Assembly (NCBI RefSeq): GCF_001682385.1 | Contig: NZ_CP016210.1 | Location: forward strand, 4,278,001-4,342,000 | DNA length: 64,000 nucleotides | DNA from: Azoarcus olearius | Lineage (GTDB): Bacteria; Pseudomonadota; Gammaproteobacteria; Burkholderiales; Rhodocyclaceae | Direction: 5' to 3' | Part shown: positions 1 to 64,000 of the stretch, one piece after another | Layout: every line of letters begins with the position of its first letter | Numbering within the stretch: position 1 is the stretch's first letter | The notes under the pieces: generated by a model | What the model was told of the DNA's origin: nothing | Databases searched by the model: none | What the model saw: the letters and a program-made list of their open reading frames with translations, nothing else | Position numbers and translations under genes: made by a program

Positions 1-19
1 ACGAAATGGAGTACCGCCA

Positions 20-895
20 ATGAACCGCAGAACCTGGACCCTTTCCATCGCCGCGCTGTCGGCCGCCTTTCTCGGCGCCTGTGCGACCTCGCCCACGGGC
101 ACGGCCGGCATCGACAACAGTGCCATCGGCAAGCCGGAATTCCGCGAGCACGTGAAGACCTACGGCCTGGTGTACCGCCTGCCCAAGGACGTCACCGACG
201 TGCTCGACGCCAGGATCACCACCCCGCTGCAGCAGAACCTGCTGCGCCTGGGCCTGACCGCCGAGGCCAATACCTTCAACCTGCCGCACGTCACCGTGGT
301 GCACATCCACAGCGCCGACCCGAGCACCCCGCAGAAGATGCTGGCCGCGCTGCCCAAGCTGCCGCCGGTGCTGAACGGCGTGGTCCTGAAGAACTTCTAC
401 ACCACCGAAGCCGCCAAGGGCGCCGGCCACCCCTGGTGGCTGGACCTGGGCATCGTCAAGAGCGGCGCCGCCTATGAAGACATGATGTCCTTCAACACCC
501 GCGCCACCGCCGCCTTCGCCCCGCTGCGCGACGGCCCGCTGCCACGCGTCACCGGCCCGGTCTACGCCAAGATGGGCGACGCCGGCAAGGAGCTGGTGCA
601 GACGGTGGGCGTAAGCGGCGTGAACGTGGTCAAGGACGGCAAGGAGCTGCGCAGCCACAATCCGCACAACACGCTGGTGTACAGCATGGCGATGTTCACC
701 CCGCAGTTGCAGGCTTCGATGGACCAGGTCGCGGCGGACTTCAACAAGGTGCTGCCGGACGGCATCACCACCTCGTTCAGGAACGTCTCGATCGTCGAAC
801 TTGCCTTCTCGGGCAACGTGCTGCGCGAGATCTACCGCATCAGCCTGGAAGATGGTTCGGTGTACGACGTGGCAACCGGGAAGAAGCTGCGCTAA
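20..895 (+). CDS. Putative lipoprotein with 2H-phosphoesterase-like motifs
   Basis: The 291-residue product starts with a lipoprotein signal peptide: a short basic N-terminus, a hydrophobic stretch and a lipobox LGAC, with the lipidated Cys near residue 21. It is therefore probably anchored in the envelope. Two histidine motifs stand out: HVTVVHIH near residue 90 and HNTLVYS near residue 218. Their H-x-T-hydrophobic form and roughly 125-residue spacing resemble the paired motifs of 2H phosphoesterases (the RNA ligase/cyclic phosphodiesterase fold). That assignment is inferred from the motifs only. Start ATG follows a GGAG-like site at 8-11. The gene stands alone and is convergent with the tungstate-binding protein gene. 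It could also be a lipoprotein of unrelated fold. Confidence 0.7.
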   Translation: MNRRTWTLSIAALSAAFLGACATSPTGTAGIDNSAIGKPEFREHVKTYGLVYRLPKDVTDVLDARITTPLQQNLLRLGLTAEANTFNLPHVTVVHIHSADPSTPQKMLAALPKLPPVLNGVVLKNFYTTEAAKGAGHPWWLDLGIVKSGAAYEDMMSFNTRATAAFAPLRDGPLPRVTGPVYAKMGDAGKELVQTVGVSGVNVVKDGKELRSHNPHNTLVYSMAMFTPQLQASMDQVAADFNKVLPDGITTSFRNVSIVELAFSGNVLREIYRISLEDGSVYDVATGKKLR

Positions 896-1032
896 GTACC
901 ACCGGGGGGTTGCCGGCAGCGGCCGTGCGCCCCCTTCGACGCCCCCTGCGGCAGCCCCAGAACCGGAAGCGCCCTCCGCCGGCAGGGTGCGATCAGGCAA
1001 AAAAAGCCCAGGCAGAACCGGGAGGGCCGGTC

Positions 1033-1851
1033 TTATTCGTTGGCGTTGGGGAAGAACAGCTGCTCCCCGCCGATCTTGTAGGCGGCGATGCTCGCCTGGC
1101 CCGCCGGCGAGATCACCCAGTCGACGAACTTCTGCGCCTCGCCCGCCTTCACGTGCGGGTGCCTGGCCGGATTGACCACGATCGCGCCGTACTGGTTGAA
1201 CAGGCGGCGGTCGCCTTCCACCAGGATCCTCAGGTCGGCGCGGTTCTTGAAGCTGAGCCAGGTGCCGCGGTCGGCGAGCACATAGGCGCCGGTGGAGGCG
1301 GCGATGTTGAGCGCCGGCCCCATGCCGCAGCCGCACTCCTTGTAGCCGCTGCCCTTGTCGCCCTCGAAGCCTGCCGCCTTCCAGTAGCGCAGCTCGGCGG
1401 CGTGGGTGCCGCTCTTGTCGCCGCGCGACACGAACAAGGCATTGCCCGCGGCCAGCTTCCTGAGGCCGGCGACGATGTCCTTGCCGGCGACGCCGGCCGG
1501 GTCCGCCGCCGGGCCCACCAGCACGAAGTCGTTGTACATCACCGGGTAGCGCTTCACGCCGTAGCCTTCGGCAACGAATTTCTCTTCCGCGGCGACGTCG
1601 TGGACGAACAGCACGTCCGCATCGCCGCGGCGGCCCACGTCCAGCGCCTGGCCGGTGCCGAGCGCCACCACCTTCACCTCGACGCCGCTGGCCTGGGTGA
1701 AGGCGGGCAGCAGATGGGCGAACAGGCCGGACTGCTCGGTGGAGGTGGTCGAGGCCATCACGATGGATCCGGCGGCGGCGCCGAGCGAGGCACAGGACAG
1801 CGCGGCGGCAAGCAAGCAGCGGCGGAACGAGGACGGGACGGACGGCTTCAT
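1033..1851 (-). CDS. tupA: TupA-type tungstate/molybdate-binding protein
   Basis: Periplasmic substrate-binding protein of about 272 residues for oxyanion ABC uptake. A Sec signal peptide (residues 1 to about 27) is followed by a TTSTEQSG segment; the Thr/Ser-rich loop near the mature N-terminus is typical of TupA proteins. Family-like motifs follow: GTGQALDVGRRGDADVLFVH and a segment around GYGVKRYPVMYND. The start at 1851 was chosen because it puts the signal peptide at the N-terminus; a longer frame to 1947 adds 32 non-signal residues. No TupB permease or TupC ATPase gene is adjacent, so it either uses a distant transporter or shares the nearby ModBC. It is divergent from the HTH regulator gene at 1966. 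Confidence 0.82.
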   Translation of the reverse strand: MKPSVPSSFRRCLLAAALSCASLGAAAGSIVMASTTSTEQSGLFAHLLPAFTQASGVEVKVVALGTGQALDVGRRGDADVLFVHDVAAEEKFVAEGYGVKRYPVMYNDFVLVGPAADPAGVAGKDIVAGLRKLAAGNALFVSRGDKSGTHAAELRYWKAAGFEGDKGSGYKECGCGMGPALNIAASTGAYVLADRGTWLSFKNRADLRILVEGDRRLFNQYGAIVVNPARHPHVKAGEAQKFVDWVISPAGQASIAAYKIGGEQLFFPNANE

Positions 1852-1965
1852 GCGGACTCCGGGCAGACGGGGACGATCGGTTCGGTCCGGCGCAGACGGG
1901 AAACGTGCTGCGGCGGAAGTGCGGTAACGTACGGACCCGACCGACAAGCATCAATATGAAGCGCC

Positions 1966-3069
1966 GTGCATAGGGTTCAACTCCACTACACGCTGGGTCG
2001 TGAAGGCGGCCCGGCGCAGATCCGCAATCCGCTGCTCGACCTGCTGCATGCGCTCGCGCAGCGCGGTTCGATTTCGGCCGCGGCGCGCGAACTGGGGCTC
2101 TCCTACCGTCATGTATGGGGCGAGCTGAAACGCTGGGAGGGCGAGCTGGGCCACCCCCTGGTGGTGTGGGAAAAAGGCCAGCCCGCCCGGCTCACCGAGT
2201 TCGGCACCAAGCTGCTGTGGGCCGAACGCCAGGCCCAGGCCCGGCTGCAGCCGCAGATCGAGGCGCTGCGCGCCGAGCTGGACCGCGCCTTCGCGGTCGC
2301 CTTCGACGACAGCGCCCACGTTCTCACCTTCTATGCCAGCCACGACGAAGCGCTGGCTGCGCTGCGCGAACTGGCGCGCGGCCGCTCGCAGCCGTTGCAC
2401 CTCGATATCCGCTTCACCGGCAGCGTCGATGCGATCCGCGCGCTCAACGAGGGGCGCTGCCTGATGGCGGGCTTTCACACGCTGGAAGACGCGGCGCCGG
2501 GCACGCCGATCCAGCGCGCCTACAAACCGCTGCTGCAGCCCGGCCTGCACAAGCTGATCGGCTTTGCCCGCCGCAGCCAGGGCCTCATCGTGCCGCGCGG
2601 CAACCCGCGCCACCTCTACACCCTGCGCGACGTGGCGACGAAGCGCGCGCGCTTCGCCAGCCGCGCGCGCGGCAGCGGCACCCGCGTGCTGCTCGACGAA
2701 CTGCTGCGCCGCGCGGACCTCGACGCCGCCGCGCTGCCCGGCTACGAGGGCGACGAACCCTCCCACGCCGCGGTGGCGCAGGCCGTGGCGGCCGGCAAGG
2801 CGGACGCCGGCCTCGGCATCCTCGCCACCGCGCTCGCGCACGGGCTGGATTTCGTGCCGCTGGTGGAAGAGCGCTACCACCTCGCCTGCCTCAAGTCGGC
2901 GCTCGAGGAACCCGCGGTGGCGGCGCTGCTGCAACTGCTGCGCAGCGCGGAATGGCAGTCCCGCCTCGCCGCCCTGCCCGGCTACCGGCCGGCCGACAGC
3001 GGCGAGGTGCTGTCGATGCGCCAGCTGCTGCCGTGGTGGACCTTCCGCAAGGCCAAGGCGGCGGTCTGA
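1966..3069 (+). CDS. ModE-type HTH regulator fused to a periplasmic-binding-like domain
   Basis: 367 residues with a GTG start. Residues about 15-100 form a winged HTH of the ModE/LysR type (GSISAAARELGLSYRHVWGE). The remainder resembles a type-2 periplasmic-binding fold of the molybdate-sensing kind, with a conserved R-GSGTR segment near residue 228 and an AVAAGKADAGLGI segment near 270. Proteins of this architecture are predicted to sense a molybdenum- or tungsten-related ligand, or another small molecule, and control an adjacent transporter. It is divergent from tupA over a 114 bp gap and convergent with modC, so tupA is the likeliest target. The ligand is not evident from the sequence. 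Confidence 0.8.
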   Translation: MHRVQLHYTLGREGGPAQIRNPLLDLLHALAQRGSISAAARELGLSYRHVWGELKRWEGELGHPLVVWEKGQPARLTEFGTKLLWAERQAQARLQPQIEALRAELDRAFAVAFDDSAHVLTFYASHDEALAALRELARGRSQPLHLDIRFTGSVDAIRALNEGRCLMAGFHTLEDAAPGTPIQRAYKPLLQPGLHKLIGFARRSQGLIVPRGNPRHLYTLRDVATKRARFASRARGSGTRVLLDELLRRADLDAAALPGYEGDEPSHAAVAQAVAAGKADAGLGILATALAHGLDFVPLVEERYHLACLKSALEEPAVAALLQLLRSAEWQSRLAALPGYRPADSGEVLSMRQLLPWWTFRKAKAAV

Positions 3070-3213
3070 ACCGCGCCTCGCAGGCGGATGCAGCCGTGGC
3101 GGCGGGGATTAGCGTTCCCGCATGGGCCGCGCCAACCCCGGCGCAGGCACCCGGTCGTGGACCTCCGTTGAATCCGGTGCCGCCCTCCGCGGCGGCTCAC
3201 ACCCCGGCGGGCG

Positions 3214-4371
3214 CTAGCCCAGCAGCGCCACCGCCTTGATCTGGACCCACACCCTGCGCCCGACCACGATGCCGAGCTGGTCCAGCGAGCGCCGGGTGAT
3301 CCGGGCGATCAGCGCGGTGCCGCTGGCATCGAGCCGCACTAGCACGTGCGCGGGCGTGTCGGCCGCCGCCACCTCCTGCACGGTGGCGAGCAGCGCGTTG
3401 GTGATGCTGCTGCCTTCGATGCGGGTGGTGGCGAGGCTGACGTCGCGCGCGTGGACGCGGAAACGCAGGCGTTGCCCGGGCGCCTCCGGCCGGCGCGCCA
3501 CCAGCACGTCGCCGCCGGGGAAATCGAGCCGGGTAAGGTGGTAGGCGTCGTCGTGCTCGCCCACGAGCGCTTCGATGACCACGCCGGCGTCGTCGGAGAA
3601 CGCGGTCGGCAGGTCCAGCCGCGCCAGCGTCTGCTGCAGCCCGCCGTGCGCCACCACGCGCCCCTGGTCGAGCAGCACCACGTGATCGGCGAGCCGCGCC
3701 ACTTCGTCCGGCGCGTGGCTGACGTAGAGCACCGGGATGTCCAGTTCGTCGTGCAGGCGTTCGAGGTAGGGCAGGATCTCGTTCTTGCGCTTGAGGTCGA
3801 GCGCGGCAAGCGGCTCGTCCATCAGCAGCAGGCGCGGGCTGGTGAGCAGCGCGCGGGCGATGCCGACACGCTGGCGCTCGCCGCCGGAGAGCCGCTCCGG
3901 CATGCGATCGAGCAGGTGACCGATGCCGAGCAGTTCGACCGCCTGATCCCACGCCACCCGCCGGTGCGCGGCGGAAATGCGCTTCTGGCCGAATTCCAGG
4001 TTGCGCTTCACCGTCAGGTGCGGAAACAGGCTGGCTTCCTGGAACACGTAGCCGAGCGCGCGCTTGTGGGTGGGCACGAACACGCCGCGCGCGGAGTCCT
4101 GCCAGACCTCGCCGTTGACCGCCAGCAGCCCGTCGCCGGCGCGCTCCAGCCCGGCCACGCAGCGCAAACAGGTGGTCTTGCCCGAGCCGGAATGGCCGAA
4201 CAGCGCGGTGACGCCGCGGCCGGGCAGCGCAAGGTCCACATCCAGCGCGAAGCCCGCGTAGGCCAGGCGGAAGCGCGCGCGGATGCCGGCGCTTGCCGCG
4301 CCCTCCGCCGCCGCGGGCGCCAGGGACCCGGTCATCGCCGCCATCGTGTCGATCTCGCTGCTCGCCGTCAT
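3214..4371 (-). CDS. modC: Molybdate ABC transporter ATP-binding protein ModC
   Basis: 385-residue ATPase that powers molybdate import with ModB and ModA. Walker [10 protein letters not shown] lies near residues 59-67, signature [10 protein letters not shown] near 160, Walker B LLLMDEP close after, then the switch-His region. The C-terminal ~90 residues form a Mop/TOBE oxyanion-binding domain ([15 protein letters not shown] onward), as in ModC. Start ATG at 4371 overlaps the modB stop codon by 4 bp (ATGA), implying translational coupling. The frame is open further upstream inside modB, but the coupled ATG is preferred. Last gene of modE-modA-modB-modC. Confidence 0.92.
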
Positions 4372-5048
4372 GCACGCCACCCCTGCTTGAAGCGGCTGCT
4401 GTACAGCACCAGCAGCACCAGGAAGGAAAACACCAGCATGCCGCCGGCCAGCCAGTGCGCCTGCGCATACTCCAGCGCTTCGACGTGATCGTAGATCTGC
4501 ACCGACACCACCCGGGTCTTTTCCGGGATGTTGCCGCCGATCATCAGCACCACGCCGAACTCGCCCACCGTGTGTGCAAAGCCGAGGATGCCGGCGGTGA
4601 CGAAGCCTGGCCGCGCGAGCGGCAGCACCACGGTGAAGAAGCGGTCCCACGGCCCGGCGCGCAGCGTGGCGGCGGCCTCCAGCGGGCGCTCGCCGATCGC
4701 CTCGAAGGCGTTCTGCAGCGGCTGCACCACGAAAGGCGTCGAATAGAACACCGAGGCCACCACCAGGCCGGCGAACGTGAAGGGCAGCGTGCCGAGGCCG
4801 AGGCTCTGGGTGATGTGACCGACGAAGCCGTTCGGCCCCATCGCCACCAGCAGGTAAAAGCCCAGCACCGTGGGCGGCAGCACCAGCGGCAGCGCCACCA
4901 CCGCGCCGATCGGCCCCTTCAGCCGAGAGCGCGTCCGGGCCAGCCACCACGCGATCGGCGTGCCGATCAGCAGCAGCAGCACCGTGGTCACGGTGGCGAG
5001 CTTGAGCGTAAGCCAGATCGCCGCGAGATCGACGCCATCGAGTTGCAT
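4368..5048 (-). CDS. modB: Molybdate ABC transporter permease ModB
   Basis: 226-residue inner-membrane permease with about five hydrophobic segments. The binding-protein-dependent transport signature (the EAA loop that contacts ModC) is at [15 protein letters not shown] near residue 124, followed by the conserved [10 protein letters not shown] segment near 155. ModB dimers form the molybdate channel. The gene starts 19 bp after modA and overlaps modC by 4 bp, consistent with one transcript. Length and motifs match the family closely. Confidence 0.93.
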
Positions 5049-5067
5049 GCCCGCCCCTTGCGGAAGT

Positions 5068-5883
<816 letters not shown>

Positions 5884-6711
5884 TCAGTCGTAGGCGGCCA
5901 GGATCACGCTGGACGACTTGAAGAACGCGCAGGCGCGCACGCCCGGCTCGATGCCGAGCGCCTTGCAGCTGTCGCCGGTGACCACGCAGGTCACGCTGCG
6001 CCCCGACGGCAGCGCCAGCGTCACCTCGTTATTCACCGGGCCCTCGTGGATGGCGGCGACCTCGCCCCACAGCTGGTTGCGCGCGGTCAGCCTCATCGCG
6101 GGGTCGATCGCCAGCATCACCGAGGACGACTTCACCAGCGCGAACACCTCCTTGCCGATCGTCAGCCCCAGGTTCTCGGCGCTGGCCTTGGTGATGACCG
6201 CGGCGATCTCGGTGTGCGCGTCGAGCCGCACCCGCACCTCGTAATCGACACCGCCGTCGCGCAGCCCGGTGATCGCGCCGGAGAACTGGTTGCGCGCGCT
6301 GGTCTTCATGCTCATGCGGTGCATCAGGCGCTGGAAACCCTGGATGTCGCCCGCGCCGACGTCATTGAGGCGTTCCGACAGGCGGTCGAGCGCGGCCTGG
6401 TATTCGATCTCGAGCGCGCGGTACATCGCGACGATGCGGCGCCCGTAGTCGGTGAGCTGGGTGCCGCCGCCCTGGCGGCCGCCAGTGACGCGCACCACCA
6501 GCGGCTCCGGCGCGAGGTTGTTCATGGTATCGATCGCATCCCACGCCGCCTTGTACGAAAGCGGGACGGCCTTGGCGGCCTGGTTGATCGAGCCCTTGCG
6601 CTGGATTTCCTCCAGCAGGCGGATGCGCGTGTCCGAAAGGGCGGTGCCGACGTCGGTCTCGAGCGACATGCGGGCAAGGAAGCGGGTCGGGGTCATGGTT
6701 CTGGTCGGCAT
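5884..6711 (-). CDS. modE: Molybdate-responsive regulator ModE
   Basis: 275 residues. The N-terminal ~120 residues are the ModE winged-HTH domain (KGSINQAAKAVPLSYKAAWD, then GGRQGGGTQLTDYG). The C-terminal half holds two Mop domains, each opening with a (K)TSARNQ/TARNQ-type motif near residues 136 and 207, which bind molybdate at the dimer interface. Molybdate-bound ModE represses high-affinity uptake and adjusts other molybdenum genes. It heads the mod operon, so it is probably autoregulated. The ATG at 6711 was used; a second Met five codons downstream is possible. It is divergent from the molbindin gene across 179 bp. Confidence 0.92.
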   Translation of the reverse strand: MPTRTMTPTRFLARMSLETDVGTALSDTRIRLLEEIQRKGSINQAAKAVPLSYKAAWDAIDTMNNLAPEPLVVRVTGGRQGGGTQLTDYGRRIVAMYRALEIEYQAALDRLSERLNDVGAGDIQGFQRLMHRMSMKTSARNQFSGAITGLRDGGVDYEVRVRLDAHTEIAAVITKASAENLGLTIGKEVFALVKSSSVMLAIDPAMRLTARNQLWGEVAAIHEGPVNNEVTLALPSGRSVTCVVTGDSCKALGIEPGVRACAFFKSSSVILAAYD

Positions 6712-6890
6712 TATGTTTTCCCGTTTATATAAAGCCAGTTCTATGCCAGAAGTGCGTTTCTTGTGGTTGTAGCAGTAGAAGGGCGACGGCTATGATTTTT
6801 CCCGGAGACGATTGTAGGTCTTCTCACAAATATATGTAGCCAACAACACAACGTGTATTCATCCCTGCACTCAACGCTCTGGAGAACCCA
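6712..6890. promoter_or_regulatory. Divergent modE / molbindin promoter region
   Basis: This 179 bp AT-richer stretch separates modE from the molbindin gene. A TTTATATAAA palindrome lies at 6724-6733, 12 bp upstream of the modE start. TTGTAGCA occurs at 6767-6774, ATTGTAGG at 6811-6818 and TATATGTAGC at 6831-6840. Related TGTAGC sequence recurs near 7790 and 7979. ModE operators in other bacteria are AT-rich palindromes with CGTTATAT-type half-sites; nothing here is a full match, so these are only candidate sites. Confidence 0.4.
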
Positions 6891-7319
6891 ATGAAAGTCA
6901 GCGCCCGCAACGTATTCAAAGGCACCATCAGCAAGCTGCAGGCCGGCGCGGTCAACGCCGAAGTGGACATCGCCCTCGGCGGAGGCGACGCGCTGGTCGC
7001 GATCGTGACGATGGAAAGCGTGAAGACGCTCGAACTCGCCGCCGGCAAGGAGGTGGTGGCGCTGGTGAAGGCGCCGTGGGTCATGCTGATGACCGACAGC
7101 CACGATGTCCGCCTGTCGGCGCGCAACTGCCTGACCGGAACGGTGAAATCGGTCGAACCCGGCGCGGTCAATGCCGAAGTCACGCTGGTGCTGCCGGGCG
7201 GCACCGAGATCTCGTCGGTGGTCACGCGCGAGGCCGTCGCCGAACTCGGGCTCAAGCCGGGCGTGGCCGCCACCGCGGTGATCAAGTCGTCCAACGTGAT
7301 CCTGGGCGTGACTGCCTGA
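6891..7319 (+). CDS. modG: Two-domain molybdenum-pterin/molybdate-binding protein (molbindin)
   Basis: 142 residues consisting only of two tandem Mop domains, each starting S-A-R-N (residues 3 and 76) and ending in a conserved hydrophobic strand (KAPWVMLM; KSSNVILG). Such molbindins, called ModG in Azotobacter, are cytoplasmic oligomers that store or buffer molybdate. The repeat of two ~70-residue units is clear by eye (TGTVKSVEPGAVNAEV against KGTISKLQAGAVNAEV). It is divergent from modE and ends 28 bp before a convergent gene, in keeping with a dedicated molybdenum locus. Confidence 0.88.
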   Translation: MKVSARNVFKGTISKLQAGAVNAEVDIALGGGDALVAIVTMESVKTLELAAGKEVVALVKAPWVMLMTDSHDVRLSARNCLTGTVKSVEPGAVNAEVTLVLPGGTEISSVVTREAVAELGLKPGVAATAVIKSSNVILGVTA

Positions 7320-7347
7320 TACGCCCAGCCGGAGGCGCCGGCGGGGC

Positions 7348-7734
7348 TCAGCGCGGCATGGTTTCGCTGAAGCTGTAGAAGGCCTGGCCTTCGCCGTGCT
7401 CGTCGGTGCGCACCACGCGGTGGATCAGCCAGCGCCCGTCGCGCAGCCGCCACGCGGCGACGGACTCGGCGTGCAGCACGCCGGCGTAGAACTCCTCGCC
7501 GTCATCCGAACGCGGCTCGTCGATGCGGTAACGGTGGGCGTAGTAGCAGGGCTCGTCATCGGCGTCGTGGCCGAAGCAGCGTGCGGCGGCGAGTTCGGCA
7601 TCGCGATGGACGCGGAAGGCGATCGGCACCACCGCCATCTCGCGCCAGGCCACCGGTAGGCGCGCGTGCCACGGCCAGGCCTCGGCGTCGAGGCGGCCAC
7701 GGGCGGTGGAAGCGGATCGATGATGTGCTAGCAC
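7348..7734 (-). CDS. Small protein of unknown function in the molybdenum locus
   Basis: 128 residues, not recognised. It has no signal peptide or membrane segment and is rich in Arg, His and acidic residues, with a run around DEPCYYAHRYRIDEPR. I place the start at GTG 7734 because an AAGGAG sits 5 bp before it; an ATG at 7800 in the same frame would add 22 residues running through the upstream AT-rich site. The C-terminal part (RDGRWLIHRVV, FYSFSETMPR) looks like a compact beta-rich fold. Its convergent position next to the molbindin gene and a CGTTATAT half-site upstream suggest metal-responsive expression, but no function can be assigned. Confidence 0.6.
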   Translation of the reverse strand: MLAHHRSASTARGRLDAEAWPWHARLPVAWREMAVVPIAFRVHRDAELAAARCFGHDADDEPCYYAHRYRIDEPRSDDGEEFYAGVLHAESVAAWRLRDGRWLIHRVVRTDEHGEGQAFYSFSETMPR

Positions 7735-7778
7735 GGCGGCTCCTTGAAAGTGGGCGGCGACGCTCCCGCGGGGCGGTT

Positions 7779-7800
7779 CGTTATATATCTGTAGCAACAA
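7779..7800. promoter_or_regulatory. Candidate ModE-like half-site
   Basis: CGTTATAT (7779-7786) matches the half-site reported for ModE operators. It is followed by ATCTGTAGCAACAA, which resembles TATATGTAGCCAACAA upstream of the molbindin gene at 6831-6846. It lies about 45 bp upstream of the GTG of the small unknown gene. The expected second half-site is not clear, so this is a weak call. Confidence 0.35.
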
Positions 7801-8122
7801 TAATGCCGACGGGTCGATGCGGGCCGGCGCGAAGTGCTCCCGGTCGCATGAAAACCCTCATCCTGGCGAAGAACGGCGATTTTCTGGCCTCGGATTGCCG
7901 CCTCGACGCTGCATGCGCCATTCGCCCCGCGCCTCATCGAGAGGCTTGCGCTCCTCGTGCGGCTCATTTGATGTATTCATTGCTACAACGGAAGGTGTGC
8001 TTTGCGACACGCTCCAGCGCCCGCCACGCGGGCCCCGCGCGGAATCATTCCGCAGCCGCCGCGGTCGATTCGGGAACGGCGCGGGCGCGGCGGCCCGGAA
8101 CCGGGATGCGGGAGAGCCAGAC
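7801..8122. other. Gene-free region upstream of the AsmA-like gene
   Basis: The frame of the AsmA-like protein is open through here, but the encoded residues (Arg-, Pro- and Ser-rich with scattered Cys) do not look like protein and precede a clear membrane anchor. Only an inverted copy of the TTGTAGCA motif (TGCTACAA, 7981-7988) stands out. I see no tRNA, small RNA or strong terminator. Confidence 0.4.
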
Positions 8123-10171
8123 GTGGGACGTGCGGGAAAGCTGCTCGCGGGCATCGTGCTCGCCCTCTTGGCGCTGCTGGCGGCGGTGGTGGTCGCGGTC
8201 GCCACGCTGGACTGGAACCGGCTGCGGCCGACCGTGAACGAACGCGTATCGGCCGCACTCGGGCGCCCCTTCGCCATCAATGGCGACCTCAGCGTGCGCT
8301 GGGCGCGCGCGGATGATCCGCCCGGCTGGCGGGCCTGGCTGCCGGCGCTGCAGGTGGGCGCGGCGGATCTGGTGCTGGGCAACCCCGAGTGGGCGCAGCG
8401 GCCGGGCTTCGCGGCGTTCGAGCGAGTGGACTTCCGCCTCGCGCTGCTGCCGCTGCTCGCGCATCAGGTGCGGATTCCGCGCATCGAGGTGCGCCAGCCG
8501 GCGCTGCAACTGGAGCGCGCCGCCGACGGCCGCGCCACCTGGACCTTCGACCAGGGCGACGACAAGGACGACGCGGCGCCGCGCTGGCAGCTCGACATCG
8601 GCGAGATCGCCTTCGACCGCGGCACCGCGACGGTGGACGATGCGGTGCTCGGTCTGCAGGCGGAGGGCGAGCTGACGCCGCTGGAGGCCGCAATCCCGTT
8701 CGCCGACATCGTCGGCAAGGGCGCGACGCAAACGGACGCGACGGCGCCCACGCCGGCACCGGCCGACTACGCGTTTGCGTGGCAGGCGCGCGGGCGCTAT
8801 CAAGACCAGCCCTTCAACGCGCGCGGCAAGCTGGGCGGGCTGCTGGCGCTGCACGGGCGCGGCCAGCCCTTTCCGCTGCAGGTGGAAGCGCGCATCGGTG
8901 CCACCCGGATCACGCTCGCGGGCGTGCTGGTCGATCCGCGCGCGCCCGAAGCGCTCGACCTGCAGCTGCGGCTGGCGGGCAACTCGCTCGCCGACCTCTA
9001 TCCGCTCACCGGCGTCACGCTGCCCGAAACCCCGCCCTACAGCACCGAAGGCCACCTGATCGCCCAGTTGCAGGGCGCGGACGGCCGCAGCTTCCGCTAC
9101 CGCGACTTCAGCGGCCGCATCGGCGACAGCGAGATCCGCGGCGACCTGGCCTACACCACCGCCGCACCGCGCCCGCGCCTGAGCGGCGAGCTGCGCTCGC
9201 GCCTGCTGCGGCTGGCCGACCTCGGCCCGCTGATCGGGGTCGATACCGCGGCGCAGCCGCGCCCGGCGCAGCCCGCGGACCGCGTGCTGCCGAGCGCCAC
9301 CTTCCGCACCGAGCGCTGGCGCAGCATGGATGCCGACGTGCGCTTCGAGGGCGCGCGCATCGACCGCGGCAACGAGCTGCCCATCACCGACCTCAAGACC
9401 CGGTTGCAGCTGGAGGACGGCGTGCTGCGGCTGGACCCGTTCCAGGTGGGCGTGGCGGGCGGCAGCGTGGGCGGCGCAATCCGGCTGGACGGCGCGCGCA
9501 CGCCGCTGCAGGGCCGGCTGGACCTGCACGCGCGCCGGCTGAGCCTGAAGAAGCTGGTGCCCGCCTTCGAGCCGCTGCAGACCAGCCTCGGCGAATTCAA
9601 CGGCGAGGTCGCGCTCGCCGGCCACGGTAATTCGGTCGGCGCGCTGCTGGGCAGCGCCGACGGCGACTTCCGCCTGGTACTGGACGAGGGCGCGGTAAGC
9701 CGCAGCCTGATGGAGATCGCCGGGCTCAACGTCGGCAACTACGTGGTCGGCAAGCTGTTCGGCGACGAGGAGGTGCGCATCCACTGCGCGGTGGCGGACT
9801 TCCGCGTGGATGACGGGCTGGCGACCGCGCGCCTGGCGCTGGTGGATACCGAGAACGCGCGCGTGGATATCGACGGCACGGTCAATTTCGGCCAGGAGAC
9901 GCTGGACCTGACCATCCGGCCGCAGTCCAAGGGCATGCGTTTGTTCTCGCTGCGCTCGCCGCTCTACGTGCGCGGGCGCTTCAAGGCGCCGGACGCCGGA
10001 GTGCAGGCGGGGCCGCTGCTCGCGCGCGGTGCCGGCATGCTGGCGCTGGGCGCGGCGGTGGCGCCCGCCGCGGCCTTGCTGGCGCTGGTGGCGCCGAGCA
10101 GCGAGCGCGAAAGCCCCTGCATCGGCGTGCTGCAGGCGCTCGGCGCCGCCAAGCCGGGCACGCCGCGCTGA
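8123..10171 (+). CDS. AsmA family protein
   Basis: 682 residues from GTG 8123, which has a GGGAGA-type ribosome site 7-12 bp upstream and places one N-terminal transmembrane helix (residues about 5-25) at the start, as expected. The rest is a large repetitive beta-rich periplasmic domain with the AsmA hallmarks: NERVSAALGRPFAINGDLSV near residue 35 and a C-terminal section where ETLDLTIRPQSKGMRLFSLR precedes SPLYVRGRF. AsmA-like proteins are inner-membrane-anchored and are linked to outer-membrane assembly and phospholipid transport between membranes. The ORF could be extended to 7817, but that would bury the anchor. It converges with the GGDEF-EAL gene after 12 bp. Confidence 0.8.
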   Translation: MGRAGKLLAGIVLALLALLAAVVVAVATLDWNRLRPTVNERVSAALGRPFAINGDLSVRWARADDPPGWRAWLPALQVGAADLVLGNPEWAQRPGFAAFERVDFRLALLPLLAHQVRIPRIEVRQPALQLERAADGRATWTFDQGDDKDDAAPRWQLDIGEIAFDRGTATVDDAVLGLQAEGELTPLEAAIPFADIVGKGATQTDATAPTPAPADYAFAWQARGRYQDQPFNARGKLGGLLALHGRGQPFPLQVEARIGATRITLAGVLVDPRAPEALDLQLRLAGNSLADLYPLTGVTLPETPPYSTEGHLIAQLQGADGRSFRYRDFSGRIGDSEIRGDLAYTTAAPRPRLSGELRSRLLRLADLGPLIGVDTAAQPRPAQPADRVLPSATFRTERWRSMDADVRFEGARIDRGNELPITDLKTRLQLEDGVLRLDPFQVGVAGGSVGGAIRLDGARTPLQGRLDLHARRLSLKKLVPAFEPLQTSLGEFNGEVALAGHGNSVGALLGSADGDFRLVLDEGAVSRSLMEIAGLNVGNYVVGKLFGDEEVRIHCAVADFRVDDGLATARLALVDTENARVDIDGTVNFGQETLDLTIRPQSKGMRLFSLRSPLYVRGRFKAPDAGVQAGPLLARGAGMLALGAAVAPAAALLALVAPSSERESPCIGVLQALGAAKPGTPR

Positions 10172-10183
10172 GCGGCTCCGCGC

Positions 10184-12253
10184 TCAGGCCTGCATCTGGG
10201 GCGGCAGCGTGGCCGCGCGCAGCAGCGCCTCGAAGGCCCGCGCCGGCACCGGCCGGCTGTACAGATAGCCCTGCGCCTGATCGCAGCACCATTCGCGCAA
10301 CAGCAGCAGCTGGGCTTCGTTCTCCACGCCTTCGGCGATCACCTCCAGCGCGAGCGAGCGCGCAAGGTCGAGGATGGTGCGGGCGACGCTGCGCGCGCTC
10401 GCGTCCGACGGGATGTTGCGCACGAAGGAGCGGTCGATCTTGAGCTTGGCCAGCGGCAGGCGGGTCAGGTAGGCGAGGCTGGAATAGCCGGTGCCGAAAT
10501 CATCCACCGACAGGCGCACGCCGCGATCGGCAAGGTTCAGCATCGCGGCCACCGCGCGCTCGGCGTCCTCCATCAGCACGCTCTCGGTCAGTTCCAGTTC
10601 CAGCGCGCTGCCGGGCAGGCCGTAATGGTCGAGCAGGCGCAGCACGGTGTTGCTGATGTTGAGGCGCTCGAACTGCAGCGCGGACAGATTCACCGCCATC
10701 ACCAGGTCCGGATGGCCGGCCGCGCGCCAGCGCTGCACCTGGCCGAGCGCCTGTTCCAGCACCCATTCGCCGATCGGCAGGATCAGGCCCGACTCCTCCG
10801 CCACCGGGATGAAGCGCACCGGCGAGATCTCGCCATGCTGCGGATGCTGCCAGCGCAGCAGCGCCTCGGCGCCGACGATGCGGCCGCTGGCGATATCCAC
10901 CATCGGCTGATAGACCAGGCTCAACTGGCCGTGGTCGAGCGCGCGCCGCAGCTGGGTTTCGAGCAGCAGCGATTCGAGGATGGGCGCGTTCATCTCGATC
11001 GAGAACATGCGGAAGCCGTTGCGCCCCTCGCGCTTGGCCTGGTACATCGCGATGTCCGCGCTCTGCAGCAGCGCCGGGAAGTCCTTGCCGTCGTCGGGAT
11101 AGCGGGCGATGCCGATGCTGGGCGAGATCGTCAGCTCGCGGTCGTCCAGGTCGAAGGGCGCGGCAAACACTTCGAGGATCTTCTCCGCCAGCCGCACCGC
11201 GCCCTCGGCGCCGGTATCGGGCGCGAGCACGATGAACTCGTCGCCGCCGAGGCGCGCGACGGTGTCCGACAGCCGCACGCTGTCACGCAGGCGCTGGCCG
11301 GCCAGCCGCAGCAGCTGGTCGCCCATCAGGTGGCCGAGCGAATCGTTCACCGTCTTGAAGCGGTCGAGGTCGATGAACATCAGCGTGGCCGCACGGCGAT
11401 CGCGCCCCGCGCGCACCAGCACCTGTCCGGCGCGGTCCTCCAGCAGACTGCGGTTGGGCAGGCCGGTGAGCGGATCGAAATAGGCGAGCTGGCGGATGCG
11501 GTCCTCGGCGGCCTTGATCTCGCTGAGGTCGAACACGGTGCCCACCGAGGCCGGCTGGCCGCGCCAGGTGGAGGGCGCGCCGAACACCATGAACGGGAAG
11601 TGCGAGCCGTCGCGGCGCAGCCCGGTCAGTTCGAACGGGTGGCCCGGTTCGCCGCGCGCACGGCGCGCGAGCTGCTCGCGCACGTACTCGCGTTCCTCGG
11701 CGACCACGAGGTCGAGCGGGCCGAGCTTGTCGACCAGCTCGTCCGCGCTGTAGCCGAAGTAGCGGCACAGCTCGGGATTGACGTAACGGAAGCGGAAATC
11801 CTGCAGCACATACACGCCGACCAGCGCCGCGCCCATGGTCGCGCGGTACTGCTGCTCGCTTTCCTCCAGCGCGCGCATGTGGCGGCGCGGCTCGGTCAGG
11901 TCTTCGACTACCGCCAGCCGGGCGCGGCGGCCTTCCCATTCGATGCCGCGGCTGAACGAGCGCGCTTCGAAACAGCTTCCGTCCGCGCGCCGCAACTGCC
12001 ACTCGCCCGAACTCCAGTCCGTGTCGCTCAGTCCGGCGATGTAGCCCATCATCCGATCGACATAGTCATTGGCCACCATGTCGATGACCTGGCTGCCCAC
12101 CATCGTCTCGCGCTGGTGGCCGAACCAGCGCAACGCGACGTCGTTGACCTCCAGCACGCGCAGCGTGACGGGGTCGTAGACCAGCACCGGCAGCGGGAAC
12201 AGCGACAGCTGTGCCGCGCTCAGGCTGGCGTCCACGGGCGCGCCGAGCTTCAT
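10184..12253 (-). CDS. PAS-PAS-GGDEF-EAL cyclic-di-GMP enzyme
   Basis: 689-residue cytoplasmic protein with no membrane segment. PAS domains occupy roughly residues 15-125 and 135-255. The GGDEF domain (about 265-425) has an intact GGDEF active site and an RLSD inhibitory site exactly five residues before it, so it can probably both make c-di-GMP and be product-inhibited. The EAL domain (about 435-680) has EALLRW, ELTESVLMED and DDFGTGYSSL, the residues needed for c-di-GMP hydrolysis. Both activities look possible, and the net direction cannot be read from sequence. The PAS domains probably sense a small ligand or redox state. Confidence 0.9.
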   Translation of the reverse strand: MKLGAPVDASLSAAQLSLFPLPVLVYDPVTLRVLEVNDVALRWFGHQRETMVGSQVIDMVANDYVDRMMGYIAGLSDTDWSSGEWQLRRADGSCFEARSFSRGIEWEGRRARLAVVEDLTEPRRHMRALEESEQQYRATMGAALVGVYVLQDFRFRYVNPELCRYFGYSADELVDKLGPLDLVVAEEREYVREQLARRARGEPGHPFELTGLRRDGSHFPFMVFGAPSTWRGQPASVGTVFDLSEIKAAEDRIRQLAYFDPLTGLPNRSLLEDRAGQVLVRAGRDRRAATLMFIDLDRFKTVNDSLGHLMGDQLLRLAGQRLRDSVRLSDTVARLGGDEFIVLAPDTGAEGAVRLAEKILEVFAAPFDLDDRELTISPSIGIARYPDDGKDFPALLQSADIAMYQAKREGRNGFRMFSIEMNAPILESLLLETQLRRALDHGQLSLVYQPMVDIASGRIVGAEALLRWQHPQHGEISPVRFIPVAEESGLILPIGEWVLEQALGQVQRWRAAGHPDLVMAVNLSALQFERLNISNTVLRLLDHYGLPGSALELELTESVLMEDAERAVAAMLNLADRGVRLSVDDFGTGYSSLAYLTRLPLAKLKIDRSFVRNIPSDASARSVARTILDLARSLALEVIAEGVENEAQLLLLREWCCDQAQGYLYSRPVPARAFEALLRAATLPPQMQA

Positions 12254-12321
12254 CGCGGTTAATCCTTAAGTAATACGTCGCCGGATTCTAGCGGCCCGGT
12301 TCGCGAACGGGGCGACGGATT

Positions 12322-14283
12322 TCACGTAGGACTGCGATCCGCACCCAGTCGCGCAGCGAGGCCGGAATGGCGCCGCGTCGGCCGTTCGCACGCGGCAGCG
12401 AACACCGCCGCCCCGCCGGCCACGCAAACGCGCTGCGCGGCGCGCGTCACCCCGGTGTACAGCAGCTCGCGGCTCAATACCCGCACCGGCTGGGCCGGCA
12501 GCACCACCAGCACCTCCTCGAACTCCGAACCCTGGCTCTTGTGGATCGTGAGCGCGAAGGCATCGTCGTGCGCCGGCAGGCGTTGCGGCGGCAGCGCGCG
12601 AAACCCGCCGCCCTGCAGCGCAAACCACACCGCCAGCGTGCCGTCGGCGTCCGGCAGGCAGAGGCCGACGTCGCCGTTGTAGAGGCCGAGCAGGTAGTCA
12701 TTGCGCAGCACGATCACCGCGCGGCCGGGATACCAGCGCGCGCCGGCGCCGCGGTCGAGCGGGTGAGCGAGCTGCGCGCGCAGCCAGCGCGCGAGATGGG
12801 CATTGAGCGCACCGAGGCCGCGCGGGCCGTCGTGCACCGCGGCCAGCACGCGGAAGCGGTCGAACGCCGCAAAGGCCGTCGCCACCGCCCGCGCCGGCGG
12901 CGTCGCCTGGGCGGCAGATTCGCGCAGCGCGGCGAGATAGGGCGCGTAGCCGGTTTCCATCGCCTGCCACAGCGCGGCGCCGGGACGGGCTTCGCCGTCG
13001 TCCAGCCAGCGCGCCGAGGGGTCGGCGCCGGCGGCCAGCCATGCAAGCGCCGTCTCGCCGCGGCCGCCGTTGATGTCGGCGGCGAGGCGGCCGATGCCCG
13101 AATCGGCGGCGAAGCGGTGGCTGCGCGTAAGCCAGACCACGCTGCCCGCCAGCGCGCCGGCGGCCCCAGCCGGCGGGCCGAGTTCATCGGCCATGGCGGC
13201 CGCGCTGCAGCCGGTGAGCGCGGCCAGGCGGGCGACCTCCGCGGCATCAAGCGCGCGCGCGGCCGACACCTCAGCGAACACCGCGCCCGCCTCCACCGCG
13301 GCGAGCTGGTCCTTGTCGCCCAGCAGCACCAGCCGCGCCTCGGGCGGCAGCGCATCGAGCAGCCGCGCCGCGAGCGCGAGGTCGAGCATCGAGGCCTCGT
13401 CCACCACCAGCACGTCCACCGGCAGCGGGTTGCCCGCGTGGTGGCGGAAGCGGCCGGGCTGCGGCGTGACCCCGAGCAGACGGTGCACCGTGTGCGCCTC
13501 GCCCGGCAGCGCCGCCCGCAGCGCCGCGGGCAGGCTGGCGGCGCGCCCGCGCAGGGCTTCGAGCATGCGCGCCGCGGCCTTGCCGGTGGGAGCCGCCAGC
13601 GCGATGCGGGCCTGCGGCTGCAGCCCCAGCAGCGCGCCGAGCAGCGCGGCGACGGTGGTGGTCTTGCCGGTGCCGGGGCCGCCGCTGATCACGGTCAGGC
13701 GGCGTCCGAGCGCGAGCGCCACCGCGATCCGCTGCCAGTCCGGCGCCTCGCCGGCCGGCGCGGGAAAGAGCGGCGCCAGCAGTGCGCGCACGCGCTCGTC
13801 CGCCACCGCGCCCGGGGCGGCCTCGGCGCGCGTGCGCAGCGCCTGCGCGAGGCGTCCTTCTAGGTCGTAGAGGCGGCGCAGATAGAGGCGGTCATCCGCG
13901 TCGAGCACCAGCGGGTGCGCCTCGTGCGCCTCGTGCGCTGCGGCGGCCAGATCGGCGGCCGCCACCACCGCGCCGCTCTCCAGCAGCCGGCTGCGCAGCG
14001 CGGCCACGGCAGCCGGGTCCGCGCCTTCGTCCCACGGCAGCGCGGACTGCTCGTCCCAGCCGGCGTCGTCCTCGCCCCACTCCGGCGCGACCTCGGCCGC
14101 GATCGCCGCGAGCGGCAGGCAGACGTGGCCTGCCGCGCTGGCGAGGCAGAGCCGCTGCGCCGCCGTCGCGAGCGCCGCCAGCGCCGCCTCGCCGGCGCCC
14201 CGCGCGCGCGCCCAGCCGGCGACGCGCTCGGCAAAGCCGGCGGCAAGGTCGAACTGCGCGGGCAGCCCCGCCGGTGCGTTCAC
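12322..14283 (-). CDS. recD: Exodeoxyribonuclease V alpha subunit RecD
   Basis: 653-residue 5'-3' helicase subunit of RecBCD, which processes double-strand breaks for recombination. Walker A GGPGTGKTTTV lies near residue 176, Walker B VLVVDEASMLDL follows, and the C-terminal LTIHKSQGSEFEEV and LLYTGVTRA are SF1B helicase motifs. Start GTG at 14283 overlaps the recB stop by 4 bp (GTGA), so translation is coupled to recB. The N-terminal 130 residues are family-specific. recC is not adjacent; it lies about 7.6 kb beyond recB at 25593-29012. Confidence 0.92.
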   Translation of the reverse strand: MNAPAGLPAQFDLAAGFAERVAGWARARGAGEAALAALATAAQRLCLASAAGHVCLPLAAIAAEVAPEWGEDDAGWDEQSALPWDEGADPAAVAALRSRLLESGAVVAAADLAAAAHEAHEAHPLVLDADDRLYLRRLYDLEGRLAQALRTRAEAAPGAVADERVRALLAPLFPAPAGEAPDWQRIAVALALGRRLTVISGGPGTGKTTTVAALLGALLGLQPQARIALAAPTGKAAARMLEALRGRAASLPAALRAALPGEAHTVHRLLGVTPQPGRFRHHAGNPLPVDVLVVDEASMLDLALAARLLDALPPEARLVLLGDKDQLAAVEAGAVFAEVSAARALDAAEVARLAALTGCSAAAMADELGPPAGAAGALAGSVVWLTRSHRFAADSGIGRLAADINGGRGETALAWLAAGADPSARWLDDGEARPGAALWQAMETGYAPYLAALRESAAQATPPARAVATAFAAFDRFRVLAAVHDGPRGLGALNAHLARWLRAQLAHPLDRGAGARWYPGRAVIVLRNDYLLGLYNGDVGLCLPDADGTLAVWFALQGGGFRALPPQRLPAHDDAFALTIHKSQGSEFEEVLVVLPAQPVRVLSRELLYTGVTRAAQRVCVAGGAAVFAAACERPTRRHSGLAARLGADRSPT

Positions 14284-17200
14284 TGCACGGCCCCCTCTTC
14301 CGCGAGCGGCGCGCGCGTGCCGCCGGCGAGCAGATGGTTCAGCGCCTGCACGACCTCGACCTCCGGTCGATGATGGAACACGCCCGCCGGCTGGCCGTCC
14401 GCCTGCCAGCCCGGCCGCACGCCGCGCACGAACAGGTAGAGCACGCCGCCGAAGTGGCGCGCGTAGTCGTAATCCGGCACGCAGCGCCCGAGGTGGCGGT
14501 GCAGCGCAACGGTGTAGAGCAGGTGCTGGAGGTGATAGCCGTGCGCCTGCATCGCCGCCTCCAGCCGTGCCGGGGCGTAGTCCGCGGGCGCGTTGCCGAG
14601 GTGGTTGGACTTCCAGTCCAGCACCCAGTAGCGGCCGTCGTGCTCGAAGACGAGGTCGATGAAGCCTTTCAGATAGCCTTCCAGCCCGGTGAAGGCGAGC
14701 CGCGGCACGCCATAACCGCGCGCGGCCAGCCAGGCGTTGAGCGCCTCCGCCTCCACCCGCGGCGCCGGCAGGTGGAAGCCGAGTTCGGTGAGGCGGCGCG
14801 CCATCGTCAGCGTGCCGAGGCGCAGCGGCGCCGGGCCCGCGGTCAGCGGCGCGTCCAGCACGTCGCGCAACATGCTGCGCAGCATCGCGTGCAGGCGCGC
14901 GCCGTCGGCCTCGCCGCGCTGCGGGTGATCGGCGAGCGCGCTCTCGATCGCGGCATCCCAGCCGCCGGGGTCGGTGAAGTCGATGCGTTCGAACACCGCG
15001 TGCAGGCAGTCGCCGGCCACCGGCCCGCGCGGGAAACGCAGGATGTCGTCGGCGGCAGGCGGCGGCGCGGGCGGCGACTCGGCCTCGACCGGCACCTGGC
15101 GGGCGTCGTGGTCGCGCGCGGCCTGCTCGTGGGTGGCGCCGAAGATCAGCGCCGAGAAGCTGCCGATGCGCCAGCCCGCGCTCACCTGCGGCGGCCGCGG
15201 CACCCGCGGCACGCGTTCGGCGCCGTCGTCCAGGGCCAGTGCGGCGCCCTCGCCGGCGGGCAGGTCGACGAGCGACATCACGCCGCCGCTCGTCGTCACC
15301 AGTCCGCGCCAGCGCGCGTCGATCTCCGCCGGCGTCATCTTGTGCTCCGCCCACGCCTCGGGGTCCAGCCCGGCGCCCGCCGCCATCCAGTTGAGCAGGC
15401 TGCGCCCGCTTTCGCTGTAGCCCGGCTTGCCGAAGGCCATGCGCGCATAGCAGCCCACCACCAGGTAGCAGCGGTGCACCGCCCGCGTCAGCGCGACGTA
15501 GGCGAGGCGCAGGTCTTCAGCCATCCGTTCGGCGCGGATGCGGGCCGCGATCGTCTTGTCGGCCGCCGCCTCGCTGCGGTAGTCCAGCACCAGCGTGCCG
15601 TCGTCGGCATGCCACGCGCGCATCGGCCCGCGCTCGGTGGGCGGCGGATAGCCATCGAACAGGAAGGGACAGAACACGATGCCGTATTCCAGCCCCTTGG
15701 AACGGTGGATGGTGACGATCTGCACCAGGTTGCGGTCCGACTCCAGCCGCAGCTGGGCCGCCTCACCGCCCTCCTCGGCGCGGCGGGTGGCCAGCGTGCG
15801 CAGCAGCACCTCGGGCGAGGCGGTGCCGGCCGCCTGCTGCAGCAGTTCGGCGAGATGCATCAGGTTGGTCAGCCGGCGCTCGCCGTCGGCACGCGCGAGC
15901 AACCGCGCCGCCACGCCCTCGTCGCTCATCCAGCGCCGCAGCATCACGCCGAAGCCGCGCGCGAGCCAGATCTCGCGCCAGCCGGCAAAGCGGTCGAGTA
16001 CGCGCAACAGCGCGGCCTCGTCGGCGGCAAGCGCGGCGATGGCGGCAGCGCCGTACCCCATCGCCGCGGTCGCGAGGGCCGCCATCACCCGCGCTTCGCG
16101 CGCGGGTTCGGCAATCGCGATCAGCACCCGCTCCAGTTCCTCGGCGTCCTCGGTGTGGAACACGCTGGCCTGCGACAGCTCGACGCTGCCGACGCCGAAC
16201 GCGGCCAGCGCCCGGCGCATGCGCGCGCCCTGGCCGTGGCTGCGCACCAGCACCGCGATGTCGGCCGGCGCCAGCGGGCGCTCGCCGATGCGGACCTCGC
16301 CGGCGGCGCCGGCCGCAAGCAGGCGGGCGATCTCGGCGGCGCTCGCGCGCGCGGCGCGCTGCAGGGCCTGCTCGCGCGGCAGGCGGTGGCCGCCTCCGCC
16401 GCCGTCGCCGCCTTCCTCCTCGGCGGCAGCCTCCAGCGCCTCGTCCTTCGGAATCCGCCACAGCCGCAGCGCCGCCGGGTTGTCGTCGGCCGCATCGAAC
16501 AGCGGCGGGCGCGGCCGCGTGCCCGCGCCGACCTTGCGGTAGTCGAGACCGTCGAGCATGAACACCGCCGGATTGGCGGAGAACAGGCGGTTGCACGCGT
16601 CGATCAGCGCCGCCGAGGAACGCTGGTTGGTCGCCAGCGTGTAGCAGGCATCAGCGCGGTCGCGCGCCGCCAGGTAGGTGTGCAGGTCGGCGCTGCGGAA
16701 GCTGTAGATCGCCTGCTTGGGATCGCCCACCAGGAACAGGCTGCCGTGTCGGCCTTCGGCGTTGTAGACGCGGTCGAAGATCGCGAACTGGAGCGGATCG
16801 GTGTCCTGGAACTCGTCGATCAGCGCGGCCGGGTAGCGCTGGTGGAGCGCCCCGGCGAGCCAGGGCTGGGCGCCAGACGTGAGCGCGGCGTAGGCGTTCC
16901 ACAGGATGTCGTCGAAGGCGATCTGGCGGCGCTCGCGCTTGCGCCGGCGCAGTTCTTCCGCGCCCTCGGCGAGAAACCGCCGCAGCAGTTGCAGCCGCGC
17001 CGCATCCACCGCGGCATCGACCGCGCCGCGCGCGCCGAGCAGGGCGTCGGCCGCGGCAAAGAACAGGCCGGTGGGCGCGCTGCCACCCTTCTTGACCTTG
17101 CCGGCGAGGAACTGCTCGCACAGCAGGTGGAGCTTGCTGTCCTTGTCGCCCGGCAGCGCGCGGCGCGGATCGCCGGCGCCGAGCCAGTCCTGCCACTGGC

Positions 17201-18005
17201 GCCGGGCGCGGGCGAGCGCGTCGGGCTTGTAGCTGGACTTGTTGAGCGCGTCGAGCGCGCCGGACACCGCCTCGCACGGCCCTTCGCCGTCGCCCCAGCG
17301 CGCAACCGCGTCCGCATAGGCGGCTTCCAGCGCCGCGTGCAAGGCGGCCAGATCGGTGGCTTCCGCCTCATCCCAGCGCCGTTCGGCCAGCGGCCGGGCG
17401 AGGTCGCGGCGCAGCATCTCGGCCCAGCCCTCGGGGCTGTCGCCGCATTCGAGCAGGTGGTCCGCCAGCAGCGGCGCCAGCGCGCCGGCGGCGATCTCGC
17501 GCCGCCAGAAGTCCTGCGCCACCTCGCGCCGCAGCGCGCCGTCGTCCTCCGCCAGTTCCAGCGCATAGGGCAGCCCCGCGGCAAAGGGCGTGTCGGCGAG
17601 CGCGCGCTGGCAAAAGCCGTGGATGGTGAAGATTGCCGCCTCGTCGAAGGTCTGCAGCGCGCGCCGCAGGCGTTCGGCCATCAGCGGCGGCTCGATCCCG
17701 GCCGCGCCGGCGCAGGCGATCAGGCCGGGCACGAAGGGGTCCGCGCCGGGATCGCCGCCATCGAGCACGCGCAGGCAGTCGACGATGCGGTCGCGGATGC
17801 GCGAGGACAGTTCCGCGGTGGCGGCCTTGGTGAAGGTCACCACCAGCACCGATTCCACGGCCAGCTCGCGCTCCAGCAGCAGGCGCAGGTAAAGCCCGCA
17901 GATGTTCCAGGTCTTGCCGGTGCCTGCCGAGGCTTCCACCAGGCGCACGCCGTCCAGCGGACAGGTAAACACGTCGAGCGGAAGCGGGTTGGCGATGGCG
18001 GACAT
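14280..18005 (-). CDS. recB: Exodeoxyribonuclease V beta subunit RecB
   Basis: 1241-residue 3'-5' helicase-nuclease of RecBCD. Walker A ASAGTGKTWNI lies near residue 26, VVTFTKAATAEL is motif Ia, LIDEFQDTDPLQ is the UvrD-type motif II, and TIHRSKGLEYGIVF and YVALTRAVHRCY are C-terminal helicase motifs. The C-terminal nuclease domain has GYLKGFIDLVFEHDGRYWVL followed by DWKSNHLG, which holds the Asp and Lys of the PD-(D/E)xK site. It is upstream of recD with a 4 bp overlap and divergent from a TonB-dependent receptor gene. Confidence 0.94.
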   Translation of the reverse strand: MSAIANPLPLDVFTCPLDGVRLVEASAGTGKTWNICGLYLRLLLERELAVESVLVVTFTKAATAELSSRIRDRIVDCLRVLDGGDPGADPFVPGLIACAGAAGIEPPLMAERLRRALQTFDEAAIFTIHGFCQRALADTPFAAGLPYALELAEDDGALRREVAQDFWRREIAAGALAPLLADHLLECGDSPEGWAEMLRRDLARPLAERRWDEAEATDLAALHAALEAAYADAVARWGDGEGPCEAVSGALDALNKSSYKPDALARARRQWQDWLGAGDPRRALPGDKDSKLHLLCEQFLAGKVKKGGSAPTGLFFAAADALLGARGAVDAAVDAARLQLLRRFLAEGAEELRRRKRERRQIAFDDILWNAYAALTSGAQPWLAGALHQRYPAALIDEFQDTDPLQFAIFDRVYNAEGRHGSLFLVGDPKQAIYSFRSADLHTYLAARDRADACYTLATNQRSSAALIDACNRLFSANPAVFMLDGLDYRKVGAGTRPRPPLFDAADDNPAALRLWRIPKDEALEAAAEEEGGDGGGGGHRLPREQALQRAARASAAEIARLLAAGAAGEVRIGERPLAPADIAVLVRSHGQGARMRRALAAFGVGSVELSQASVFHTEDAEELERVLIAIAEPAREARVMAALATAAMGYGAAAIAALAADEAALLRVLDRFAGWREIWLARGFGVMLRRWMSDEGVAARLLARADGERRLTNLMHLAELLQQAAGTASPEVLLRTLATRRAEEGGEAAQLRLESDRNLVQIVTIHRSKGLEYGIVFCPFLFDGYPPPTERGPMRAWHADDGTLVLDYRSEAAADKTIAARIRAERMAEDLRLAYVALTRAVHRCYLVVGCYARMAFGKPGYSESGRSLLNWMAAGAGLDPEAWAEHKMTPAEIDARWRGLVTTSGGVMSLVDLPAGEGAALALDDGAERVPRVPRPPQVSAGWRIGSFSALIFGATHEQAARDHDARQVPVEAESPPAPPPAADDILRFPRGPVAGDCLHAVFERIDFTDPGGWDAAIESALADHPQRGEADGARLHAMLRSMLRDVLDAPLTAGPAPLRLGTLTMARRLTELGFHLPAPRVEAEALNAWLAARGYGVPRLAFTGLEGYLKGFIDLVFEHDGRYWVLDWKSNHLGNAPADYAPARLEAAMQAHGYHLQHLLYTVALHRHLGRCVPDYDYARHFGGVLYLFVRGVRPGWQADGQPAGVFHHRPEVEVVQALNHLLAGGTRAPLAEEGAVQ

Positions 18006-18190
18006 GGCGCGGATTATTCACGACCGCTGCAGCCACGCCAAACCCTTCCGCCCCCACTGCCCGGATCGGGTAGCAGGAACAGTTGTAACGGTGCCGCGGA
18101 TCATTGACGGAGTCCTCGACCGCCACCGATACTTCGTCGCGGGCCGGCTTCGCCGCTGCCACTTAAGTAATAAGAAGATTCGGGAATTCC

Positions 18191-20344
18191 ATGCAGCCAG
18201 CGGCCGCTCTCCGCTCCTGCCCGGCACGCGTTCCGGGCCAGTCCTTTCCTGCCCGCGCGCGCCTCGCGGGCGCGCTTTCCATGCTGTTCGTCGTGCTGCC
18301 GGGCACCGCGCTGGCGAGCGAGGACTTGTTCTTCAGCGAACTGCCCATCGTCGCCACCGTCAGCCGGCTGCCGCAGCGGCTGGCCGACGCTTCGGCGTCG
18401 GTCACCGTGATCGACCGCGACATGATCAAGGCCAGCGGCGCGCGCGACCTCAACGACGTGTTCCGTCTGGTGCCCGGCTTCCAGACCTATCCGAACAACA
18501 CCGACGCCGCGCGCGTCACCTACCACGGCCTCACCGACGAGGACTTCTCGCCCCGCCTGCAGGTGCTGATCGACGGCCGTTCGCAGTATTCGCCGCTGTT
18601 CCGCAACGGGGTGAACTGGGCGACGCTGCCAGTGGCGCTGGAGGACATCGAGCGCATCGAGGTGGTGCGCGGCAGCAACGCGGTGTCCTACGGCTCCAAC
18701 GCCTTCCTCGGCGTCATCAACATCATCACGGTCGAGCCGGCACTGGTGCGCGGCACCTCGATCAGCACCAACATCGGCAACCAGGGCGTGCGCGACCTGA
18801 CGCTGCGCCACGGCACCCATCTCGGTGAAAGCGGCGACCTGCGCATCACGTATCAATCGAAGAAGGACGACGGCCTCAAGGACCAGTTCGACTGGAAGGA
18901 CTCCTTCGAGTCGCGCCTGATCGACCTGCGCTCCGACCTTTGGCTGACCAACCGCGACCAGCTGCAGCTCTCGCTCGGCCATGTGGATGCGGTCACGCGG
19001 CGCGGCCGGCTCGCGCGCCGCAACGGCGTGCTGACCGGCGGCGAAGACCCGGAAAATCCGCTGCGCGATTTCACCCAGTCCGACTCCTACGTGCAGGCCA
19101 TGTGGCGGCATGCGCTGGACGACGGCGCCGACATCCAGCTGCGCTACGCCTACACCGAGAGCCGCGGCTCGGAGATGCACACCGAGCGCTACGGCAACGT
19201 GCTGTTCAAGGTGGATGCGGTCGGCGACCTCGGCACCCGCCACGAAATCGAAGCCCAGCACAGCTTCGCCCCCACCGAAACCACCCGCCTCGCGTGGGGC
19301 GGCGCCTACCGGCTCGACAGCCTCACGTCGGACAACTACCTGCCCGACGGCACGGTGTATCGCCGCGTCGCGCGGATCTTCGGCAACCTGGAATGGAAGC
19401 CGGCCGAGTGGCTGACGACCAACCTCGGCGCCGCCACCGAATACGACTCGATCGCCGGGCGCAATTTCTCGCCGCGCCTCAGCACCAGCTTCCACCTCAA
19501 TCCGGAGAACACGATCCGGATCGGCGCATCGCGCGCGTTCCGCACCGGCGCAACCATCGACTACGTCGGCAACGTCCGCGCCACGCCCTACGGCACCACC
19601 GACGGCTCGCCCGTGCCGGTGATCGCGGTGCAGGACATGTACGGCGACCCCGACATGGCGCAGGAAAAGATCACCACGGTCGAACTCGGCTACCTCGGCG
19701 AATGGTCGGCGCTGCGCAGCAGCCTGGACGTGCGCCTGTTCCGCGAACGTGTTCCCAACCGCACGCTGGCGATCCGCCGCCGCGTCAGCGACCCCGCGCT
19801 GTGCGACCTGCCGCTGCACTGGCGCTGCGCCTCGCCCTACTTCACGCTGCCGATCCAGCGCGTGAAGATCGAGGGCGTGGAATACCAGTGGCGCTGGCAG
19901 CCTTTCAACGACACCCGCTTGCTGCTGGGCCAGTCCTTCATCCGCATCAAGTCCGACTTCCTCACCTCGGCAATGGACTATCCGATGCCGACCACGCTCG
20001 ACGACCCGCGCCAGGCCGCCCGCATCGACGCCCACACCGAACAGTCGGCGCCCCAGCGTTCGACCTCGCTGCTGCTGATGCAGAAGCTGCCGGGCAACAT
20101 CGATTTCTCGCTCGCCGGCTACTGGGTGGACGCGATGAAATGGACGCGCAACAGTTCGGTGGACTTCTACCGCCGCTTCGACATGCGCCTCGGCTACCCC
20201 TTCGAGTTCGGCCCCACGCGGGGCGAGATCGCCTACACCGCGCAGTCCATCAACGGGGCCCACGGCGAATTCAAGTCCAGCGGCGAACCGGCCGACCGCG
20301 TCGTCGACCTGCGCCACTGGGTCACGCTGCGCATCGACCTGTAA
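18191..20344 (+). CDS. TonB-dependent outer-membrane receptor
   Basis: 717 residues. After a basic leader and signal peptide (cleavage near ALA-SE, residue 43), the plug domain includes ASASVTVIDRDMIKASGARD, DVFRLVPGFQTY and the conserved RIEVVRGSNAVSYGSNAFLG segment near residue 160. The remaining ~520 residues form the beta-barrel. It imports an unidentified siderophore, vitamin or other ligand using TonB energy. The barrel ends in Leu instead of the usual aromatic residue. No metabolic neighbour hints at the ligand; the gene is divergent from recB over 185 bp. Confidence 0.88.
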   Translation: MQPAAALRSCPARVPGQSFPARARLAGALSMLFVVLPGTALASEDLFFSELPIVATVSRLPQRLADASASVTVIDRDMIKASGARDLNDVFRLVPGFQTYPNNTDAARVTYHGLTDEDFSPRLQVLIDGRSQYSPLFRNGVNWATLPVALEDIERIEVVRGSNAVSYGSNAFLGVINIITVEPALVRGTSISTNIGNQGVRDLTLRHGTHLGESGDLRITYQSKKDDGLKDQFDWKDSFESRLIDLRSDLWLTNRDQLQLSLGHVDAVTRRGRLARRNGVLTGGEDPENPLRDFTQSDSYVQAMWRHALDDGADIQLRYAYTESRGSEMHTERYGNVLFKVDAVGDLGTRHEIEAQHSFAPTETTRLAWGGAYRLDSLTSDNYLPDGTVYRRVARIFGNLEWKPAEWLTTNLGAATEYDSIAGRNFSPRLSTSFHLNPENTIRIGASRAFRTGATIDYVGNVRATPYGTTDGSPVPVIAVQDMYGDPDMAQEKITTVELGYLGEWSALRSSLDVRLFRERVPNRTLAIRRRVSDPALCDLPLHWRCASPYFTLPIQRVKIEGVEYQWRWQPFNDTRLLLGQSFIRIKSDFLTSAMDYPMPTTLDDPRQAARIDAHTEQSAPQRSTSLLLMQKLPGNIDFSLAGYWVDAMKWTRNSSVDFYRRFDMRLGYPFEFGPTRGEIAYTAQSINGAHGEFKSSGEPADRVVDLRHWVTLRIDL

Positions 20345-20431
20345 GCAGCGCGCGCCGCAGCGACGGCGCGCGGCTTTGGCGGCGGCGGCCGTAGAATCGG
20401 CCCTCGATCCGCTTTTCGCCCTCTCCACCCG

Positions 20432-21583
20432 ATGCCGTCCGCTCCCGCCCCCGCCGCGCCCGACCACCTGCAGTGGAACGAAGGCGGCGCCGAACTTCAC
20501 GCCCGCTGGCAGTCCGAAAACGGCGCTCCGCCGCCGCGCCGGGTGGTCGTCGCCGACGACACGCTGACCGCCGACGCCGCCTGGCGGCTTGCCTGCGAAG
20601 GCACCGCGATACTGTGGCGCGGCGACTTCAACAACGCCCGCCAGCTGCTGCAGGCGATGGGCCGGCGCGCGCAGCGCAAGCCCGGCAAGGCCAAGGGCGG
20701 CGCGGCGAAGCCCATCACTGAGGCCTTCCACCTGCACCGCCAGGCCCAGGCGCAGCGTGCGCGCAGCCTCGGCATGCTGCTGATCCCGGTGGAGGACGAT
20801 TACCGCATTCCGCTGCGGCGCGCCCCGGACCTCGGCGCCGCCTGCACCGAGGCCTATGGCCCCGCGCGCGGCCCGTTCGTGGTCTCGCTGCGCGAACTGC
20901 TCGGCCTGGTCGGCGCGCACGAATGGCGCAAGAAGGGCGTGCGCGTGCCGGCGCTCGACGGCGACATCCATCCGCACTACGGCGTGTTCTCCCCGGTGCG
21001 CGGCGAATACGTGGACCTGGTGGCGCAGGCGCCGCTGCCGGCCACGACGCTGGCCTTCGACATCGGCACCGGCACCGGCGTGCTCGCCGCGCTGCTCGCG
21101 CGCCGCGGCGTGGAACGCGTGGTCGCCACCGACCAGGACCCGCGCGCGCTCGCCTGCGCCGCCGACAACCTCGGCCGCCTCGGGCTGGCCGGGCGCGTCG
21201 AGCTGCTGCAGGCAGACCTTTACCCGCCCGGGCGCGCGCCGCTGGTGGTGTGCAACCCGCCGTGGCTGCCGGGCAAGCCCTCGGCCGCGGTGGAGTACGC
21301 GATCTACGACCCCGACAGCCGCATGCTGCGCGGCTTTCTGGACGGCCTCGCCGCGCACCTCGAACCCGGCGGCGAGGGCTGGCTGATCCTGTCCGACCTT
21401 GCCGAACACCTCGGCCTGCGTTCGCGCGAGACGCTGCTGGCGCTGTTCGATGCGGCCGGGCTGAAGGTGCTCGACCGGCTCGACATCCGCCCCCGCCACG
21501 GCCGCGCCCAGGATGCCGACGACCCGCTGCACTCGGCGCGCGCGGCGGAGCTGACCTCGCTATGGCGGCTGGCCCCGCGTTGA
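20432..21583 (+). CDS. Class I SAM-dependent methyltransferase
   Basis: 383 residues. A family-specific N-terminal ~190 residues precede a Rossmann methyltransferase domain with motif I AFDIGTGTGVLAALLARRG near residue 210 and a catalytic VVCNPPW motif near 272. NPPW/NPPY-type motifs belong to enzymes that methylate planar nitrogen, as in PrmC/RsmC-like proteins acting on glutamine or on guanine or adenine in RNA. The exact substrate is not evident. Its 3' end overlaps the next gene by 22 bp, so the two are probably cotranscribed. Confidence 0.8.
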   Translation: MPSAPAPAAPDHLQWNEGGAELHARWQSENGAPPPRRVVVADDTLTADAAWRLACEGTAILWRGDFNNARQLLQAMGRRAQRKPGKAKGGAAKPITEAFHLHRQAQAQRARSLGMLLIPVEDDYRIPLRRAPDLGAACTEAYGPARGPFVVSLRELLGLVGAHEWRKKGVRVPALDGDIHPHYGVFSPVRGEYVDLVAQAPLPATTLAFDIGTGTGVLAALLARRGVERVVATDQDPRALACAADNLGRLGLAGRVELLQADLYPPGRAPLVVCNPPWLPGKPSAAVEYAIYDPDSRMLRGFLDGLAAHLEPGGEGWLILSDLAEHLGLRSRETLLALFDAAGLKVLDRLDIRPRHGRAQDADDPLHSARAAELTSLWRLAPR

Positions 21584-22119
21584 CCGACGCGGCACGCCCG
21601 GCGCGGCTGTTTCTTGCGCTGTGGCCCGACGCGGCGACACGTCGCACGCTGGCACAGGCGCGCGACCAGTGGCGCTGGGAACAGGGCAGCGCCCCGCGCC
21701 GGCCGGCGCCGGTGCGCAGCGACAAGCTCCACCTCACGCTGCATTTCATCGGCGATGTCGACCGCAGCCGGCTGCCGGCGCTCCAGGCCGGACTGGCGGT
21801 CGCCTGCAGCGCCTTCGAACTCGCCTTCGGCCGCCATGCGCTGTGGGCGCGCGGCATTGCGGTGCTGGAACCGCTGACGGTGCCGCCCGCGCTGCTCGCG
21901 CTGCACGGTGCGCTCGGCCACGCTCTGCGGGACCTCGCCCTGCCGGTCGAACAGCGGCCGTTCCGCCCGCATGTCACGCTGGCGCGCCACGCGGGCCACG
22001 CGCTCCCGCCGCCCGACGCCGCCCGCTTCAGCTGGCGCCCCGCCGGTTATGCGCTGGTCGAAAGCCGGCTCGACGCCGGCGGCGGCTACCACCCGCTGAC
22101 GCACTACCCCTGCCGCTGA
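21562..22119 (+). CDS. thpR: 2'-5' RNA ligase-like protein (ThpR family)
   Basis: 185 residues of the 2H phosphoesterase superfamily. Both catalytic motifs are visible: HLTLHFIG near residue 55 and HVTLAR near 140. Family members open 2',3'-cyclic phosphate in RNA (cyclic phosphodiesterase) and can join 2'-5' RNA ends in vitro. Start ATG 21562 lies within the methyltransferase gene; an alternative TTG at 21580 would shorten it by six residues. The partnership with a methyltransferase gene suggests RNA metabolism. Confidence 0.85.
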   Translation: MAAGPALTDAARPARLFLALWPDAATRRTLAQARDQWRWEQGSAPRRPAPVRSDKLHLTLHFIGDVDRSRLPALQAGLAVACSAFELAFGRHALWARGIAVLEPLTVPPALLALHGALGHALRDLALPVEQRPFRPHVTLARHAGHALPPPDAARFSWRPAGYALVESRLDAGGGYHPLTHYPCR

Positions 22120-22151
22120 ACCGCCGCACCAGCCCCGGCCCGGACGGCGCA

Positions 22152-22172
22152 TTGCCGGCGCGGCGCCGGCAA
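22152..22172 (+). terminator. Stem-loop after the RNA ligase-like gene
   Basis: A perfect 8 bp stem (TTGCCGGC/GCCGGCAA) with a 5-nt loop lies 33 bp after the stop codon. No U-tract follows, so it may stabilise the upstream mRNA end or act with Rho rather than being a classic intrinsic terminator. Confidence 0.4.
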
Positions 22173-22177
22173 CAAAA

Positions 22178-22195
22178 GCATCATGGGGGCGTCAT
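22178..22195 (+). promoter_or_regulatory. Candidate Pho box upstream of alkaline phosphatase
   Basis: Two 7-bp units, GCATCAT (22178-22184) and GCGTCAT (22189-22195), repeat with the 11-bp period typical of PhoB sites (consensus unit CTGTCAT). The second unit matches five of seven bases; the first is weaker. The site is about 70 bp upstream of the phosphatase start, a plausible place for phosphate-starvation control. Confidence 0.4.
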
Positions 22196-22265
22196 GCGCG
22201 AATGGCACGCTGGCGGTCTGCAGTACCGCTCATCCAGCGCCATCCGATCAGGGAGAACAACGACC

Positions 22266-23840
22266 ATGCAACCCAAGGCCCTCGCCATCAGCATCGCCCT
22301 CGCCCTGTGCGCCGCACAGGCGCACGCCGCAGGCAACGCGGTTCCCACCAGCGCCGAAGAATGGTTCGCCGCCGGCCGCGCCGCGGTGGAAACCTCCAAG
22401 CACGTGGTGCCCAACCGCGCCCGCGCCAAGAACGTCATCCTCTTCGTCGGCGACGGCATGGGCATCTCCACCGTCACCGCCGCGCGCATCCTGGAAGGCC
22501 AGATGCGCAACGCCGACGGCGAGTTCAACCGCCTCAGCTTCGAAAAGCTGGACCACATGGGCACCTCGGTGACTGCGTCCGCCAACCAGCAGACCTCCGA
22601 CTCCGCCCCGACCGCCACCGCGATGGTCACCGGCATCAAGACCAACGACGGCGCGATCTCGGTGGACCAGACCATCGAGCGCAACGAGCCGAGCGCCACG
22701 GTGACCCGCGCCAAGAGCGTCAAGACCATCCTCGAGCAGGCCGAGGAACGCGGCATGTCCACCGGCATCGTGACCACCGCCCGCCTCACCCACGCCACGC
22801 CGGCGGTAAACTACGCCCACATCGGCAACCGCGACTGGGAAGCCGACAGCAACCTGCCGGCCGGCGCCACCGTGGCCGACATCGCCCGCCAGCTGCTCGA
22901 ATTCCCCTACGGCGACGGCCTGGAAGTGGCGCTCGGCGGCGGCCGCAGCTACTTCATGCCGAACACCGCGAGCGACCCGGAATACCCCAGCCAGAAGGGC
23001 CGCCGCAAGGACGGCCGCGACCTGACCAAGGAATGGACGACCAAGTACAAGCAGTCCGCCTACGTCTGGGACAAGGCCGCGTTCGACGCGGTGAACCCGC
23101 AGCGGACCAAGCACCTGCTCGGCCTCTTCGAACGTTCGCACATGCGTTATGAAGCCGACCGCAAGGACGACGTCGCCGGCGAACCCTCGCTCGCCGAGAT
23201 GACCGAGAAGGCGATCAAGATGCTGGGCCAGAACAAGAAGGGCTTCTACCTGATGGTGGAAGCCGGCCGCATCGACCACGCCCACCACGCCGGCAACGCC
23301 TACCGCGCGCTGACCGATACCGTGGCGCTGTCCGAAGCGGTGGAAGTGGCCAAGCGCCTGACCGACGACCAGGACACCCTGATCGTCGTCACCGCCGACC
23401 ACAGCCACGTGTTCACCATCGCCGGCTACCCGTCGCGCGGCAACCCGATCCTGGGCAAGAGCGCGATCGACGGCGTCGCCTCCACCGACGCGCTCGGCCT
23501 GACCTACACCACCGTGTCCTACGCCAACGGCCCGGGCTGGACCGGCGGCTTCCAGCGCAAGGAATACAACCCGGCCACCGAAGGCACCGTCGCGGCGCCG
23601 TACAACGGCAGCGCGCTGCGCCCCAACCTGGCCGGTATCGACACCACCGCGCCCAACTACATGCAGGAAGCGACCGTGCCGATGGGCTCCGAGACCCACG
23701 CCGGCGAGGACGTGGCGATCTACGCCAGCGGCCCCAACGCCTACCTCTTCCGTGGCCCGCAGGAACAGAACGTGATCTATCACGTGATGGCCGATGCGCT
23801 GGGGCTCAACAAGGGCGGGCACGGTCGCGGCCGCGATTGA
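22266..23840 (+). CDS. phoA: Periplasmic alkaline phosphatase
   Basis: 524 residues with a signal peptide (about 1-22, cut after AHA). Active-site motifs of the alkaline phosphatase family are all present: FVGDGMG (metal Asp), TSDSAPTATAM with nucleophile Ser113, EAGRIDHAHH (metal ligands), TADHSH and SETHAGEDVA. It releases phosphate from phosphomonoesters in the periplasm. It is longer than E. coli PhoA (471) and nearer the 500+ residue forms common in soil bacteria. The start was chosen for the signal peptide and the AGGGAGAA ribosome site at 22250-22257; the frame is open upstream without coding character. A strong terminator follows. Confidence 0.9.
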   Translation: MQPKALAISIALALCAAQAHAAGNAVPTSAEEWFAAGRAAVETSKHVVPNRARAKNVILFVGDGMGISTVTAARILEGQMRNADGEFNRLSFEKLDHMGTSVTASANQQTSDSAPTATAMVTGIKTNDGAISVDQTIERNEPSATVTRAKSVKTILEQAEERGMSTGIVTTARLTHATPAVNYAHIGNRDWEADSNLPAGATVADIARQLLEFPYGDGLEVALGGGRSYFMPNTASDPEYPSQKGRRKDGRDLTKEWTTKYKQSAYVWDKAAFDAVNPQRTKHLLGLFERSHMRYEADRKDDVAGEPSLAEMTEKAIKMLGQNKKGFYLMVEAGRIDHAHHAGNAYRALTDTVALSEAVEVAKRLTDDQDTLIVVTADHSHVFTIAGYPSRGNPILGKSAIDGVASTDALGLTYTTVSYANGPGWTGGFQRKEYNPATEGTVAAPYNGSALRPNLAGIDTTAPNYMQEATVPMGSETHAGEDVAIYASGPNAYLFRGPQEQNVIYHVMADALGLNKGGHGRGRD

Positions 23841-23882
23841 TCGCAGCCATCCGGTGCCGGCCTCCGGTCGGCACCCAGCCGG

Positions 23883-23909
23883 GGAGGCGCACCGGGTGCG
23901 CCTCCTTTT
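23883..23909 (+). terminator. Rho-independent terminator of phoA
   Basis: A perfect 10 bp stem (GGAGGCGCAC/GTGCGCCTCC) with a CGG loop is followed directly by TTTT and then CCCGTTTT. It lies 43 bp past the phosphatase stop codon and insulates the next gene. Confidence 0.88.
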
Positions 23910-23939
23910 CCCGTTTTCAACGCCCCTTGCCGCCCGCCC

Positions 23940-24722
23940 ATGAATCCCAGATCCCCGCTGCTCCTCCTTCTCGCCGGCGCCGCGCTGCTGCCGCTCGCCA
24001 CCCACGCCCACCCGTCCACGCCCGCGGCCGCCGACCGCAGTGCCGCGGCGGCGATCGAGTGCGCGGTTCCGCCGCTCGACCTCGCCGCGCCGCTGGCGGA
24101 AGTGGCCGCCAGCTACGTCACCACCCGCACGGTGGACGAAGGCAGCCACGCCCACGATCACGCCCATGAACGCGCCGGCGAGGCCGAATGGCGCTTCTTC
24201 CGCGAGCACGACCGCATCGACGTGGAGAACCTGGCGGCGCGCACCGGCGAACGCTGGCAGCGCGACGGCAAGACCCAGTTCTTCTTCAAGGTCTTCCACG
24301 CCGACCGCAAGAGTTTCGAATACCGCACGGACGACCTCATCGTCATCAACGCCACGCTCTCGTGGCAGCAGCACGCGCTGCTGATCGACCCGCAGGTGCT
24401 GCAGTCGCTGAGCCTGCGCGAAGCCGGCTGGCGCGACGGCTACCCGTTCCGGCGCTACAGCGGCACCGCCAACGGCGAAAAGCTGGACGTGGTGTGGCGG
24501 GTGGACCTGAACCTGCCGGTGGTGCTGGAACGCGAGCGCGGCGACGTGCGCGAACGCACGCTGCTGAAGGCGGTGCATCCGCTGGCCCAGGCGCCGTGGA
24601 CGCGCCCCGACCAGTCCGACTATGAAGTCATCGACTTCGCCGACATCGGCGACCGCGAACGCGACCCCTTCGTGCAGCGGGTGCAGGCGCAGTTGCCGGG
24701 CGGCGACGTGCACCACCACTGA
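23940..24722 (+). CDS. Exported His-rich protein of unknown function
   Basis: 260 residues with a clear signal peptide (hydrophobic LLLLLAGAALL, cleavage near THA-HP). The mature protein has a His-rich stretch HAHDHAHE near residue 70 and ends in HHH, suggesting it may bind metal ions such as Zn or Cu in the periplasm. No enzyme motif is recognised; the central part (FFFKVFHADRKSFEYRTDDL) looks globular. It has its own start 30 bp after the phosphatase terminator and converges with the crotonase gene after 16 bp. The metal-binding idea rests on composition only. Confidence 0.6.
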   Translation: MNPRSPLLLLLAGAALLPLATHAHPSTPAAADRSAAAAIECAVPPLDLAAPLAEVAASYVTTRTVDEGSHAHDHAHERAGEAEWRFFREHDRIDVENLAARTGERWQRDGKTQFFFKVFHADRKSFEYRTDDLIVINATLSWQQHALLIDPQVLQSLSLREAGWRDGYPFRRYSGTANGEKLDVVWRVDLNLPVVLERERGDVRERTLLKAVHPLAQAPWTRPDQSDYEVIDFADIGDRERDPFVQRVQAQLPGGDVHHH

Positions 24723-24738
24723 GGCGGCCCCAACCGCT

Positions 24739-25596
24739 TCAGGCGGGGGCTTCGCCCGCGTCGCCCTGGCCGCGCACCAGCGCGTCGAAGTCCGCCAGCT
24801 CGGCGGCGCGCGTCTGGCCGCCGAGCGCGAGGAAACGCTCGGCGCGGCGGGCGGCCTCTTCGCTGCCCAGCAGCTGGCGGAACAGGTTTTCCTCCACCAC
24901 CAGCCCCTGCTCCAGCGGCAGCGCCGCCGCGTCCACCGCCGCCTTCGCCAGCGCCAGCGCCCGGGGCGGAAAGCGGGCGATCCGGTAGGCGAGCGCCTCG
25001 ACGAAGGGGCCGAGTTCGTCCACCGGCAGCGCGCGGTTCACATAGCCCCAGCGTTCGGCGAGATCGGCCGGAATGTCCTGGCAGCCGAGGATGACCTCCA
25101 GCGCCCGCGCGCGCCCGATCAATGCGGGCAGGCGCTGGGTGCCACCGCCACCCGGCAGCAATCCGGCCGCCACCTCGGGCTGGCCGAGCACCGCGCGGCC
25201 GAGCGCCGCAAAACGCATGTCGAGCGCGAGCAGGAACTCGCTGCCGCCGCCGCGGGCGATCCCCTCGAGCTTGCCGATGGTCACCTTGGGCATCGTGCGG
25301 AAACGGTCGACGATGCGATGGAAGGGGCCCGGCTCGGTCGCCGGCGCAGCCAGCGCGGCGGCGTCGAGCGCGCGCAGCTCGGTGACGTCGGAATGAGCGA
25401 TGAAAAAGTCCGGATCGGCACTGTCGAACACGATCACCCGCACCGCATCGTCGGCCGCCAGCTGCTTGCCGAGCCGCCCGAGTTCGCGCGTCAGCGCCGC
25501 ATCCAGCAGGTTGAGCGGCGGGTGCGCGAGCGTGACGAAGGCGACGCCGCGGTCCACGCGCAGACGCAGGCAGCGGTAATCGGCGGCGGCGCTCAT
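24739..25596 (-). CDS. Enoyl-CoA hydratase/isomerase family protein
   Basis: 285-residue crotonase. The oxyanion-hole/active-site segment GIARGGGSEFLLALDMRFA near residue 115 and GQPEVAAGLLPGGGGTQRL near 140 carry both glutamates (GGGSE and QPE) used by true enoyl-CoA hydratases. Hydration of a 2-enoyl-CoA is therefore chemically possible; the substrate is unknown. Its ATG (25596) overlaps the recC stop by 4 bp, an unusual pairing of a beta-oxidation-type enzyme with a DNA repair gene that may be accidental. Confidence 0.85.
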   Translation of the reverse strand: MSAAADYRCLRLRVDRGVAFVTLAHPPLNLLDAALTRELGRLGKQLAADDAVRVIVFDSADPDFFIAHSDVTELRALDAAALAAPATEPGPFHRIVDRFRTMPKVTIGKLEGIARGGGSEFLLALDMRFAALGRAVLGQPEVAAGLLPGGGGTQRLPALIGRARALEVILGCQDIPADLAERWGYVNRALPVDELGPFVEALAYRIARFPPRALALAKAAVDAAALPLEQGLVVEENLFRQLLGSEEAARRAERFLALGGQTRAAELADFDALVRGQGDAGEAPA

Positions 25597-28500
25597 GCGC
25601 TCTCCTGCGCCGGCGCGAGGTCGAGGCGGGGGTCGTCCAGGTGGTCCAGCAAGGGCCCAAGCACCCGGCTGGCGAGGGCGGCGAAGTCGTCGGCGAGCGG
25701 ATCGGCCACGCCGCGCAGCGCGAGGCGATAGGCGGGGTCGGCGCTTTCGGCGAAGGCCGGGCGGTTGCCGCCCTGCCAGCGCGCGTAGGCCTTGCCCATG
25801 CTTTCGCCATTGACGGCGTAGGCCCACGCCGCTTTCGGAAAGAAGTGCAGCGGCCGCAGCAGGCCGTCGCGGTACAGGCGCAGGCAGTCGGCCAGCAGCG
25901 CGTGCGCAGTCGCGGGCGGCACCGCGACGAAGCGGCAGCGGCCGTCGCGCGCGAGCAGCGTGGTCTCGCACGCAACGTCCGGCGCCGGCGCGGCGCACAG
26001 CACCAGGTGGGCGAGCCAGGCGGCGAGGTAATCCACCGGGCGGCAGTCGTCGTAACGCTGGCGCAGCAGGCCCTGCGGGCGCAGGTCGCCGAACGCGGCG
26101 CCGAGCGTCCACGGTTCGCCGTCGAGGTCGAACGCGAGCGTGGGCACATGCGGCGGCAGCGGCCGGGCGGGCAGCTCGGCACGCACCCCGGCCGCAAACA
26201 CCGCGAGCTGCGCCAGTTCGCGCCGCAGCGCGCCCTCGCCGAGCGCGCCCGCCGGGTATTCGCCCCCGGCGCGGGCAAGCGCGAGCAGCGCCTCCTCGTC
26301 CGGCACCGTGGCGCCCAACAGCGCCGGCAGCAGGCGCTCGGCCAGCGCCTGGCGGCCAAGGAAGTCGGGCACCATCGGCTCGACGTCCTCCAGCTCCGCC
26401 TCGCCCTCGGGCAGCGCCAGCCCCAAGCGGTCGCGCAGCAGGTAGCGGCTGGGGTTGCGGAAGAAGCGGATCAGCTGCGGAAGACCGACCTCGCGCCATT
26501 CCGGGCCGGGCGGCGGCAGCGGGGCATCGAAGAAAGGCACGCGGGCACCATCGACGGCCACCTCGTCGCCCTCCTCGGCGAGCGCGACCAGCGCGTCGTC
26601 GTCCGCGTCGCGCAGCGGGGCGCCGAGCCGCGCCGCGAGTGCCGCCGCATATTCCTCGTGATAGCTCACGAGGCGCGGGTCGCGTTCGCCCTGCGGGAGG
26701 AAATACTCGGCCGAGAACGCCTGCAGCGGATGCTCCACCGTCAGCCGCCGGCGCGCCGCGGCGAGGTCGTCCGGCTTGCCCGGGTCCGCCGCGCAGGCGG
26801 CGGCGAGCACGTCGAACAACTCATCGACCAGCACCGACGGCGGCAGCGCGGAGCCGTCGCGCACGCTGCGGCCGACGTGCGACAGGTGCAGCACTTCGCG
26901 CGCCGACAGCAGCACGTCGAGGAAGAGGTTGCGGTCGTCATGGCGGCGCTGCCGGTCGCCGCGCTCGGGGCGCGCCGCCATCAGGTCGAATTCGGCCGGG
27001 CGGTCGCTGCCCGGGAAAAGCCCCTGGTCCAGCCCTACGACGCACACCACGCGGTAGGGCAGCCCGCGCAGCGAGGACAGCGCGGAGAATGTGACGGTGC
27101 CGCCCGGCACGCCGCCGCGCGCGGGATCGTCGAGCTGCGCGATGAGCGCCGGATGCACCACCGCGAGCGGAATCGCCGGCGCGTCGCCGTCGTCGGTGGC
27201 AGCGGCCGCCATTGCCTGCGTCAGCGCGACGATCGCCTCGCGCACCTCGCGCAGCGCTTCCGCCCATTCCGGCTCGTCGCCCACCAGGCGCGTCAGCGCG
27301 CTGTCCAGCGCGCGCCGCCAGCCGGCGGCCTGCTGCGGCCGTTGCAGGTCGGCGCGCAGCGCGCGCAGGGTGTCCACGTAGCGCCACAGGCGGCCGAGCG
27401 CCAGCGCGGCGTTGCCCTCCGCCGCGCCGGCGCCGATGAAGCCGGCGAACGGCGCCGCGGTGGCCGCATCCCCCGCCGCCCAGCCGAGGAACAGGCGGTC
27501 CAGGCCGGCATCCAGCGTATGCCCGCCGCAGGCCTGCACCGGCACCCCGCCCGCGGCGGCGGCGTGCTCGGCATCCAGCCCCCAGCGGATGCCGGCTGCG
27601 CGCATCCAGTCGTGGATGGTTTCGAGATCGCCCTCGCCCAGCCCGAAGCGCGCTGCCACCACCGGCTGCTGCAGCAGATCGAACACCGCGCTCGCGGGCA
27701 GGCGCCCGGCCACCAGCGCGAGCAGGCGGTCGAGCGCGGCGGCCACCGGGTTCTCCTGGGTGCCGCCGAGGCCGGTGATGCGCCACGGGATGCGGCGCGC
27801 GGCGGGGGCGGTGCCGAACACGGCCTCGATCAGCGGCGCGGTGGCATCGAGGTCGGGCGTCAGCACCACGATCTCGTCGGGCCGCAGCGGTTCGCCCCGC
27901 TTCGCTGCGGCCTTCATCAGGTCGAGCAGGCGGTCGTGCAGCACCTCCAGCTCGCGCGTGCGCGAATGGCACACGTGCAGCTCGATGCTGCGGTCGTTCG
28001 CCGCCAGCGCAACGCTGCCCGGCTCCAGCTCCTCCATGTCGAGGATCGCGTTGTGCAGCCGCGCGAGCAGATGGCGCCCGGGATGGGGCTCGAACAGCGC
28101 CTCTTCCACCACCTCGCGCTCGCCCTCGAACAGCAGCCCGATATGCGCCTGGGTCTGCTGCCCCCAAGCGGCAAGCAGGCGGTTGCCGGTTTCATGGAAC
28201 ATGTCGGCCTGGCGCGCCGCCAGCCACGACAGCCGGCGCGGATCCACGATCTCGAACCAGAACTCGCGGCAGGGATTGAGCGCATACAGGCGCACGTCCA
28301 CCACCCGCGCCAGCTCGCGCAGGATCGCCAGATAGAGCGGCGGCAGCGCCGGCAGCCCGAACACGTGCACCGTCTGCGGCAGGCCGGCGGCGGCAAGCGC
28401 GCGCTCGTCCATGCCGGCGACCCGGCGCAGGAACAACGCGGCCGGGTGTTCCTGGCGCAGCGCCAAGCCGTCACGGATGTGGCGCCACAGCGCCGCCTGC

Positions 28501-29012
28501 CACGCCTCGTCGGCGCGCTCCGCCTCGGTCGCCTCGCCCAGCCGCGCCCGCTCGCCGCGCGCCCAGCTTTCCAGCCAGTGCGGCCGGTAGGTGAGGTAGT
28601 GGTCGAACACGCGCGCGATACGCTCGGCGAGTTCGAAGCGCATGCGCGCATCCGCGCCCGCCAGGTAGTGCGCCAGGCGTGGATGCGCGGCCACCCAGTC
28701 GCCCGCCGGCGCGGCCGGGTCGAGCAGCGCATGGACCCGCCACGCCAGCAGCGCGGGCGCAAACGGCGAGCGCGCCGGCACCTCCACCACGTGCCCGATC
28801 TGGGTCCACAGCCACTGCGCGAGGTAGGAGAACTCGACATTGGCGCAGACGCCCTCGTGCTCCGCCACCGCCAGCTCGACATCGCGCCGCAGCGCGCTGC
28901 TCGGCACCACCACATGGCGCTTGCCGAAGGGGCCGGGACGCTCGGCGGCGAGACGCTCGAGCAGCATCGCCTGCAGGCATTCGTAGCGGTTGGAGAAGAC
29001 GATGGAGAACAT
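25593..29012 (-). CDS. recC: Exodeoxyribonuclease V gamma subunit RecC
   Basis: 1139-residue Chi-recognising subunit of RecBCD. It starts MFSIVFSNRYECLQAMLLER, as in RecC, and contains VVPSSALRRDVEL, FSYLAQWLWTQIG and later TFSALSSLRGLPYRVVCVVG and GLDQGLFPGSDRP, all conserved in RecC. It is an inactive helicase-like fold that holds RecB and RecD together. It lies 7.6 kb from recB with unrelated genes between, and is followed by a crotonase gene with 4 bp overlap. The long ORF on the opposite strand is a codon shadow. Confidence 0.92.
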   Translation of the reverse strand: MFSIVFSNRYECLQAMLLERLAAERPGPFGKRHVVVPSSALRRDVELAVAEHEGVCANVEFSYLAQWLWTQIGHVVEVPARSPFAPALLAWRVHALLDPAAPAGDWVAAHPRLAHYLAGADARMRFELAERIARVFDHYLTYRPHWLESWARGERARLGEATEAERADEAWQAALWRHIRDGLALRQEHPAALFLRRVAGMDERALAAAGLPQTVHVFGLPALPPLYLAILRELARVVDVRLYALNPCREFWFEIVDPRRLSWLAARQADMFHETGNRLLAAWGQQTQAHIGLLFEGEREVVEEALFEPHPGRHLLARLHNAILDMEELEPGSVALAANDRSIELHVCHSRTRELEVLHDRLLDLMKAAAKRGEPLRPDEIVVLTPDLDATAPLIEAVFGTAPAARRIPWRITGLGGTQENPVAAALDRLLALVAGRLPASAVFDLLQQPVVAARFGLGEGDLETIHDWMRAAGIRWGLDAEHAAAAGGVPVQACGGHTLDAGLDRLFLGWAAGDAATAAPFAGFIGAGAAEGNAALALGRLWRYVDTLRALRADLQRPQQAAGWRRALDSALTRLVGDEPEWAEALREVREAIVALTQAMAAAATDDGDAPAIPLAVVHPALIAQLDDPARGGVPGGTVTFSALSSLRGLPYRVVCVVGLDQGLFPGSDRPAEFDLMAARPERGDRQRRHDDRNLFLDVLLSAREVLHLSHVGRSVRDGSALPPSVLVDELFDVLAAACAADPGKPDDLAAARRRLTVEHPLQAFSAEYFLPQGERDPRLVSYHEEYAAALAARLGAPLRDADDDALVALAEEGDEVAVDGARVPFFDAPLPPPGPEWREVGLPQLIRFFRNPSRYLLRDRLGLALPEGEAELEDVEPMVPDFLGRQALAERLLPALLGATVPDEEALLALARAGGEYPAGALGEGALRRELAQLAVFAAGVRAELPARPLPPHVPTLAFDLDGEPWTLGAAFGDLRPQGLLRQRYDDCRPVDYLAAWLAHLVLCAAPAPDVACETTLLARDGRCRFVAVPPATAHALLADCLRLYRDGLLRPLHFFPKAAWAYAVNGESMGKAYARWQGGNRPAFAESADPAYRLALRGVADPLADDFAALASRVLGPLLDHLDDPRLDLAPAQESA

Positions 29013-29064
29013 GGGCGGCGGGCGGAGGAAGGCCGGCGAATGATGGCCGAGCGGGGGGCGGATG

Positions 29065-29985
29065 TCATCCCACGCGGTCGCTCACGCCGCTGGCGCTGCA
29101 CAGCCATTCCTCCAGGAACTCCACGCACACCCTCACCTTCGCCGAACTCGACAGCCGCGACGGATACACCGCCCACACGTCGGCTTCCTGCCGGTAGGCG
29201 GGCAGCACCTGCACCAGTTCGCCGCGCGCCAGCGCCGGGCCGACGTCCCAGCGCGAACGCAGGATGATGCCGTGGCCGGCGAGCGCCCATTGCCGCACCA
29301 CCTCGCCGTTGTTGGCCGACAGCGGGCCGCCGACCTTGACCGTCTCCGGCCCGTCCGGCCCGGTCAGCGTCCACCGGCCGAAGTCCTGGTCGCGCTCACG
29401 GATGACGATGCAGCGGTGGCGCGCGAGTTCAGCCAGATCCGCCGGAGTGCCGTGGCGGGCGACGTAGTCGGGCGCGGCGCACAGCACGCGCTCGTTGCGC
29501 GCGATGCGGCGCGAGATCAGGTCGGGCTCGCGCACCGCGCCGACGCGGATGTCGAGCTGGAAGCCCTCGCCGATGAGATCCACCGGGCGGTCGAGCAGTT
29601 CGAGCTGGATCTCCAACGCCGGGTAGCGCTCGGCCAGCGCCGCCAGCGCCGGGCCGACGCGGTTGCGGCCGAAGCCGGAGCTCGTGCACACCCGCAGCAG
29701 ACCCGCGGGCGCCATCTTCTCGGCCGACACCGCCTCGGCCAGGCGGTCGACATCGTCGACGATGCGCTGTGCCCACTGCAGCACGACCTCGCCCTGCTCG
29801 GTAAGGCTGACGCTGCGCGTGGTCCGGTGCAGCAGCTTGGCGCCGAGCGCGTCTTCCAGCAGGGCGATGCGTTTGCTGACGTAGGCGTTGGAGACGCCCA
29901 GTTCGCGCGCGCTGGCAGCAAAGCCACGGCGGCGGACGACGGTGCAGTAGAGGCGTAGGTCTTCGAGCAGGGGCTTATTGTTCAC
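29065..29985 (-). CDS. LysR-type regulator, DmlR-like
   Basis: 306 residues. The N-terminal winged HTH (residues about 8-65) reads RGFAASARELGVSNAYVSKR, and the C-terminal ~210 residues form the LysR effector domain with LRVCTSSGFGRNRVGPAL near residue 97. It is divergent from a D-malate/tartrate dehydrogenase gene, the arrangement of E. coli dmlR-dmlA, so it probably activates that gene in response to a C4 hydroxy acid. It ends 52 bp before recC. Confidence 0.82.
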   Translation of the reverse strand: MNNKPLLEDLRLYCTVVRRRGFAASARELGVSNAYVSKRIALLEDALGAKLLHRTTRSVSLTEQGEVVLQWAQRIVDDVDRLAEAVSAEKMAPAGLLRVCTSSGFGRNRVGPALAALAERYPALEIQLELLDRPVDLIGEGFQLDIRVGAVREPDLISRRIARNERVLCAAPDYVARHGTPADLAELARHRCIVIRERDQDFGRWTLTGPDGPETVKVGGPLSANNGEVVRQWALAGHGIILRSRWDVGPALARGELVQVLPAYRQEADVWAVYPSRLSSSAKVRVCVEFLEEWLCSASGVSDRVG

Positions 29986-30384
29986 GTAACGTGGTTTATG
30001 GATACATGGATGGACGGATTATAGGATTTTCTGTCCGGCTATTCTGACGGCGCGTCACCCACTTGCTCCCTTGCTTCAAAGGGGTGAGGCGGGGGTTCCG
30101 GCAAGCACTGCTTGCCCGCCTGCGGAGCGGGGAGAAGCGGAGGCTTCTAGAAGGGGCTTGTTCCTCCCCCTTCAAGGGGGAGGTTAGGAGGGGGATGGGG
30201 TTCTGCTTCGCGCCGCTTACCCCATCCCCACCCCAGCCCTCCCCTTGAAGGGGAGGGAGCAAACCACTCCGGCCCGGAAGCCTCAGCTTCGCGCCATCAT
30301 TCAACAGGCGGTCGGCATTGCCGCCGAAACTCCTGCCCCCAGAAGAGAAGCGCGCAAGGACCGCCACCCACAGGAGACATCCCC
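29986..30384. promoter_or_regulatory. LysR / dehydrogenase divergent intergenic region
   Basis: This 399 bp gap holds the promoters of the two divergent genes and a GC-rich palindromic repeat (30163-30265). An AT-rich stretch near 29985-30050 lies just upstream of the regulator gene. AGGAGACA at 30371-30378 is the ribosome site of the dehydrogenase gene. I could not identify a LysR T-N11-A box with confidence. Confidence 0.45.
30163..30265. repeat. Palindromic intergenic repeat, copy A
   Basis: A dimeric imperfect inverted repeat. The left arm CCTCCCCCTTCAAGGGGGAG plus GTTAGGAGGGGGATGGGG is mirrored by the right arm CCCCATCCCCACCCCAGCCC plus TCCCCTTGAAGGGGAGGGAG, with about 20 bp between. 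Copy B at 39909-40016 has nearly identical arms but a different centre. A degenerate third arm (TTGCTCCCTTGCTTCAAAGG) lies upstream at 30063-30082. It is typical of dispersed REP/BIME-like elements and has no coding capacity. Confidence 0.8.
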
Positions 30385-31464
30385 ATGACCACCCCCCACC
30401 GCATCGCAGTCATCGCCGGCGACGGCATCGGCCAGGAAGTGATGCCGGAAGGCCTGCGCGCCGTGCAGGCCGCCGCCGCGAAATTCGACATCGCGCTGGA
30501 ATTCACCCACTTCGACTGGGCCCACTGCGACTACTACCTGCAGCACGGCAAGATGATGCCGGACGACTGGTTCGAGCAATTGAAGGGCTTCGACGCGATC
30601 CTGTTCGGTGCGGTCGGCTGGCCGGACCAGGTGCCGGACCACATCTCGCTGTGGGGTTCGCTGCTCAAGTTCCGCCGCGACTTCGACCAGTATGTGAACC
30701 TGCGCCCGGTGCGGCTGATGCCCGGGGTGCCCTGCCCGCTGGCCAACAAGAAGGTGGGCGACATCGACTTCTACGTGGTGCGCGAGAACACCGAGGGCGA
30801 GTACTCCTCGGTGGGCGGCAAGATGTACGAGGGCACCGAGCGCGAGACCGTGCTGCAGGAATCCATCTTCACCCGCAAGGGCGTGGACCGCATCCTCAAG
30901 TACGCCTTTGAACTGGCGCAGAAGCGGCCGAAGAAGCACCTCACCTCCGCCACCAAGTCCAACGGCATCGCCATCAGCATGCCCTACTGGGACGGCCGGG
31001 TTAAGGAGATGGGCAAGGCCTACCCCGAGGTGAAGTGGGACCAGTACCACATCGACATCCTCACCGCGCGCTTCGTCCTCAGCCCGGAACGCTTCGACGT
31101 GGTGGTGGCCTCCAACCTGTTCGGCGACATCCTCTCCGACCTCGGTCCGGCCTGCGCTGGCACCATCGGCATCGCGCCCTCGGCCAACCTCAATCCGGAC
31201 CGGACCTTCCCCTCGCTGTTCGAGCCGGTGCATGGCTCGGCGCCGGACATCTACGGCCGCAACATCGCCAACCCGGTGGCCATGATCTGGTCGGGTGCGA
31301 TGATGCTGGACTTCCTCGGCAATGGCGACGCGCGCTACACCGCCGCCCACGACGCCATCGTCAAGGCCATCGAAACCGTGCTGGTGGAAGGCCCGCGCAC
31401 CCCGGACATGGGCGGCACGGCGAAAACCACCGAAGTCGGCAAGGCGGTGGCCGCGGCGATCTGA
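30385..31464 (+). CDS. dmlA: D-malate / tartrate dehydrogenase (decarboxylating)
   Basis: 359-residue member of the isocitrate/isopropylmalate dehydrogenase family. Tartrate-dehydrogenase-type markers are VRENTEGEYSSVGGKMYEG near residue 132, SATKSNGIAISMPYWDGR near 190 and FEPVHGSAPDIYG near 280. Such enzymes oxidise D-malate or tartrate with NAD+ and Mn2+, often with decarboxylation to pyruvate. The divergent LysR gene supports a DmlA-like role. Which of D-malate, L-tartrate or a 3-alkylmalate is preferred cannot be decided from sequence. Confidence 0.88.
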   Translation: MTTPHRIAVIAGDGIGQEVMPEGLRAVQAAAAKFDIALEFTHFDWAHCDYYLQHGKMMPDDWFEQLKGFDAILFGAVGWPDQVPDHISLWGSLLKFRRDFDQYVNLRPVRLMPGVPCPLANKKVGDIDFYVVRENTEGEYSSVGGKMYEGTERETVLQESIFTRKGVDRILKYAFELAQKRPKKHLTSATKSNGIAISMPYWDGRVKEMGKAYPEVKWDQYHIDILTARFVLSPERFDVVVASNLFGDILSDLGPACAGTIGIAPSANLNPDRTFPSLFEPVHGSAPDIYGRNIANPVAMIWSGAMMLDFLGNGDARYTAAHDAIVKAIETVLVEGPRTPDMGGTAKTTEVGKAVAAAI

Positions 31465-31545
31465 AGCGGCGGAGCCGGGGGCGTCCGCCGCAGCGGCGGG
31501 CGATGCGTGCCGCGCCGACGCTTCGAGCGCAATCGCCGCCCGATG

Positions 31546-31764
31546 CTACGCGCGCGGTCGGCGCAGCGGCGCCAGCAGCGCCGACAGGCCGTTGTGGTCG
31601 ATCTCGTGCATCAGCGCCAGCAGGCGGCCGAGTTCGCCACGCGGAAAACCCTCGCGCGCGAACCAGTTGAGGTAGTGCCCCGGCAGGTCGGCCAGCAGCC
31701 GGCCCTTGTACTTGCCGTAGGGCATCTCCATGCGCACCAGCTTTTCGAGGTCGTCAGGGTTCAT
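31546..31764 (-). CDS. DUF3820 family small protein
   Basis: 72 residues, single small domain. The MPYGKYKGRLLADLPGHYL motif near residue 14 followed by WFAREGFPRGELG is the signature of the DUF3820 family, labelled in some databases as putative quorum-sensing-regulated virulence factors although function is unknown. No signal peptide or membrane segment. It sits between the dehydrogenase (convergent) and marC (same strand, 78 bp upstream). Confidence 0.75.
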   Translation of the reverse strand: MNPDDLEKLVRMEMPYGKYKGRLLADLPGHYLNWFAREGFPRGELGRLLALMHEIDHNGLSALLAPLRRPRA

Positions 31765-31842
31765 GGCAGCCAGCAGCCAGCGGGGCGCAACACCCGGCGG
31801 TACAGCGCCAGCCCTCCGCCGGCGTGGAGCGCGTGGCGGCGC

Positions 31843-32460
31843 TCATGACACCGCGACCAGGGTGCGCACGCCGACCGCGATGAACTCCACCGCCAACGCC
31901 GCCAGCAGCAGGCCCATCACGCGGGTCATGATGTTGATGCCGGTCTGGCCGGCGAGCCGGCTGATCGGCCCGGCGAGGTTCAGCGTCAGCCACACGATGG
32001 CGCCGATCACCGCGCCGATCGCCAGCAAAGCCAGCACCTCCCACCACTGATGCGCGCGTTCGGCATAGATGATGACGGTGCTCACCGTGCCCGGGCCGGC
32101 CAGCATCGGGATGGTCAGCGGCACCACCGCGATGCTGTTGCGCTCGGCCGCCTCGTCGGCTTCCTCCGGCGTGCTGCGCGCGCCGCCCAGCTCGGCGTTG
32201 AACATCTTCAGCGCGATGCCGAACAGCAGGATGCCGCCGCCCACCTGCAGCGAGGCGATCGAGATGCCGAGGATGCGCAGCAGGATCTCGCCGAACAACG
32301 CCGCCACCGCGATCACCACCGCGGTGGCGATGGACGCGGTCTTCACGGTGCGCTTCACCTGCCCCGGGCTCTGGCTGGCGGTGAGGCTGAGAAAGAGCGG
32401 AATCGCCCCGGCCGGGTTGATCAGCGCGAGCAGGGTGACGAAGGCCTTCAGGGTTTCCAT
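31843..32460 (-). CDS. MarC family integral membrane protein
   Basis: 205 residues, almost entirely hydrophobic, with about six transmembrane helices. It starts METLKAFVTLLALINPAGAI and contains the conserved PLTIPMLAGPGTVSTVI segment near residue 107, both typical of MarC/YchE/YhgN proteins. The family was once thought to export antibiotics, but function is unsettled. Start ATG 32460 was chosen because it begins at the first helix; the frame upstream to 32583 has no hydrophobic character. Confidence 0.85.
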   Translation of the reverse strand: METLKAFVTLLALINPAGAIPLFLSLTASQSPGQVKRTVKTASIATAVVIAVAALFGEILLRILGISIASLQVGGGILLFGIALKMFNAELGGARSTPEEADEAAERNSIAVVPLTIPMLAGPGTVSTVIIYAERAHQWWEVLALLAIGAVIGAIVWLTLNLAGPISRLAGQTGINIMTRVMGLLLAALAVEFIAVGVRTLVAVS

Positions 32461-32548
32461 GCGGAGGGTTCCGGGCGGCAGGGCTGCCGGCCCTCCGGCG
32501 CACCTGGGCTGGCGAGCATAGCGCATCGGGCTTGGCGGCCGCAGCCCG

Positions 32549-32575
32549 CTTATGCGCCGGGATGTGGCGCATAAG
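32549..32575. promoter_or_regulatory. Inverted repeat in the marC / helicase divergent region
   Basis: A perfect 10 bp inverted repeat (CTTATGCGCC/GGCGCATAAG) with a 7-nt spacer lies in the 193 bp between divergent genes. Further GGCGCA copies follow at 32577-32582 and GGCGCATA near 32620. The arrangement suggests a repressor operator. A transcript hairpin is the alternative, but there is no U-tract. Confidence 0.5.
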
Positions 32576-32653
32576 TGGCGCACAAATTGCGGATTGCGCT
32601 ACTTTGCCGTAGAACTGCGGCGCATATCCCGATAGCCGCAGTGCAACATTCCC

Positions 32654-34315
32654 ATGGCCCGCATCCACCCCGAAGGCTGGCGACAACTGCAGGCGAGCGG
32701 CGCGCAGCAGCGCGAACTCGCCACGCTGGCACGTCTGGCCGAAGGACTGCCCGACGACTACGCGGTCTATCACGGCCTGCACTGGACGCGCGCCGAAGGC
32801 GGCCGCACGGTGTTCGGCGAGATCGGCTTCGCGGTGCTCGGCCCCGGCGGGCGGGTGCTGCTGATCGAGCAGCATTCCGGCTTTCTCGACGAGACCCCGA
32901 CCGGCCTGCTGCGGCCGGGCAAGCGCCGCAACCGCGAGGTGGCGGTGGCGCTGGCGCACGATGCCGAAGCCCTGCGCGCCCGCCTGCGGCCGCTGCTCGA
33001 AGGCGCCGACGCGCAGCTCGACACCCTGTTCTACTGCCCCGACTACAGCGTGCGCCAGCCGGGCACCGCCGGCCTCGACCCGGCGCGCATCGTGGACGCC
33101 GGCCGCCGCGACCAGTTGGTCGACATCGTGCGCGCGCTCGCCGGCCCTGCCAACGAAGTGCCGGCGCCGCCCGCGCAGCTGGCAGCGCTGCACCGCTTCT
33201 TCGCCGACTTGCTGGAACTGGTGCCCGACGTGCAGGCGCTGGCGGGTCAGGCGGACGACCTCACCACCCGGCTGTCGGGCGGGCTGGCGGAATGGGCGCG
33301 GCGGATCACGGTGACGCCGCACCGGCTGCGCATCACCGCCACCGCCGGCAGCGGCAAGACCCAGCTCGCGCTCGCCGCCTTCGTCGATGCGCTCGAGGCC
33401 GGGCGGCGGCCGCTCTATGTCTGCTACAACCGGCCGCTGGCCGACCATATCGCCCGCATCGTGCCGCCGGGCGGCGAGGTCGCCACCTACCACCAGCTGT
33501 GCGACCGCAGCCTGCGCGCCGCCGGCCGGCCGCCGGATTTCTCCGCGCCCGACCGCTTCCGCCGCATGGAGGCCGACTTCGCCGCGCTGGTCGCCGAAGG
33601 CCGCGGCCCCGCGGCGGGCTTCGACGAGCTGATCGTGGACGAGGGCCAGGATTTCTTCGAAGCCTGGCGCGACACCCTACTCGCGCTGCTCAAGCCCGAG
33701 GGCCGCGCGTGGTGGCTGGAAGACCCGCTGCAGAACCTCTACGGGCGCGAGCCGGTGGCGCTGCCGGGCTGGGTGGGGCTGACCGCCGACACCAACTACC
33801 GCACCCCCGCCGACGTGCTGGCGCTGCTCAACGCGCGCCTGCCGCTGCCGGCCCCGGTGCGCGCCGGCAGCCCGCTGGCCGACAGCGAGCCGGAACTGTT
33901 CGCCTGGGACGAGGCGACCGGCGAGGCCGGCCTGCTCGACGCCACCAAGCGCGCGATCACCCGCGCCGTCGGCCTCGGTTTCCGCCGCGACATGATCGTG
34001 CTGCTGACCTTCCGCGGCCGCGAGCATTCGCGCCTCGCCCCGCTCACCCACCTCGGCCCGCACCGGCTGCGCGCCTTCCACGGCCGCTACGACCTGTTCG
34101 GCGAGGCCGAGTACAGCGACGGCGAACTGCTGCTCGATTCGGTCTATCGCTTCAAGGGCCAGGCCGCGCCCTGCGTGATCTTCACCGAGATCGACTTCGA
34201 CACCCTCGACGAACTGACGATGCGCAAGCTCTTCGTCGGCGCGACGCGGGCGACGATGAAGCTGATCCTGGTGACGTCGAACCGCGCGGCGGCCCTGCTC
34301 GGCCCGCCAGCCTGA
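32654..34315 (+). CDS. UvrD-type helicase with degenerate NERD-like N-terminal domain
   Basis: 553 residues. The C-terminal two-thirds is a superfamily 1 helicase core: Walker A TATAGSGKTQLAL near residue 229, LIVDEGQDFFEAW (a DExQD-type motif II) near 325, and a C-terminal VYRFKGQAAPCVIFTEID with LFVGATRA. The N-terminal ~150 residues resemble the NERD nuclease domain that often precedes such helicases, but the expected catalytic D and ExK appear as GEIGF (55-59) and LLIEQHSG (69-76), so nuclease activity is doubtful. Role in DNA repair, plasmid/phage restriction or RNA metabolism is unknown. It stands alone. Confidence 0.75.
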   Translation: MARIHPEGWRQLQASGAQQRELATLARLAEGLPDDYAVYHGLHWTRAEGGRTVFGEIGFAVLGPGGRVLLIEQHSGFLDETPTGLLRPGKRRNREVAVALAHDAEALRARLRPLLEGADAQLDTLFYCPDYSVRQPGTAGLDPARIVDAGRRDQLVDIVRALAGPANEVPAPPAQLAALHRFFADLLELVPDVQALAGQADDLTTRLSGGLAEWARRITVTPHRLRITATAGSGKTQLALAAFVDALEAGRRPLYVCYNRPLADHIARIVPPGGEVATYHQLCDRSLRAAGRPPDFSAPDRFRRMEADFAALVAEGRGPAAGFDELIVDEGQDFFEAWRDTLLALLKPEGRAWWLEDPLQNLYGREPVALPGWVGLTADTNYRTPADVLALLNARLPLPAPVRAGSPLADSEPELFAWDEATGEAGLLDATKRAITRAVGLGFRRDMIVLLTFRGREHSRLAPLTHLGPHRLRAFHGRYDLFGEAEYSDGELLLDSVYRFKGQAAPCVIFTEIDFDTLDELTMRKLFVGATRATMKLILVTSNRAAALLGPPA

Positions 34316-34321
34316 ACGCTG

Positions 34322-34705
34322 TCACGGCTGCTGCCGCCCCAGATGCATCAGGTAGGCGACCAGCTCCCAGATCTGCTCGGCGCTGAAAGCCTCGCCCCAC
34401 GGCGGCATCACCTCGGCGCCTTCGCGGCCCTTGCTGATGGTTTCGAACACCTGCGCCGGCACCAGGTCTTCGCGGCCCTTGAAGTCCGGCGCGCGGCCGC
34501 CGACGCCCTCGAAGCCGTGGCAATAGCCGGCGCAGGTCTTGTTGAAGCGCTTGCCGCCGGCGGTGATGCGGGCTTCGTCGGCAAGGTCGAAGGGCGCGGC
34601 GGCCAGCGTGCCCGCGGCGCCGGCCGGCTTGGGCGGCGGCGCCACCGCATGGCAGAGGCCGGCGGCGAACAGCAGGATGGTCGGCAGGATGTGTGCGATC
34701 TGCAT
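34322..34705 (-). CDS. Small exported cytochrome c with CX3CH heme motif
   Basis: 127 residues with a signal peptide (about 1-20). The heme-attachment motif reads CAGYCH (residues 58-63), with three residues between the cysteines instead of two. A Met axial ligand is likely at residue 100 (AEVMPPWG). The fold otherwise resembles the small cytochromes c that accept electrons from PQQ alcohol dehydrogenases. It follows the PQQ dehydrogenase gene on the same strand by 59 bp, so it is probably that enzyme's electron acceptor. The motif is read directly from the DNA and is not a frame artefact, as both flanks are well conserved. Confidence 0.82.
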   Translation of the reverse strand: MQIAHILPTILLFAAGLCHAVAPPPKPAGAAGTLAAAPFDLADEARITAGGKRFNKTCAGYCHGFEGVGGRAPDFKGREDLVPAQVFETISKGREGAEVMPPWGEAFSAEQIWELVAYLMHLGRQQP

Positions 34706-34764
34706 GATGAAACTCCAGTGCGGGGCCGCCGCGCCGCCCCCACGCGGCGCGGCGGCGACTAAGG

Positions 34765-36435
34765 TCAGTCGACGGTGAAGGCGATCAGCGCCGCGCCGCC
34801 GGGCAGGTCCTTGATCTCGGGGAAGGCGCCGGCGAGGAAGCCCGGCGCGTGCGAACCCAGCCCGGTCGGCACCACGATGTACTGGCGCCCGCCGGCGGCG
34901 TAGCTCACCGGCCCGCCGCGCAGGCCGGAACCGGCGTTGAAGCGCCACAGCTCCTTGCCGTCGTCGGCGTCGTAGGCGTAGATGTGGCCGTGCAGGTCGC
35001 CGGTGAACACCAGCCCGCCGGCGGTGGTCAGCACGCTGGACAGCGGCGGCATGTCGTAGCGCAGGCTCCACTTCACCTTGCCGGTGAGCGGGTCACGCGC
35101 ATCGAGCCGGCCGTGCGGCTTGTCGGCCGGCGGCGGCACCAGCTTGATCTCCTCGATGCCGAGCGACAGCGCGGACATCGCCACCAGGTTGGACGGATCG
35201 TCCTTGCCGGCCACCACCTCGTTGCACACCTCCATCGCATGCGAGTACCACAGCCCGGTCTGCGGGTTGTAGGCGCCGTGGTTCCAGCTGCGCGCGCCGA
35301 GCAGGTTGGGGCAGAACAGCTTGCGCTTGCCCGCTTCCGGGTAGATCGGGTCGATCAGCTTGCCGCTCTTGGGGTCGATGCCCTTGACCCAGTTCACGTT
35401 CTGCGCGAACTGCCAGACGTTGTGCAGGCTGCCGTCGTCCTTGTCCATGACGAAGACGAAGCCGCCCTTGTTGAGGTGCACGATGACGTCCTTGCCATCC
35501 TTCTTCACCATCAGCGCCTCGTAGGCGGAATCGAAATCCCACGAGTCGTGCGGCACTTCCTGGCGCGCCCACTTCAGCTTGCCGCTCTTGGGATCGAGCG
35601 CGAGCAGGCTGGCGGTGTACTTGTTGTCGCCCTTGCGCTCGGCGTTGTAGTAGTCGGGCGCGGCGTTGGAGGTACCGATGTAGATGGTGTCGCTGCGCGG
35701 ATCGTAGGTGCCCGGCATCCACGCGCTGCCGCCGCCGGCCTTGCGGCTGTCGCCCGGCCAGCTTGCCGGGTCGTCCTTGAGGACGTCGAAGGTCCACACC
35801 GGCTTGCCGCTGTCGGCATCCACCGCGTAGATCTTGCCCATGATCGGCTGGTCGCCGCCGGTGGTGCCGCCGAACAGCACGTTGCCGGCGAGCTGCGGCG
35901 GCGCCGAGAACAGGGCGCCGTACTGCGTCTTGAGGTCGGACAGCTGGGTGGACCACAGCTCCTTGCCGGTCTTCTGGTCGAGCGCGACGAAGCGGCCGTC
36001 GAGCGTGCCGAGGTAGACCTTGCCGCGGCCGACGGTGACGCCGCGGCTGGCGGCGGCGTAGAAGCTCTGCTTGGCGAGCGGGCTGAGCTTGGGCTCGTAG
36101 TGCCACAGCGTGGCGCCGGTGGCTGCATCCACCGCCCACACGTTGTTGTTGGCCGAGACGTAGTACAGCACGCCGTCGATCACGATCGGCGTGGCCTGCA
36201 GGCCGTGGGTGATGTTGCCCGGCTGATGCACCCAGGCCACCTTCAGGCGCTTGACGTTGTCCTTGTTGATGGCGCTGAGCGGGCTGAAGCGCCAAGCGTT
36301 GTAGCTGCGGTGGTACTGCGGCCAGTTATCCGGGTCCTCGTAGCCGGGGCCGCTCTGGGCCTGGGCGGGCACGGCGTGCAGCAGCGCGGCGGCGAGCGTG
36401 GCCAGCAGCGCGCTGGCGGTCGACATCTTGTTCAT
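34765..36435 (-). CDS. PQQ-dependent alcohol dehydrogenase, lanthanide-type active site
   Basis: 556-residue periplasmic quinoprotein with a signal peptide (1-26) and an eight-bladed propeller (WxG-like repeats such as GATLWHYEP and GKELWST). Catalytic Asp300 lies in HDSWDFD (296-302), where Asp302 matches the extra Asp of lanthanide-dependent XoxF/PedH enzymes. Asn257 (GTSN) fits the metal site; the usual metal Glu seems to be Asp195. The vicinal Cys pair of methanol and ethanol dehydrogenases is replaced by AAASRG (127-132). It oxidises an alcohol or diol, passing electrons to the adjacent cytochrome c. No heme domain is fused. Substrate unproven. Confidence 0.85.
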   Translation of the reverse strand: MNKMSTASALLATLAAALLHAVPAQAQSGPGYEDPDNWPQYHRSYNAWRFSPLSAINKDNVKRLKVAWVHQPGNITHGLQATPIVIDGVLYYVSANNNVWAVDAATGATLWHYEPKLSPLAKQSFYAAASRGVTVGRGKVYLGTLDGRFVALDQKTGKELWSTQLSDLKTQYGALFSAPPQLAGNVLFGGTTGGDQPIMGKIYAVDADSGKPVWTFDVLKDDPASWPGDSRKAGGGSAWMPGTYDPRSDTIYIGTSNAAPDYYNAERKGDNKYTASLLALDPKSGKLKWARQEVPHDSWDFDSAYEALMVKKDGKDVIVHLNKGGFVFVMDKDDGSLHNVWQFAQNVNWVKGIDPKSGKLIDPIYPEAGKRKLFCPNLLGARSWNHGAYNPQTGLWYSHAMEVCNEVVAGKDDPSNLVAMSALSLGIEEIKLVPPPADKPHGRLDARDPLTGKVKWSLRYDMPPLSSVLTTAGGLVFTGDLHGHIYAYDADDGKELWRFNAGSGLRGGPVSYAAGGRQYIVVPTGLGSHAPGFLAGAFPEIKDLPGGAALIAFTVD

Positions 36436-36470
36436 GGTGTTTTCCTGATGACGGTTCGGGAGGGCGCGGC

Positions 36471-37358
36471 TCACCACGCGTAGGCGTACTTCAGGTTGAA
36501 GCTGTCGGTGGCACCGTGGGATTCGCCGCTGATGCCGCGCGAGTAGCGCACGGTGAGCGACTGGTTGCCGAAGTAGCTGAACATGACGCCCAGCCCGGCG
36601 GTGGTCTCGCGGCTGGCGGCCACCTTCACGCCGGTGGCGTGGTTGGTCCACGAACCCTGGCGTTCGTAGTCGAGCGCGATGAAGGGCTCGATGCTGTCGT
36701 TGAGCTTGTAGCCCAGGCGCTGGTTGGTGTGGAACAGCGTCGCCGGGCGCGAGTCGGCCGCGTTCGATTCGCCGAAGAACACGAAGCCGGCGTCCGCGGT
36801 GTAGCTGAAGCGCTCGAACTGGATGTCCCAGAACAGGCTGGAGAGGTTCTTCCACACGTCGCCGCCACCCACGTCCTTGTTGCCCACCGGAATCTGGAAG
36901 AAGGACTGGAAGCCGAGGGTGGAATTGGGCGTCGGCTTGTACCAGATCGCCGGGCCGGTGAGCGGGTCGCCGAGGCCGCTGTTGGAGCTGTTGGTGGCGT
37001 CGTTGCGGATGCCGACCTCGGGCAGGATCACCTCGTAGGCAAGGCCGATGTCCGGCCGCGACTCGGGCGACCAGAAGCGCACGTACTTCGACAGGCCGAC
37101 GATGGTCTGCGTCTTGGCCGCCGCGCTGCGGCGGTCGCCGCTGCCGTCCCAGGCCTTGCGGCCGTCCTGGAAGGTGGCGTACTGCACGAACACGTTGAAG
37201 GGCTTGAAGCCGACCGGCAGGTCGTACTCGTGCGGGCCGATCACGTCGAGCGTGACCTGGGCCAGTGCCGGCTGCGCCAGCGCCAGCCCGGCACACAGCG
37301 CCGCGAGCGGAAGGATGCGCGGTGCGGCACCGCGCGGACGACGGATGTTGTTGTGCAT
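36471..37358 (-). CDS. Outer-membrane protein, phenol-degradation MetA-like family
   Basis: 295 residues with a signal peptide (cleavage near LAQ-VT, residue 34) and alternating beta-strand pattern ending in an aromatic residue (YAYAW), as in outer-membrane barrels. The overall look (VGFKPFNVFVQYA, GLGDPLTGPAIWY, FFQIPVGNK) matches the MetA/SphA-type porin-like family found beside degradation genes. It probably lets the alcohol substrate cross the outer membrane. Start ATG 37358 has AGGAGAC 6 bp upstream; the longer frame to 37481 runs through the sigma-54 promoter. First gene of the operon with the PQQ dehydrogenase, 35 bp upstream of it. Confidence 0.78.
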   Translation of the reverse strand: MHNNIRRPRGAAPRILPLAALCAGLALAQPALAQVTLDVIGPHEYDLPVGFKPFNVFVQYATFQDGRKAWDGSGDRRSAAAKTQTIVGLSKYVRFWSPESRPDIGLAYEVILPEVGIRNDATNSSNSGLGDPLTGPAIWYKPTPNSTLGFQSFFQIPVGNKDVGGGDVWKNLSSLFWDIQFERFSYTADAGFVFFGESNAADSRPATLFHTNQRLGYKLNDSIEPFIALDYERQGSWTNHATGVKVAASRETTAGLGVMFSYFGNQSLTVRYSRGISGESHGATDSFNLKYAYAW

Positions 37359-37454
37359 GGAGTGTCTCCTCTTATCCCTGCATGTGTTTGAGATCGAGGG
37401 GGCCGCGCGCCGGTCCGGTCGGAATCTGCCCGCGGCTCCTCGAGGCTGCTCCAT

Positions 37455-37470
37455 TGCACTTTCGGTGCCA
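37455..37470 (-). promoter_or_regulatory. Sigma-54 promoter of the PQQ dehydrogenase operon
   Basis: Read on the minus strand, TGGCACCGAAAGTGCA has GG at -24 (37469-37468) and GC at -12 (37457-37456) with exactly 10 bp between. It matches the consensus TGGCACG-N4-TTGCW except at two positions. Transcription would start near 37444, about 86 bp before the outer-membrane protein ATG. Confidence 0.75.
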
Positions 37471-37488
37471 TCGCAGGGCACCTTTCAA

Positions 37489-37501
37489 AATCAATGACTT
37501 A
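37489..37501 (+). promoter_or_regulatory. IHF binding site
   Basis: AATCAATGACTTA matches the IHF consensus WATCAA-N4-TTR at every specified position. It lies between the minus-strand -24/-12 promoter and the activator-site cluster, where DNA bending would bring a sigma-54 activator to the polymerase. Confidence 0.65.
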
Positions 37502-37513
37502 TGACTTTCGTCG

Positions 37514-37634
37514 TGTCGCAGCCGGCGCCCGGCTGTTGCGCGCCCCCTGCGACAGGTGTCGCTCGCGCTGCGACAGTCGCAGCGGCCGCTGCAACGCCTG
37601 ACGGCGCCGGCCTCCACTCCCGGCATCTGCGACA
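37514..37634. promoter_or_regulatory. Cluster of activator (AcoR-type) binding sites
   Basis: TGTCGCA at 37514-37520; TGCGACA-GG-TGTCGC at 37548-37562; a perfect 17-bp palindrome GCTGCGACAGTCGCAGC at 37567-37583; and TGCGACA at 37628-37634. The repeated core and its position upstream of two -24/-12 promoters mark enhancer-like sites, most likely for the sigma-54 activator encoded at 45021-46994. Confidence 0.7.
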
Positions 37635-37684
37635 AACCACTGTTCTGAAAGACGTTTTCTCTGGATCACGGCCTTGCACCGCAC

Positions 37685-37700
37685 TTGGCACCGCTCTTGC
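37685..37700 (+). promoter_or_regulatory. Sigma-54 promoter of the ketol-cleavage operon
   Basis: TTGGCACCGCTCTTGC has GG at 37687-37688 and GC at 37699-37700, 10 bp apart, close to the -24/-12 consensus. Transcription would start near 37712, about 80 bp before the E1-alpha ATG. Confidence 0.8.
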
Positions 37701-37791
37701 GATGTGGGTTGCGAGCACCGCCGCCGCGTAAGACCGGGCAACAGCCCTGGCAGGCGGCGGTGCCAGCCCACGAACGAGGAGGAATCCAGCG

Positions 37792-38802
37792 ATGGAAGCG
37801 ACAGCCGAACAGCTGCTGTGGATGTACGAAAAGATGGTCGAGATCCGGGAGTACGAGGAGACCATGGCCAAGGTCTACCTCGAGGCCAAGCTCCCGCCCA
37901 AGATCCAGAAGGGGCTCGCCTTCGACATCGGCGCCGGCCCGGTGCCGGGCGAGATGCACCTGGCCGCCGGCCAGGAACCGGTGGCGGTAGGCGTGTGCGC
38001 CCACCTGCGCCGCGACGACACCGTGGTCGGCGCCCACCGCCCGCACCACTTCGCCATCGCCAAGGACGTCGACCTGAACGCGATGACCGCCGAAATGTAC
38101 GGCAAGGCCACCGGCCTGGGCCGCGGCAAGGGCGGCCACATGCACCTGTTCGACCCGGCGGTGAAGTTCTCCTGCAGCGGCATCGTCGGCGCCGGCGCGC
38201 CGCAGGCCTGCGGCGCCGCGCTGGCGGCGAAGAAACTGGGCACCGACGCGGTGGCGATCGCCTTCTTCGGCGAGGGCGCGGCCAACCAGGGCGCCTTCCA
38301 CGAGGCGCTCAACCTCGCCGCGCTGTGGAAGCTGCCGGTGGTGTTCGTGGTCGAGGACAACAAGTACGGCATCTCGGTGGAGAAGTCCGCCTCCACCGCG
38401 ATCGCCTCCAACGCCGACCGCGCCGCCGCCTACGGCATGCCGGGCGTGCTGGTGGAGAAGAACGACGCGGTGGCGGTGTTCGAAGCCGCTGGGGTGGCGG
38501 TGGCGCGCGCGCGCCGCGGCGAGGGCCCGACCCTGATCGAGGTCAAGACCGACCGCTACTACGGCCACTTCCAGGGCGACCCGGAGACCTACCGCCCCAA
38601 GGGCGAGGCCAAGGAGCTGCGCCAGCACGACCCCATCCCGACGCTCGGCGCGCTCTTGCGCAGCCGCGACCTGCTCGACGACGAAGCCGACGCCGCGCTG
38701 CGCGCCCGTGTTTCCGCGCGCGTGCAGGCCGCCTACGACTTCGGCCGCAACAGCCCCTATCCGGAACCGCAGGACGCGCTGCTGCACGTCTTCGCCGAAT
38801 GA
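37792..38802 (+). CDS. acoA: Thiamine-dependent dehydrogenase E1 alpha subunit (acetoin dehydrogenase-like)
   Basis: 336 residues. The thiamine diphosphate motif runs from GEGAANQGAFHEALNLAALW near residue 161 to EDNKYG, and the PGEMHLAAGQEPVAVG and RPHHFAIAKDVDL segments are typical of E1 alpha of acetoin, pyruvate or branched-chain complexes. With E1 beta it decarboxylates or cleaves a keto substrate and passes the acyl group to lipoyl. An insertion around KLPPKIQKGLAFDIGAGPV before the substrate loop differs from textbook AcoA, so a ketol or diketone other than acetoin is possible. First gene after the sigma-54 promoter, with a GAGGAGG ribosome site. Confidence 0.82.
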   Translation: MEATAEQLLWMYEKMVEIREYEETMAKVYLEAKLPPKIQKGLAFDIGAGPVPGEMHLAAGQEPVAVGVCAHLRRDDTVVGAHRPHHFAIAKDVDLNAMTAEMYGKATGLGRGKGGHMHLFDPAVKFSCSGIVGAGAPQACGAALAAKKLGTDAVAIAFFGEGAANQGAFHEALNLAALWKLPVVFVVEDNKYGISVEKSASTAIASNADRAAAYGMPGVLVEKNDAVAVFEAAGVAVARARRGEGPTLIEVKTDRYYGHFQGDPETYRPKGEAKELRQHDPIPTLGALLRSRDLLDDEADAALRARVSARVQAAYDFGRNSPYPEPQDALLHVFAE

Positions 38803-38818
38803 GAACCAGGAGACCCGC

Positions 38819-39856
38819 ATGAGCACGACAACGACCACCCGCCGCCTGACCATGGCGCAGGCGATCTCGGAAGCGACCGCGCAGGAAATGGCGCGCGACC
38901 CGCGCGTCTTCGTCATGGGCGAGGACGTCGGCAAGTACGGCGGCATCTTCAGCGCCACCACCGGGCTGCTCGACCAGTTCGGCCCTGAGCGCGTGATGGA
39001 CACGCCGATCTCGGAAACCGGCTTCATGGGCGCCGCGCTCGGCGCCGCCGCCGAAGGCCTGCGGCCGATCTCGGAGCTGATGTTCGTCGATTTCTTCGGC
39101 GTCTGCTTCGACCAGATCTACAACCACATCGCCAAGAACCACTACATGTCGGGCGGCGCCTGCAAGTATCCGCTCGTCATCACCACCGGCATCGGCGGCG
39201 GCTACAACGACGCCGCCCAGCACTCGCAGTGCCTGTACTCGATCTTCGCCCACGTCCCCGGCCTGAAGGTGGTGGTGCCGTCCAACGCCTACGACGCCAA
39301 GGGCCTGATGACGAGCGCGATCCGCGACGACAACCCGGTGGTCTTCCTGTACCACAAGGGCATCATGGGTTTGAGCTGGATGTCCTACTTCGAGGGCAGC
39401 ACCAACGAGGTCCCGGAAGAGCAATACACCATCCCCTTCGGCCAGGCGCGCGTGGTGCGCGAAGGCAGCGACGTCACCATCGTGACCCTGTCGCAGATGG
39501 TGCAGAAGTCGGTGCTGGCGGCGGAAAAGCTGGCCGAGGAAGGCATCTCCGCCGAGGTGCTCGACCTGCGCACCCTGGTCCCGCTCGACCGCGCCGCGGT
39601 GCTGAAGTCGGTGAAGCGCACCGGCCGCCTGCTGGTCGCCGACGAGGACTACCTGAGCTACGGCCTCTCCGGCGAGATCGCCGCGCTGGTAGCCGAGAAC
39701 ATCGACACCGTCCGCCTCAAGGCCCCGGTCCGCCGCCTCGCGGTACCCGACGTGCCGATCCCCTTCAGCCGCCCGCTGGAGAACTTCGCGATCCCGCAGG
39801 TGGAGAACATCGTCGCCAGCGTGCGCGGGCTGATGACTTTCAAGCTCGACCAGTAG
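38819..39856 (+). CDS. acoB: Thiamine-dependent dehydrogenase E1 beta subunit (acetoin dehydrogenase-like)
   Basis: 345 residues. Transketolase-like pyrimidine-binding and C-terminal domains are present: FVMGEDVGKYGGIFSATTGL near residue 30, DTPISETGFMGAALGAA near 60 and, near the C-terminus, VADEDYLSYGLSGEI. It pairs with E1 alpha to form the alpha2beta2 core. Start ATG 38819 follows AGGAGACCCGC. It lies 16 bp after E1 alpha and 210 bp before the lipoyl protein gene, a gap that contains a palindromic repeat. Confidence 0.85.
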   Translation: MSTTTTTRRLTMAQAISEATAQEMARDPRVFVMGEDVGKYGGIFSATTGLLDQFGPERVMDTPISETGFMGAALGAAAEGLRPISELMFVDFFGVCFDQIYNHIAKNHYMSGGACKYPLVITTGIGGGYNDAAQHSQCLYSIFAHVPGLKVVVPSNAYDAKGLMTSAIRDDNPVVFLYHKGIMGLSWMSYFEGSTNEVPEEQYTIPFGQARVVREGSDVTIVTLSQMVQKSVLAAEKLAEEGISAEVLDLRTLVPLDRAAVLKSVKRTGRLLVADEDYLSYGLSGEIAALVAENIDTVRLKAPVRRLAVPDVPIPFSRPLENFAIPQVENIVASVRGLMTFKLDQ

Positions 39857-39876
39857 CGCCGGCGGTTCGGCCGCCT

Positions 39877-40016
39877 GCTCCCTCCCCTTCAAGGGGAGAT
39901 GGTTTTGTCCCTCCCCCTTCAAGGGGGAGGTTAGGAGGGGGATGGGGGTAGGTTCAGCGCCGATGCCTGACCCCATCCCCACCCCAGCCCTCCCCTTGAA
40001 GGGGAGGGAGCAAACC
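39877..40016. repeat. Palindromic intergenic repeat, copy B
   Basis: Arms nearly identical to copy A (30163-30265) occur at 39909-40016, around a different centre. The left flank also carries GCTCCCTCCCCTTCAAGGGG followed by AG (39877-39898), the exact inverse of the right end CTCCCCTTGAAGGGGAGGGA plus GC. The element lies inside the operon, between the E1 beta and lipoyl protein genes, so the transcript must pass through a long hairpin. Confidence 0.8.
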
Positions 40017-40066
40017 GGCTCCCCCACCCAATCCCCAATCAATCATCACTCCCCAGGAGACACAAC

Positions 40067-40312
40067 ATGACCGAAATCATCCTCGACGACGCGGTGTGGG
40101 CCGATGTCGATGAAGGCACCGAAGCCCTGCTGCAGGAATGGCAGGTGAAGGAAGGCGACAGCGTGGCCGCGGGCCAGGTGCTGGCGGTGGCCGAGCTGGT
40201 GAAGACCAGCCACGAGATCTTCGCGCCCTCGGCCGGCCGCATCGCCAAGCTCAACGTGGCCGAGCAGGACACCTTCGGCCGCGGCGCGGTGCTCGCGCTG
40301 CTGGAGGCCTGA
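40067..40312 (+). CDS. Free-standing lipoyl carrier protein
   Basis: 81 residues forming only one biotinyl/lipoyl domain. The hairpin turn ELVKTSHE puts the modified Lys at residue 46, with the usual EGDSVAAGQVLAVAE before it and IFAPSAGRIAKL after it. In most acetoin and 2-oxo-acid dehydrogenases this domain is fused to the E2 catalytic core; here the core is the separate gene at 40316, three bases downstream. It should carry the acyl group from E1 to E2 as a mobile protein. The ribosome site AGGAGACA at 40054-40061 is strong. Confidence 0.85.
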   Translation: MTEIILDDAVWADVDEGTEALLQEWQVKEGDSVAAGQVLAVAELVKTSHEIFAPSAGRIAKLNVAEQDTFGRGAVLALLEA

Positions 40313-40315
40313 GCC

Positions 40316-41029
40316 ATGGCTGCGAGCGTGGCGGCTGAAACCGCCTCCCCCGCGGCGGCGCCGGAACGCCGCACGGTGCCGCTGACCGGTCTGCGCGGCG
40401 CCATCGCCCGCAACATGGGCCAGGGCTGGCAGGTGCCGCGGGTGGCGCACTCGGTGGACGTGGATCTCACCCGCGTCGAAGCGCTGCGCGCCGAGCGCGC
40501 CGCCGCCGGCGACAAGCTCAGCGTGAATGCCTTCGTGCTGCACGCGGTGGCGCAGGCGCTGCGCGCCCATCCGCGGCTGAACGCGCTGATGCGCGAGAAG
40601 GAAGTCGAGCTGGTCGACGACATCAACATCGGCGTCGCGGTGGCGCTGGACGACGGCCTGATGGTGCCGGTGATCCGCCAGGCGGACACCAAGCCGGTGG
40701 CGGCGCTGGCGGCGGAAACCCGCCAGCTCGCCGAGGGCGCCCGCGCCGGCGCGCTCACCGGCGGCGCCTACCAGCGCGGCACCTTCACCGTCACCAACCT
40801 CGGCAGCACGCCGGTGGACCGCTTCAGCCCGATCATCAACCCGCCGCAGGTGGCCATCCTCGGCGTCGGCCGCACCCGCCAGCAGGCGGTGGTGAAGGAC
40901 GGCGCCATCGTCGCCGCGCCGGTGGTCAACCTGACCCTGGTGTTCGACCACCGCGCGGTGGACGGCTACCCGGCGGCGCTCTTCCTCGGCGAGATCGCGC
41001 GCCGGCTGGAACAGGCGGAGTTCGACTGA
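40316..41029 (+). CDS. acoC: E2 acyltransferase catalytic core lacking a lipoyl domain
   Basis: 237 residues comprising only the 2-oxo-acid dehydrogenase acyltransferase domain. LTGLRGAIARNMGQGWQVPR near residue 21 opens the fold, DINIGVAVALDDGLMVPVIR is near 103, and the catalytic DHRAVDG motif is near 210. No lipoyl or E1/E3-binding domain precedes it, unlike usual 370-550-residue E2 proteins. It would transfer the acyl group from the separate lipoyl protein to CoA. Start ATG 40316 is 3 bp after the lipoyl gene stop; its end overlaps the ligase start by one base (TGATG). Confidence 0.85.
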   Translation: MAASVAAETASPAAAPERRTVPLTGLRGAIARNMGQGWQVPRVAHSVDVDLTRVEALRAERAAAGDKLSVNAFVLHAVAQALRAHPRLNALMREKEVELVDDINIGVAVALDDGLMVPVIRQADTKPVAALAAETRQLAEGARAGALTGGAYQRGTFTVTNLGSTPVDRFSPIINPPQVAILGVGRTRQQAVVKDGAIVAAPVVNLTLVFDHRAVDGYPAALFLGEIARRLEQAEFD

Positions 41030-41799
41030 TGCCCGCCGCCGCCCTCGCCCCTTCGACCCAGGGCCGCCGCCTGACGACCAGCGGCAGCGCGCTGACGCTG
41101 GCGCGCGCCGCCGCCGAGCAGGACTGGAATACCCGCCAGCTCGCCACGCCGGTGACCGCGCCGCGGGTGCGGGTATGGACCTACCCGGCGCCCGGCGTGG
41201 TGTTCGGCTGCGCGCAGGCGGCGCTGCACGAGGAAGCGGCGCGGGCGGCGCGCACCGACTGCGAACTGGTGCAGCGCCGCGCCGGCGGCGGTGCGGTGCT
41301 GACCGGGCCGTGGATGCTGTCGTCCTCGGTGGTGCTGCCCCCGGACCACCGCCTGCTGGCGGGTGGCACCGTCAGCAGCTACCGCTGGCTGGGCGTGCTG
41401 CATGCCGGCCTGCTGCGCGACTTCGGCATGCCGGCCCACGCGCTGGCGCCGGACGAACTCGCCCGCCGCACCAGCGACCCGGCGCTCGGCTGGGCCTGCT
41501 TCGGCGGCCTGTCGCCGTGGGAGGTGATCGCCGACGGCCGCAAGCTTGTCGGGCTGGCCCAACTGCGCCGCCAGCACGGCGTGTTGCTCACCACCGGCAC
41601 CCTGCTCTACCGCCCGGAGTGGTCGCTGCTGTGCGACGCGCTCGGGCGCCCGGCGGACGACATCGCCCGGCTCGACGCCGCCACCACCTCCTGCGCCGAA
41701 CTGCTCGGCACCGCGATGCATATCGAGACGCTGGCCGACGGCCTGCAGCAGATGCTGGCCGACGTGCTCGGCGAGCTGGAGGAGGACGACCGCGCCTGA
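41029..41799 (+). CDS. Lipoate-protein ligase family protein
   Basis: 256 residues of the LplA/LipB biotin-lipoyl ligase fold. The conserved RRAGGGAVLTG lies near residue 83 and the Lys-containing segment GRKLVGLAQLRRQ near 168, both used for lipoyl-AMP binding. Its place directly after the split E2 genes indicates it lipoylates the small carrier at 40067. It is shorter than E. coli LplA (about 340) and may be a transferase that takes lipoyl from another donor. Overlap of TGATG with the E2 gene suggests coupled translation. Confidence 0.8.
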   Translation: MPAAALAPSTQGRRLTTSGSALTLARAAAEQDWNTRQLATPVTAPRVRVWTYPAPGVVFGCAQAALHEEAARAARTDCELVQRRAGGGAVLTGPWMLSSSVVLPPDHRLLAGGTVSSYRWLGVLHAGLLRDFGMPAHALAPDELARRTSDPALGWACFGGLSPWEVIADGRKLVGLAQLRRQHGVLLTTGTLLYRPEWSLLCDALGRPADDIARLDAATTSCAELLGTAMHIETLADGLQQMLADVLGELEEDDRA

Positions 41800-41864
41800 A
41801 CACCGCACCCCCGATCCCGCAGCGAGAAAGGCCCCCCGGCCGCCATAACACCAAGGAGACAACC

Positions 41865-42446
41865 ATGAGCAACACAAGCCCGCGCGCCCCGATGCGCGTC
41901 GTCGAAAAACGCATCACGCTGAGCCGCCGCGGCTTCCTGAAGGGCGGCGGCATGGCCGCCCTCGGCGTCGGGGCGCTGTCCACCGCCACCCTGATGACCC
42001 CGGCGCGCGAGGCGCTGGCGGCCAACTTCAAGGTGCTCGGCGCCGCCACCGGCAAGACCCTGCTGGTGCTGGCGCGCGACATCTTCCCGCACGACCGCAT
42101 CTCCGACCGCTACTACCTGCAGGCGCTCGAACCGCTGGAAGCGCAGGCCGCCAAGGACGACAAGCTGAAGGCCCTGCTGACCGAGGGCACGGCCGCGCTC
42201 GACCGCCTGGCCAAGCTGCGCTTCAAGAAGGCCTACACCGACCTCGCCAAGGAGACCGACCGCCTCAGCCTGCTCTACGTGATCGAGCACGGCGCCTTCT
42301 TCCAGAAGGTGAAGGGCCACCTCGTCACCGGCTTCTACGACAACAAGGCGGTGTGGCCGCTGTTCGGCTACGAGGGTTCGTCCTGGGAAAAGGGCGGCTA
42401 CATCAACCGCGGCTTCGACGACATCGACTGGCTGGACGGCGCCTGA
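41865..42446 (+). CDS. Tat-exported gluconate 2-dehydrogenase subunit 3-like protein
   Basis: 193 residues. A twin-arginine signal SRRGFLKGG near residue 18 is followed by a hydrophobic stretch and PAREALA cleavage region. The mature part (LLVLARDIFPHDRISDRYYL and FPH/WP-type C-terminal segments) matches the small subunit of membrane-bound gluconate/sorbitol-type dehydrogenases. In that family it exports the cofactor-loaded flavoprotein by riding together through Tat. The GMC gene follows after 92 bp and lacks its own signal, which fits. AAGGAGACAA gives a strong ribosome site. Confidence 0.8.
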   Translation: MSNTSPRAPMRVVEKRITLSRRGFLKGGGMAALGVGALSTATLMTPAREALAANFKVLGAATGKTLLVLARDIFPHDRISDRYYLQALEPLEAQAAKDDKLKALLTEGTAALDRLAKLRFKKAYTDLAKETDRLSLLYVIEHGAFFQKVKGHLVTGFYDNKAVWPLFGYEGSSWEKGGYINRGFDDIDWLDGA

Positions 42447-42538
42447 GCGCCACGCCATCGGGCAGCCGCCGACCGCCCCCGGCCTGTGGAAGGGCATCGG
42501 CCTGCCGCACCCATAAAACGACATAACGGAGACAAAGC

Positions 42539-44113
42539 ATGAGCGCGAAATTCTCGCTGGACGACGACAGCGTGGTGGTGATCGTCGGCTCCGGCGCCGG
42601 CGGCGGCACGCTGGCCGACGAACTGACCAAACGCGGCGTGAACGTCGTGATCCTCGAAGCCGGCAAGCACTACACCCAGGCCGATTTCGAGAACGACGAG
42701 TGGGCGATGTTCAAGAAGATCTCGTGGCTGGACAAGCGCATCTCGGCCGGCGGCTGGCATCACACCGAGACCTATCCCAACCTGCCGGCCTGGATCGTCA
42801 AGGGCGTGGGCGGCTCGACCATGCACTTCTCGGGGCTGGCGCTGCGCTTCCTGCCGCACGACTTCAAGACCCGCAGCACCTATGGCGAGGTCAAGGGCGC
42901 CAACGTGATCGACTGGCCGATCAGCTACGAGGAGCTGGCGCCCTACTACGACATCGCCGAACGCAAGATGGGCGTGGCCGGCACCAAGGCCAGCGGCCTG
43001 CCGGAGATGCCGCCCAACAACCACTACAAGGTGATCGCCGCCGGCGCCAGGAAGGTGGGCTACAAGGACATCAGCCGCCCGGTCGCCTCCAACACCCGCG
43101 TCAATGACGGCCGCCCGGCCTGCCAGCAGATCGGCTTCTGCATGCAGGGCTGCAAGATCGGCGCCAAGTGGTCGACGCTGTACTCCGAGATTCCGCGCGC
43201 CATCGAAACCGGCCGCGCCGAGCTGCGCCCGCAGAGCATGGTGCTGAAGATCGAGCACGACAAATCCGGCAAGGTCAGCGGCGTGCTCTACGCCGACAAG
43301 GACGGCCGCCAGCACCTGCAGAAGGCGCGCGTGGTGTGCGTGGCCGGCAACTCGATCGAGTCGCCGCGGCTGCTGCTCAATTCCGCCTCCAGCATGTTCC
43401 CCAACGGCCTGGCGAACAGCTCCGGCCAGGTCGGCAAGAACTACATGAACCACACCACCGCCGCCGCGATCGCGATCCACAAGGGGCCGGTGTACATGTA
43501 CCGCGGCTTCGACATCGCCGCGGTGATCTCCGACGAGGCGCAGTTGAACCCGGACCGCGGCTTCCTCGGCGGCTACCACCTGGAAGGGCTGGCGCTGCAC
43601 CTGCCCTTCACTGCCGCCTTCATGAAGCCGGGCGGCTGGGGCCGCGAGGTGACTTCCGCGCTGGAGCAGTACGACCACATGAGCTGCGTGTGGGTGTGCG
43701 GCGAGGACATGCCGCAGGAAGAGAACGGCATCACCCTGCATCCGACCGAGAAGGACCAGTACGGCCTGCCCATCCCCATCGTCACCAAGACCGACCACAC
43801 CAACGACGCGGCGATGCGCCGCCACGGCCTGGCGCAGTGGCGCAAGGTGTCCGAGGCGGTGGGCGCGACCCGCGTGATCGACATGCCGCCCTACCCCGCC
43901 AGCCACAACATGGGCACCAACCGCATGAGCGCCAACGCCCGCGACGGCGTGCTCAACAAGTGGGGCCAGGCGCACGACATCAAGAACCTGTTCGTCTCCG
44001 ACGGCAGCCAGTTCACCTCCAGCTCGGCCGCCAACCCGACGCTGACCATCGTCGCGCTGGCGGTGCGCCAGGCGGAATACATCGCCGGCGCCATGCAGCG
44101 GCGCGAACTCTGA
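42539..44113 (+). CDS. GMC family flavoprotein oxidoreductase
   Basis: 524 residues with FAD-binding GSGAGGGTLADEL (residues about 16-28) and the GMC C-terminal domain, where SHNMGTNRM near 458 and AANPTLTI near 500 carry the active-site His and Asn. It resembles the large subunit of gluconate/fructose/sorbitol-type dehydrogenases and choline dehydrogenases. It should oxidise an alcohol group on a sugar-like or diol substrate, acting as the catalytic partner of the Tat-exported subunit at 41865. The usual multiheme cytochrome c subunit is not in the cluster. Substrate unknown. Confidence 0.85.
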   Translation: MSAKFSLDDDSVVVIVGSGAGGGTLADELTKRGVNVVILEAGKHYTQADFENDEWAMFKKISWLDKRISAGGWHHTETYPNLPAWIVKGVGGSTMHFSGLALRFLPHDFKTRSTYGEVKGANVIDWPISYEELAPYYDIAERKMGVAGTKASGLPEMPPNNHYKVIAAGARKVGYKDISRPVASNTRVNDGRPACQQIGFCMQGCKIGAKWSTLYSEIPRAIETGRAELRPQSMVLKIEHDKSGKVSGVLYADKDGRQHLQKARVVCVAGNSIESPRLLLNSASSMFPNGLANSSGQVGKNYMNHTTAAAIAIHKGPVYMYRGFDIAAVISDEAQLNPDRGFLGGYHLEGLALHLPFTAAFMKPGGWGREVTSALEQYDHMSCVWVCGEDMPQEENGITLHPTEKDQYGLPIPIVTKTDHTNDAAMRRHGLAQWRKVSEAVGATRVIDMPPYPASHNMGTNRMSANARDGVLNKWGQAHDIKNLFVSDGSQFTSSSAANPTLTIVALAVRQAEYIAGAMQRREL

Positions 44114-44174
44114 CCGATCCACCCTGGCCGGCCACCCCGGCCGCCCCCACCACACGAAAACAACGGAGACAACC

Positions 44175-44789
44175 ATGACGCTACGCCCCCTGCTCCACCG
44201 CTTGCTCGCCGCCACCGCCGGCGCCGCCGTCCTCGCCAGTGCCGCCGTGCCCGCCCACGCCGCGCCGATTCCCGGCATGCAGGGCATGCAGCACATCGGC
44301 ATCACGGTGCCCAACCTCAAGGAAGCGGTGAACTTCTTCAAGGATGTGCTCGGCTGCGAACCGTCCTTCACCTTCGGCGCCTTCAAGTTCGAGGACGACT
44401 GGATGACGCGCCACCTCAACGTTCATCCGCGCGCCGCCATCAGCGACTTCCAGATGGTCCGCTGCGGCAACGGCACCAACCTGGAGGTGTTCGAATACAC
44501 CGCGCCCGACCAGAACCGCCGCGGTCCGCGCAACAGCGATATCGGCGGCCATCACCTGGCCTTCTACGTGGACGACATGAACGCCGCCGTGGCCGCACTC
44601 AAGGCCAAGGGCGTGCAGGTGCTGGATACGCCGAGCACCTTCACCGACGGCCCGGCCGCCGGCCTCACCTGGGTGTATTTCCTCGCACCCTGGGGCCTGC
44701 AGCTGGAGCTGGTGAGCGCGCCCAAGGGCATGGCCCACGAGAAGGACCTGAAGCGCAAGCTGTGGGATCCGCGCTTCCCCGAAAAGTAA
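44175..44789 (+). CDS. Exported VOC family protein
   Basis: 204 residues with a signal peptide (about 1-31, cut after AHA). The mature protein is a vicinal-oxygen-chelate fold of two beta-alpha-beta-beta-beta units. Likely metal ligands are visible: His in MQHIGITV, Glu in NLEVFEY, His in GHHLAFYV and Glu in LQLELVS. Typical members are glyoxalases, dioxygenases or fosfomycin-type enzymes. A periplasmic location is unusual, and the role may be to isomerise or protect the alpha-hydroxyketone or dicarbonyl produced by the neighbouring dehydrogenases. This role is inferred only from context. The last gene before the operon terminator. Confidence 0.75.
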   Translation: MTLRPLLHRLLAATAGAAVLASAAVPAHAAPIPGMQGMQHIGITVPNLKEAVNFFKDVLGCEPSFTFGAFKFEDDWMTRHLNVHPRAAISDFQMVRCGNGTNLEVFEYTAPDQNRRGPRNSDIGGHHLAFYVDDMNAAVAALKAKGVQVLDTPSTFTDGPAAGLTWVYFLAPWGLQLELVSAPKGMAHEKDLKRKLWDPRFPEK

Positions 44790-44859
44790 GACTGAAGGTA
44801 TCCGGACGGCGCTCACCCGCCGTCCACGCGTGCCTGACTCCCTCCTCCAGGCGCTTCGC

Positions 44860-44890
44860 GGGGTGTGCCGGACGGCCACCCCGTCTTTTT
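44860..44890 (+). terminator. Rho-independent terminator of the ketol-cleavage operon
   Basis: GGGGTG pairs with CACCCC (6 bp), continued by GCC/GGC after a one-base bulge around a GGAC loop, followed by GTCTTTTT. It lies 70 bp after the VOC gene and 130 bp before the activator gene. A second hairpin GGACGGCG/CGCCGTCC sits at about 44806-44825 without a T-run. Confidence 0.75.
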
Positions 44891-45020
44891 CGATTGAGCC
44901 GGCAGCGAGGGTGATTTAACCTTCGATCAAGACATGCAGAGACCGATCCACGGTCCGCGTCCGCGCGGCGGCAGCTCACCGGCATCCAGCGGTGACGACC
45001 GGCCCGCAGGAGGAGACGAG

Positions 45021-46994
<1,974 letters not shown>

Positions 46995-47013
46995 CCGCCC
47001 GGCCCGAAAGCTG

Positions 47014-47045
47014 GCCCGGCATGCGACAAAAGTGACATGCCGGGC
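47014..47045 (+). terminator. Stem-loop after the activator gene
   Basis: A perfect 10 bp stem (GCCCGGCATG/CATGCCGGGC) closes a 12-nt loop. The loop side holds TGCGACA followed by AAAGTGACAT, resembling the activator-site core, so it could also be a binding site. No U-tract follows, so an intrinsic terminator is only one reading. Confidence 0.45.
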
Positions 47046-47132
47046 GATTCCTGCCTGCCCGCCGCGGGACGATTGCCATAAAATGCAACGTCATTTCGGC
47101 CGTGCTCCCGCGGCCTTCACCGGGCGACCACC

Positions 47133-49205
47133 GTGGCAGATCAATCGCAATTCGAACTCATCACCCCGCTGGGCAGCGGCGTGCTCGTATTCCAGGCGCT
47201 CGCCGCCGACGAGGCGCTGTCGCAGGTCAGCGAATTCGAGATCGACTGCCTCTCCGACAAGACCGACATCAACCTCGACGACATCCTCGGCAAGCAGCTC
47301 AGCCTGCGGGTGATGCTGCCCACCGGCGGCAAGCGCTACTTCAGCGGCTACGTCACCCGCTTCGCCCACACCGGCACCCAGGGCCGCTACCAGACCTACC
47401 GCGCGAGCGTGCGGCCGTGGCTGTGGTTCCTCGGCCGCACCGCCGACTGCCGCATCTTCCAGTCGCGCACGGTGCCCGACATCGTCAAGCAGGTCTTCTC
47501 CGAACACGGCGTCGCCGACTTCCGCAACGCGCTCAGCGGCAGCTACCGCACGCGCGACTACTGCGTGCAGTACCGCGAGACCGACCTCGCCTTCGTCAGC
47601 CGGCTGCTGGAAGAAGAGGGCATCTATTACTTCTTCGAGCACGACGAGAACAAGAACACCCTGGTGCTGGCGGACGCCTACGCCGCCCACACCAGCACCG
47701 CCGGCTACGAGGAGATCGAGTTCGTCGAGAACCGCCAGGGCGGCGGCGACGAGCTGGGCTTCGTCAGCCAGTGGCAGTTCGAGCGCCAGGTGATGCCGGG
47801 CAAGGTCATGCTGCGCGACTACGACTTCACCAAGCCCTCGGTCGGGCTGGAAGCCTCGGCGGTGGTGCCGCGCGAACACGACGAGGGCAAGCACGAGGTG
47901 TTCGACTACCCCGGCGAGTTCGACCAGGTGGCCGACGGCCGCCACTACGCCAAGGTGCGCGTCGATGAGCTGCACGCGCAGTTCGAGCTGTCCCGCGCGC
48001 GCAGCAGCGCCCGCGGCCTGGCGGTGGGCCACCTGTTCAAGCTCGCCGGTCACGCCCGCCGCGACCAGAACCGCGAGTACCTGATCACCGCGGCGCAGAC
48101 CCGCGTGCGCGCCGAAGGGCGGGAATCCGAAGCGGGTGCGGGCAGCCAGTTCGAGTGCCACTTCAGCGCCCTCAACAGCCGCCAGGATTACCGCCCGCCC
48201 CGGCTGACCCCGCGCCCGCAGGTGAAGGGGCCGCAGACCGCGGTGGTGGTCGGCCCGTCCGGCAACGAGATCTACACCGACGAATACGGCCGCGTGAAGG
48301 TGCAGTTCCACTGGGACCGCTACGGCACCAAGGACGAGCACAGCTCGTGCTGGATCCGCGTCTCCCATCCCTGGGCGGGCAAGAACTGGGGCTTCATCGC
48401 CATCCCGCGCATCGGCCAGGAGGTGATCGTCGAATTCCTCGAGGGCGATCCCGACCAGCCGATCATCACCGGCCGGGTCTACAACGCCGAGCAGATGCCG
48501 CCGTACGCGCTGCCCGACAACATGACCCAGACCGGCATCAAGACGCGCTCCACGCTCGGCGGCGGCACCGACAACTTCAACGAGATCCGCTTCGAGGACA
48601 AGAAGGGCGAAGAGCAGCTCTTCATCCACGCCGAGAAGAACCAGGACATCGAGGTCGAGAACGACGAGACCCACTGGGTCGGCCACGACCGCACCAAGAA
48701 CATCGACCACAACGAGACGGTCACCGTCGGCAACGACCGTACCGAGTCGGTCGGCAACAACGAAACCATCAGCATCGGCAACAACCGCACCGAATCGGTG
48801 GGCGCCAACGAAACCATCTCGGTCGGCGGCAACCGCGCCGAGGACGTCGGCCAGAACGAAACCGTCAGCATCGGCAAGGACCGCAGCGAGAGCATCGGCA
48901 ACAACGACGCCCACGACGTCGCCAAGAGCCAGACCATCGCGATCGGCGAAAACCAGACGCTGGAGGTGGGCAAGGCGCGCTCCACCACGGTCGGCGATGA
49001 CGACAAGCTGCAGGTCGGCAAGAAACTGGTGATCGAGGCCGGCGACGAGATCACCATCAAGACCGGCAGCGCCAGCATCACCATGAAGAAGGACGGCACG
49101 ATCCAGATCAAGGGCAAGGACATCACCATCAAGGGCGACGGCCAGATCGGCATCAAGGCCGCTTCCGACGTGGTGATCAAGGGCGCCAAGATCTCCGAGA
49201 ACTGA
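47133..49205 (+). CDS. vgrG: T6SS tip protein VgrG
   Basis: 690 residues with a GTG start. The gp27/gp5-like body is recognisable by RYFSGYVTRFAHTG, VQYRETDLAFVSRLLEEEGI near residue 155 and YGRVKVQFHWDRYG with WIRVSHPWAGKNWGFIAIPR near 395-430. The C-terminal ~200 residues consist of about ten degenerate repeats of the form xxVGNNETIS-xGNNRTES, which form the triple-stranded beta-helix of the needle tip. The protein ends in ITIKGDGQIGIKAASDVV and has no extra effector domain. It opens the T6SS effector region and probably carries the downstream PAAR-like protein and effector. Confidence 0.93.
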   Translation: MADQSQFELITPLGSGVLVFQALAADEALSQVSEFEIDCLSDKTDINLDDILGKQLSLRVMLPTGGKRYFSGYVTRFAHTGTQGRYQTYRASVRPWLWFLGRTADCRIFQSRTVPDIVKQVFSEHGVADFRNALSGSYRTRDYCVQYRETDLAFVSRLLEEEGIYYFFEHDENKNTLVLADAYAAHTSTAGYEEIEFVENRQGGGDELGFVSQWQFERQVMPGKVMLRDYDFTKPSVGLEASAVVPREHDEGKHEVFDYPGEFDQVADGRHYAKVRVDELHAQFELSRARSSARGLAVGHLFKLAGHARRDQNREYLITAAQTRVRAEGRESEAGAGSQFECHFSALNSRQDYRPPRLTPRPQVKGPQTAVVVGPSGNEIYTDEYGRVKVQFHWDRYGTKDEHSSCWIRVSHPWAGKNWGFIAIPRIGQEVIVEFLEGDPDQPIITGRVYNAEQMPPYALPDNMTQTGIKTRSTLGGGTDNFNEIRFEDKKGEEQLFIHAEKNQDIEVENDETHWVGHDRTKNIDHNETVTVGNDRTESVGNNETISIGNNRTESVGANETISVGGNRAEDVGQNETVSIGKDRSESIGNNDAHDVAKSQTIAIGENQTLEVGKARSTTVGDDDKLQVGKKLVIEAGDEITIKTGSASITMKKDGTIQIKGKDITIKGDGQIGIKAASDVVIKGAKISEN

Positions 49206-49209
49206 GTCC

Positions 49210-50244
49210 ATGCTGCAGGTCGTCAACCCCACCCCGCTGCCGGCGGTCCTGTCGGTATTCGCCAACCCGGCGGGCGTCGAGTGCGCCTACGCGGCGGTGA
49301 AGGCGAGCTTCGACGTCTCCTCGGGCGAGCCGCGCCTGGCCGCGCGCCAGGCCAACTTCCTGGCCACCGACGTGTATTGGGGCGACCCGGCAACCAGCAG
49401 CCTGCGCGCCGCCGCCGACCTGACGCTGGTGAAGCCGGGCACCGACATCCTGCTGATCGGCCGCGCCATCGCCCCTGCCGGCGCGGTGAGCGCCATGGAT
49501 GTCCGCCTGCAGGTCGGCCCCGTCAGCCGCAGCCTGCGCGTGTTCGGCGACCGCCGCTGGGTGCGCCAGGAGCAAGGCTGGGCGATCTCGTCGCCGCAGC
49601 CCTTCGAGCGGATGCCGCTGCGCTGGGAGCTGGCCTTTGGCGGCTGCGGTGCGCAGACCGGCGGCACGCCGCCGGAATACGACGCACGCAACCCGATCGG
49701 GCGCGGCTTCATCGGCAGCCGCGAAGAGGACTTCAGCGACCGACCGCTGCCCAACATCGAAGACCCGGGCCAGCTCATCGCCACGCCGGCGGACCGCCCC
49801 GCGCCGGCCGGCTGGGCGCCGATTCCGCCCCACTGGCAGCCGCGCCAGGGCTGGGGCGGCACCTACGATGCCAATTGGCAGAGCCAGCGCGCGCCCTACC
49901 TGCCCCACGACTTCGACCCCCGCTTCTTCAACGTCGCCCCGCCCGGGCTGGTGGCGCCGGGCCATCTCGAGGGCGGCGAGGCCGTGTGCGTCGAAGGATG
50001 CACGGCGAGCGCGCCGCTGCGCTTCGAACTCCCGCGGCTCGACATCGGCCTGACCTGGGATTTCGACGGCCGCCGCATCCCTGCGCAGGCCCGGCTCGAC
50101 ACCGTGCTGATCGAGCCCGACCAGGCCCGGTTGCAGATGGTGTGGCGCGCCGAGCTGGCGGTCGACAAGCGGCTCACCCGGCTGCGGCAGGTAGCGGTGA
50201 ATGTGCGCGCCGCCGCCAGCCAGGCGGCGGTCATCGGACGCTGA
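49210..50244 (+). CDS. DUF2169 T6SS adaptor-like protein
   Basis: 344 residues; no signal peptide. The N-terminal NPTPLPAVLSVFANPAGVEC and the later segments PFERMPLRWELAFGGCG and YDARNPIGRGF are characteristic of the DUF2169 family found between vgrG and effector genes. Members act in loading particular effectors on VgrG. It starts 4 bp after vgrG and its stop lies 4 bp before the next gene, so cotranslation is likely. Confidence 0.85.
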   Translation: MLQVVNPTPLPAVLSVFANPAGVECAYAAVKASFDVSSGEPRLAARQANFLATDVYWGDPATSSLRAAADLTLVKPGTDILLIGRAIAPAGAVSAMDVRLQVGPVSRSLRVFGDRRWVRQEQGWAISSPQPFERMPLRWELAFGGCGAQTGGTPPEYDARNPIGRGFIGSREEDFSDRPLPNIEDPGQLIATPADRPAPAGWAPIPPHWQPRQGWGGTYDANWQSQRAPYLPHDFDPRFFNVAPPGLVAPGHLEGGEAVCVEGCTASAPLRFELPRLDIGLTWDFDGRRIPAQARLDTVLIEPDQARLQMVWRAELAVDKRLTRLRQVAVNVRAAASQAAVIGR

Positions 50245-50248
50245 CATC

Positions 50249-51286
50249 GTGTCGATCGCACTGTTCTCCGCCGCCTGCATCACCCCGGTCGGGCTCAGCC
50301 TGCCGGAGACCGCGGCCGCCACGCGCGCGCGGGTGGCCGGCCTGCGCGCCAGCCACTGGCGCGACCGCCGCGACAACGCCTTCGTGCTCGGCCGCGTGCC
50401 GGCCGCCGGCCTGCCGGCACTCTCGCCGCAGCTCCAGCATGCCGGCGTGCAGGCGCGCGAGGCGCGCATGCTGCGGATGGCCCACGCCGCGCTCGCCGAA
50501 GCGCTGGCGCTCGTCCCCGCGGTGGAGCGCCCGATACCGCTGCTGCTCGGGCTGCCCGAACATCACACCCAGGCTGCGCTGGAACCGGCCGCCTTCCTCG
50601 CCCGGCTCGCCATCCAGTCCGGCGCACCGCTGGACCGCAGCCGCAGCGTCGCCGCGCCGCTCGGCCGTGCCGCCGGGCTGATGGCGTTCAACCAGGCCGC
50701 CGCGCTGCTCGATGACGACGCCACGCCCTGGGTGCTCGTCGGCGGCGTGGACAGCCTCGTCGATCTCTACGTGCTCAACACGCTGGACCAGCAGGGCCGC
50801 ATCCGCAACGAGCGCAACAGCGACGGTTTCACGCCCGGCGAAGGCGCGGCCTTCCTGCTGCTCGGCAGGCAGGGGGGCGGGCTTGCCCCGATCGCCCGCA
50901 TCGCCGCCTGCGGCCACGGCCACGAGGCGGGTCACCTGTATTCGGACGTGCCGTATCTGGGCGAAGGGCTGGCCGCGCTGTTCGGCAAGGTGCTGCAGCC
51001 GCCCCCGCCGGCGCCGATCGGCACGCTCTACGCGTCCTTCAACGGCGAGCGCTACTGGGCGCGCGAACTCGGCGTCGCCCGCCTGCGCCATGCGGCGGCG
51101 TTTTCGGACGCGGTGCAGATCGAACACCCCGCAGAATGCTTCGGCGACCTCGGCGCGGCACATGGCCCGGTGCTGGCCGCGCTTGCCGCGCACGCGCTGG
51201 CGAACGGATACCGGCCGGGCCCGGCGCTGGTCTATGCGTCGTCCGACCACGGCAGCCGCGGCGCCGTCGTGCTGGAGCGGGCATGA
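50249..51286 (+). CDS. Beta-ketoacyl-synthase-fold protein lacking catalytic residues
   Basis: 345 residues, GTG start. The thiolase fold shows through WVLVGGVDSLVDLYVLNTL near residue 161 and FTPGEGAAFLLLG near 194, both conserved in ketosynthases. The nucleophile position, expected around SVAAPLGRAAG (133-143), has no Cys, and the two active-site His motifs are replaced by SFNGERYW and FGDLGAAHG. Condensing activity is therefore unlikely. Related proteins occur in other T6SS clusters beside DUF2169, where they may help deliver effectors. No acyl carrier protein gene is nearby. Confidence 0.75.
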   Translation: MSIALFSAACITPVGLSLPETAAATRARVAGLRASHWRDRRDNAFVLGRVPAAGLPALSPQLQHAGVQAREARMLRMAHAALAEALALVPAVERPIPLLLGLPEHHTQAALEPAAFLARLAIQSGAPLDRSRSVAAPLGRAAGLMAFNQAAALLDDDATPWVLVGGVDSLVDLYVLNTLDQQGRIRNERNSDGFTPGEGAAFLLLGRQGGGLAPIARIAACGHGHEAGHLYSDVPYLGEGLAALFGKVLQPPPPAPIGTLYASFNGERYWARELGVARLRHAAAFSDAVQIEHPAECFGDLGAAHGPVLAALAAHALANGYRPGPALVYASSDHGSRGAVVLERA

Positions 51287-51308
51287 AACCACAGGCCGGG
51301 AGGCAGAC

Positions 51309-52316
51309 ATGACCCAGATCGGTGAAGGCGTGCAGATCGGCATGGTGGATGCCGACGACCTCGATTGCCCGTTCGACCACGACAACCCCGAACCGCCCAC
51401 GGTGGAAAACCAGCTCATCGGCTCGGGCACCAAGCTCGCCACCAAGATGGGCAACGGCACCAGCACCCACCTGTACGCGCCGCTGGTGAAGAAGTGCGAG
51501 CAGATCGACAACCCGAAGGACCGCAGCGGCCACCCCTTCGCCAACAAGGCCAAGGTGGTCCACATCCGCGACCGCGATGCCGCGACCGGCAAGGACTACG
51601 AGCACCGTTACCCGGTCACCTGCGCCGCGCATCACCTCGTGCCCGCGCAGGAGGCGCTCAAGCAGTCGCATCTGCTCGCCTTCATGGTCAAGAAAGGCGA
51701 AACCGCCAAGCTCAAGGACAAGGACTTCAGCAAGGGCGTGGTGTGGGCCAACGTCGGCTACGAGGTCAACGGCGCCGAGAACGGCATCTACCTGCCGGGC
51801 AGCTACGCGGTAGGCGGCGGGCGGGGCGGCCTGAAGCTGTGGGTCGAGAACGACGACATGCCGGACAAGGAAGAGGAAGACGTCACCGAAGAGGCCGACC
51901 CGGCATCGCCGCAGCTCTACGGCCGGTTGAACGAGATCAGCGCCGCCAACCGCAAGTGGCAATACGTGCGGCAGGCGGTGGCGAAGGCGCCCGGGCAGTT
52001 TCACGACCGCCACGTCGATTACAGCAACTTCGTCACCAGCGTGCTCGACAAGATCTTCGAGGACTACCGCCGCCGTTACTTCAAGAGCTTCATCGAGTTC
52101 CAGTGCCCCAAATGCGAGGAGCGCGCCGAGAAGGCGCGCAAGCAGGGCGTGCCCACGCCGTTCGGCCTGGTCGCACGCCTCAACGGCCTGTCGCGCAACC
52201 TCGCCGCGTTCCTGAACGGCTCGACCTGGCGCCGCAACATCTACACCTCGAAGTGGGGCCAGGCCTACATGGAAGCGGTCAAGGCCGGCAACAAGGCCGC
52301 CGGACCGGATACCTGA
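51309..52316 (+). CDS. Predicted T6SS effector, AHH nuclease
   Basis: 335 residues. The segment CAAHHLVPAQEALKQS (residues 105-120) with AHH at 107-109 and the later GYEVNGAENGIYLPGSY match the AHH subgroup of the HNH/endonuclease VII superfamily, which is common in bacterial toxins. The C-terminal half has two CxxC-like cysteines (QCPKCEE) that could bind Zn. No signal peptide; export is presumed through VgrG and the PAAR-like protein downstream. It starts 22 bp after the ketosynthase-like gene. The adjacent immunity-like gene supports a toxin role. DNA cleavage is predicted, not shown. Confidence 0.75.
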   Translation: MTQIGEGVQIGMVDADDLDCPFDHDNPEPPTVENQLIGSGTKLATKMGNGTSTHLYAPLVKKCEQIDNPKDRSGHPFANKAKVVHIRDRDAATGKDYEHRYPVTCAAHHLVPAQEALKQSHLLAFMVKKGETAKLKDKDFSKGVVWANVGYEVNGAENGIYLPGSYAVGGGRGGLKLWVENDDMPDKEEEDVTEEADPASPQLYGRLNEISAANRKWQYVRQAVAKAPGQFHDRHVDYSNFVTSVLDKIFEDYRRRYFKSFIEFQCPKCEERAEKARKQGVPTPFGLVARLNGLSRNLAAFLNGSTWRRNIYTSKWGQAYMEAVKAGNKAAGPDT

Positions 52317-52326
52317 ACGACATCGC

Positions 52327-52881
52327 ATGGAGCACCGCATGTACTACGTCATGACCTGCCTGAGCCCCGCCCAGGGCTACCTGGCCACCCTCGACTACGA
52401 CGACTCCGCCGACCCGGACTTCCTGCGCAGCTGGATGTCCGGCGACCGCTTCGACGTGCCGCCGCCGACGCCGCTGGTGCTGACGCGCGAGACGGCACCC
52501 GACACGGTGTTGGCGGAGCTGTGGCAGTCGCCGGTCACGCTGATGAGCAAGCGCCTGCACGCCGCGCTGCTCGCCGCCGGCGTGTCCAACCTCGACATCT
52601 ACCCGGCCGAAATCCACGACCCGGCGCAGGGCCTCGTGCATGACGACTACGTGGCCTTCAACCTCATCGGCCGCATCGCCGCGGCCGACAGCCTGCGCCG
52701 CCACGACGACGTGCTGATCAGCGCCCCGGAGATTTCCGCCGCGCGGGTCGACGGCGCGCTGATGTTCCGGCTCGCCGAAGCGGTCAATACCATCGTGGTC
52801 CATGACTCGGTGAAACAGGCCATCGAAGCGGCCGGCATCGACACGCTGACCTTCATCGACCCCGCCGACTGGACCGGCTGA
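52327..52881 (+). CDS. Predicted immunity protein, Imm11/DUF1629-like
   Basis: 184 residues, acidic overall. The layout (MYYVMTCLSPAQGYL at the N-terminus, LHAALLAAGVSNLDIYPAEI in the middle and VHDSVKQAIEAAGIDTLTF near the C-terminus) matches the DUF1629/Imm11 family of toxin-neutralising proteins. It begins 10 bp after the AHH effector and likely binds and inhibits it in the producing cell. Family match is by eye. Confidence 0.68.
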   Translation: MEHRMYYVMTCLSPAQGYLATLDYDDSADPDFLRSWMSGDRFDVPPPTPLVLTRETAPDTVLAELWQSPVTLMSKRLHAALLAAGVSNLDIYPAEIHDPAQGLVHDDYVAFNLIGRIAAADSLRRHDDVLISAPEISAARVDGALMFRLAEAVNTIVVHDSVKQAIEAAGIDTLTFIDPADWTG

Positions 52882-52970
52882 GCCACGGCCGCCGACGTCC
52901 GTCCATCACGCCTTGCACCTGCCGGACAAGCCTGCTGCAATCCGTCCCATCCGCCTCCCGGGGTCAGCCC

Positions 52971-53348
52971 ATGCCATGCACCGTCCATAACATCCAGGGG
53001 TTCGCCCACAAGACCAGCAACGGCATCAGCATGGTCTTTCCCGACGTCTGCAACACGCCCTCGCCCGGCGGGCCGATCCCCATCCCCTACCCGAACATCG
53101 GCAAGTCCTCCGACACCACCGCCGGCACCACCACGGTGAAAGCCGACGGCAGCATGGTGATGGTGAAGGGCGCCAAGTACATGATGAGCGCGGGCGACGA
53201 ACCCGGTACCGCAGGCGGCGTGATCTCCGGCACCTTCAAGCAGGAATGCGAGTTCCTGATGTACTCCTTCGACGTGATGCTGGACGGCAAGAACGTCTGC
53301 CGCATGGGCGACCCCCTGTGGCACAACAAGAAGAACATTTGCGGATAG
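52971..53348 (+). CDS. DUF4150 PAAR-like tip protein
   Basis: 125 residues. The motif around FPDVCNTPSPGGPIPIPYPN and CRMGDPLWHNKKN is the DUF4150/PAAR-like domain, which caps the VgrG spike and helps load effectors. Several Cys/His residues could bind the structural metal at the tip. Its position after the effector-immunity pair and before DUF6484 fits a delivery module. It has its own 89 bp leader. Confidence 0.85.
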   Translation: MPCTVHNIQGFAHKTSNGISMVFPDVCNTPSPGGPIPIPYPNIGKSSDTTAGTTTVKADGSMVMVKGAKYMMSAGDEPGTAGGVISGTFKQECEFLMYSFDVMLDGKNVCRMGDPLWHNKKNICG

Positions 53349-53357
53349 GACGAAGCC

Positions 53358-53786
53358 ATGACCGACGCAGCCCGCATCTTCGACTTCCCGGTGCCCGAGC
53401 GCACCGGCATACAGCGCGCCACCGTGGTGGAGGTCACCGCGGCCGGCCACCTGCGCGTGCAACTCGCCGACGGCATCGAATGGGAGTGCGAGCTGCTTCA
53501 CGCCGCCACCGCCCCCGGCCCGTTTGCCCCCGGCGACCGCGTACTCGTGCTGCCCCCTGCCCCCGGCGAACGCGCCTGCGTGCTCGGCCGCATCGGCACC
53601 TGCACCGCGCCGCAACCGCAGGCCCGGCTGACCCTGGAGGCGACCGAGGTGCTCACGCTCAAGTGCGGCGAGGTCTCGATCGACCTGCGCGCCGCCGACG
53701 GCAAGCTGATGCTGCGCGGCGAGGACGTGCTGCTGCGCGCCAAGGGCACCCAACGCATCCGCGCCGGCAACGTCGCGATCAACTGA
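53358..53786 (+). CDS. DUF6484 protein
   Basis: 142 residues. N-terminal beta-rich domain (RATVVEVTAAGHLRVQLADG) followed by repetitive strands (LTLKCGEVSIDLRAADGKLM), resembling the small DUF6484 proteins found with DUF4150 and TIGR02270 genes in T6SS islands. Function is unknown; it may be a spike accessory. It starts 9 bp after the PAAR-like gene. Confidence 0.75.
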   Translation: MTDAARIFDFPVPERTGIQRATVVEVTAAGHLRVQLADGIEWECELLHAATAPGPFAPGDRVLVLPPAPGERACVLGRIGTCTAPQPQARLTLEATEVLTLKCGEVSIDLRAADGKLMLRGEDVLLRAKGTQRIRAGNVAIN

Positions 53787-53790
53787 GTCC

Positions 53791-55002
53791 ATGGTCGCGA
53801 TCGCGCCACTGCACCGCAACCGGCACTTCATGCCGGAGCTGATCGTCACCCACGCCGAGGAACTCGCCTACCTGTGGGGCCGGCGGCGTGCCGCGGTGTC
53901 TTCCGACAGCCTCACGCTGCGCGACCTGCAGCACCTGCACGAGCGCATCGACGCCCACCTGCAGGGCATGCTGGTCGCAGTCGCCGAGCTGCCCGCACTG
54001 CTGGGCGACTGGCTGGCCTCGACCGATCGCGACGAGGTATTCGCGATCGCCTGCGCGCTGCTGCGCGGGGGCGATGCCGCCCACGCCGCCACCGTCGCCG
54101 CGGCCTTCGGCTCCGCCAGCGGCGCCCGTCTGCTCGGTCTGCGCGACGCGCTCGGGGCCGCGCCGCAGATCCACACCGAAACCGCCCTGCATGCGGCGCT
54201 CAACGGCGACGACGACGCGCGCGCGGCAGCCGCGGCAGCCGCGCTCGCGGGCCAGCGCCGCATCGGCGCCGGCGAACCGGCGCTGCTGCGCCTGCTGCAG
54301 GCCGAAGACCCGGCGGTGGCCGAGCAAGCCTGGCGCACGCTCGCCTTGCTCGACGGTGCCGGCATGCCCCAACCGCCCTACCGCGACGCGGTGCGGCGCC
54401 CGCAACCCGGCCTGCGCCGCGTGGTGCTGGCAGCGGCCAGCTGGCGCGGCGAAGCCTGGGTGCCGCAGGTCGCGCGCCAGCTCGCCGAAGGCGGCGACGC
54501 GGTGGGGCTGGAACACTGGGCCGCGGTGGGCGACACCGCGCTGCAGGCGCCGTGGGCGAACCTGCTCGCGGCCACGCCCGCGCCGTCGCGTTGCGCGCTG
54601 CTCGCGCGCAGCGGCCACCCGGACGCCATCGAGGCCCTGCTCGCGCTGATGGCCGAGCCGGACCCGGCCGCCGCGGCCGCCGCCGGCACCGCCTTCACCC
54701 GGCTCACCGGGCTCGACGTCGAGGGCGAACGGCGCACGCTGCCGGTCAATGCCGATGCCGACGACTTCGAGCGCGAATTCGCGCCCGACGTGTGGTTGCC
54801 CGATGCCGCACGCGCGCAGCAACTGTGGAACCGCCACCACGCGCAGTGGCGCGGCGGGCGGCGCTGGTGCCGCGGGCACGAGGTCTCCGCCACCTTGTCG
54901 ACCGCCGCCCAGGCCAGCATCGACCTTGCCGCGCGCTGGGATTTCGGCATGCGCGCGGCACTTGCCGGGGCGCGCCTGATGGCGCCGCCGCCGGTCGTCT
55001 GA
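53791..55002 (+). CDS. TIGR02270 family protein with HEAT-like helices
   Basis: 403 residues, Ala- and Leu-rich with repeated helical pairs of about 30 residues that look like HEAT repeats. The family is tied to T6SS loci but has no known activity. Residues 290-330 (GTAFTRLTGLDVEGERRT) and the C-terminal WNRHHAQWRGGRRW segment are the most conserved-looking. It starts 4 bp after the DUF6484 gene, and GAACACTACGGAGAAAG links it to the FHA gene 19 bp later. A scaffold or chaperone role is possible. Confidence 0.72.
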   Translation: MVAIAPLHRNRHFMPELIVTHAEELAYLWGRRRAAVSSDSLTLRDLQHLHERIDAHLQGMLVAVAELPALLGDWLASTDRDEVFAIACALLRGGDAAHAATVAAAFGSASGARLLGLRDALGAAPQIHTETALHAALNGDDDARAAAAAAALAGQRRIGAGEPALLRLLQAEDPAVAEQAWRTLALLDGAGMPQPPYRDAVRRPQPGLRRVVLAAASWRGEAWVPQVARQLAEGGDAVGLEHWAAVGDTALQAPWANLLAATPAPSRCALLARSGHPDAIEALLALMAEPDPAAAAAAGTAFTRLTGLDVEGERRTLPVNADADDFEREFAPDVWLPDAARAQQLWNRHHAQWRGGRRWCRGHEVSATLSTAAQASIDLAARWDFGMRAALAGARLMAPPPVV

Positions 55003-55021
55003 ACACTACGGAGAAAGTCAG

Positions 55022-56911
55022 GTGCTACGCATCAGTGTCATCCAGGTCAACGGCTTTCCGCCCGCCACCCCGCTTGCCGGTGAATTCGACGAGCGCGGCG
55101 GCACCATCGGTCGCGACGACAGCAACGCGCTGACCCTGCCCGACCCCGGCCGCCACATCTCGCGCATGCAGGCCCAGGTCCAGTACGACGGCAGCCGCTA
55201 TGTGCTGACCGACCACGGCGGCAACCCCACCCATCTCAACGGCCGCCCGCTGGGCAAGGGCGCCAGTGCCACGCTGCGCGACGGCGATGAGATCGGCATC
55301 GCCGACTACACGCTGCGGGTCGAGATCGTGCGCACCGTATCCGGCTTCGGTAACGAAACGCTGCCCAACATCGAACAGCGCGGCGACCCGCTCGGGCTGG
55401 ATCTCGATCTGGCGCTGCCGCCCGACCTTCCGGCGGGCCTCGGCGCCCCGGCCGCAGCCGCGCCGCCGCCGCGCGCCGCGGCGCTCGACGACGATCCGTT
55501 CGCGGTGTTCGCCGCCGCCACGCCGACGCCGCCCGCGCCGCCTGCTGCCGCTCCGCCCGCGGCGTCGGTGTCCGACGACCCGTTCGCGGCATTCGCGCCC
55601 GCGCGGCCGGCCCCGCCCCCCGCGCCCGCGGCCAGCCGCGCGGGCGATCCGCTCGGCATCGGTGCGCTGGCGCAGCCCGCCGAAGCGAGTTCGCTCGACG
55701 CGCTGTTCGGCCTCGACGGCGCCAGCACCGGCGGCGACCCCTTCGCCGGCTCGCCGCTCGGCAACCCGGCCCATGCGCCCGCCCCGTTCGACGGGGGCGG
55801 CGAAGACCCGCTGGCGCTGCTCGGCGGCATGGCGGCAACGCCCAGCAGCGCCCCGGTGCGCAACGATTCGCCGCTGCTCAACGACGCCTTCGCCCCGCCG
55901 CGCCTGATCGACGACAGCCCACCGCCGCCGCTTGCGCCCGCCCCGGCGTCCGCCGCCGCACCGGCACCGCAGCGCAGCCCCGCTGCGCCGCAAGGCGGCG
56001 TGGTGTCGTGGGCCAGCACGCCCGCCGCACCCGCCGCACCCGCCGCACCCGCCGCACCCGCCGCACCCGCCGCACCCGCCGCACCCGCCGCACCGGCAGC
56101 GCCGGCAGCGCCGGTCGCCGGGGACGACGGGCGCGAGGCGCCGACCCGCATCGTGCCCGCACCCCCCCCGCCGGAGGCCCCGCGCGCCAACGTCGGCATC
56201 GAACGCGCGCCGCTGACGCCCGCCCCGACGCCCGCGGCCTCCCCCGTGCCGCCGGCGTCTGCACCAGCCGCCGCGGCGCAACCCGCGGCCGCCAGCGCCG
56301 GCTCCAGTGCCGACGCCGACGCGCTGCTGGCCGCCTTTGCCCGCGGCATCGGCCTGCCGCGGCTGGCCCCGGCGGGCGGGCTGACCCCCGAACTGATGGA
56401 GCACATCGGCCGCATGCTGCGCGAGGCGGTGCAGGGCACGGTGGAACTGCTGGTCGCGCGCGCGGCCACCAAGCGCGAGGTGCGCGCGGACGTGACCATG
56501 ATCGTCAGCAAGAACAACAACCCGCTGAAGTTCTCGCCCGACGTCGATTTCGCGCTGATGCAGCTGCTGCTGCCGCAGGGCAGCGGCTTCATGAAGCCGG
56601 ACGAGGCGATGCAGGACGCCTACGACGATCTGCGCGCCCACCAGCTCGGCTTCATGGCCGGCATGCGTGCGGCGCTGGCGAGCATCCTCGGCCGCTTCAC
56701 CCCGGCCGAGCTGGAAGCCCGCCTGACCACCAAGAGCTTCCTCGACAACGTGCTGCCGGCCAACCGCAAGGCCAAGCTGTGGGACCTCTACGAGCAACGC
56801 TATGGCGACATCTCGCGCGAGGCCGAGGACGACTTCCATTCGCTGTTCGGGCGCGAGTTCCTGAAGGCCTACGAGGCCCAGATCGACCAGTTGCAGCGCG
56901 AACGCGGCTGA
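55022..56911 (+). CDS. tagH: T6SS FHA-domain protein (TagH/Fha)
   Basis: 629 residues, GTG start. The FHA domain (residues about 1-105) has [17 protein letters not shown] and GGNPTHLNG, which bind phosphothreonine. A Pro/Ala-rich linker runs from about 140 to 440. The C-terminal ~190 residues ([16 protein letters not shown], then [20 protein letters not shown]) form the T6SS-specific TagH domain. Phosphorylation by a PpkA-type kinase promotes FHA function and T6SS assembly. The linker holds an (AAP)n tract encoded by a perfect 9-bp repeat. Confidence 0.88.
56021..56092 (+). repeat. Tandem 9-bp repeat in the FHA protein linker
   Basis: Eight perfect copies of CCCGCCGCA encode an Ala-Ala-Pro tract at about residues 334-357. 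Because the unit is a multiple of three, slippage would change linker length without shifting frame. Confidence 0.92.
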
Positions 56912-56963
56912 GCGTCCTTCTCCCCCCCACACACATCCTTTCCGAGCCCACAACGAGAACACG

Positions 56964-57734
56964 ATGCTCGACCTCCAGACCGCCTACATCTCCCGCATCG
57001 GCCGCCGCAAGCGCAACGAGGACGCCTGCGGCTACTGGACCTCGCCGCAGGGCTGCTGCTGGATCGTCTCCGACGGCGCCGGCGGCCATGGCAGCGGTGA
57101 CCGCGCCGCGCAGATCGTCGTCAGCACCGTGCTGGAACGCTTTTCCGCCCATCCCGAAGTGAGCGAAGCCCATGCGATCGGCCTGCTTGAAGCAGCACAG
57201 GCCGCGGTGATGGCCGAGAAGCACGCCAACCCGGGCGGCGACGACATGCACGCCACCGCGGCGCTGCTGCTGATAGACGCGGGGCGCCGCGAGGCGGTGT
57301 GGTCGCACGTCGGCGACACCCGCATCTACCTGTTCCGCAACCGCGAGCTGATCCACCAGACGCGCGACCACAGCCTGGTGCAAAGCATGATCGACGCCGG
57401 TTACGGCGACGCCGCGATGATCCGCACCCACCCCCAGCGCAGCCTGCTGACCTCGGCGATCGGCAACGCCGACGACCTCGCGCTCAGCGTATCGGGCGCG
57501 CCGGTGGCGATCGCGCCGGGCGACGCCTTCCTGATCTGCAGCGACGGCTGGTGGGAGTACGTCGATGAAGCACGCATGGCGGCCGAACTCGGCGCCGGCG
57601 GTTCGGCCACCAACTGGCTGGAGCGCATGGCGGCGGTGGTCGAAGCCCATGACAACCACCACAGCGATAACTACACTGCCGTCGCGGTCAAGGCCTACCG
57701 CGCCGAAGACGAGATCACGGTGTTGCTGCCCTGA
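56964..57734 (+). CDS. pppA: PP2C-type Ser/Thr phosphatase (PppA-like)
   Basis: 256 residues with the PP2C metal-binding motifs SDGAGGHGSGD near residue 37, SHVGDTRIYLF near 113, and SDGWWEY near 193. It would reverse phosphorylation of the FHA protein and thereby switch T6SS off. It starts 53 bp after the FHA gene. The opposing kinase gene is 2 kb away on the other strand. No transmembrane segment, so it acts in the cytoplasm. Confidence 0.88.
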   Translation: MLDLQTAYISRIGRRKRNEDACGYWTSPQGCCWIVSDGAGGHGSGDRAAQIVVSTVLERFSAHPEVSEAHAIGLLEAAQAAVMAEKHANPGGDDMHATAALLLIDAGRREAVWSHVGDTRIYLFRNRELIHQTRDHSLVQSMIDAGYGDAAMIRTHPQRSLLTSAIGNADDLALSVSGAPVAIAPGDAFLICSDGWWEYVDEARMAAELGAGGSATNWLERMAAVVEAHDNHHSDNYTAVAVKAYRAEDEITVLLP

Positions 57735-57807
57735 CGCCTCCCGACCCCGCGCCGCCTTCTTCCGCAGCCGCCGGCCCAGCCGGCAATGTCATACAGGACC
57801 GAAAACC

Positions 57808-58461
57808 ATGAAAACCCGCCTTGCCCTCCTCCCGCTGTGCGCCGCGCTGGCGCTGAACGGTTGCGCCACGCTGGACGACAAGACCCAGAGCGCCGGCATC
57901 GGCGCCGCGCTGGGCTGCGCCGCCGGCGCCGCGCTTGCCACCCTCACCAACAACGACGCCGGCGGCGGCTGCGCCGCGGGCGCGCTGGTGGGTGGCATCG
58001 TCGGCTACATGAAGGCACGCAACGCCGAAATCGAAGAGGCCCGCCGCGCTACCGAAGCCACCACCCAGGTCAAGGGCGCCACCGTGTCGCCGGTGGAAAC
58101 GCAGCAGGTCAAGGTGGTCGACACCAAGGCCAACAAGACCGACACGGTGTCGGCCTTCAAGTCCGTGTCGGTGGACATCCCGCTCAGCCAGGTCGATACG
58201 CCGGAAGGCCGCGAGGCGGTGCGCAAGCTGGAAGAGTACGCGCGCAAGACCGCCAACGAGCGCGGCGAGACGATCGACATGACCGTCGCCACCGCGCCGG
58301 GCAAGGGCACCGCGGCGGCCTCCAAGGTGACGCTGATGGAAACCAGCGAAGTCGCGGGCCGCGGCACCGTGCGCCGCACCCAGGTGGCCGACCCGCGCGT
58401 GCCGGCCAACGTCCAGCGCATCACGATCGAAGCCAAGAACCAGAGCCGCGTCGAGGTCTGA
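57808..58461 (+). CDS. Putative glycine-zipper lipoprotein
   Basis: 217 residues. Signal peptide with lipobox LNGC (Cys19 after about 18 residues). Residues 30-75 are Gly/Ala-rich with GxxxG-like spacing (GIGAALGCAAGAALATL, then GGIVGYM), resembling glycine-zipper membrane segments. A mostly beta-rich, charged C-terminus follows. It could be an outer-membrane lipoprotein supporting T6SS or envelope integrity. No TssJ-specific motif is seen. It follows the phosphatase by 73 bp. Confidence 0.65.
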   Translation: MKTRLALLPLCAALALNGCATLDDKTQSAGIGAALGCAAGAALATLTNNDAGGGCAAGALVGGIVGYMKARNAEIEEARRATEATTQVKGATVSPVETQQVKVVDTKANKTDTVSAFKSVSVDIPLSQVDTPEGREAVRKLEEYARKTANERGETIDMTVATAPGKGTAAASKVTLMETSEVAGRGTVRRTQVADPRVPANVQRITIEAKNQSRVEV

Positions 58462-58501
58462 CCCCGGCCACCCGAGATGCCGCGGCCGCCGGGGCCGCGG
58501 C

Positions 58502-59761
58502 ATGCCCATCACCCTCCCTTTCCGCCACGCCATGCCACCTGTCCGCCTGCTGCTCGCCTCCGCCCTCGCCGCCACCCTGTTGCCCGCCGCGGCCCACGCG
58601 GCCTGCAATGACAAGAACTTCAGCCTGGTGCTGAACGTCGATCCCGGAAACGGCGTGGAGACCGGCCGGCGCTGCGAAGACACGGCGGAGAACTTCTTCG
58701 ACCTGCTCAACGACGCGGCCTTCCAGCAGATGGTGCCGAGCTACACCGACATGGCGTTCGCGCAGGCCAACATCGACTTCAACGGCGTGCCGATCACGCT
58801 GCAGTTCGACTTCGAGAGCAGCGAGCTGCTGTTTGCCATCCCTGCGCTCGGCATCCACGAAGTGTTCGCCGGCACCACCCGCGACGCCTCGGCCGACATG
58901 CTGGTGGAGTACCTGAAGAAGAGCGGCGTGATGTCGCAGATCATGCGCTACCAGGCCGCGCACTCGCCGCACAGCGCGATCGCCGGCCCCGGCGGGCTGA
59001 TCCCGAGCGCGGCGGCCGCCGACTTCGACGCCGCGATGTCCGACACGATGCGCGAGATCACCGGCGGCAGCGGCCCGGACAGCCCGACGTTCTCGATCGG
59101 CGCCTCCTACGGCAGCATGACCGTGGACGGCCGCAAGGGCGAACTCACCACGGTGCCGTTCTCGCGCGTGTGGCGCTCGGACTCGACGCCGGGGCAGATG
59201 TTCACGCTGTCCGGCTCGGTGACGATGGTGAAGATGGCGGGCGCCGAGGCCTACCACGGCGGCCTGGGCGCCGCCTTCCGCCTGCCGCTCAGCGAGCGCT
59301 GGGCGCTGACGCCCAGTCTGCGCTACGCGGTCACCGGCTCCGCCGACCTCGCCTCGGTGGCGGGCATGTACTCGGTGGGCCTGTCGAGCACCTACCACAT
59401 CCCGCTCGACGGTCTCGACCTGGTGATCGGCAACATGGCGGGCTATTACAAGACCACCAAGCTGTCGATTGGCGACTACTCCTTCGACCCCAAGATCAAG
59501 ACCTGGTCACTGCGCAACGGCGTGATGCTGGCGCAGCCGGTCAACCTGATGGGCCTGCCGCTGTCGGTGGAATATTCGCTGGTCGATACCCGCTACACCG
59601 GCGGCACCGAGTTCTTCGTCGACAACACCCAGGAAATCGGCGTGTCGATCGGCACCAACCGCAGCGGCGACGTCTCGAAGAGCTTCGCCCGCTTCGGCCT
59701 GCGCTATCTGCACGGGCGCGACACCAACAGCATCACGCTGTCGGGCAGCTACTGGTTCTGA
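58502..59761 (+). CDS. Putative outer-membrane beta-barrel protein
   Basis: 419 residues with a signal peptide (about 1-32). After a ~150-residue soluble-looking N-terminal part, the C-terminal two-thirds alternates hydrophobic and polar residues in strands such as SMTVDGRKGEL and SLRYAVTGSADLASVAGMY, and ends with GSYWF, a terminal aromatic typical of outer-membrane proteins. Function is unknown. It lies 40 bp after the lipoprotein gene and converges with the kinase gene. Confidence 0.68.
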   Translation: MPITLPFRHAMPPVRLLLASALAATLLPAAAHAACNDKNFSLVLNVDPGNGVETGRRCEDTAENFFDLLNDAAFQQMVPSYTDMAFAQANIDFNGVPITLQFDFESSELLFAIPALGIHEVFAGTTRDASADMLVEYLKKSGVMSQIMRYQAAHSPHSAIAGPGGLIPSAAAADFDAAMSDTMREITGGSGPDSPTFSIGASYGSMTVDGRKGELTTVPFSRVWRSDSTPGQMFTLSGSVTMVKMAGAEAYHGGLGAAFRLPLSERWALTPSLRYAVTGSADLASVAGMYSVGLSSTYHIPLDGLDLVIGNMAGYYKTTKLSIGDYSFDPKIKTWSLRNGVMLAQPVNLMGLPLSVEYSLVDTRYTGGTEFFVDNTQEIGVSIGTNRSGDVSKSFARFGLRYLHGRDTNSITLSGSYWF

Positions 59762-59772
59762 CCCCGCGGTGC

Positions 59773-59796
59773 GCGGCCGCCGACGCCGGCGGCCGC
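59773..59796. terminator. Stem-loop between convergent genes
   Basis: A 10 bp perfect stem (GCGGCCGCCG/CGGCGGCCGC) with an ACGC loop lies in the 45 bp between the outer-membrane protein and kinase stops. Without flanking U-tracts it is a weak bidirectional terminator candidate. Confidence 0.4.
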
Positions 59797-59806
59797 GGCG
59801 ACTGCC

Positions 59807-61822
59807 TCAGTTCTGCAGCAGGCGGTCGAGGTCCTTGTTGAGCTGCTGCATGTATTCGCGCTCGGCCTTCTGGGTATCGTTTTCCTTCGGCTTCGCCGCC
59901 GGCGTGCGCTGCGGCGCCGGAGCGCCGCCAGCACCACCGTCGCCGCCCTGCGCCGACTGCGCGACAGGCGGCCGCGTTGCCGGCCTGGCGACCGCGTCTG
60001 GGCGCACCGCAGGCGTGGGCGCAGGCGCCGGCGCGGCGGCCGGCGGCGGCAATTCGCGGATCGCCGCCACCTTGGCACCGTAGCGCCCGGAGCAGGGTTC
60101 GCCCGCCACGCAGCGCGGCATGCCGATCAGTGCGCCGATATCGGCACCGCCCGCGAGCGCTGCTTCGAAACTTTCCCGGCTGGCCGACAACAGGTCGCCG
60201 TCGCGGCGGATCGCGGCGCGGTCGAAATCGCGCGCCTGTTCGGAAACGACCGCCAGCACCCGCCATTCGCCCGCCGGCGCCTGCGCCGGGAACACCCACG
60301 GCATCCGCAAATGCGGCCGCGGCACATGGAAGGTGTTGCCGACGCCGAGCGTGCTGTCGGCATCGGCGTCGTTGGGGAACAGGCGATAGACCATGTCGTC
60401 GCCGCTGTCCCACAGGAAGAGGTAGAGGTGGCCGGCGATCTTGCTGTCAAGCTGCAGCTTGAGCTGGTCCTGGCCGACGATCACGGTGGCCGGCGCTTCC
60501 ATGCGCGGCGTCATCGCCGGATCGGCGCCGGCCAGGATGGCCTCGTAGGTGGCCGCCAGCGTCGCCGCCGCAGGGCGCGGCAGCGCGGGAAGCTGTACCA
60601 CCGGCGCGGGGGGCGGCACGGCAGCCGGCGCCGCGGCGGGAGCCGGCGCGACCTCGGCCGCGGGGGTGGCGGCCGGCTTGCCGCCGGCGAGGAACCAGTA
60701 GCCGGCACCCGCCGCGGCCACCACGGCAAGCGCTGCGGCGCCGATGACCAGCGCGCGATTGCCGCCGGCAGGCCCGGCGGCCGCCGCGGGCCGGGTTGCA
60801 GGGCCGGCCTTCGGCGGCCGCGTGGCGCTGGCGGGCGCGACCGATGCGCCGGGCGCGGCGAACAGCGGCGAGTCCAGCCCCCAGCCGAGCGCCTCGCGCA
60901 TCTCCGCCATGTTCTGCGGGCGATCCTCCGCCTTCACCGCCAGACAGCGGTCCACCCCGCGCAGGAAGGCATCGCCGTAGCGGCCTGCGGCCAGCGTCGC
61001 CAGCGGCTGGTAGCTGTCCTGCATCATGCGGCCGACCGAGGGCGGCGGCGTCTTGCCGGTGATCATGAAGTAGATCACCGCCGCCAGCGCATACACGTCG
61101 GTCCACGGCCCCTGCTGCATGCCCGGCATTTCGGCGTACTGCTCGATCGGCGCATAGCCCGGCTTGAGGATGACCGTAAGCGCCTGCGTCATGTCGCCGA
61201 TGACGCGGCGTGCGGCGCCGAAATCGAGCAGCACCGGACGGTCGTCGCCGATCAGCATGATGTTGTCGGGGGCGACGTCGCGGTGGAAGCAGTTCTCGCG
61301 GTGGATGAGTTCCAGCGCGTCGATGACCGGCGCGAGCACCTTGCGGATCCAGCTCTCGTCGGGCACCGGGCGCTGTTGCAGCACCTCGCGCAGCGTGCGG
61401 CCGTCGTAGTAGGGCATCGCCATGTAGGCGGTGCCGTTGGCCTCCCAGAAGCGGTACACCTTGACCAGCGCCGGGTGGTCGAACTGGGCCAGCAGGCGGG
61501 CTTCGTTCACGAAGCTGCGGCGGCCGATCTCGAAGGTCTCGCGGTGGCGTTCGGAGCGCACCGCCACGGTGGCCGCGGCGGTGCGCGACGCGAGCGAGGC
61601 CGGCATGTATTCCTTGAGTGCGACCTTGCGCTCCAGCGAGTGGTCCTGCGCGAGGTAGACGATGCCGAAGCCGCCCTCGCCGACCAGCCCGATGATCTCG
61701 AATTCGCCCAGCCGCGTGCCCAGTTGCAGCGCGTTGTGGGCATGCTCATCGCGGGGCGCGGCCGTCGCGGCACCCGCGCCGCCCAGCACCACCGTCTTGT
61801 CGTCGTCGTTCGCGTCGGACAC
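59807..61822 (-). CDS. ppkA: Ser/Thr protein kinase, T6SS-associated
   Basis: 671 residues. A Hanks-type kinase domain (about 40-310) has GEGGFGIVY, VALKEYM, HRDVAPDN and DFGAAR, all intact. One transmembrane helix (about 350-370, ALVIGAAALAVVAAAG) is followed by an Ala/Pro linker and a DUF4384-like domain (about 450-560, GHLYLFLWDSGDDMVYRLFP), which is common in T6SS kinases and would face the periplasm. It should phosphorylate the FHA protein, opposing the PP2C phosphatase. It is transcribed away from the other T6SS genes and toward them convergently, with tagF upstream. Confidence 0.86.
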   Translation of the reverse strand: MSDANDDDKTVVLGGAGAATAAPRDEHAHNALQLGTRLGEFEIIGLVGEGGFGIVYLAQDHSLERKVALKEYMPASLASRTAAATVAVRSERHRETFEIGRRSFVNEARLLAQFDHPALVKVYRFWEANGTAYMAMPYYDGRTLREVLQQRPVPDESWIRKVLAPVIDALELIHRENCFHRDVAPDNIMLIGDDRPVLLDFGAARRVIGDMTQALTVILKPGYAPIEQYAEMPGMQQGPWTDVYALAAVIYFMITGKTPPPSVGRMMQDSYQPLATLAAGRYGDAFLRGVDRCLAVKAEDRPQNMAEMREALGWGLDSPLFAAPGASVAPASATRPPKAGPATRPAAAAGPAGGNRALVIGAAALAVVAAAGAGYWFLAGGKPAATPAAEVAPAPAAAPAAVPPPAPVVQLPALPRPAAATLAATYEAILAGADPAMTPRMEAPATVIVGQDQLKLQLDSKIAGHLYLFLWDSGDDMVYRLFPNDADADSTLGVGNTFHVPRPHLRMPWVFPAQAPAGEWRVLAVVSEQARDFDRAAIRRDGDLLSASRESFEAALAGGADIGALIGMPRCVAGEPCSGRYGAKVAAIRELPPPAAAPAPAPTPAVRPDAVARPATRPPVAQSAQGGDGGAGGAPAPQRTPAAKPKENDTQKAEREYMQQLNKDLDRLLQN

Positions 61823-61880
61823 CGCTGTCGGATTCCTTTGGTTGTTCGATCAACCCGGCTTCACGCCGGGCAGCGCGGGC

Positions 61881-62582
61881 CTAAGCCTGGCCCGGCGCAT
61901 ATTGCAGCATGCGGGCGAACACCGCCGCACTCGGCATGCCGTGGCACGCGAAACCATCCGCCGCGCCCGTGTCGCCGCTGCACCACCACAAGGTGTAGGG
62001 CGCGAACAGCGCCGCCCCCAGGTGGCTCGCCGCGTCGCCCGCGACCACCGGCAGCCCGGCGCCATCGCCGCCGGACAGCCGCACGAAGGCGTCGCCGCGC
62101 AGCAGCGCGTCACCCAGCGCCGAGGGCAGGGTCGCCGGCAGCAGCGGCGCCGGACAGCCGGCCAGGCTGGCATCGAAGCTGTCCACCGTCGCGAGCGGAT
62201 CCAGCCCGGCGCGCGCCACGTCCTCCAGCGCCGCGGTCCACCGCGTCAGCGCGCCGAGCGTGGCGGCGGTGGGGCTGAAGGCGGGCAAGGGCGCGCACAG
62301 CGTCAGCGGAAAATAGCGCCCCACCCGATCCACCGAGGGCAGCACGATGCCCGCCCAGGCGCCGGTATCGAGCGTGCGCTCGCCGAGCACGAAGCGCCAC
62401 ACCGGGGCGGTGAGAAAGCTGTCCAGCCAGGCCGCGCCGAGGTGTTCCTGGCTGTAGGCGAGCCCGCGCTGCAGCCAGCCATCCCACGCGGCGACGAAGC
62501 CCTGCGGCAGGCGCCGGCTGGCGAAGTCGCCGAGCGCCGGCAGCTTGCCGTACCAGCCGGGGGCGCTTTCGCCGGGCAGCAT
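61881..62582 (-). CDS. tagF: T6SS-associated protein TagF
   Basis: 233 residues. The N-terminal GWYGKLPALGDFASRRLP and the PSVDRVGRYFPLTL segment near residue 78 are diagnostic of TagF, a post-translational negative regulator of T6SS. Start ATG 62582 lies 2 bp after the tssM stop. It is followed 58 bp later by the kinase gene, so tssM, tagF and kinase are probably one operon. The cell acts to restrain the system until the kinase pathway is triggered. Confidence 0.88.
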   Translation of the reverse strand: MLPGESAPGWYGKLPALGDFASRRLPQGFVAAWDGWLQRGLAYSQEHLGAAWLDSFLTAPVWRFVLGERTLDTGAWAGIVLPSVDRVGRYFPLTLCAPLPAFSPTAATLGALTRWTAALEDVARAGLDPLATVDSFDASLAGCPAPLLPATLPSALGDALLRGDAFVRLSGGDGAGLPVVAGDAASHLGAALFAPYTLWWCSGDTGAADGFACHGMPSAAVFARMLQYAPGQA

Positions 62583-62584
62583 GC

Positions 62585-64000
62585 TCACAGCCCGGACGGG
62601 CAGCGGAAATCCACCAGCTCGCGCAGGCGGAAGGGGTTCTGCACGCTGTTGGTGGTCACTTCGAACACCGCCGAGCGGCCATCCACCACGAAGGTGGCGC
62701 GGAACTTCTCCGGCAGCGATGTCGGCGTGATGTTGGCCTTGTCGAGCATGCGGAACAGCGCCCAGGGGCCGTCGGTGGCGATGCCGGAGGTGCCGCTCTG
62801 GCCCGGCGGGGTGATCTGCACCCGCACCTGCAGGCCGCCCTTGGGGCCGGGCCACTGCACCGACTGCGGCACCTGCGGACCATGCGCGTAGTTCACCAGC
62901 TGACCGTCTACATCGAGCGTGAAGTGGGTGATCGCGGGGTCCATCTCGATGGGCTTGAAGTCCAGCCGCAGGTTGCCGCCGCTGCGGAAGAACACGTCGC
63001 GGATCACCGAGGCGCGCTGGAACTGCACCAGATTGCCAGGGGCGCCAAGCGACTGTTCCTGCACCTTGCGGAAGCTCCACGGCGAGGTGCCGACATCCAC
63101 ATACTGCGCCAGCTGCTGGTTGAAGAAGCTGTCGAACTTGCCGCCGGGGCCGAACAGCGCGGCGAAATCGTCGCGGGTGACGTCGCGCGCGCTGCTGCGC
63201 ACGAAGGGATAGCGGCCGTCGGTGGCCTGACCGCAGAACTGGCCGACCTGGGTGGCCACCGCGGTGGACAGCGATTCGCGCAGCGAACTCAGCGCCTGAC
63301 CGGTGCCGGCGGCGGAGAGCTGCTGCAGCATCGAGCGCACCGGCTCGGGCATGCGCGCGCTTTCCGCCTTGACGCGCGCGGTGGCATCCGACGGCGGCGG
63401 CGCCACCTTGTCGCGCAGCGCGGTTTCGGTGGCCGACAGATTCACGTACACATCGTTGAGCAGCGTCACCACCGCATTGATCGGGGCGGTGTTGCCGTCG
63501 CCGGTGACGAGCTGGCGCAGCGCCACGAAGCGGTCGTCCACGATGCGCTCGATGCCGGCACCGGCGGCGGCGCCCTGGCCGGGCTGATTGGCGCCGAAGA
63601 TCATGCGGCCGAGTTCGCTGCGGGCTTCCGCCACGCGCTGCTGGGCCTTGTCGATCACCGACTTGTCCTCGGTAGCGACGATCAGCGTGGTCTCGCGCGA
63701 CATCGCCTTCATCAGCTTGGGCAGCGGCGAATCCGCCGCCGACAGCACGCGCGCCACCTGGATGCTCTGCTGCAGGCTGCCGGCGCGCTGCACCGCGATG
63801 TCGTCGATGTAGGCTTCCCACACGCGGGCGTAGTCGGTCAGGTAGAGCCGGCGCACTTCGTCCGCCACCTGCTTGGCGCCGGCGGCGTCCGGCTTGGCCG
63901 AGGCGGTGCCGAGCACCCACGGCTCTTCCTCGGCAAGGTGGGCGGAGACGCGCTCGACCTGCGGGTCGAAGCCCTTGTGGTAGCCGTCGAAGCTGTACAG
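62585..64000 (-). CDS. tssM: T6SS membrane subunit TssM, C-terminal part
   Basis: Partial: the frame is open to the window edge and encodes 471 residues of the C-terminal periplasmic part. LYSFDGYHKGFDPQVERV at the edge and VRRLYLTDYARVWEAYIDDI near residue 42 are characteristic of the IcmF/TssM C-terminus. The periplasmic domain, with FRRSSARDV-type segments and beta-rich C-terminus, contacts TssJ. A GTG at 63916 is internal and not the real start. TssM forms the membrane complex with TssL and TssJ, whose genes should lie to the right. Confidence 0.9.
   Translation of the reverse strand: MYSFDGYHKGFDPQVERVSAHLAEEEPWVLGTASAKPDAAGAKQVADEVRRLYLTDYARVWEAYIDDIAVQRAGSLQQSIQVARVLSAADSPLPKLMKAMSRETTLIVATEDKSVIDKAQQRVAEARSELGRMIFGANQPGQGAAAGAGIERIVDDRFVALRQLVTGDGNTAPINAVVTLLNDVYVNLSATETALRDKVAPPPSDATARVKAESARMPEPVRSMLQQLSAAGTGQALSSLRESLSTAVATQVGQFCGQATDGRYPFVRSSARDVTRDDFAALFGPGGKFDSFFNQQLAQYVDVGTSPWSFRKVQEQSLGAPGNLVQFQRASVIRDVFFRSGGNLRLDFKPIEMDPAITHFTLDVDGQLVNYAHGPQVPQSVQWPGPKGGLQVRVQITPPGQSGTSGIATDGPWALFRMLDKANITPTSLPEKFRATFVVDGRSAVFEVTTNSVQNPFRLRELVDFRCPSGL

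Follow-up and report, generated by a model that had tools for sequence, protein, structure and literature searches.

Divergent sigma-54 promoters under the control of one activator are already established for several systems, namely hyc/hyp, zraP/zraSR, nifJ/nifH and orp1/orp2 (the papers cited here and below are represented by excerpts of their text). For instance, the divergent nifJ and nifH promoters of Klebsiella are both controlled by NifA and have their UASs in one intergenic region, in which, however, nifJ has UAS2 and UAS3 and nifH has UASnifH (PMC6710252). In Desulfovibrio vulgaris, the divergent sigma-54 promoters of orp1/orp2 are co-activated by one bEBP (DVU2106), and functional IHF sites are located between the bEBP sites and the promoters (PMC3897727). 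However, each of these promoters has bEBP and IHF sites of its own (PMC3897727), and the genes are unrelated to those described below. The enterobacterial hycA and hypA promoters, which also diverge and respond to one sigma-54 activator, FhlA (PMC3844500), are about 114 bp apart as computed from the Salmonella coordinates in that paper. Here, the activator and its site, CATTTCGTACGAAATG, differ from those of the present locus (PMC4987338), and the two promoters may share their site, too. ZraR controls the divergent sigma-54 promoters of zraP and zraSR (PMC4987338) and binds the spacer between them (PMC8249747). ZraR is, however, a two-component regulator, whose site is listed as not known in PMC4987338 and may likewise be shared. 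The hycA/hypA and zraP/zraSR arrangements are also described in PMC8743547. Finally, acetoin catabolic operons combine an AcoR-type activator, sigma-54 dependence and genes for an acetoin dehydrogenase (PMC3543383; PMC6615313), and an AcoR motif has been reported for Clostridiales (PMC6615313). Sites of BmoR have been reported as well (PMC8899819).

The locus described here lies in a window of 64 kb, i.e. the whole stretch of DNA that was analysed, which corresponds to positions 4278001-4342000 of a single-contig genome of 4.45 Mb. Two operons diverge between positions 37358 and 37792 of the window. The minus-strand operon begins with a gene for an outer-membrane protein of the Phenol_MetA_deg family (36474..37358), followed by genes for a PQQ-dependent alcohol dehydrogenase (34765..36435; best NCBIfam model PQQ_enz_alc_DH, below its cut-off) and a small protein taken as a cytochrome c (34322..34705), the translation of which contains CAGYCHG, a variant of CXXXCH. 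For the plus-strand operon, family searches identified the E1 alpha (37792..38802) and E1 beta (38819..39856) subunits of a 2-oxoacid/acetoin dehydrogenase-like complex, a lipoyl-domain protein and an E2 acyltransferase core that are encoded by two separate genes (40067..41029), a lipoate-protein ligase-like protein (41029..41799), a protein that matches Gluconate_2-dh3 weakly, with a score under the curated cut-off (41865..42446), a GMC oxidoreductase (42539..44113) and a glyoxalase/VOC-family protein (44175..44789). The E1 beta protein scores 358 bits with an NCBIfam subfamily model for PDH E1 beta, above the cut-off of 321, and E1 alpha stays below both NCBIfam PDH E1 alpha cut-offs. Thus, in contrast to the acetoin operons mentioned above, the substrate assignment is putative, and to name acetoin is a guess based on the type of activator and the context. 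Among named relatives, Parazoarcus communis SWub3 has the closest E1 alpha protein (97%), within a collection that may omit the window's own genome. A palindromic repeat element, about 110 bp long, lies between the E1 beta and the lipoyl gene (39857-40062) and has 93 BLAST matches around the genome, with many places counted on both strands. At the equivalent position, the compared relatives except L035 have only tens of bases.

The last gene of the plus operon starts 144 bp after the VOC gene on the same strand and encodes an AcoR-type sigma-54 activator with an AAA+ domain and a Fis-type HTH (44934..46994; PF00158 and PF02954 over cut-off), which we propose as the ligand of the enhancer described below. 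Given its location behind the plus operon, positive feedback is possible. The gap between the two genes contains a weak terminator-like hairpin, which is within the chance rate of such matches. The loop contacting sigma-54 reads GTFTGG in the window activator and not GAFTGA. Among 53 loci, exact GAFTGA was found in 23; five variants occur elsewhere, with GTFTGG in six loci. Since the exact sequence is present in only 355 of 490 EBPs (PMC6615313, excerpt), exactness is not required. No GAF family was detected in the N-terminus of the activator at an E-value of 0.001, and three paralogues align across most of this part. The genome contains 23 matches to the activator, itself included, which mostly cover the ATPase domain. 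The recognition helices of the AcoR proteins linked to the operon mostly read [CSAN]R[AS]T-YR-M, whereas those of the three paralogues compared end in YRK[ILV]. In one of the paralogues (L145), the helix is similar (ARATLYRKL), and cross-regulation by paralogous activators would be possible. Downstream of the activator gene, T6SS genes encode a VgrG-like protein (Phage_GPD, Gp5), a DUF2169 protein and an FHA/T6SS_FHA_C protein (47133-56911).

The region between the operons carries two -24/-12 elements, TGGCACCGAAAGTGC on the minus strand (37456..37470; predicted start at about 37444) for the porin/PQQ-ADH operon and TGGCACCGCTCTTGC on the plus strand (37686..37700; predicted start at about 37712) for the E1 alpha-AcoR operon. 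A check of the sequence found both elements where the initial annotation had placed them, each with GG-N10-GC and resembling the consensus TGGCAC-N5-TTGC. That annotation had described the promoters as face-to-face in its title and as facing away from each other in its text; they diverge, and the latter wording is the correct one. The genome has two Sigma54_DBD matches, i.e. rpoN is present. In the 64-kb window, single promoter matches with up to two mismatches are at chance level (17 found, 37 expected), and an isolated match carries no meaning there. The strict form TGGCAC-N5-TTGC occurs at 28 places in the genome, compared with 10 for the backward control. When the sequence was subjected to 100 dinucleotide shuffles, with a home-made promoter score of at least 14 (all promoter scores are ad hoc), a divergent promoter pair 120-420 bp apart appeared in one shuffle and a pair enclosing the dyad described below in none. 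Thus, the combination of a divergent pair and an enclosed dyad exceeds chance.

Conservation is a stronger test than shuffling for the elements of the control region. For this purpose, the window was aligned with four close loci of relatives (L035, L063, L066 and L071). In this five-locus alignment, 13 of 15 bases of the minus promoter and 11 of 15 bases of the plus promoter are invariant. A plus-strand sigma-54 promoter was found at the expected place in all 48 loci with an AcoR gene in view. The minus promoter was counted in 62 loci having a plus promoter and sufficient upstream DNA, of which the window, L035, L047, L048 and L053 were marked by hand as carrying divergent genes. At a score of 13.0, a laxer threshold that was known beforehand to include L071, it was present in 20/20 loci with divergent porin/ADH genes and in 13/42 loci lacking them; at 13.7, the counts were 19/20 and 7/42. 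These numbers bear on the idea that one promoter is vestigial, with only one operon depending on sigma-54 and the other match decaying. Decay would suit the minus promoter, which reads GTGC where the plus promoter has TTGC in all five aligned loci and scores just 13.0 in L071. However, its invariance exceeds that of the plus promoter, and it accompanies the divergent porin/ADH genes in all 20 loci, which makes a vestigial promoter very improbable.

Between the promoters, the initial annotation had counted four TGCGACA/TGTCGCA elements. All of them are present (TGTCGCA at 37514 on the plus strand; TGCGACA at 37548, 37569 and 37628), but those at 37514 (2/7 bases invariant) and 37628 (1/7) are not conserved, which rules out four equal elements. 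TGTCGCA is not enriched in the window either (11 found, 12.3 expected). Judged from the sequence, the enhancer is better described as one 16-bp dyad of the form TGCGACA-NN-TGTCGC with two flanking half-sites. The central dyad, TGCGACA-GG-TGTCGCT (37548..37563), would be the site of an AcoR-type bEBP dimer. The left half-site, TGTTGCG on the plus strand (37534..37540), would form the right arm of a site that is degenerate and lies 23 bp to the left of the dyad, and the right half-site, TGCGACA on the plus strand (37569..37575), begins 21 bp from the dyad start. The 15-mer core of the dyad occurs at a single place in the 4.45-Mb genome, 37548-37563, and a dyad was found in 3 of 100 dinucleotide shuffles. 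In the five-locus alignment, 11/16 bases of the dyad, 9/14 bases of 37569-37582 and 10/25 bases of 37521-37545 are invariant; the latter stretch includes the left half-site, with CTGTTGC (37533-37539) being fully invariant. The stretch from the enhancer to the plus promoter has only 14 invariant bases out of 103.

UASs of bEBPs are typically dyad sites located about 80-200 bp upstream of the promoter. In all five aligned loci, the distance from the dyad to the minus promoter is 93 bp and that to the plus promoter is 137-139 bp, both within this range, and the dyads of the family are mostly in helical phase. Thirty-three of 39 dyad-dyad distances below 60 bp (dyads with up to three mismatches) are 21-23, 30-33 or 43-44 bp, and the remaining six are 9, 13 or 14 bp (Rayleigh R of 0.69 at 10.5 bp). 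The mean motif profile of 41 non-redundant loci, kept out of 56, was scanned for periods from 8 to 13.5 bp, of which 10.5 bp was the strongest; it peaks at +21 and -21, with further peaks at 9 and 12 bp that reflect self-overlap of the motif and feed the 10.5-bp period, too. Over 25 divergent regions, 31 dyads with up to two mismatches were found, compared with 0.04 expected from base shuffles. No wider regulon is visible, since such dyads occur at 21 places in the genome and at 20 in the backward control. At three of the 20 other places (L001, L003 and L004), a sigma-54 scan reaching up to 500 bp detected one weak site, at L001 (score 13.0). A plasmid search with the intergenic DNA gave no match.

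The initial annotation had suggested looking for the motif in homologous regions. We used the best 80 of 204 relatives from a scan of species genomes with an E1 alpha alignment, and an AcoR gene, defined by at least 43% identity inside the fetched stretch, was in view in 48 of them. Dyads with up to two mismatches were found in 43 of the 48 AcoR-linked loci. By contrast, among 17 loci without AcoR but with at least 9 kb of downstream DNA, three have the plus promoter and one has the dyad. The other 15 of the 32 AcoR-less loci, with downstream DNA shorter than 9 kb, did not enter this comparison (9 with the plus promoter, 7 with the dyad). The nominal Fisher values for the association of AcoR with the plus promoter and the dyad are about 1e-11 and 5e-10, respectively, and overstate the case because the genomes are related and the counts are not independent. 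The dyads could also be bound by a different regulator, either a repressor or a global factor, and the five AcoR loci without a dyad at two mismatches would be in line with this. However, the dyads track AcoR (43/48 vs 1/17), and their mostly helical phasing is what is expected for the assembly of a multimer; binding by a regulator other than the linked AcoR is thus quite improbable.

Twenty-five divergent loci were picked, and their layouts sorted into classes, by eye, allowing up to three mismatches for dyads and up to one for IHF matches. Ten loci that have a match on the minus strand and lack a recognised divergent porin/ADH gene were excluded (L081, L087, L095, L096, L109, L112, L115, L118, L119 and L124). 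The five aligned loci form class C, in which the promoters are 230-232 bp apart and enclose one dyad (with three mismatches in L071). In class A (L047, L048, L053, L069, L070, L073, L074 and L075; 347-379 bp), there are two blocks; the one closer to the minus promoter has dyads 68-103 bp from this promoter and is frequently weak, with 2-3 mismatches. The separate UASs of nifJ and nifH (PMC6710252, excerpt) resemble class A rather than the single block of the window. Class B (L064, L067, L068 and L077; 303-348 bp) has one block, and an IHF match lies 49-53 bp away from the plus promoter; a second IHF match in L077 overlaps the minus promoter of this locus. Class D comprises Massilia relatives (139-161 bp) and Rugamonas (284-285 bp) with two close dyads, which in the Massilia relatives lie within one cluster, and no IHF match. 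No IHF match accompanies the single block or cluster of L079, L100 and L102; L079 was grouped with class B on the tree despite this, and the other two stand outside the classes. Thus, a single enhancer block or cluster, which had been called unusual at the outset, is not rare in this family and is also found in relatives from Aromatoleum and Thauera. A tree of E1 alpha plus E1 beta, built from 82 rows with a quick method, has single-block loci in several of its parts and two-block loci in just one, which they share with the single-block loci L077 and L079. A derivation of the window's single block by deletion from a two-block ancestor was considered, and its direction is unsupported by the tree. 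The tree does not settle which layout is older; the single block would, if anything, be the more economical ancestor.

The consensus of IHF is WATCAANNNNTTR. As the initial annotation had reported, the promoters enclose a full match, AATCAATGACTTA, on the plus strand (37489..37501), which is located between the enhancer and the minus promoter. A WATCAR version of the motif has also been described (PMC8899819, excerpt). An exact site appeared in 6 of 100 shuffles; in the alignment, 10/13 of its bases are invariant, and all five class C loci have an exact site, always 34 bp away from where the minus element starts. A site with one mismatch is present at the corresponding place near the minus promoter in 7/8 class A loci; 6/8 have an IHF match 42 bp from the plus promoter, and 5/8 have matches on both sides. 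Over the 25 divergent regions, 27 IHF matches were found, compared with 1.64 expected from base shuffles, and the genome has four Bac_DNA_binding matches, i.e. IHF/HU-family genes are present. Since the site of the window lies solely between the block and the minus promoter, it would help only the porin side as placed. On the plus side of the window block, the best IHF-like site has two mismatches (37664), and none of the five class C loci has a match with up to one mismatch on this side, which leaves looping to the plus promoter unexplained.

In class A, the presence of the same motif beside the minus promoter makes it very probable that this activator also targets the minus operon. In class C, there is only one conserved block, which must then serve both operons. 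It is therefore likely, with a probability of about 0.77, that sigma-54 control is bidirectional in this region, with one AcoR-bound block driving both promoters. Of what had originally been proposed, two divergent promoters with one block between them is upheld by conservation and by the co-occurrence with AcoR, but the count of four elements and the label "unusual" are not. Alternatively, the block might serve the plus promoter only. A different activator or activation from solution would then account for the minus promoter, and its sharing of a block with the plus promoter would be a coincidence of a compact spacer. The 23 activator matches in the genome would offer candidates for such a role, and some bEBPs act on promoters with a deleted UAS (PMC8899819, excerpt). 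However, class A has additional dyads with this motif close to the minus promoter, and the distance between the minus promoter and the dyad is fixed in 5/5 class C loci; both argue against this alternative, which we regard as unlikely.

From the sequence, its conservation, the spacing, the co-occurrence with AcoR and the presence of rpoN and IHF/HU-family genes, we infer how binding, looping and the use of the shared block by both promoters may proceed. The AcoR-type activator, whose gene closes the plus operon, would bind the central dyad and would also occupy the flanking half-sites about two helical turns away, giving a footprint of about one hexamer, i.e. three dimers. Indeed, the three enhancer sites of NorR serve as a scaffold for a higher-order oligomer, most likely a hexamer (PMC2941729, excerpt), and by analogy the three dimer sites would fit one hexamer. 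To the left, a loop of about 110 bp from the enhancer centre to the predicted minus start would be bent by IHF at 37489-37501, and to the right, a loop of about 155 bp to the predicted plus start would form without an IHF site. Once bound, the activator could contact the sigma-54 RNA polymerase that awaits it at each of the two promoters. Both operons may thereby respond to a single inducer, which could be acetoin, a diol or some related alcohol, with the minus side providing an outer-membrane channel and periplasmic alcohol oxidation and the plus side providing the 2-oxoacid/acetoin dehydrogenase-like complex, oxidoreductases and the activator itself. A tentative extension, which we consider possible but doubtful, is that the two promoters compete for one hexamer-sized enhancer. 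The one-sided IHF site would bias the loop towards the porin/alcohol oxidation promoter, the level of IHF would set the ratio of the operons, and relatives with a second block and a second IHF site would escape the competition.

Among the matches listed in literature searches, mostly to non-subscription papers, a single shared block with a one-sided IHF site was not found. Likewise, text searches for the TGCGACA motif returned nothing recognisable among the matches listed, and the dyad was not found there as a site of the AcoR-type family. The dyad provides a predicted binding motif for a family of AcoR-type regulators that many Betaproteobacteria possess. Moreover, the family offers a natural series with one shared enhancer or two, and with IHF matches on the left, the right, both sides or neither. 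This series makes enhancer sharing testable in bacteria, i.e. whether one enhancer drives two promoters at once or chooses between them.

The divergent genes themselves are variable. Homologues of the PQQ-ADH were found in 28 of 199 searched genomes, including the window's own, and 9 of these 28 stretches have the divergent layout, with a 5-kb gap in L059; L041, L043, L051, L055 and L059 are contigs of loci named elsewhere and were not counted twice. L063, L066 and L071 have kept the porin and both promoters and lack the adjacent PQQ-ADH of the window; they have a distant PQQ-like match (26-30%) in the opposite direction. The first divergent gene also varies: in L064, L067, L068, L073, L080 and L103, other ORFs of about 400-445 aa take its place and the minus promoter match is kept. 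These proteins match Porin_4 in L064 and L073 and have no Pfam match in L068, L080 and L103.
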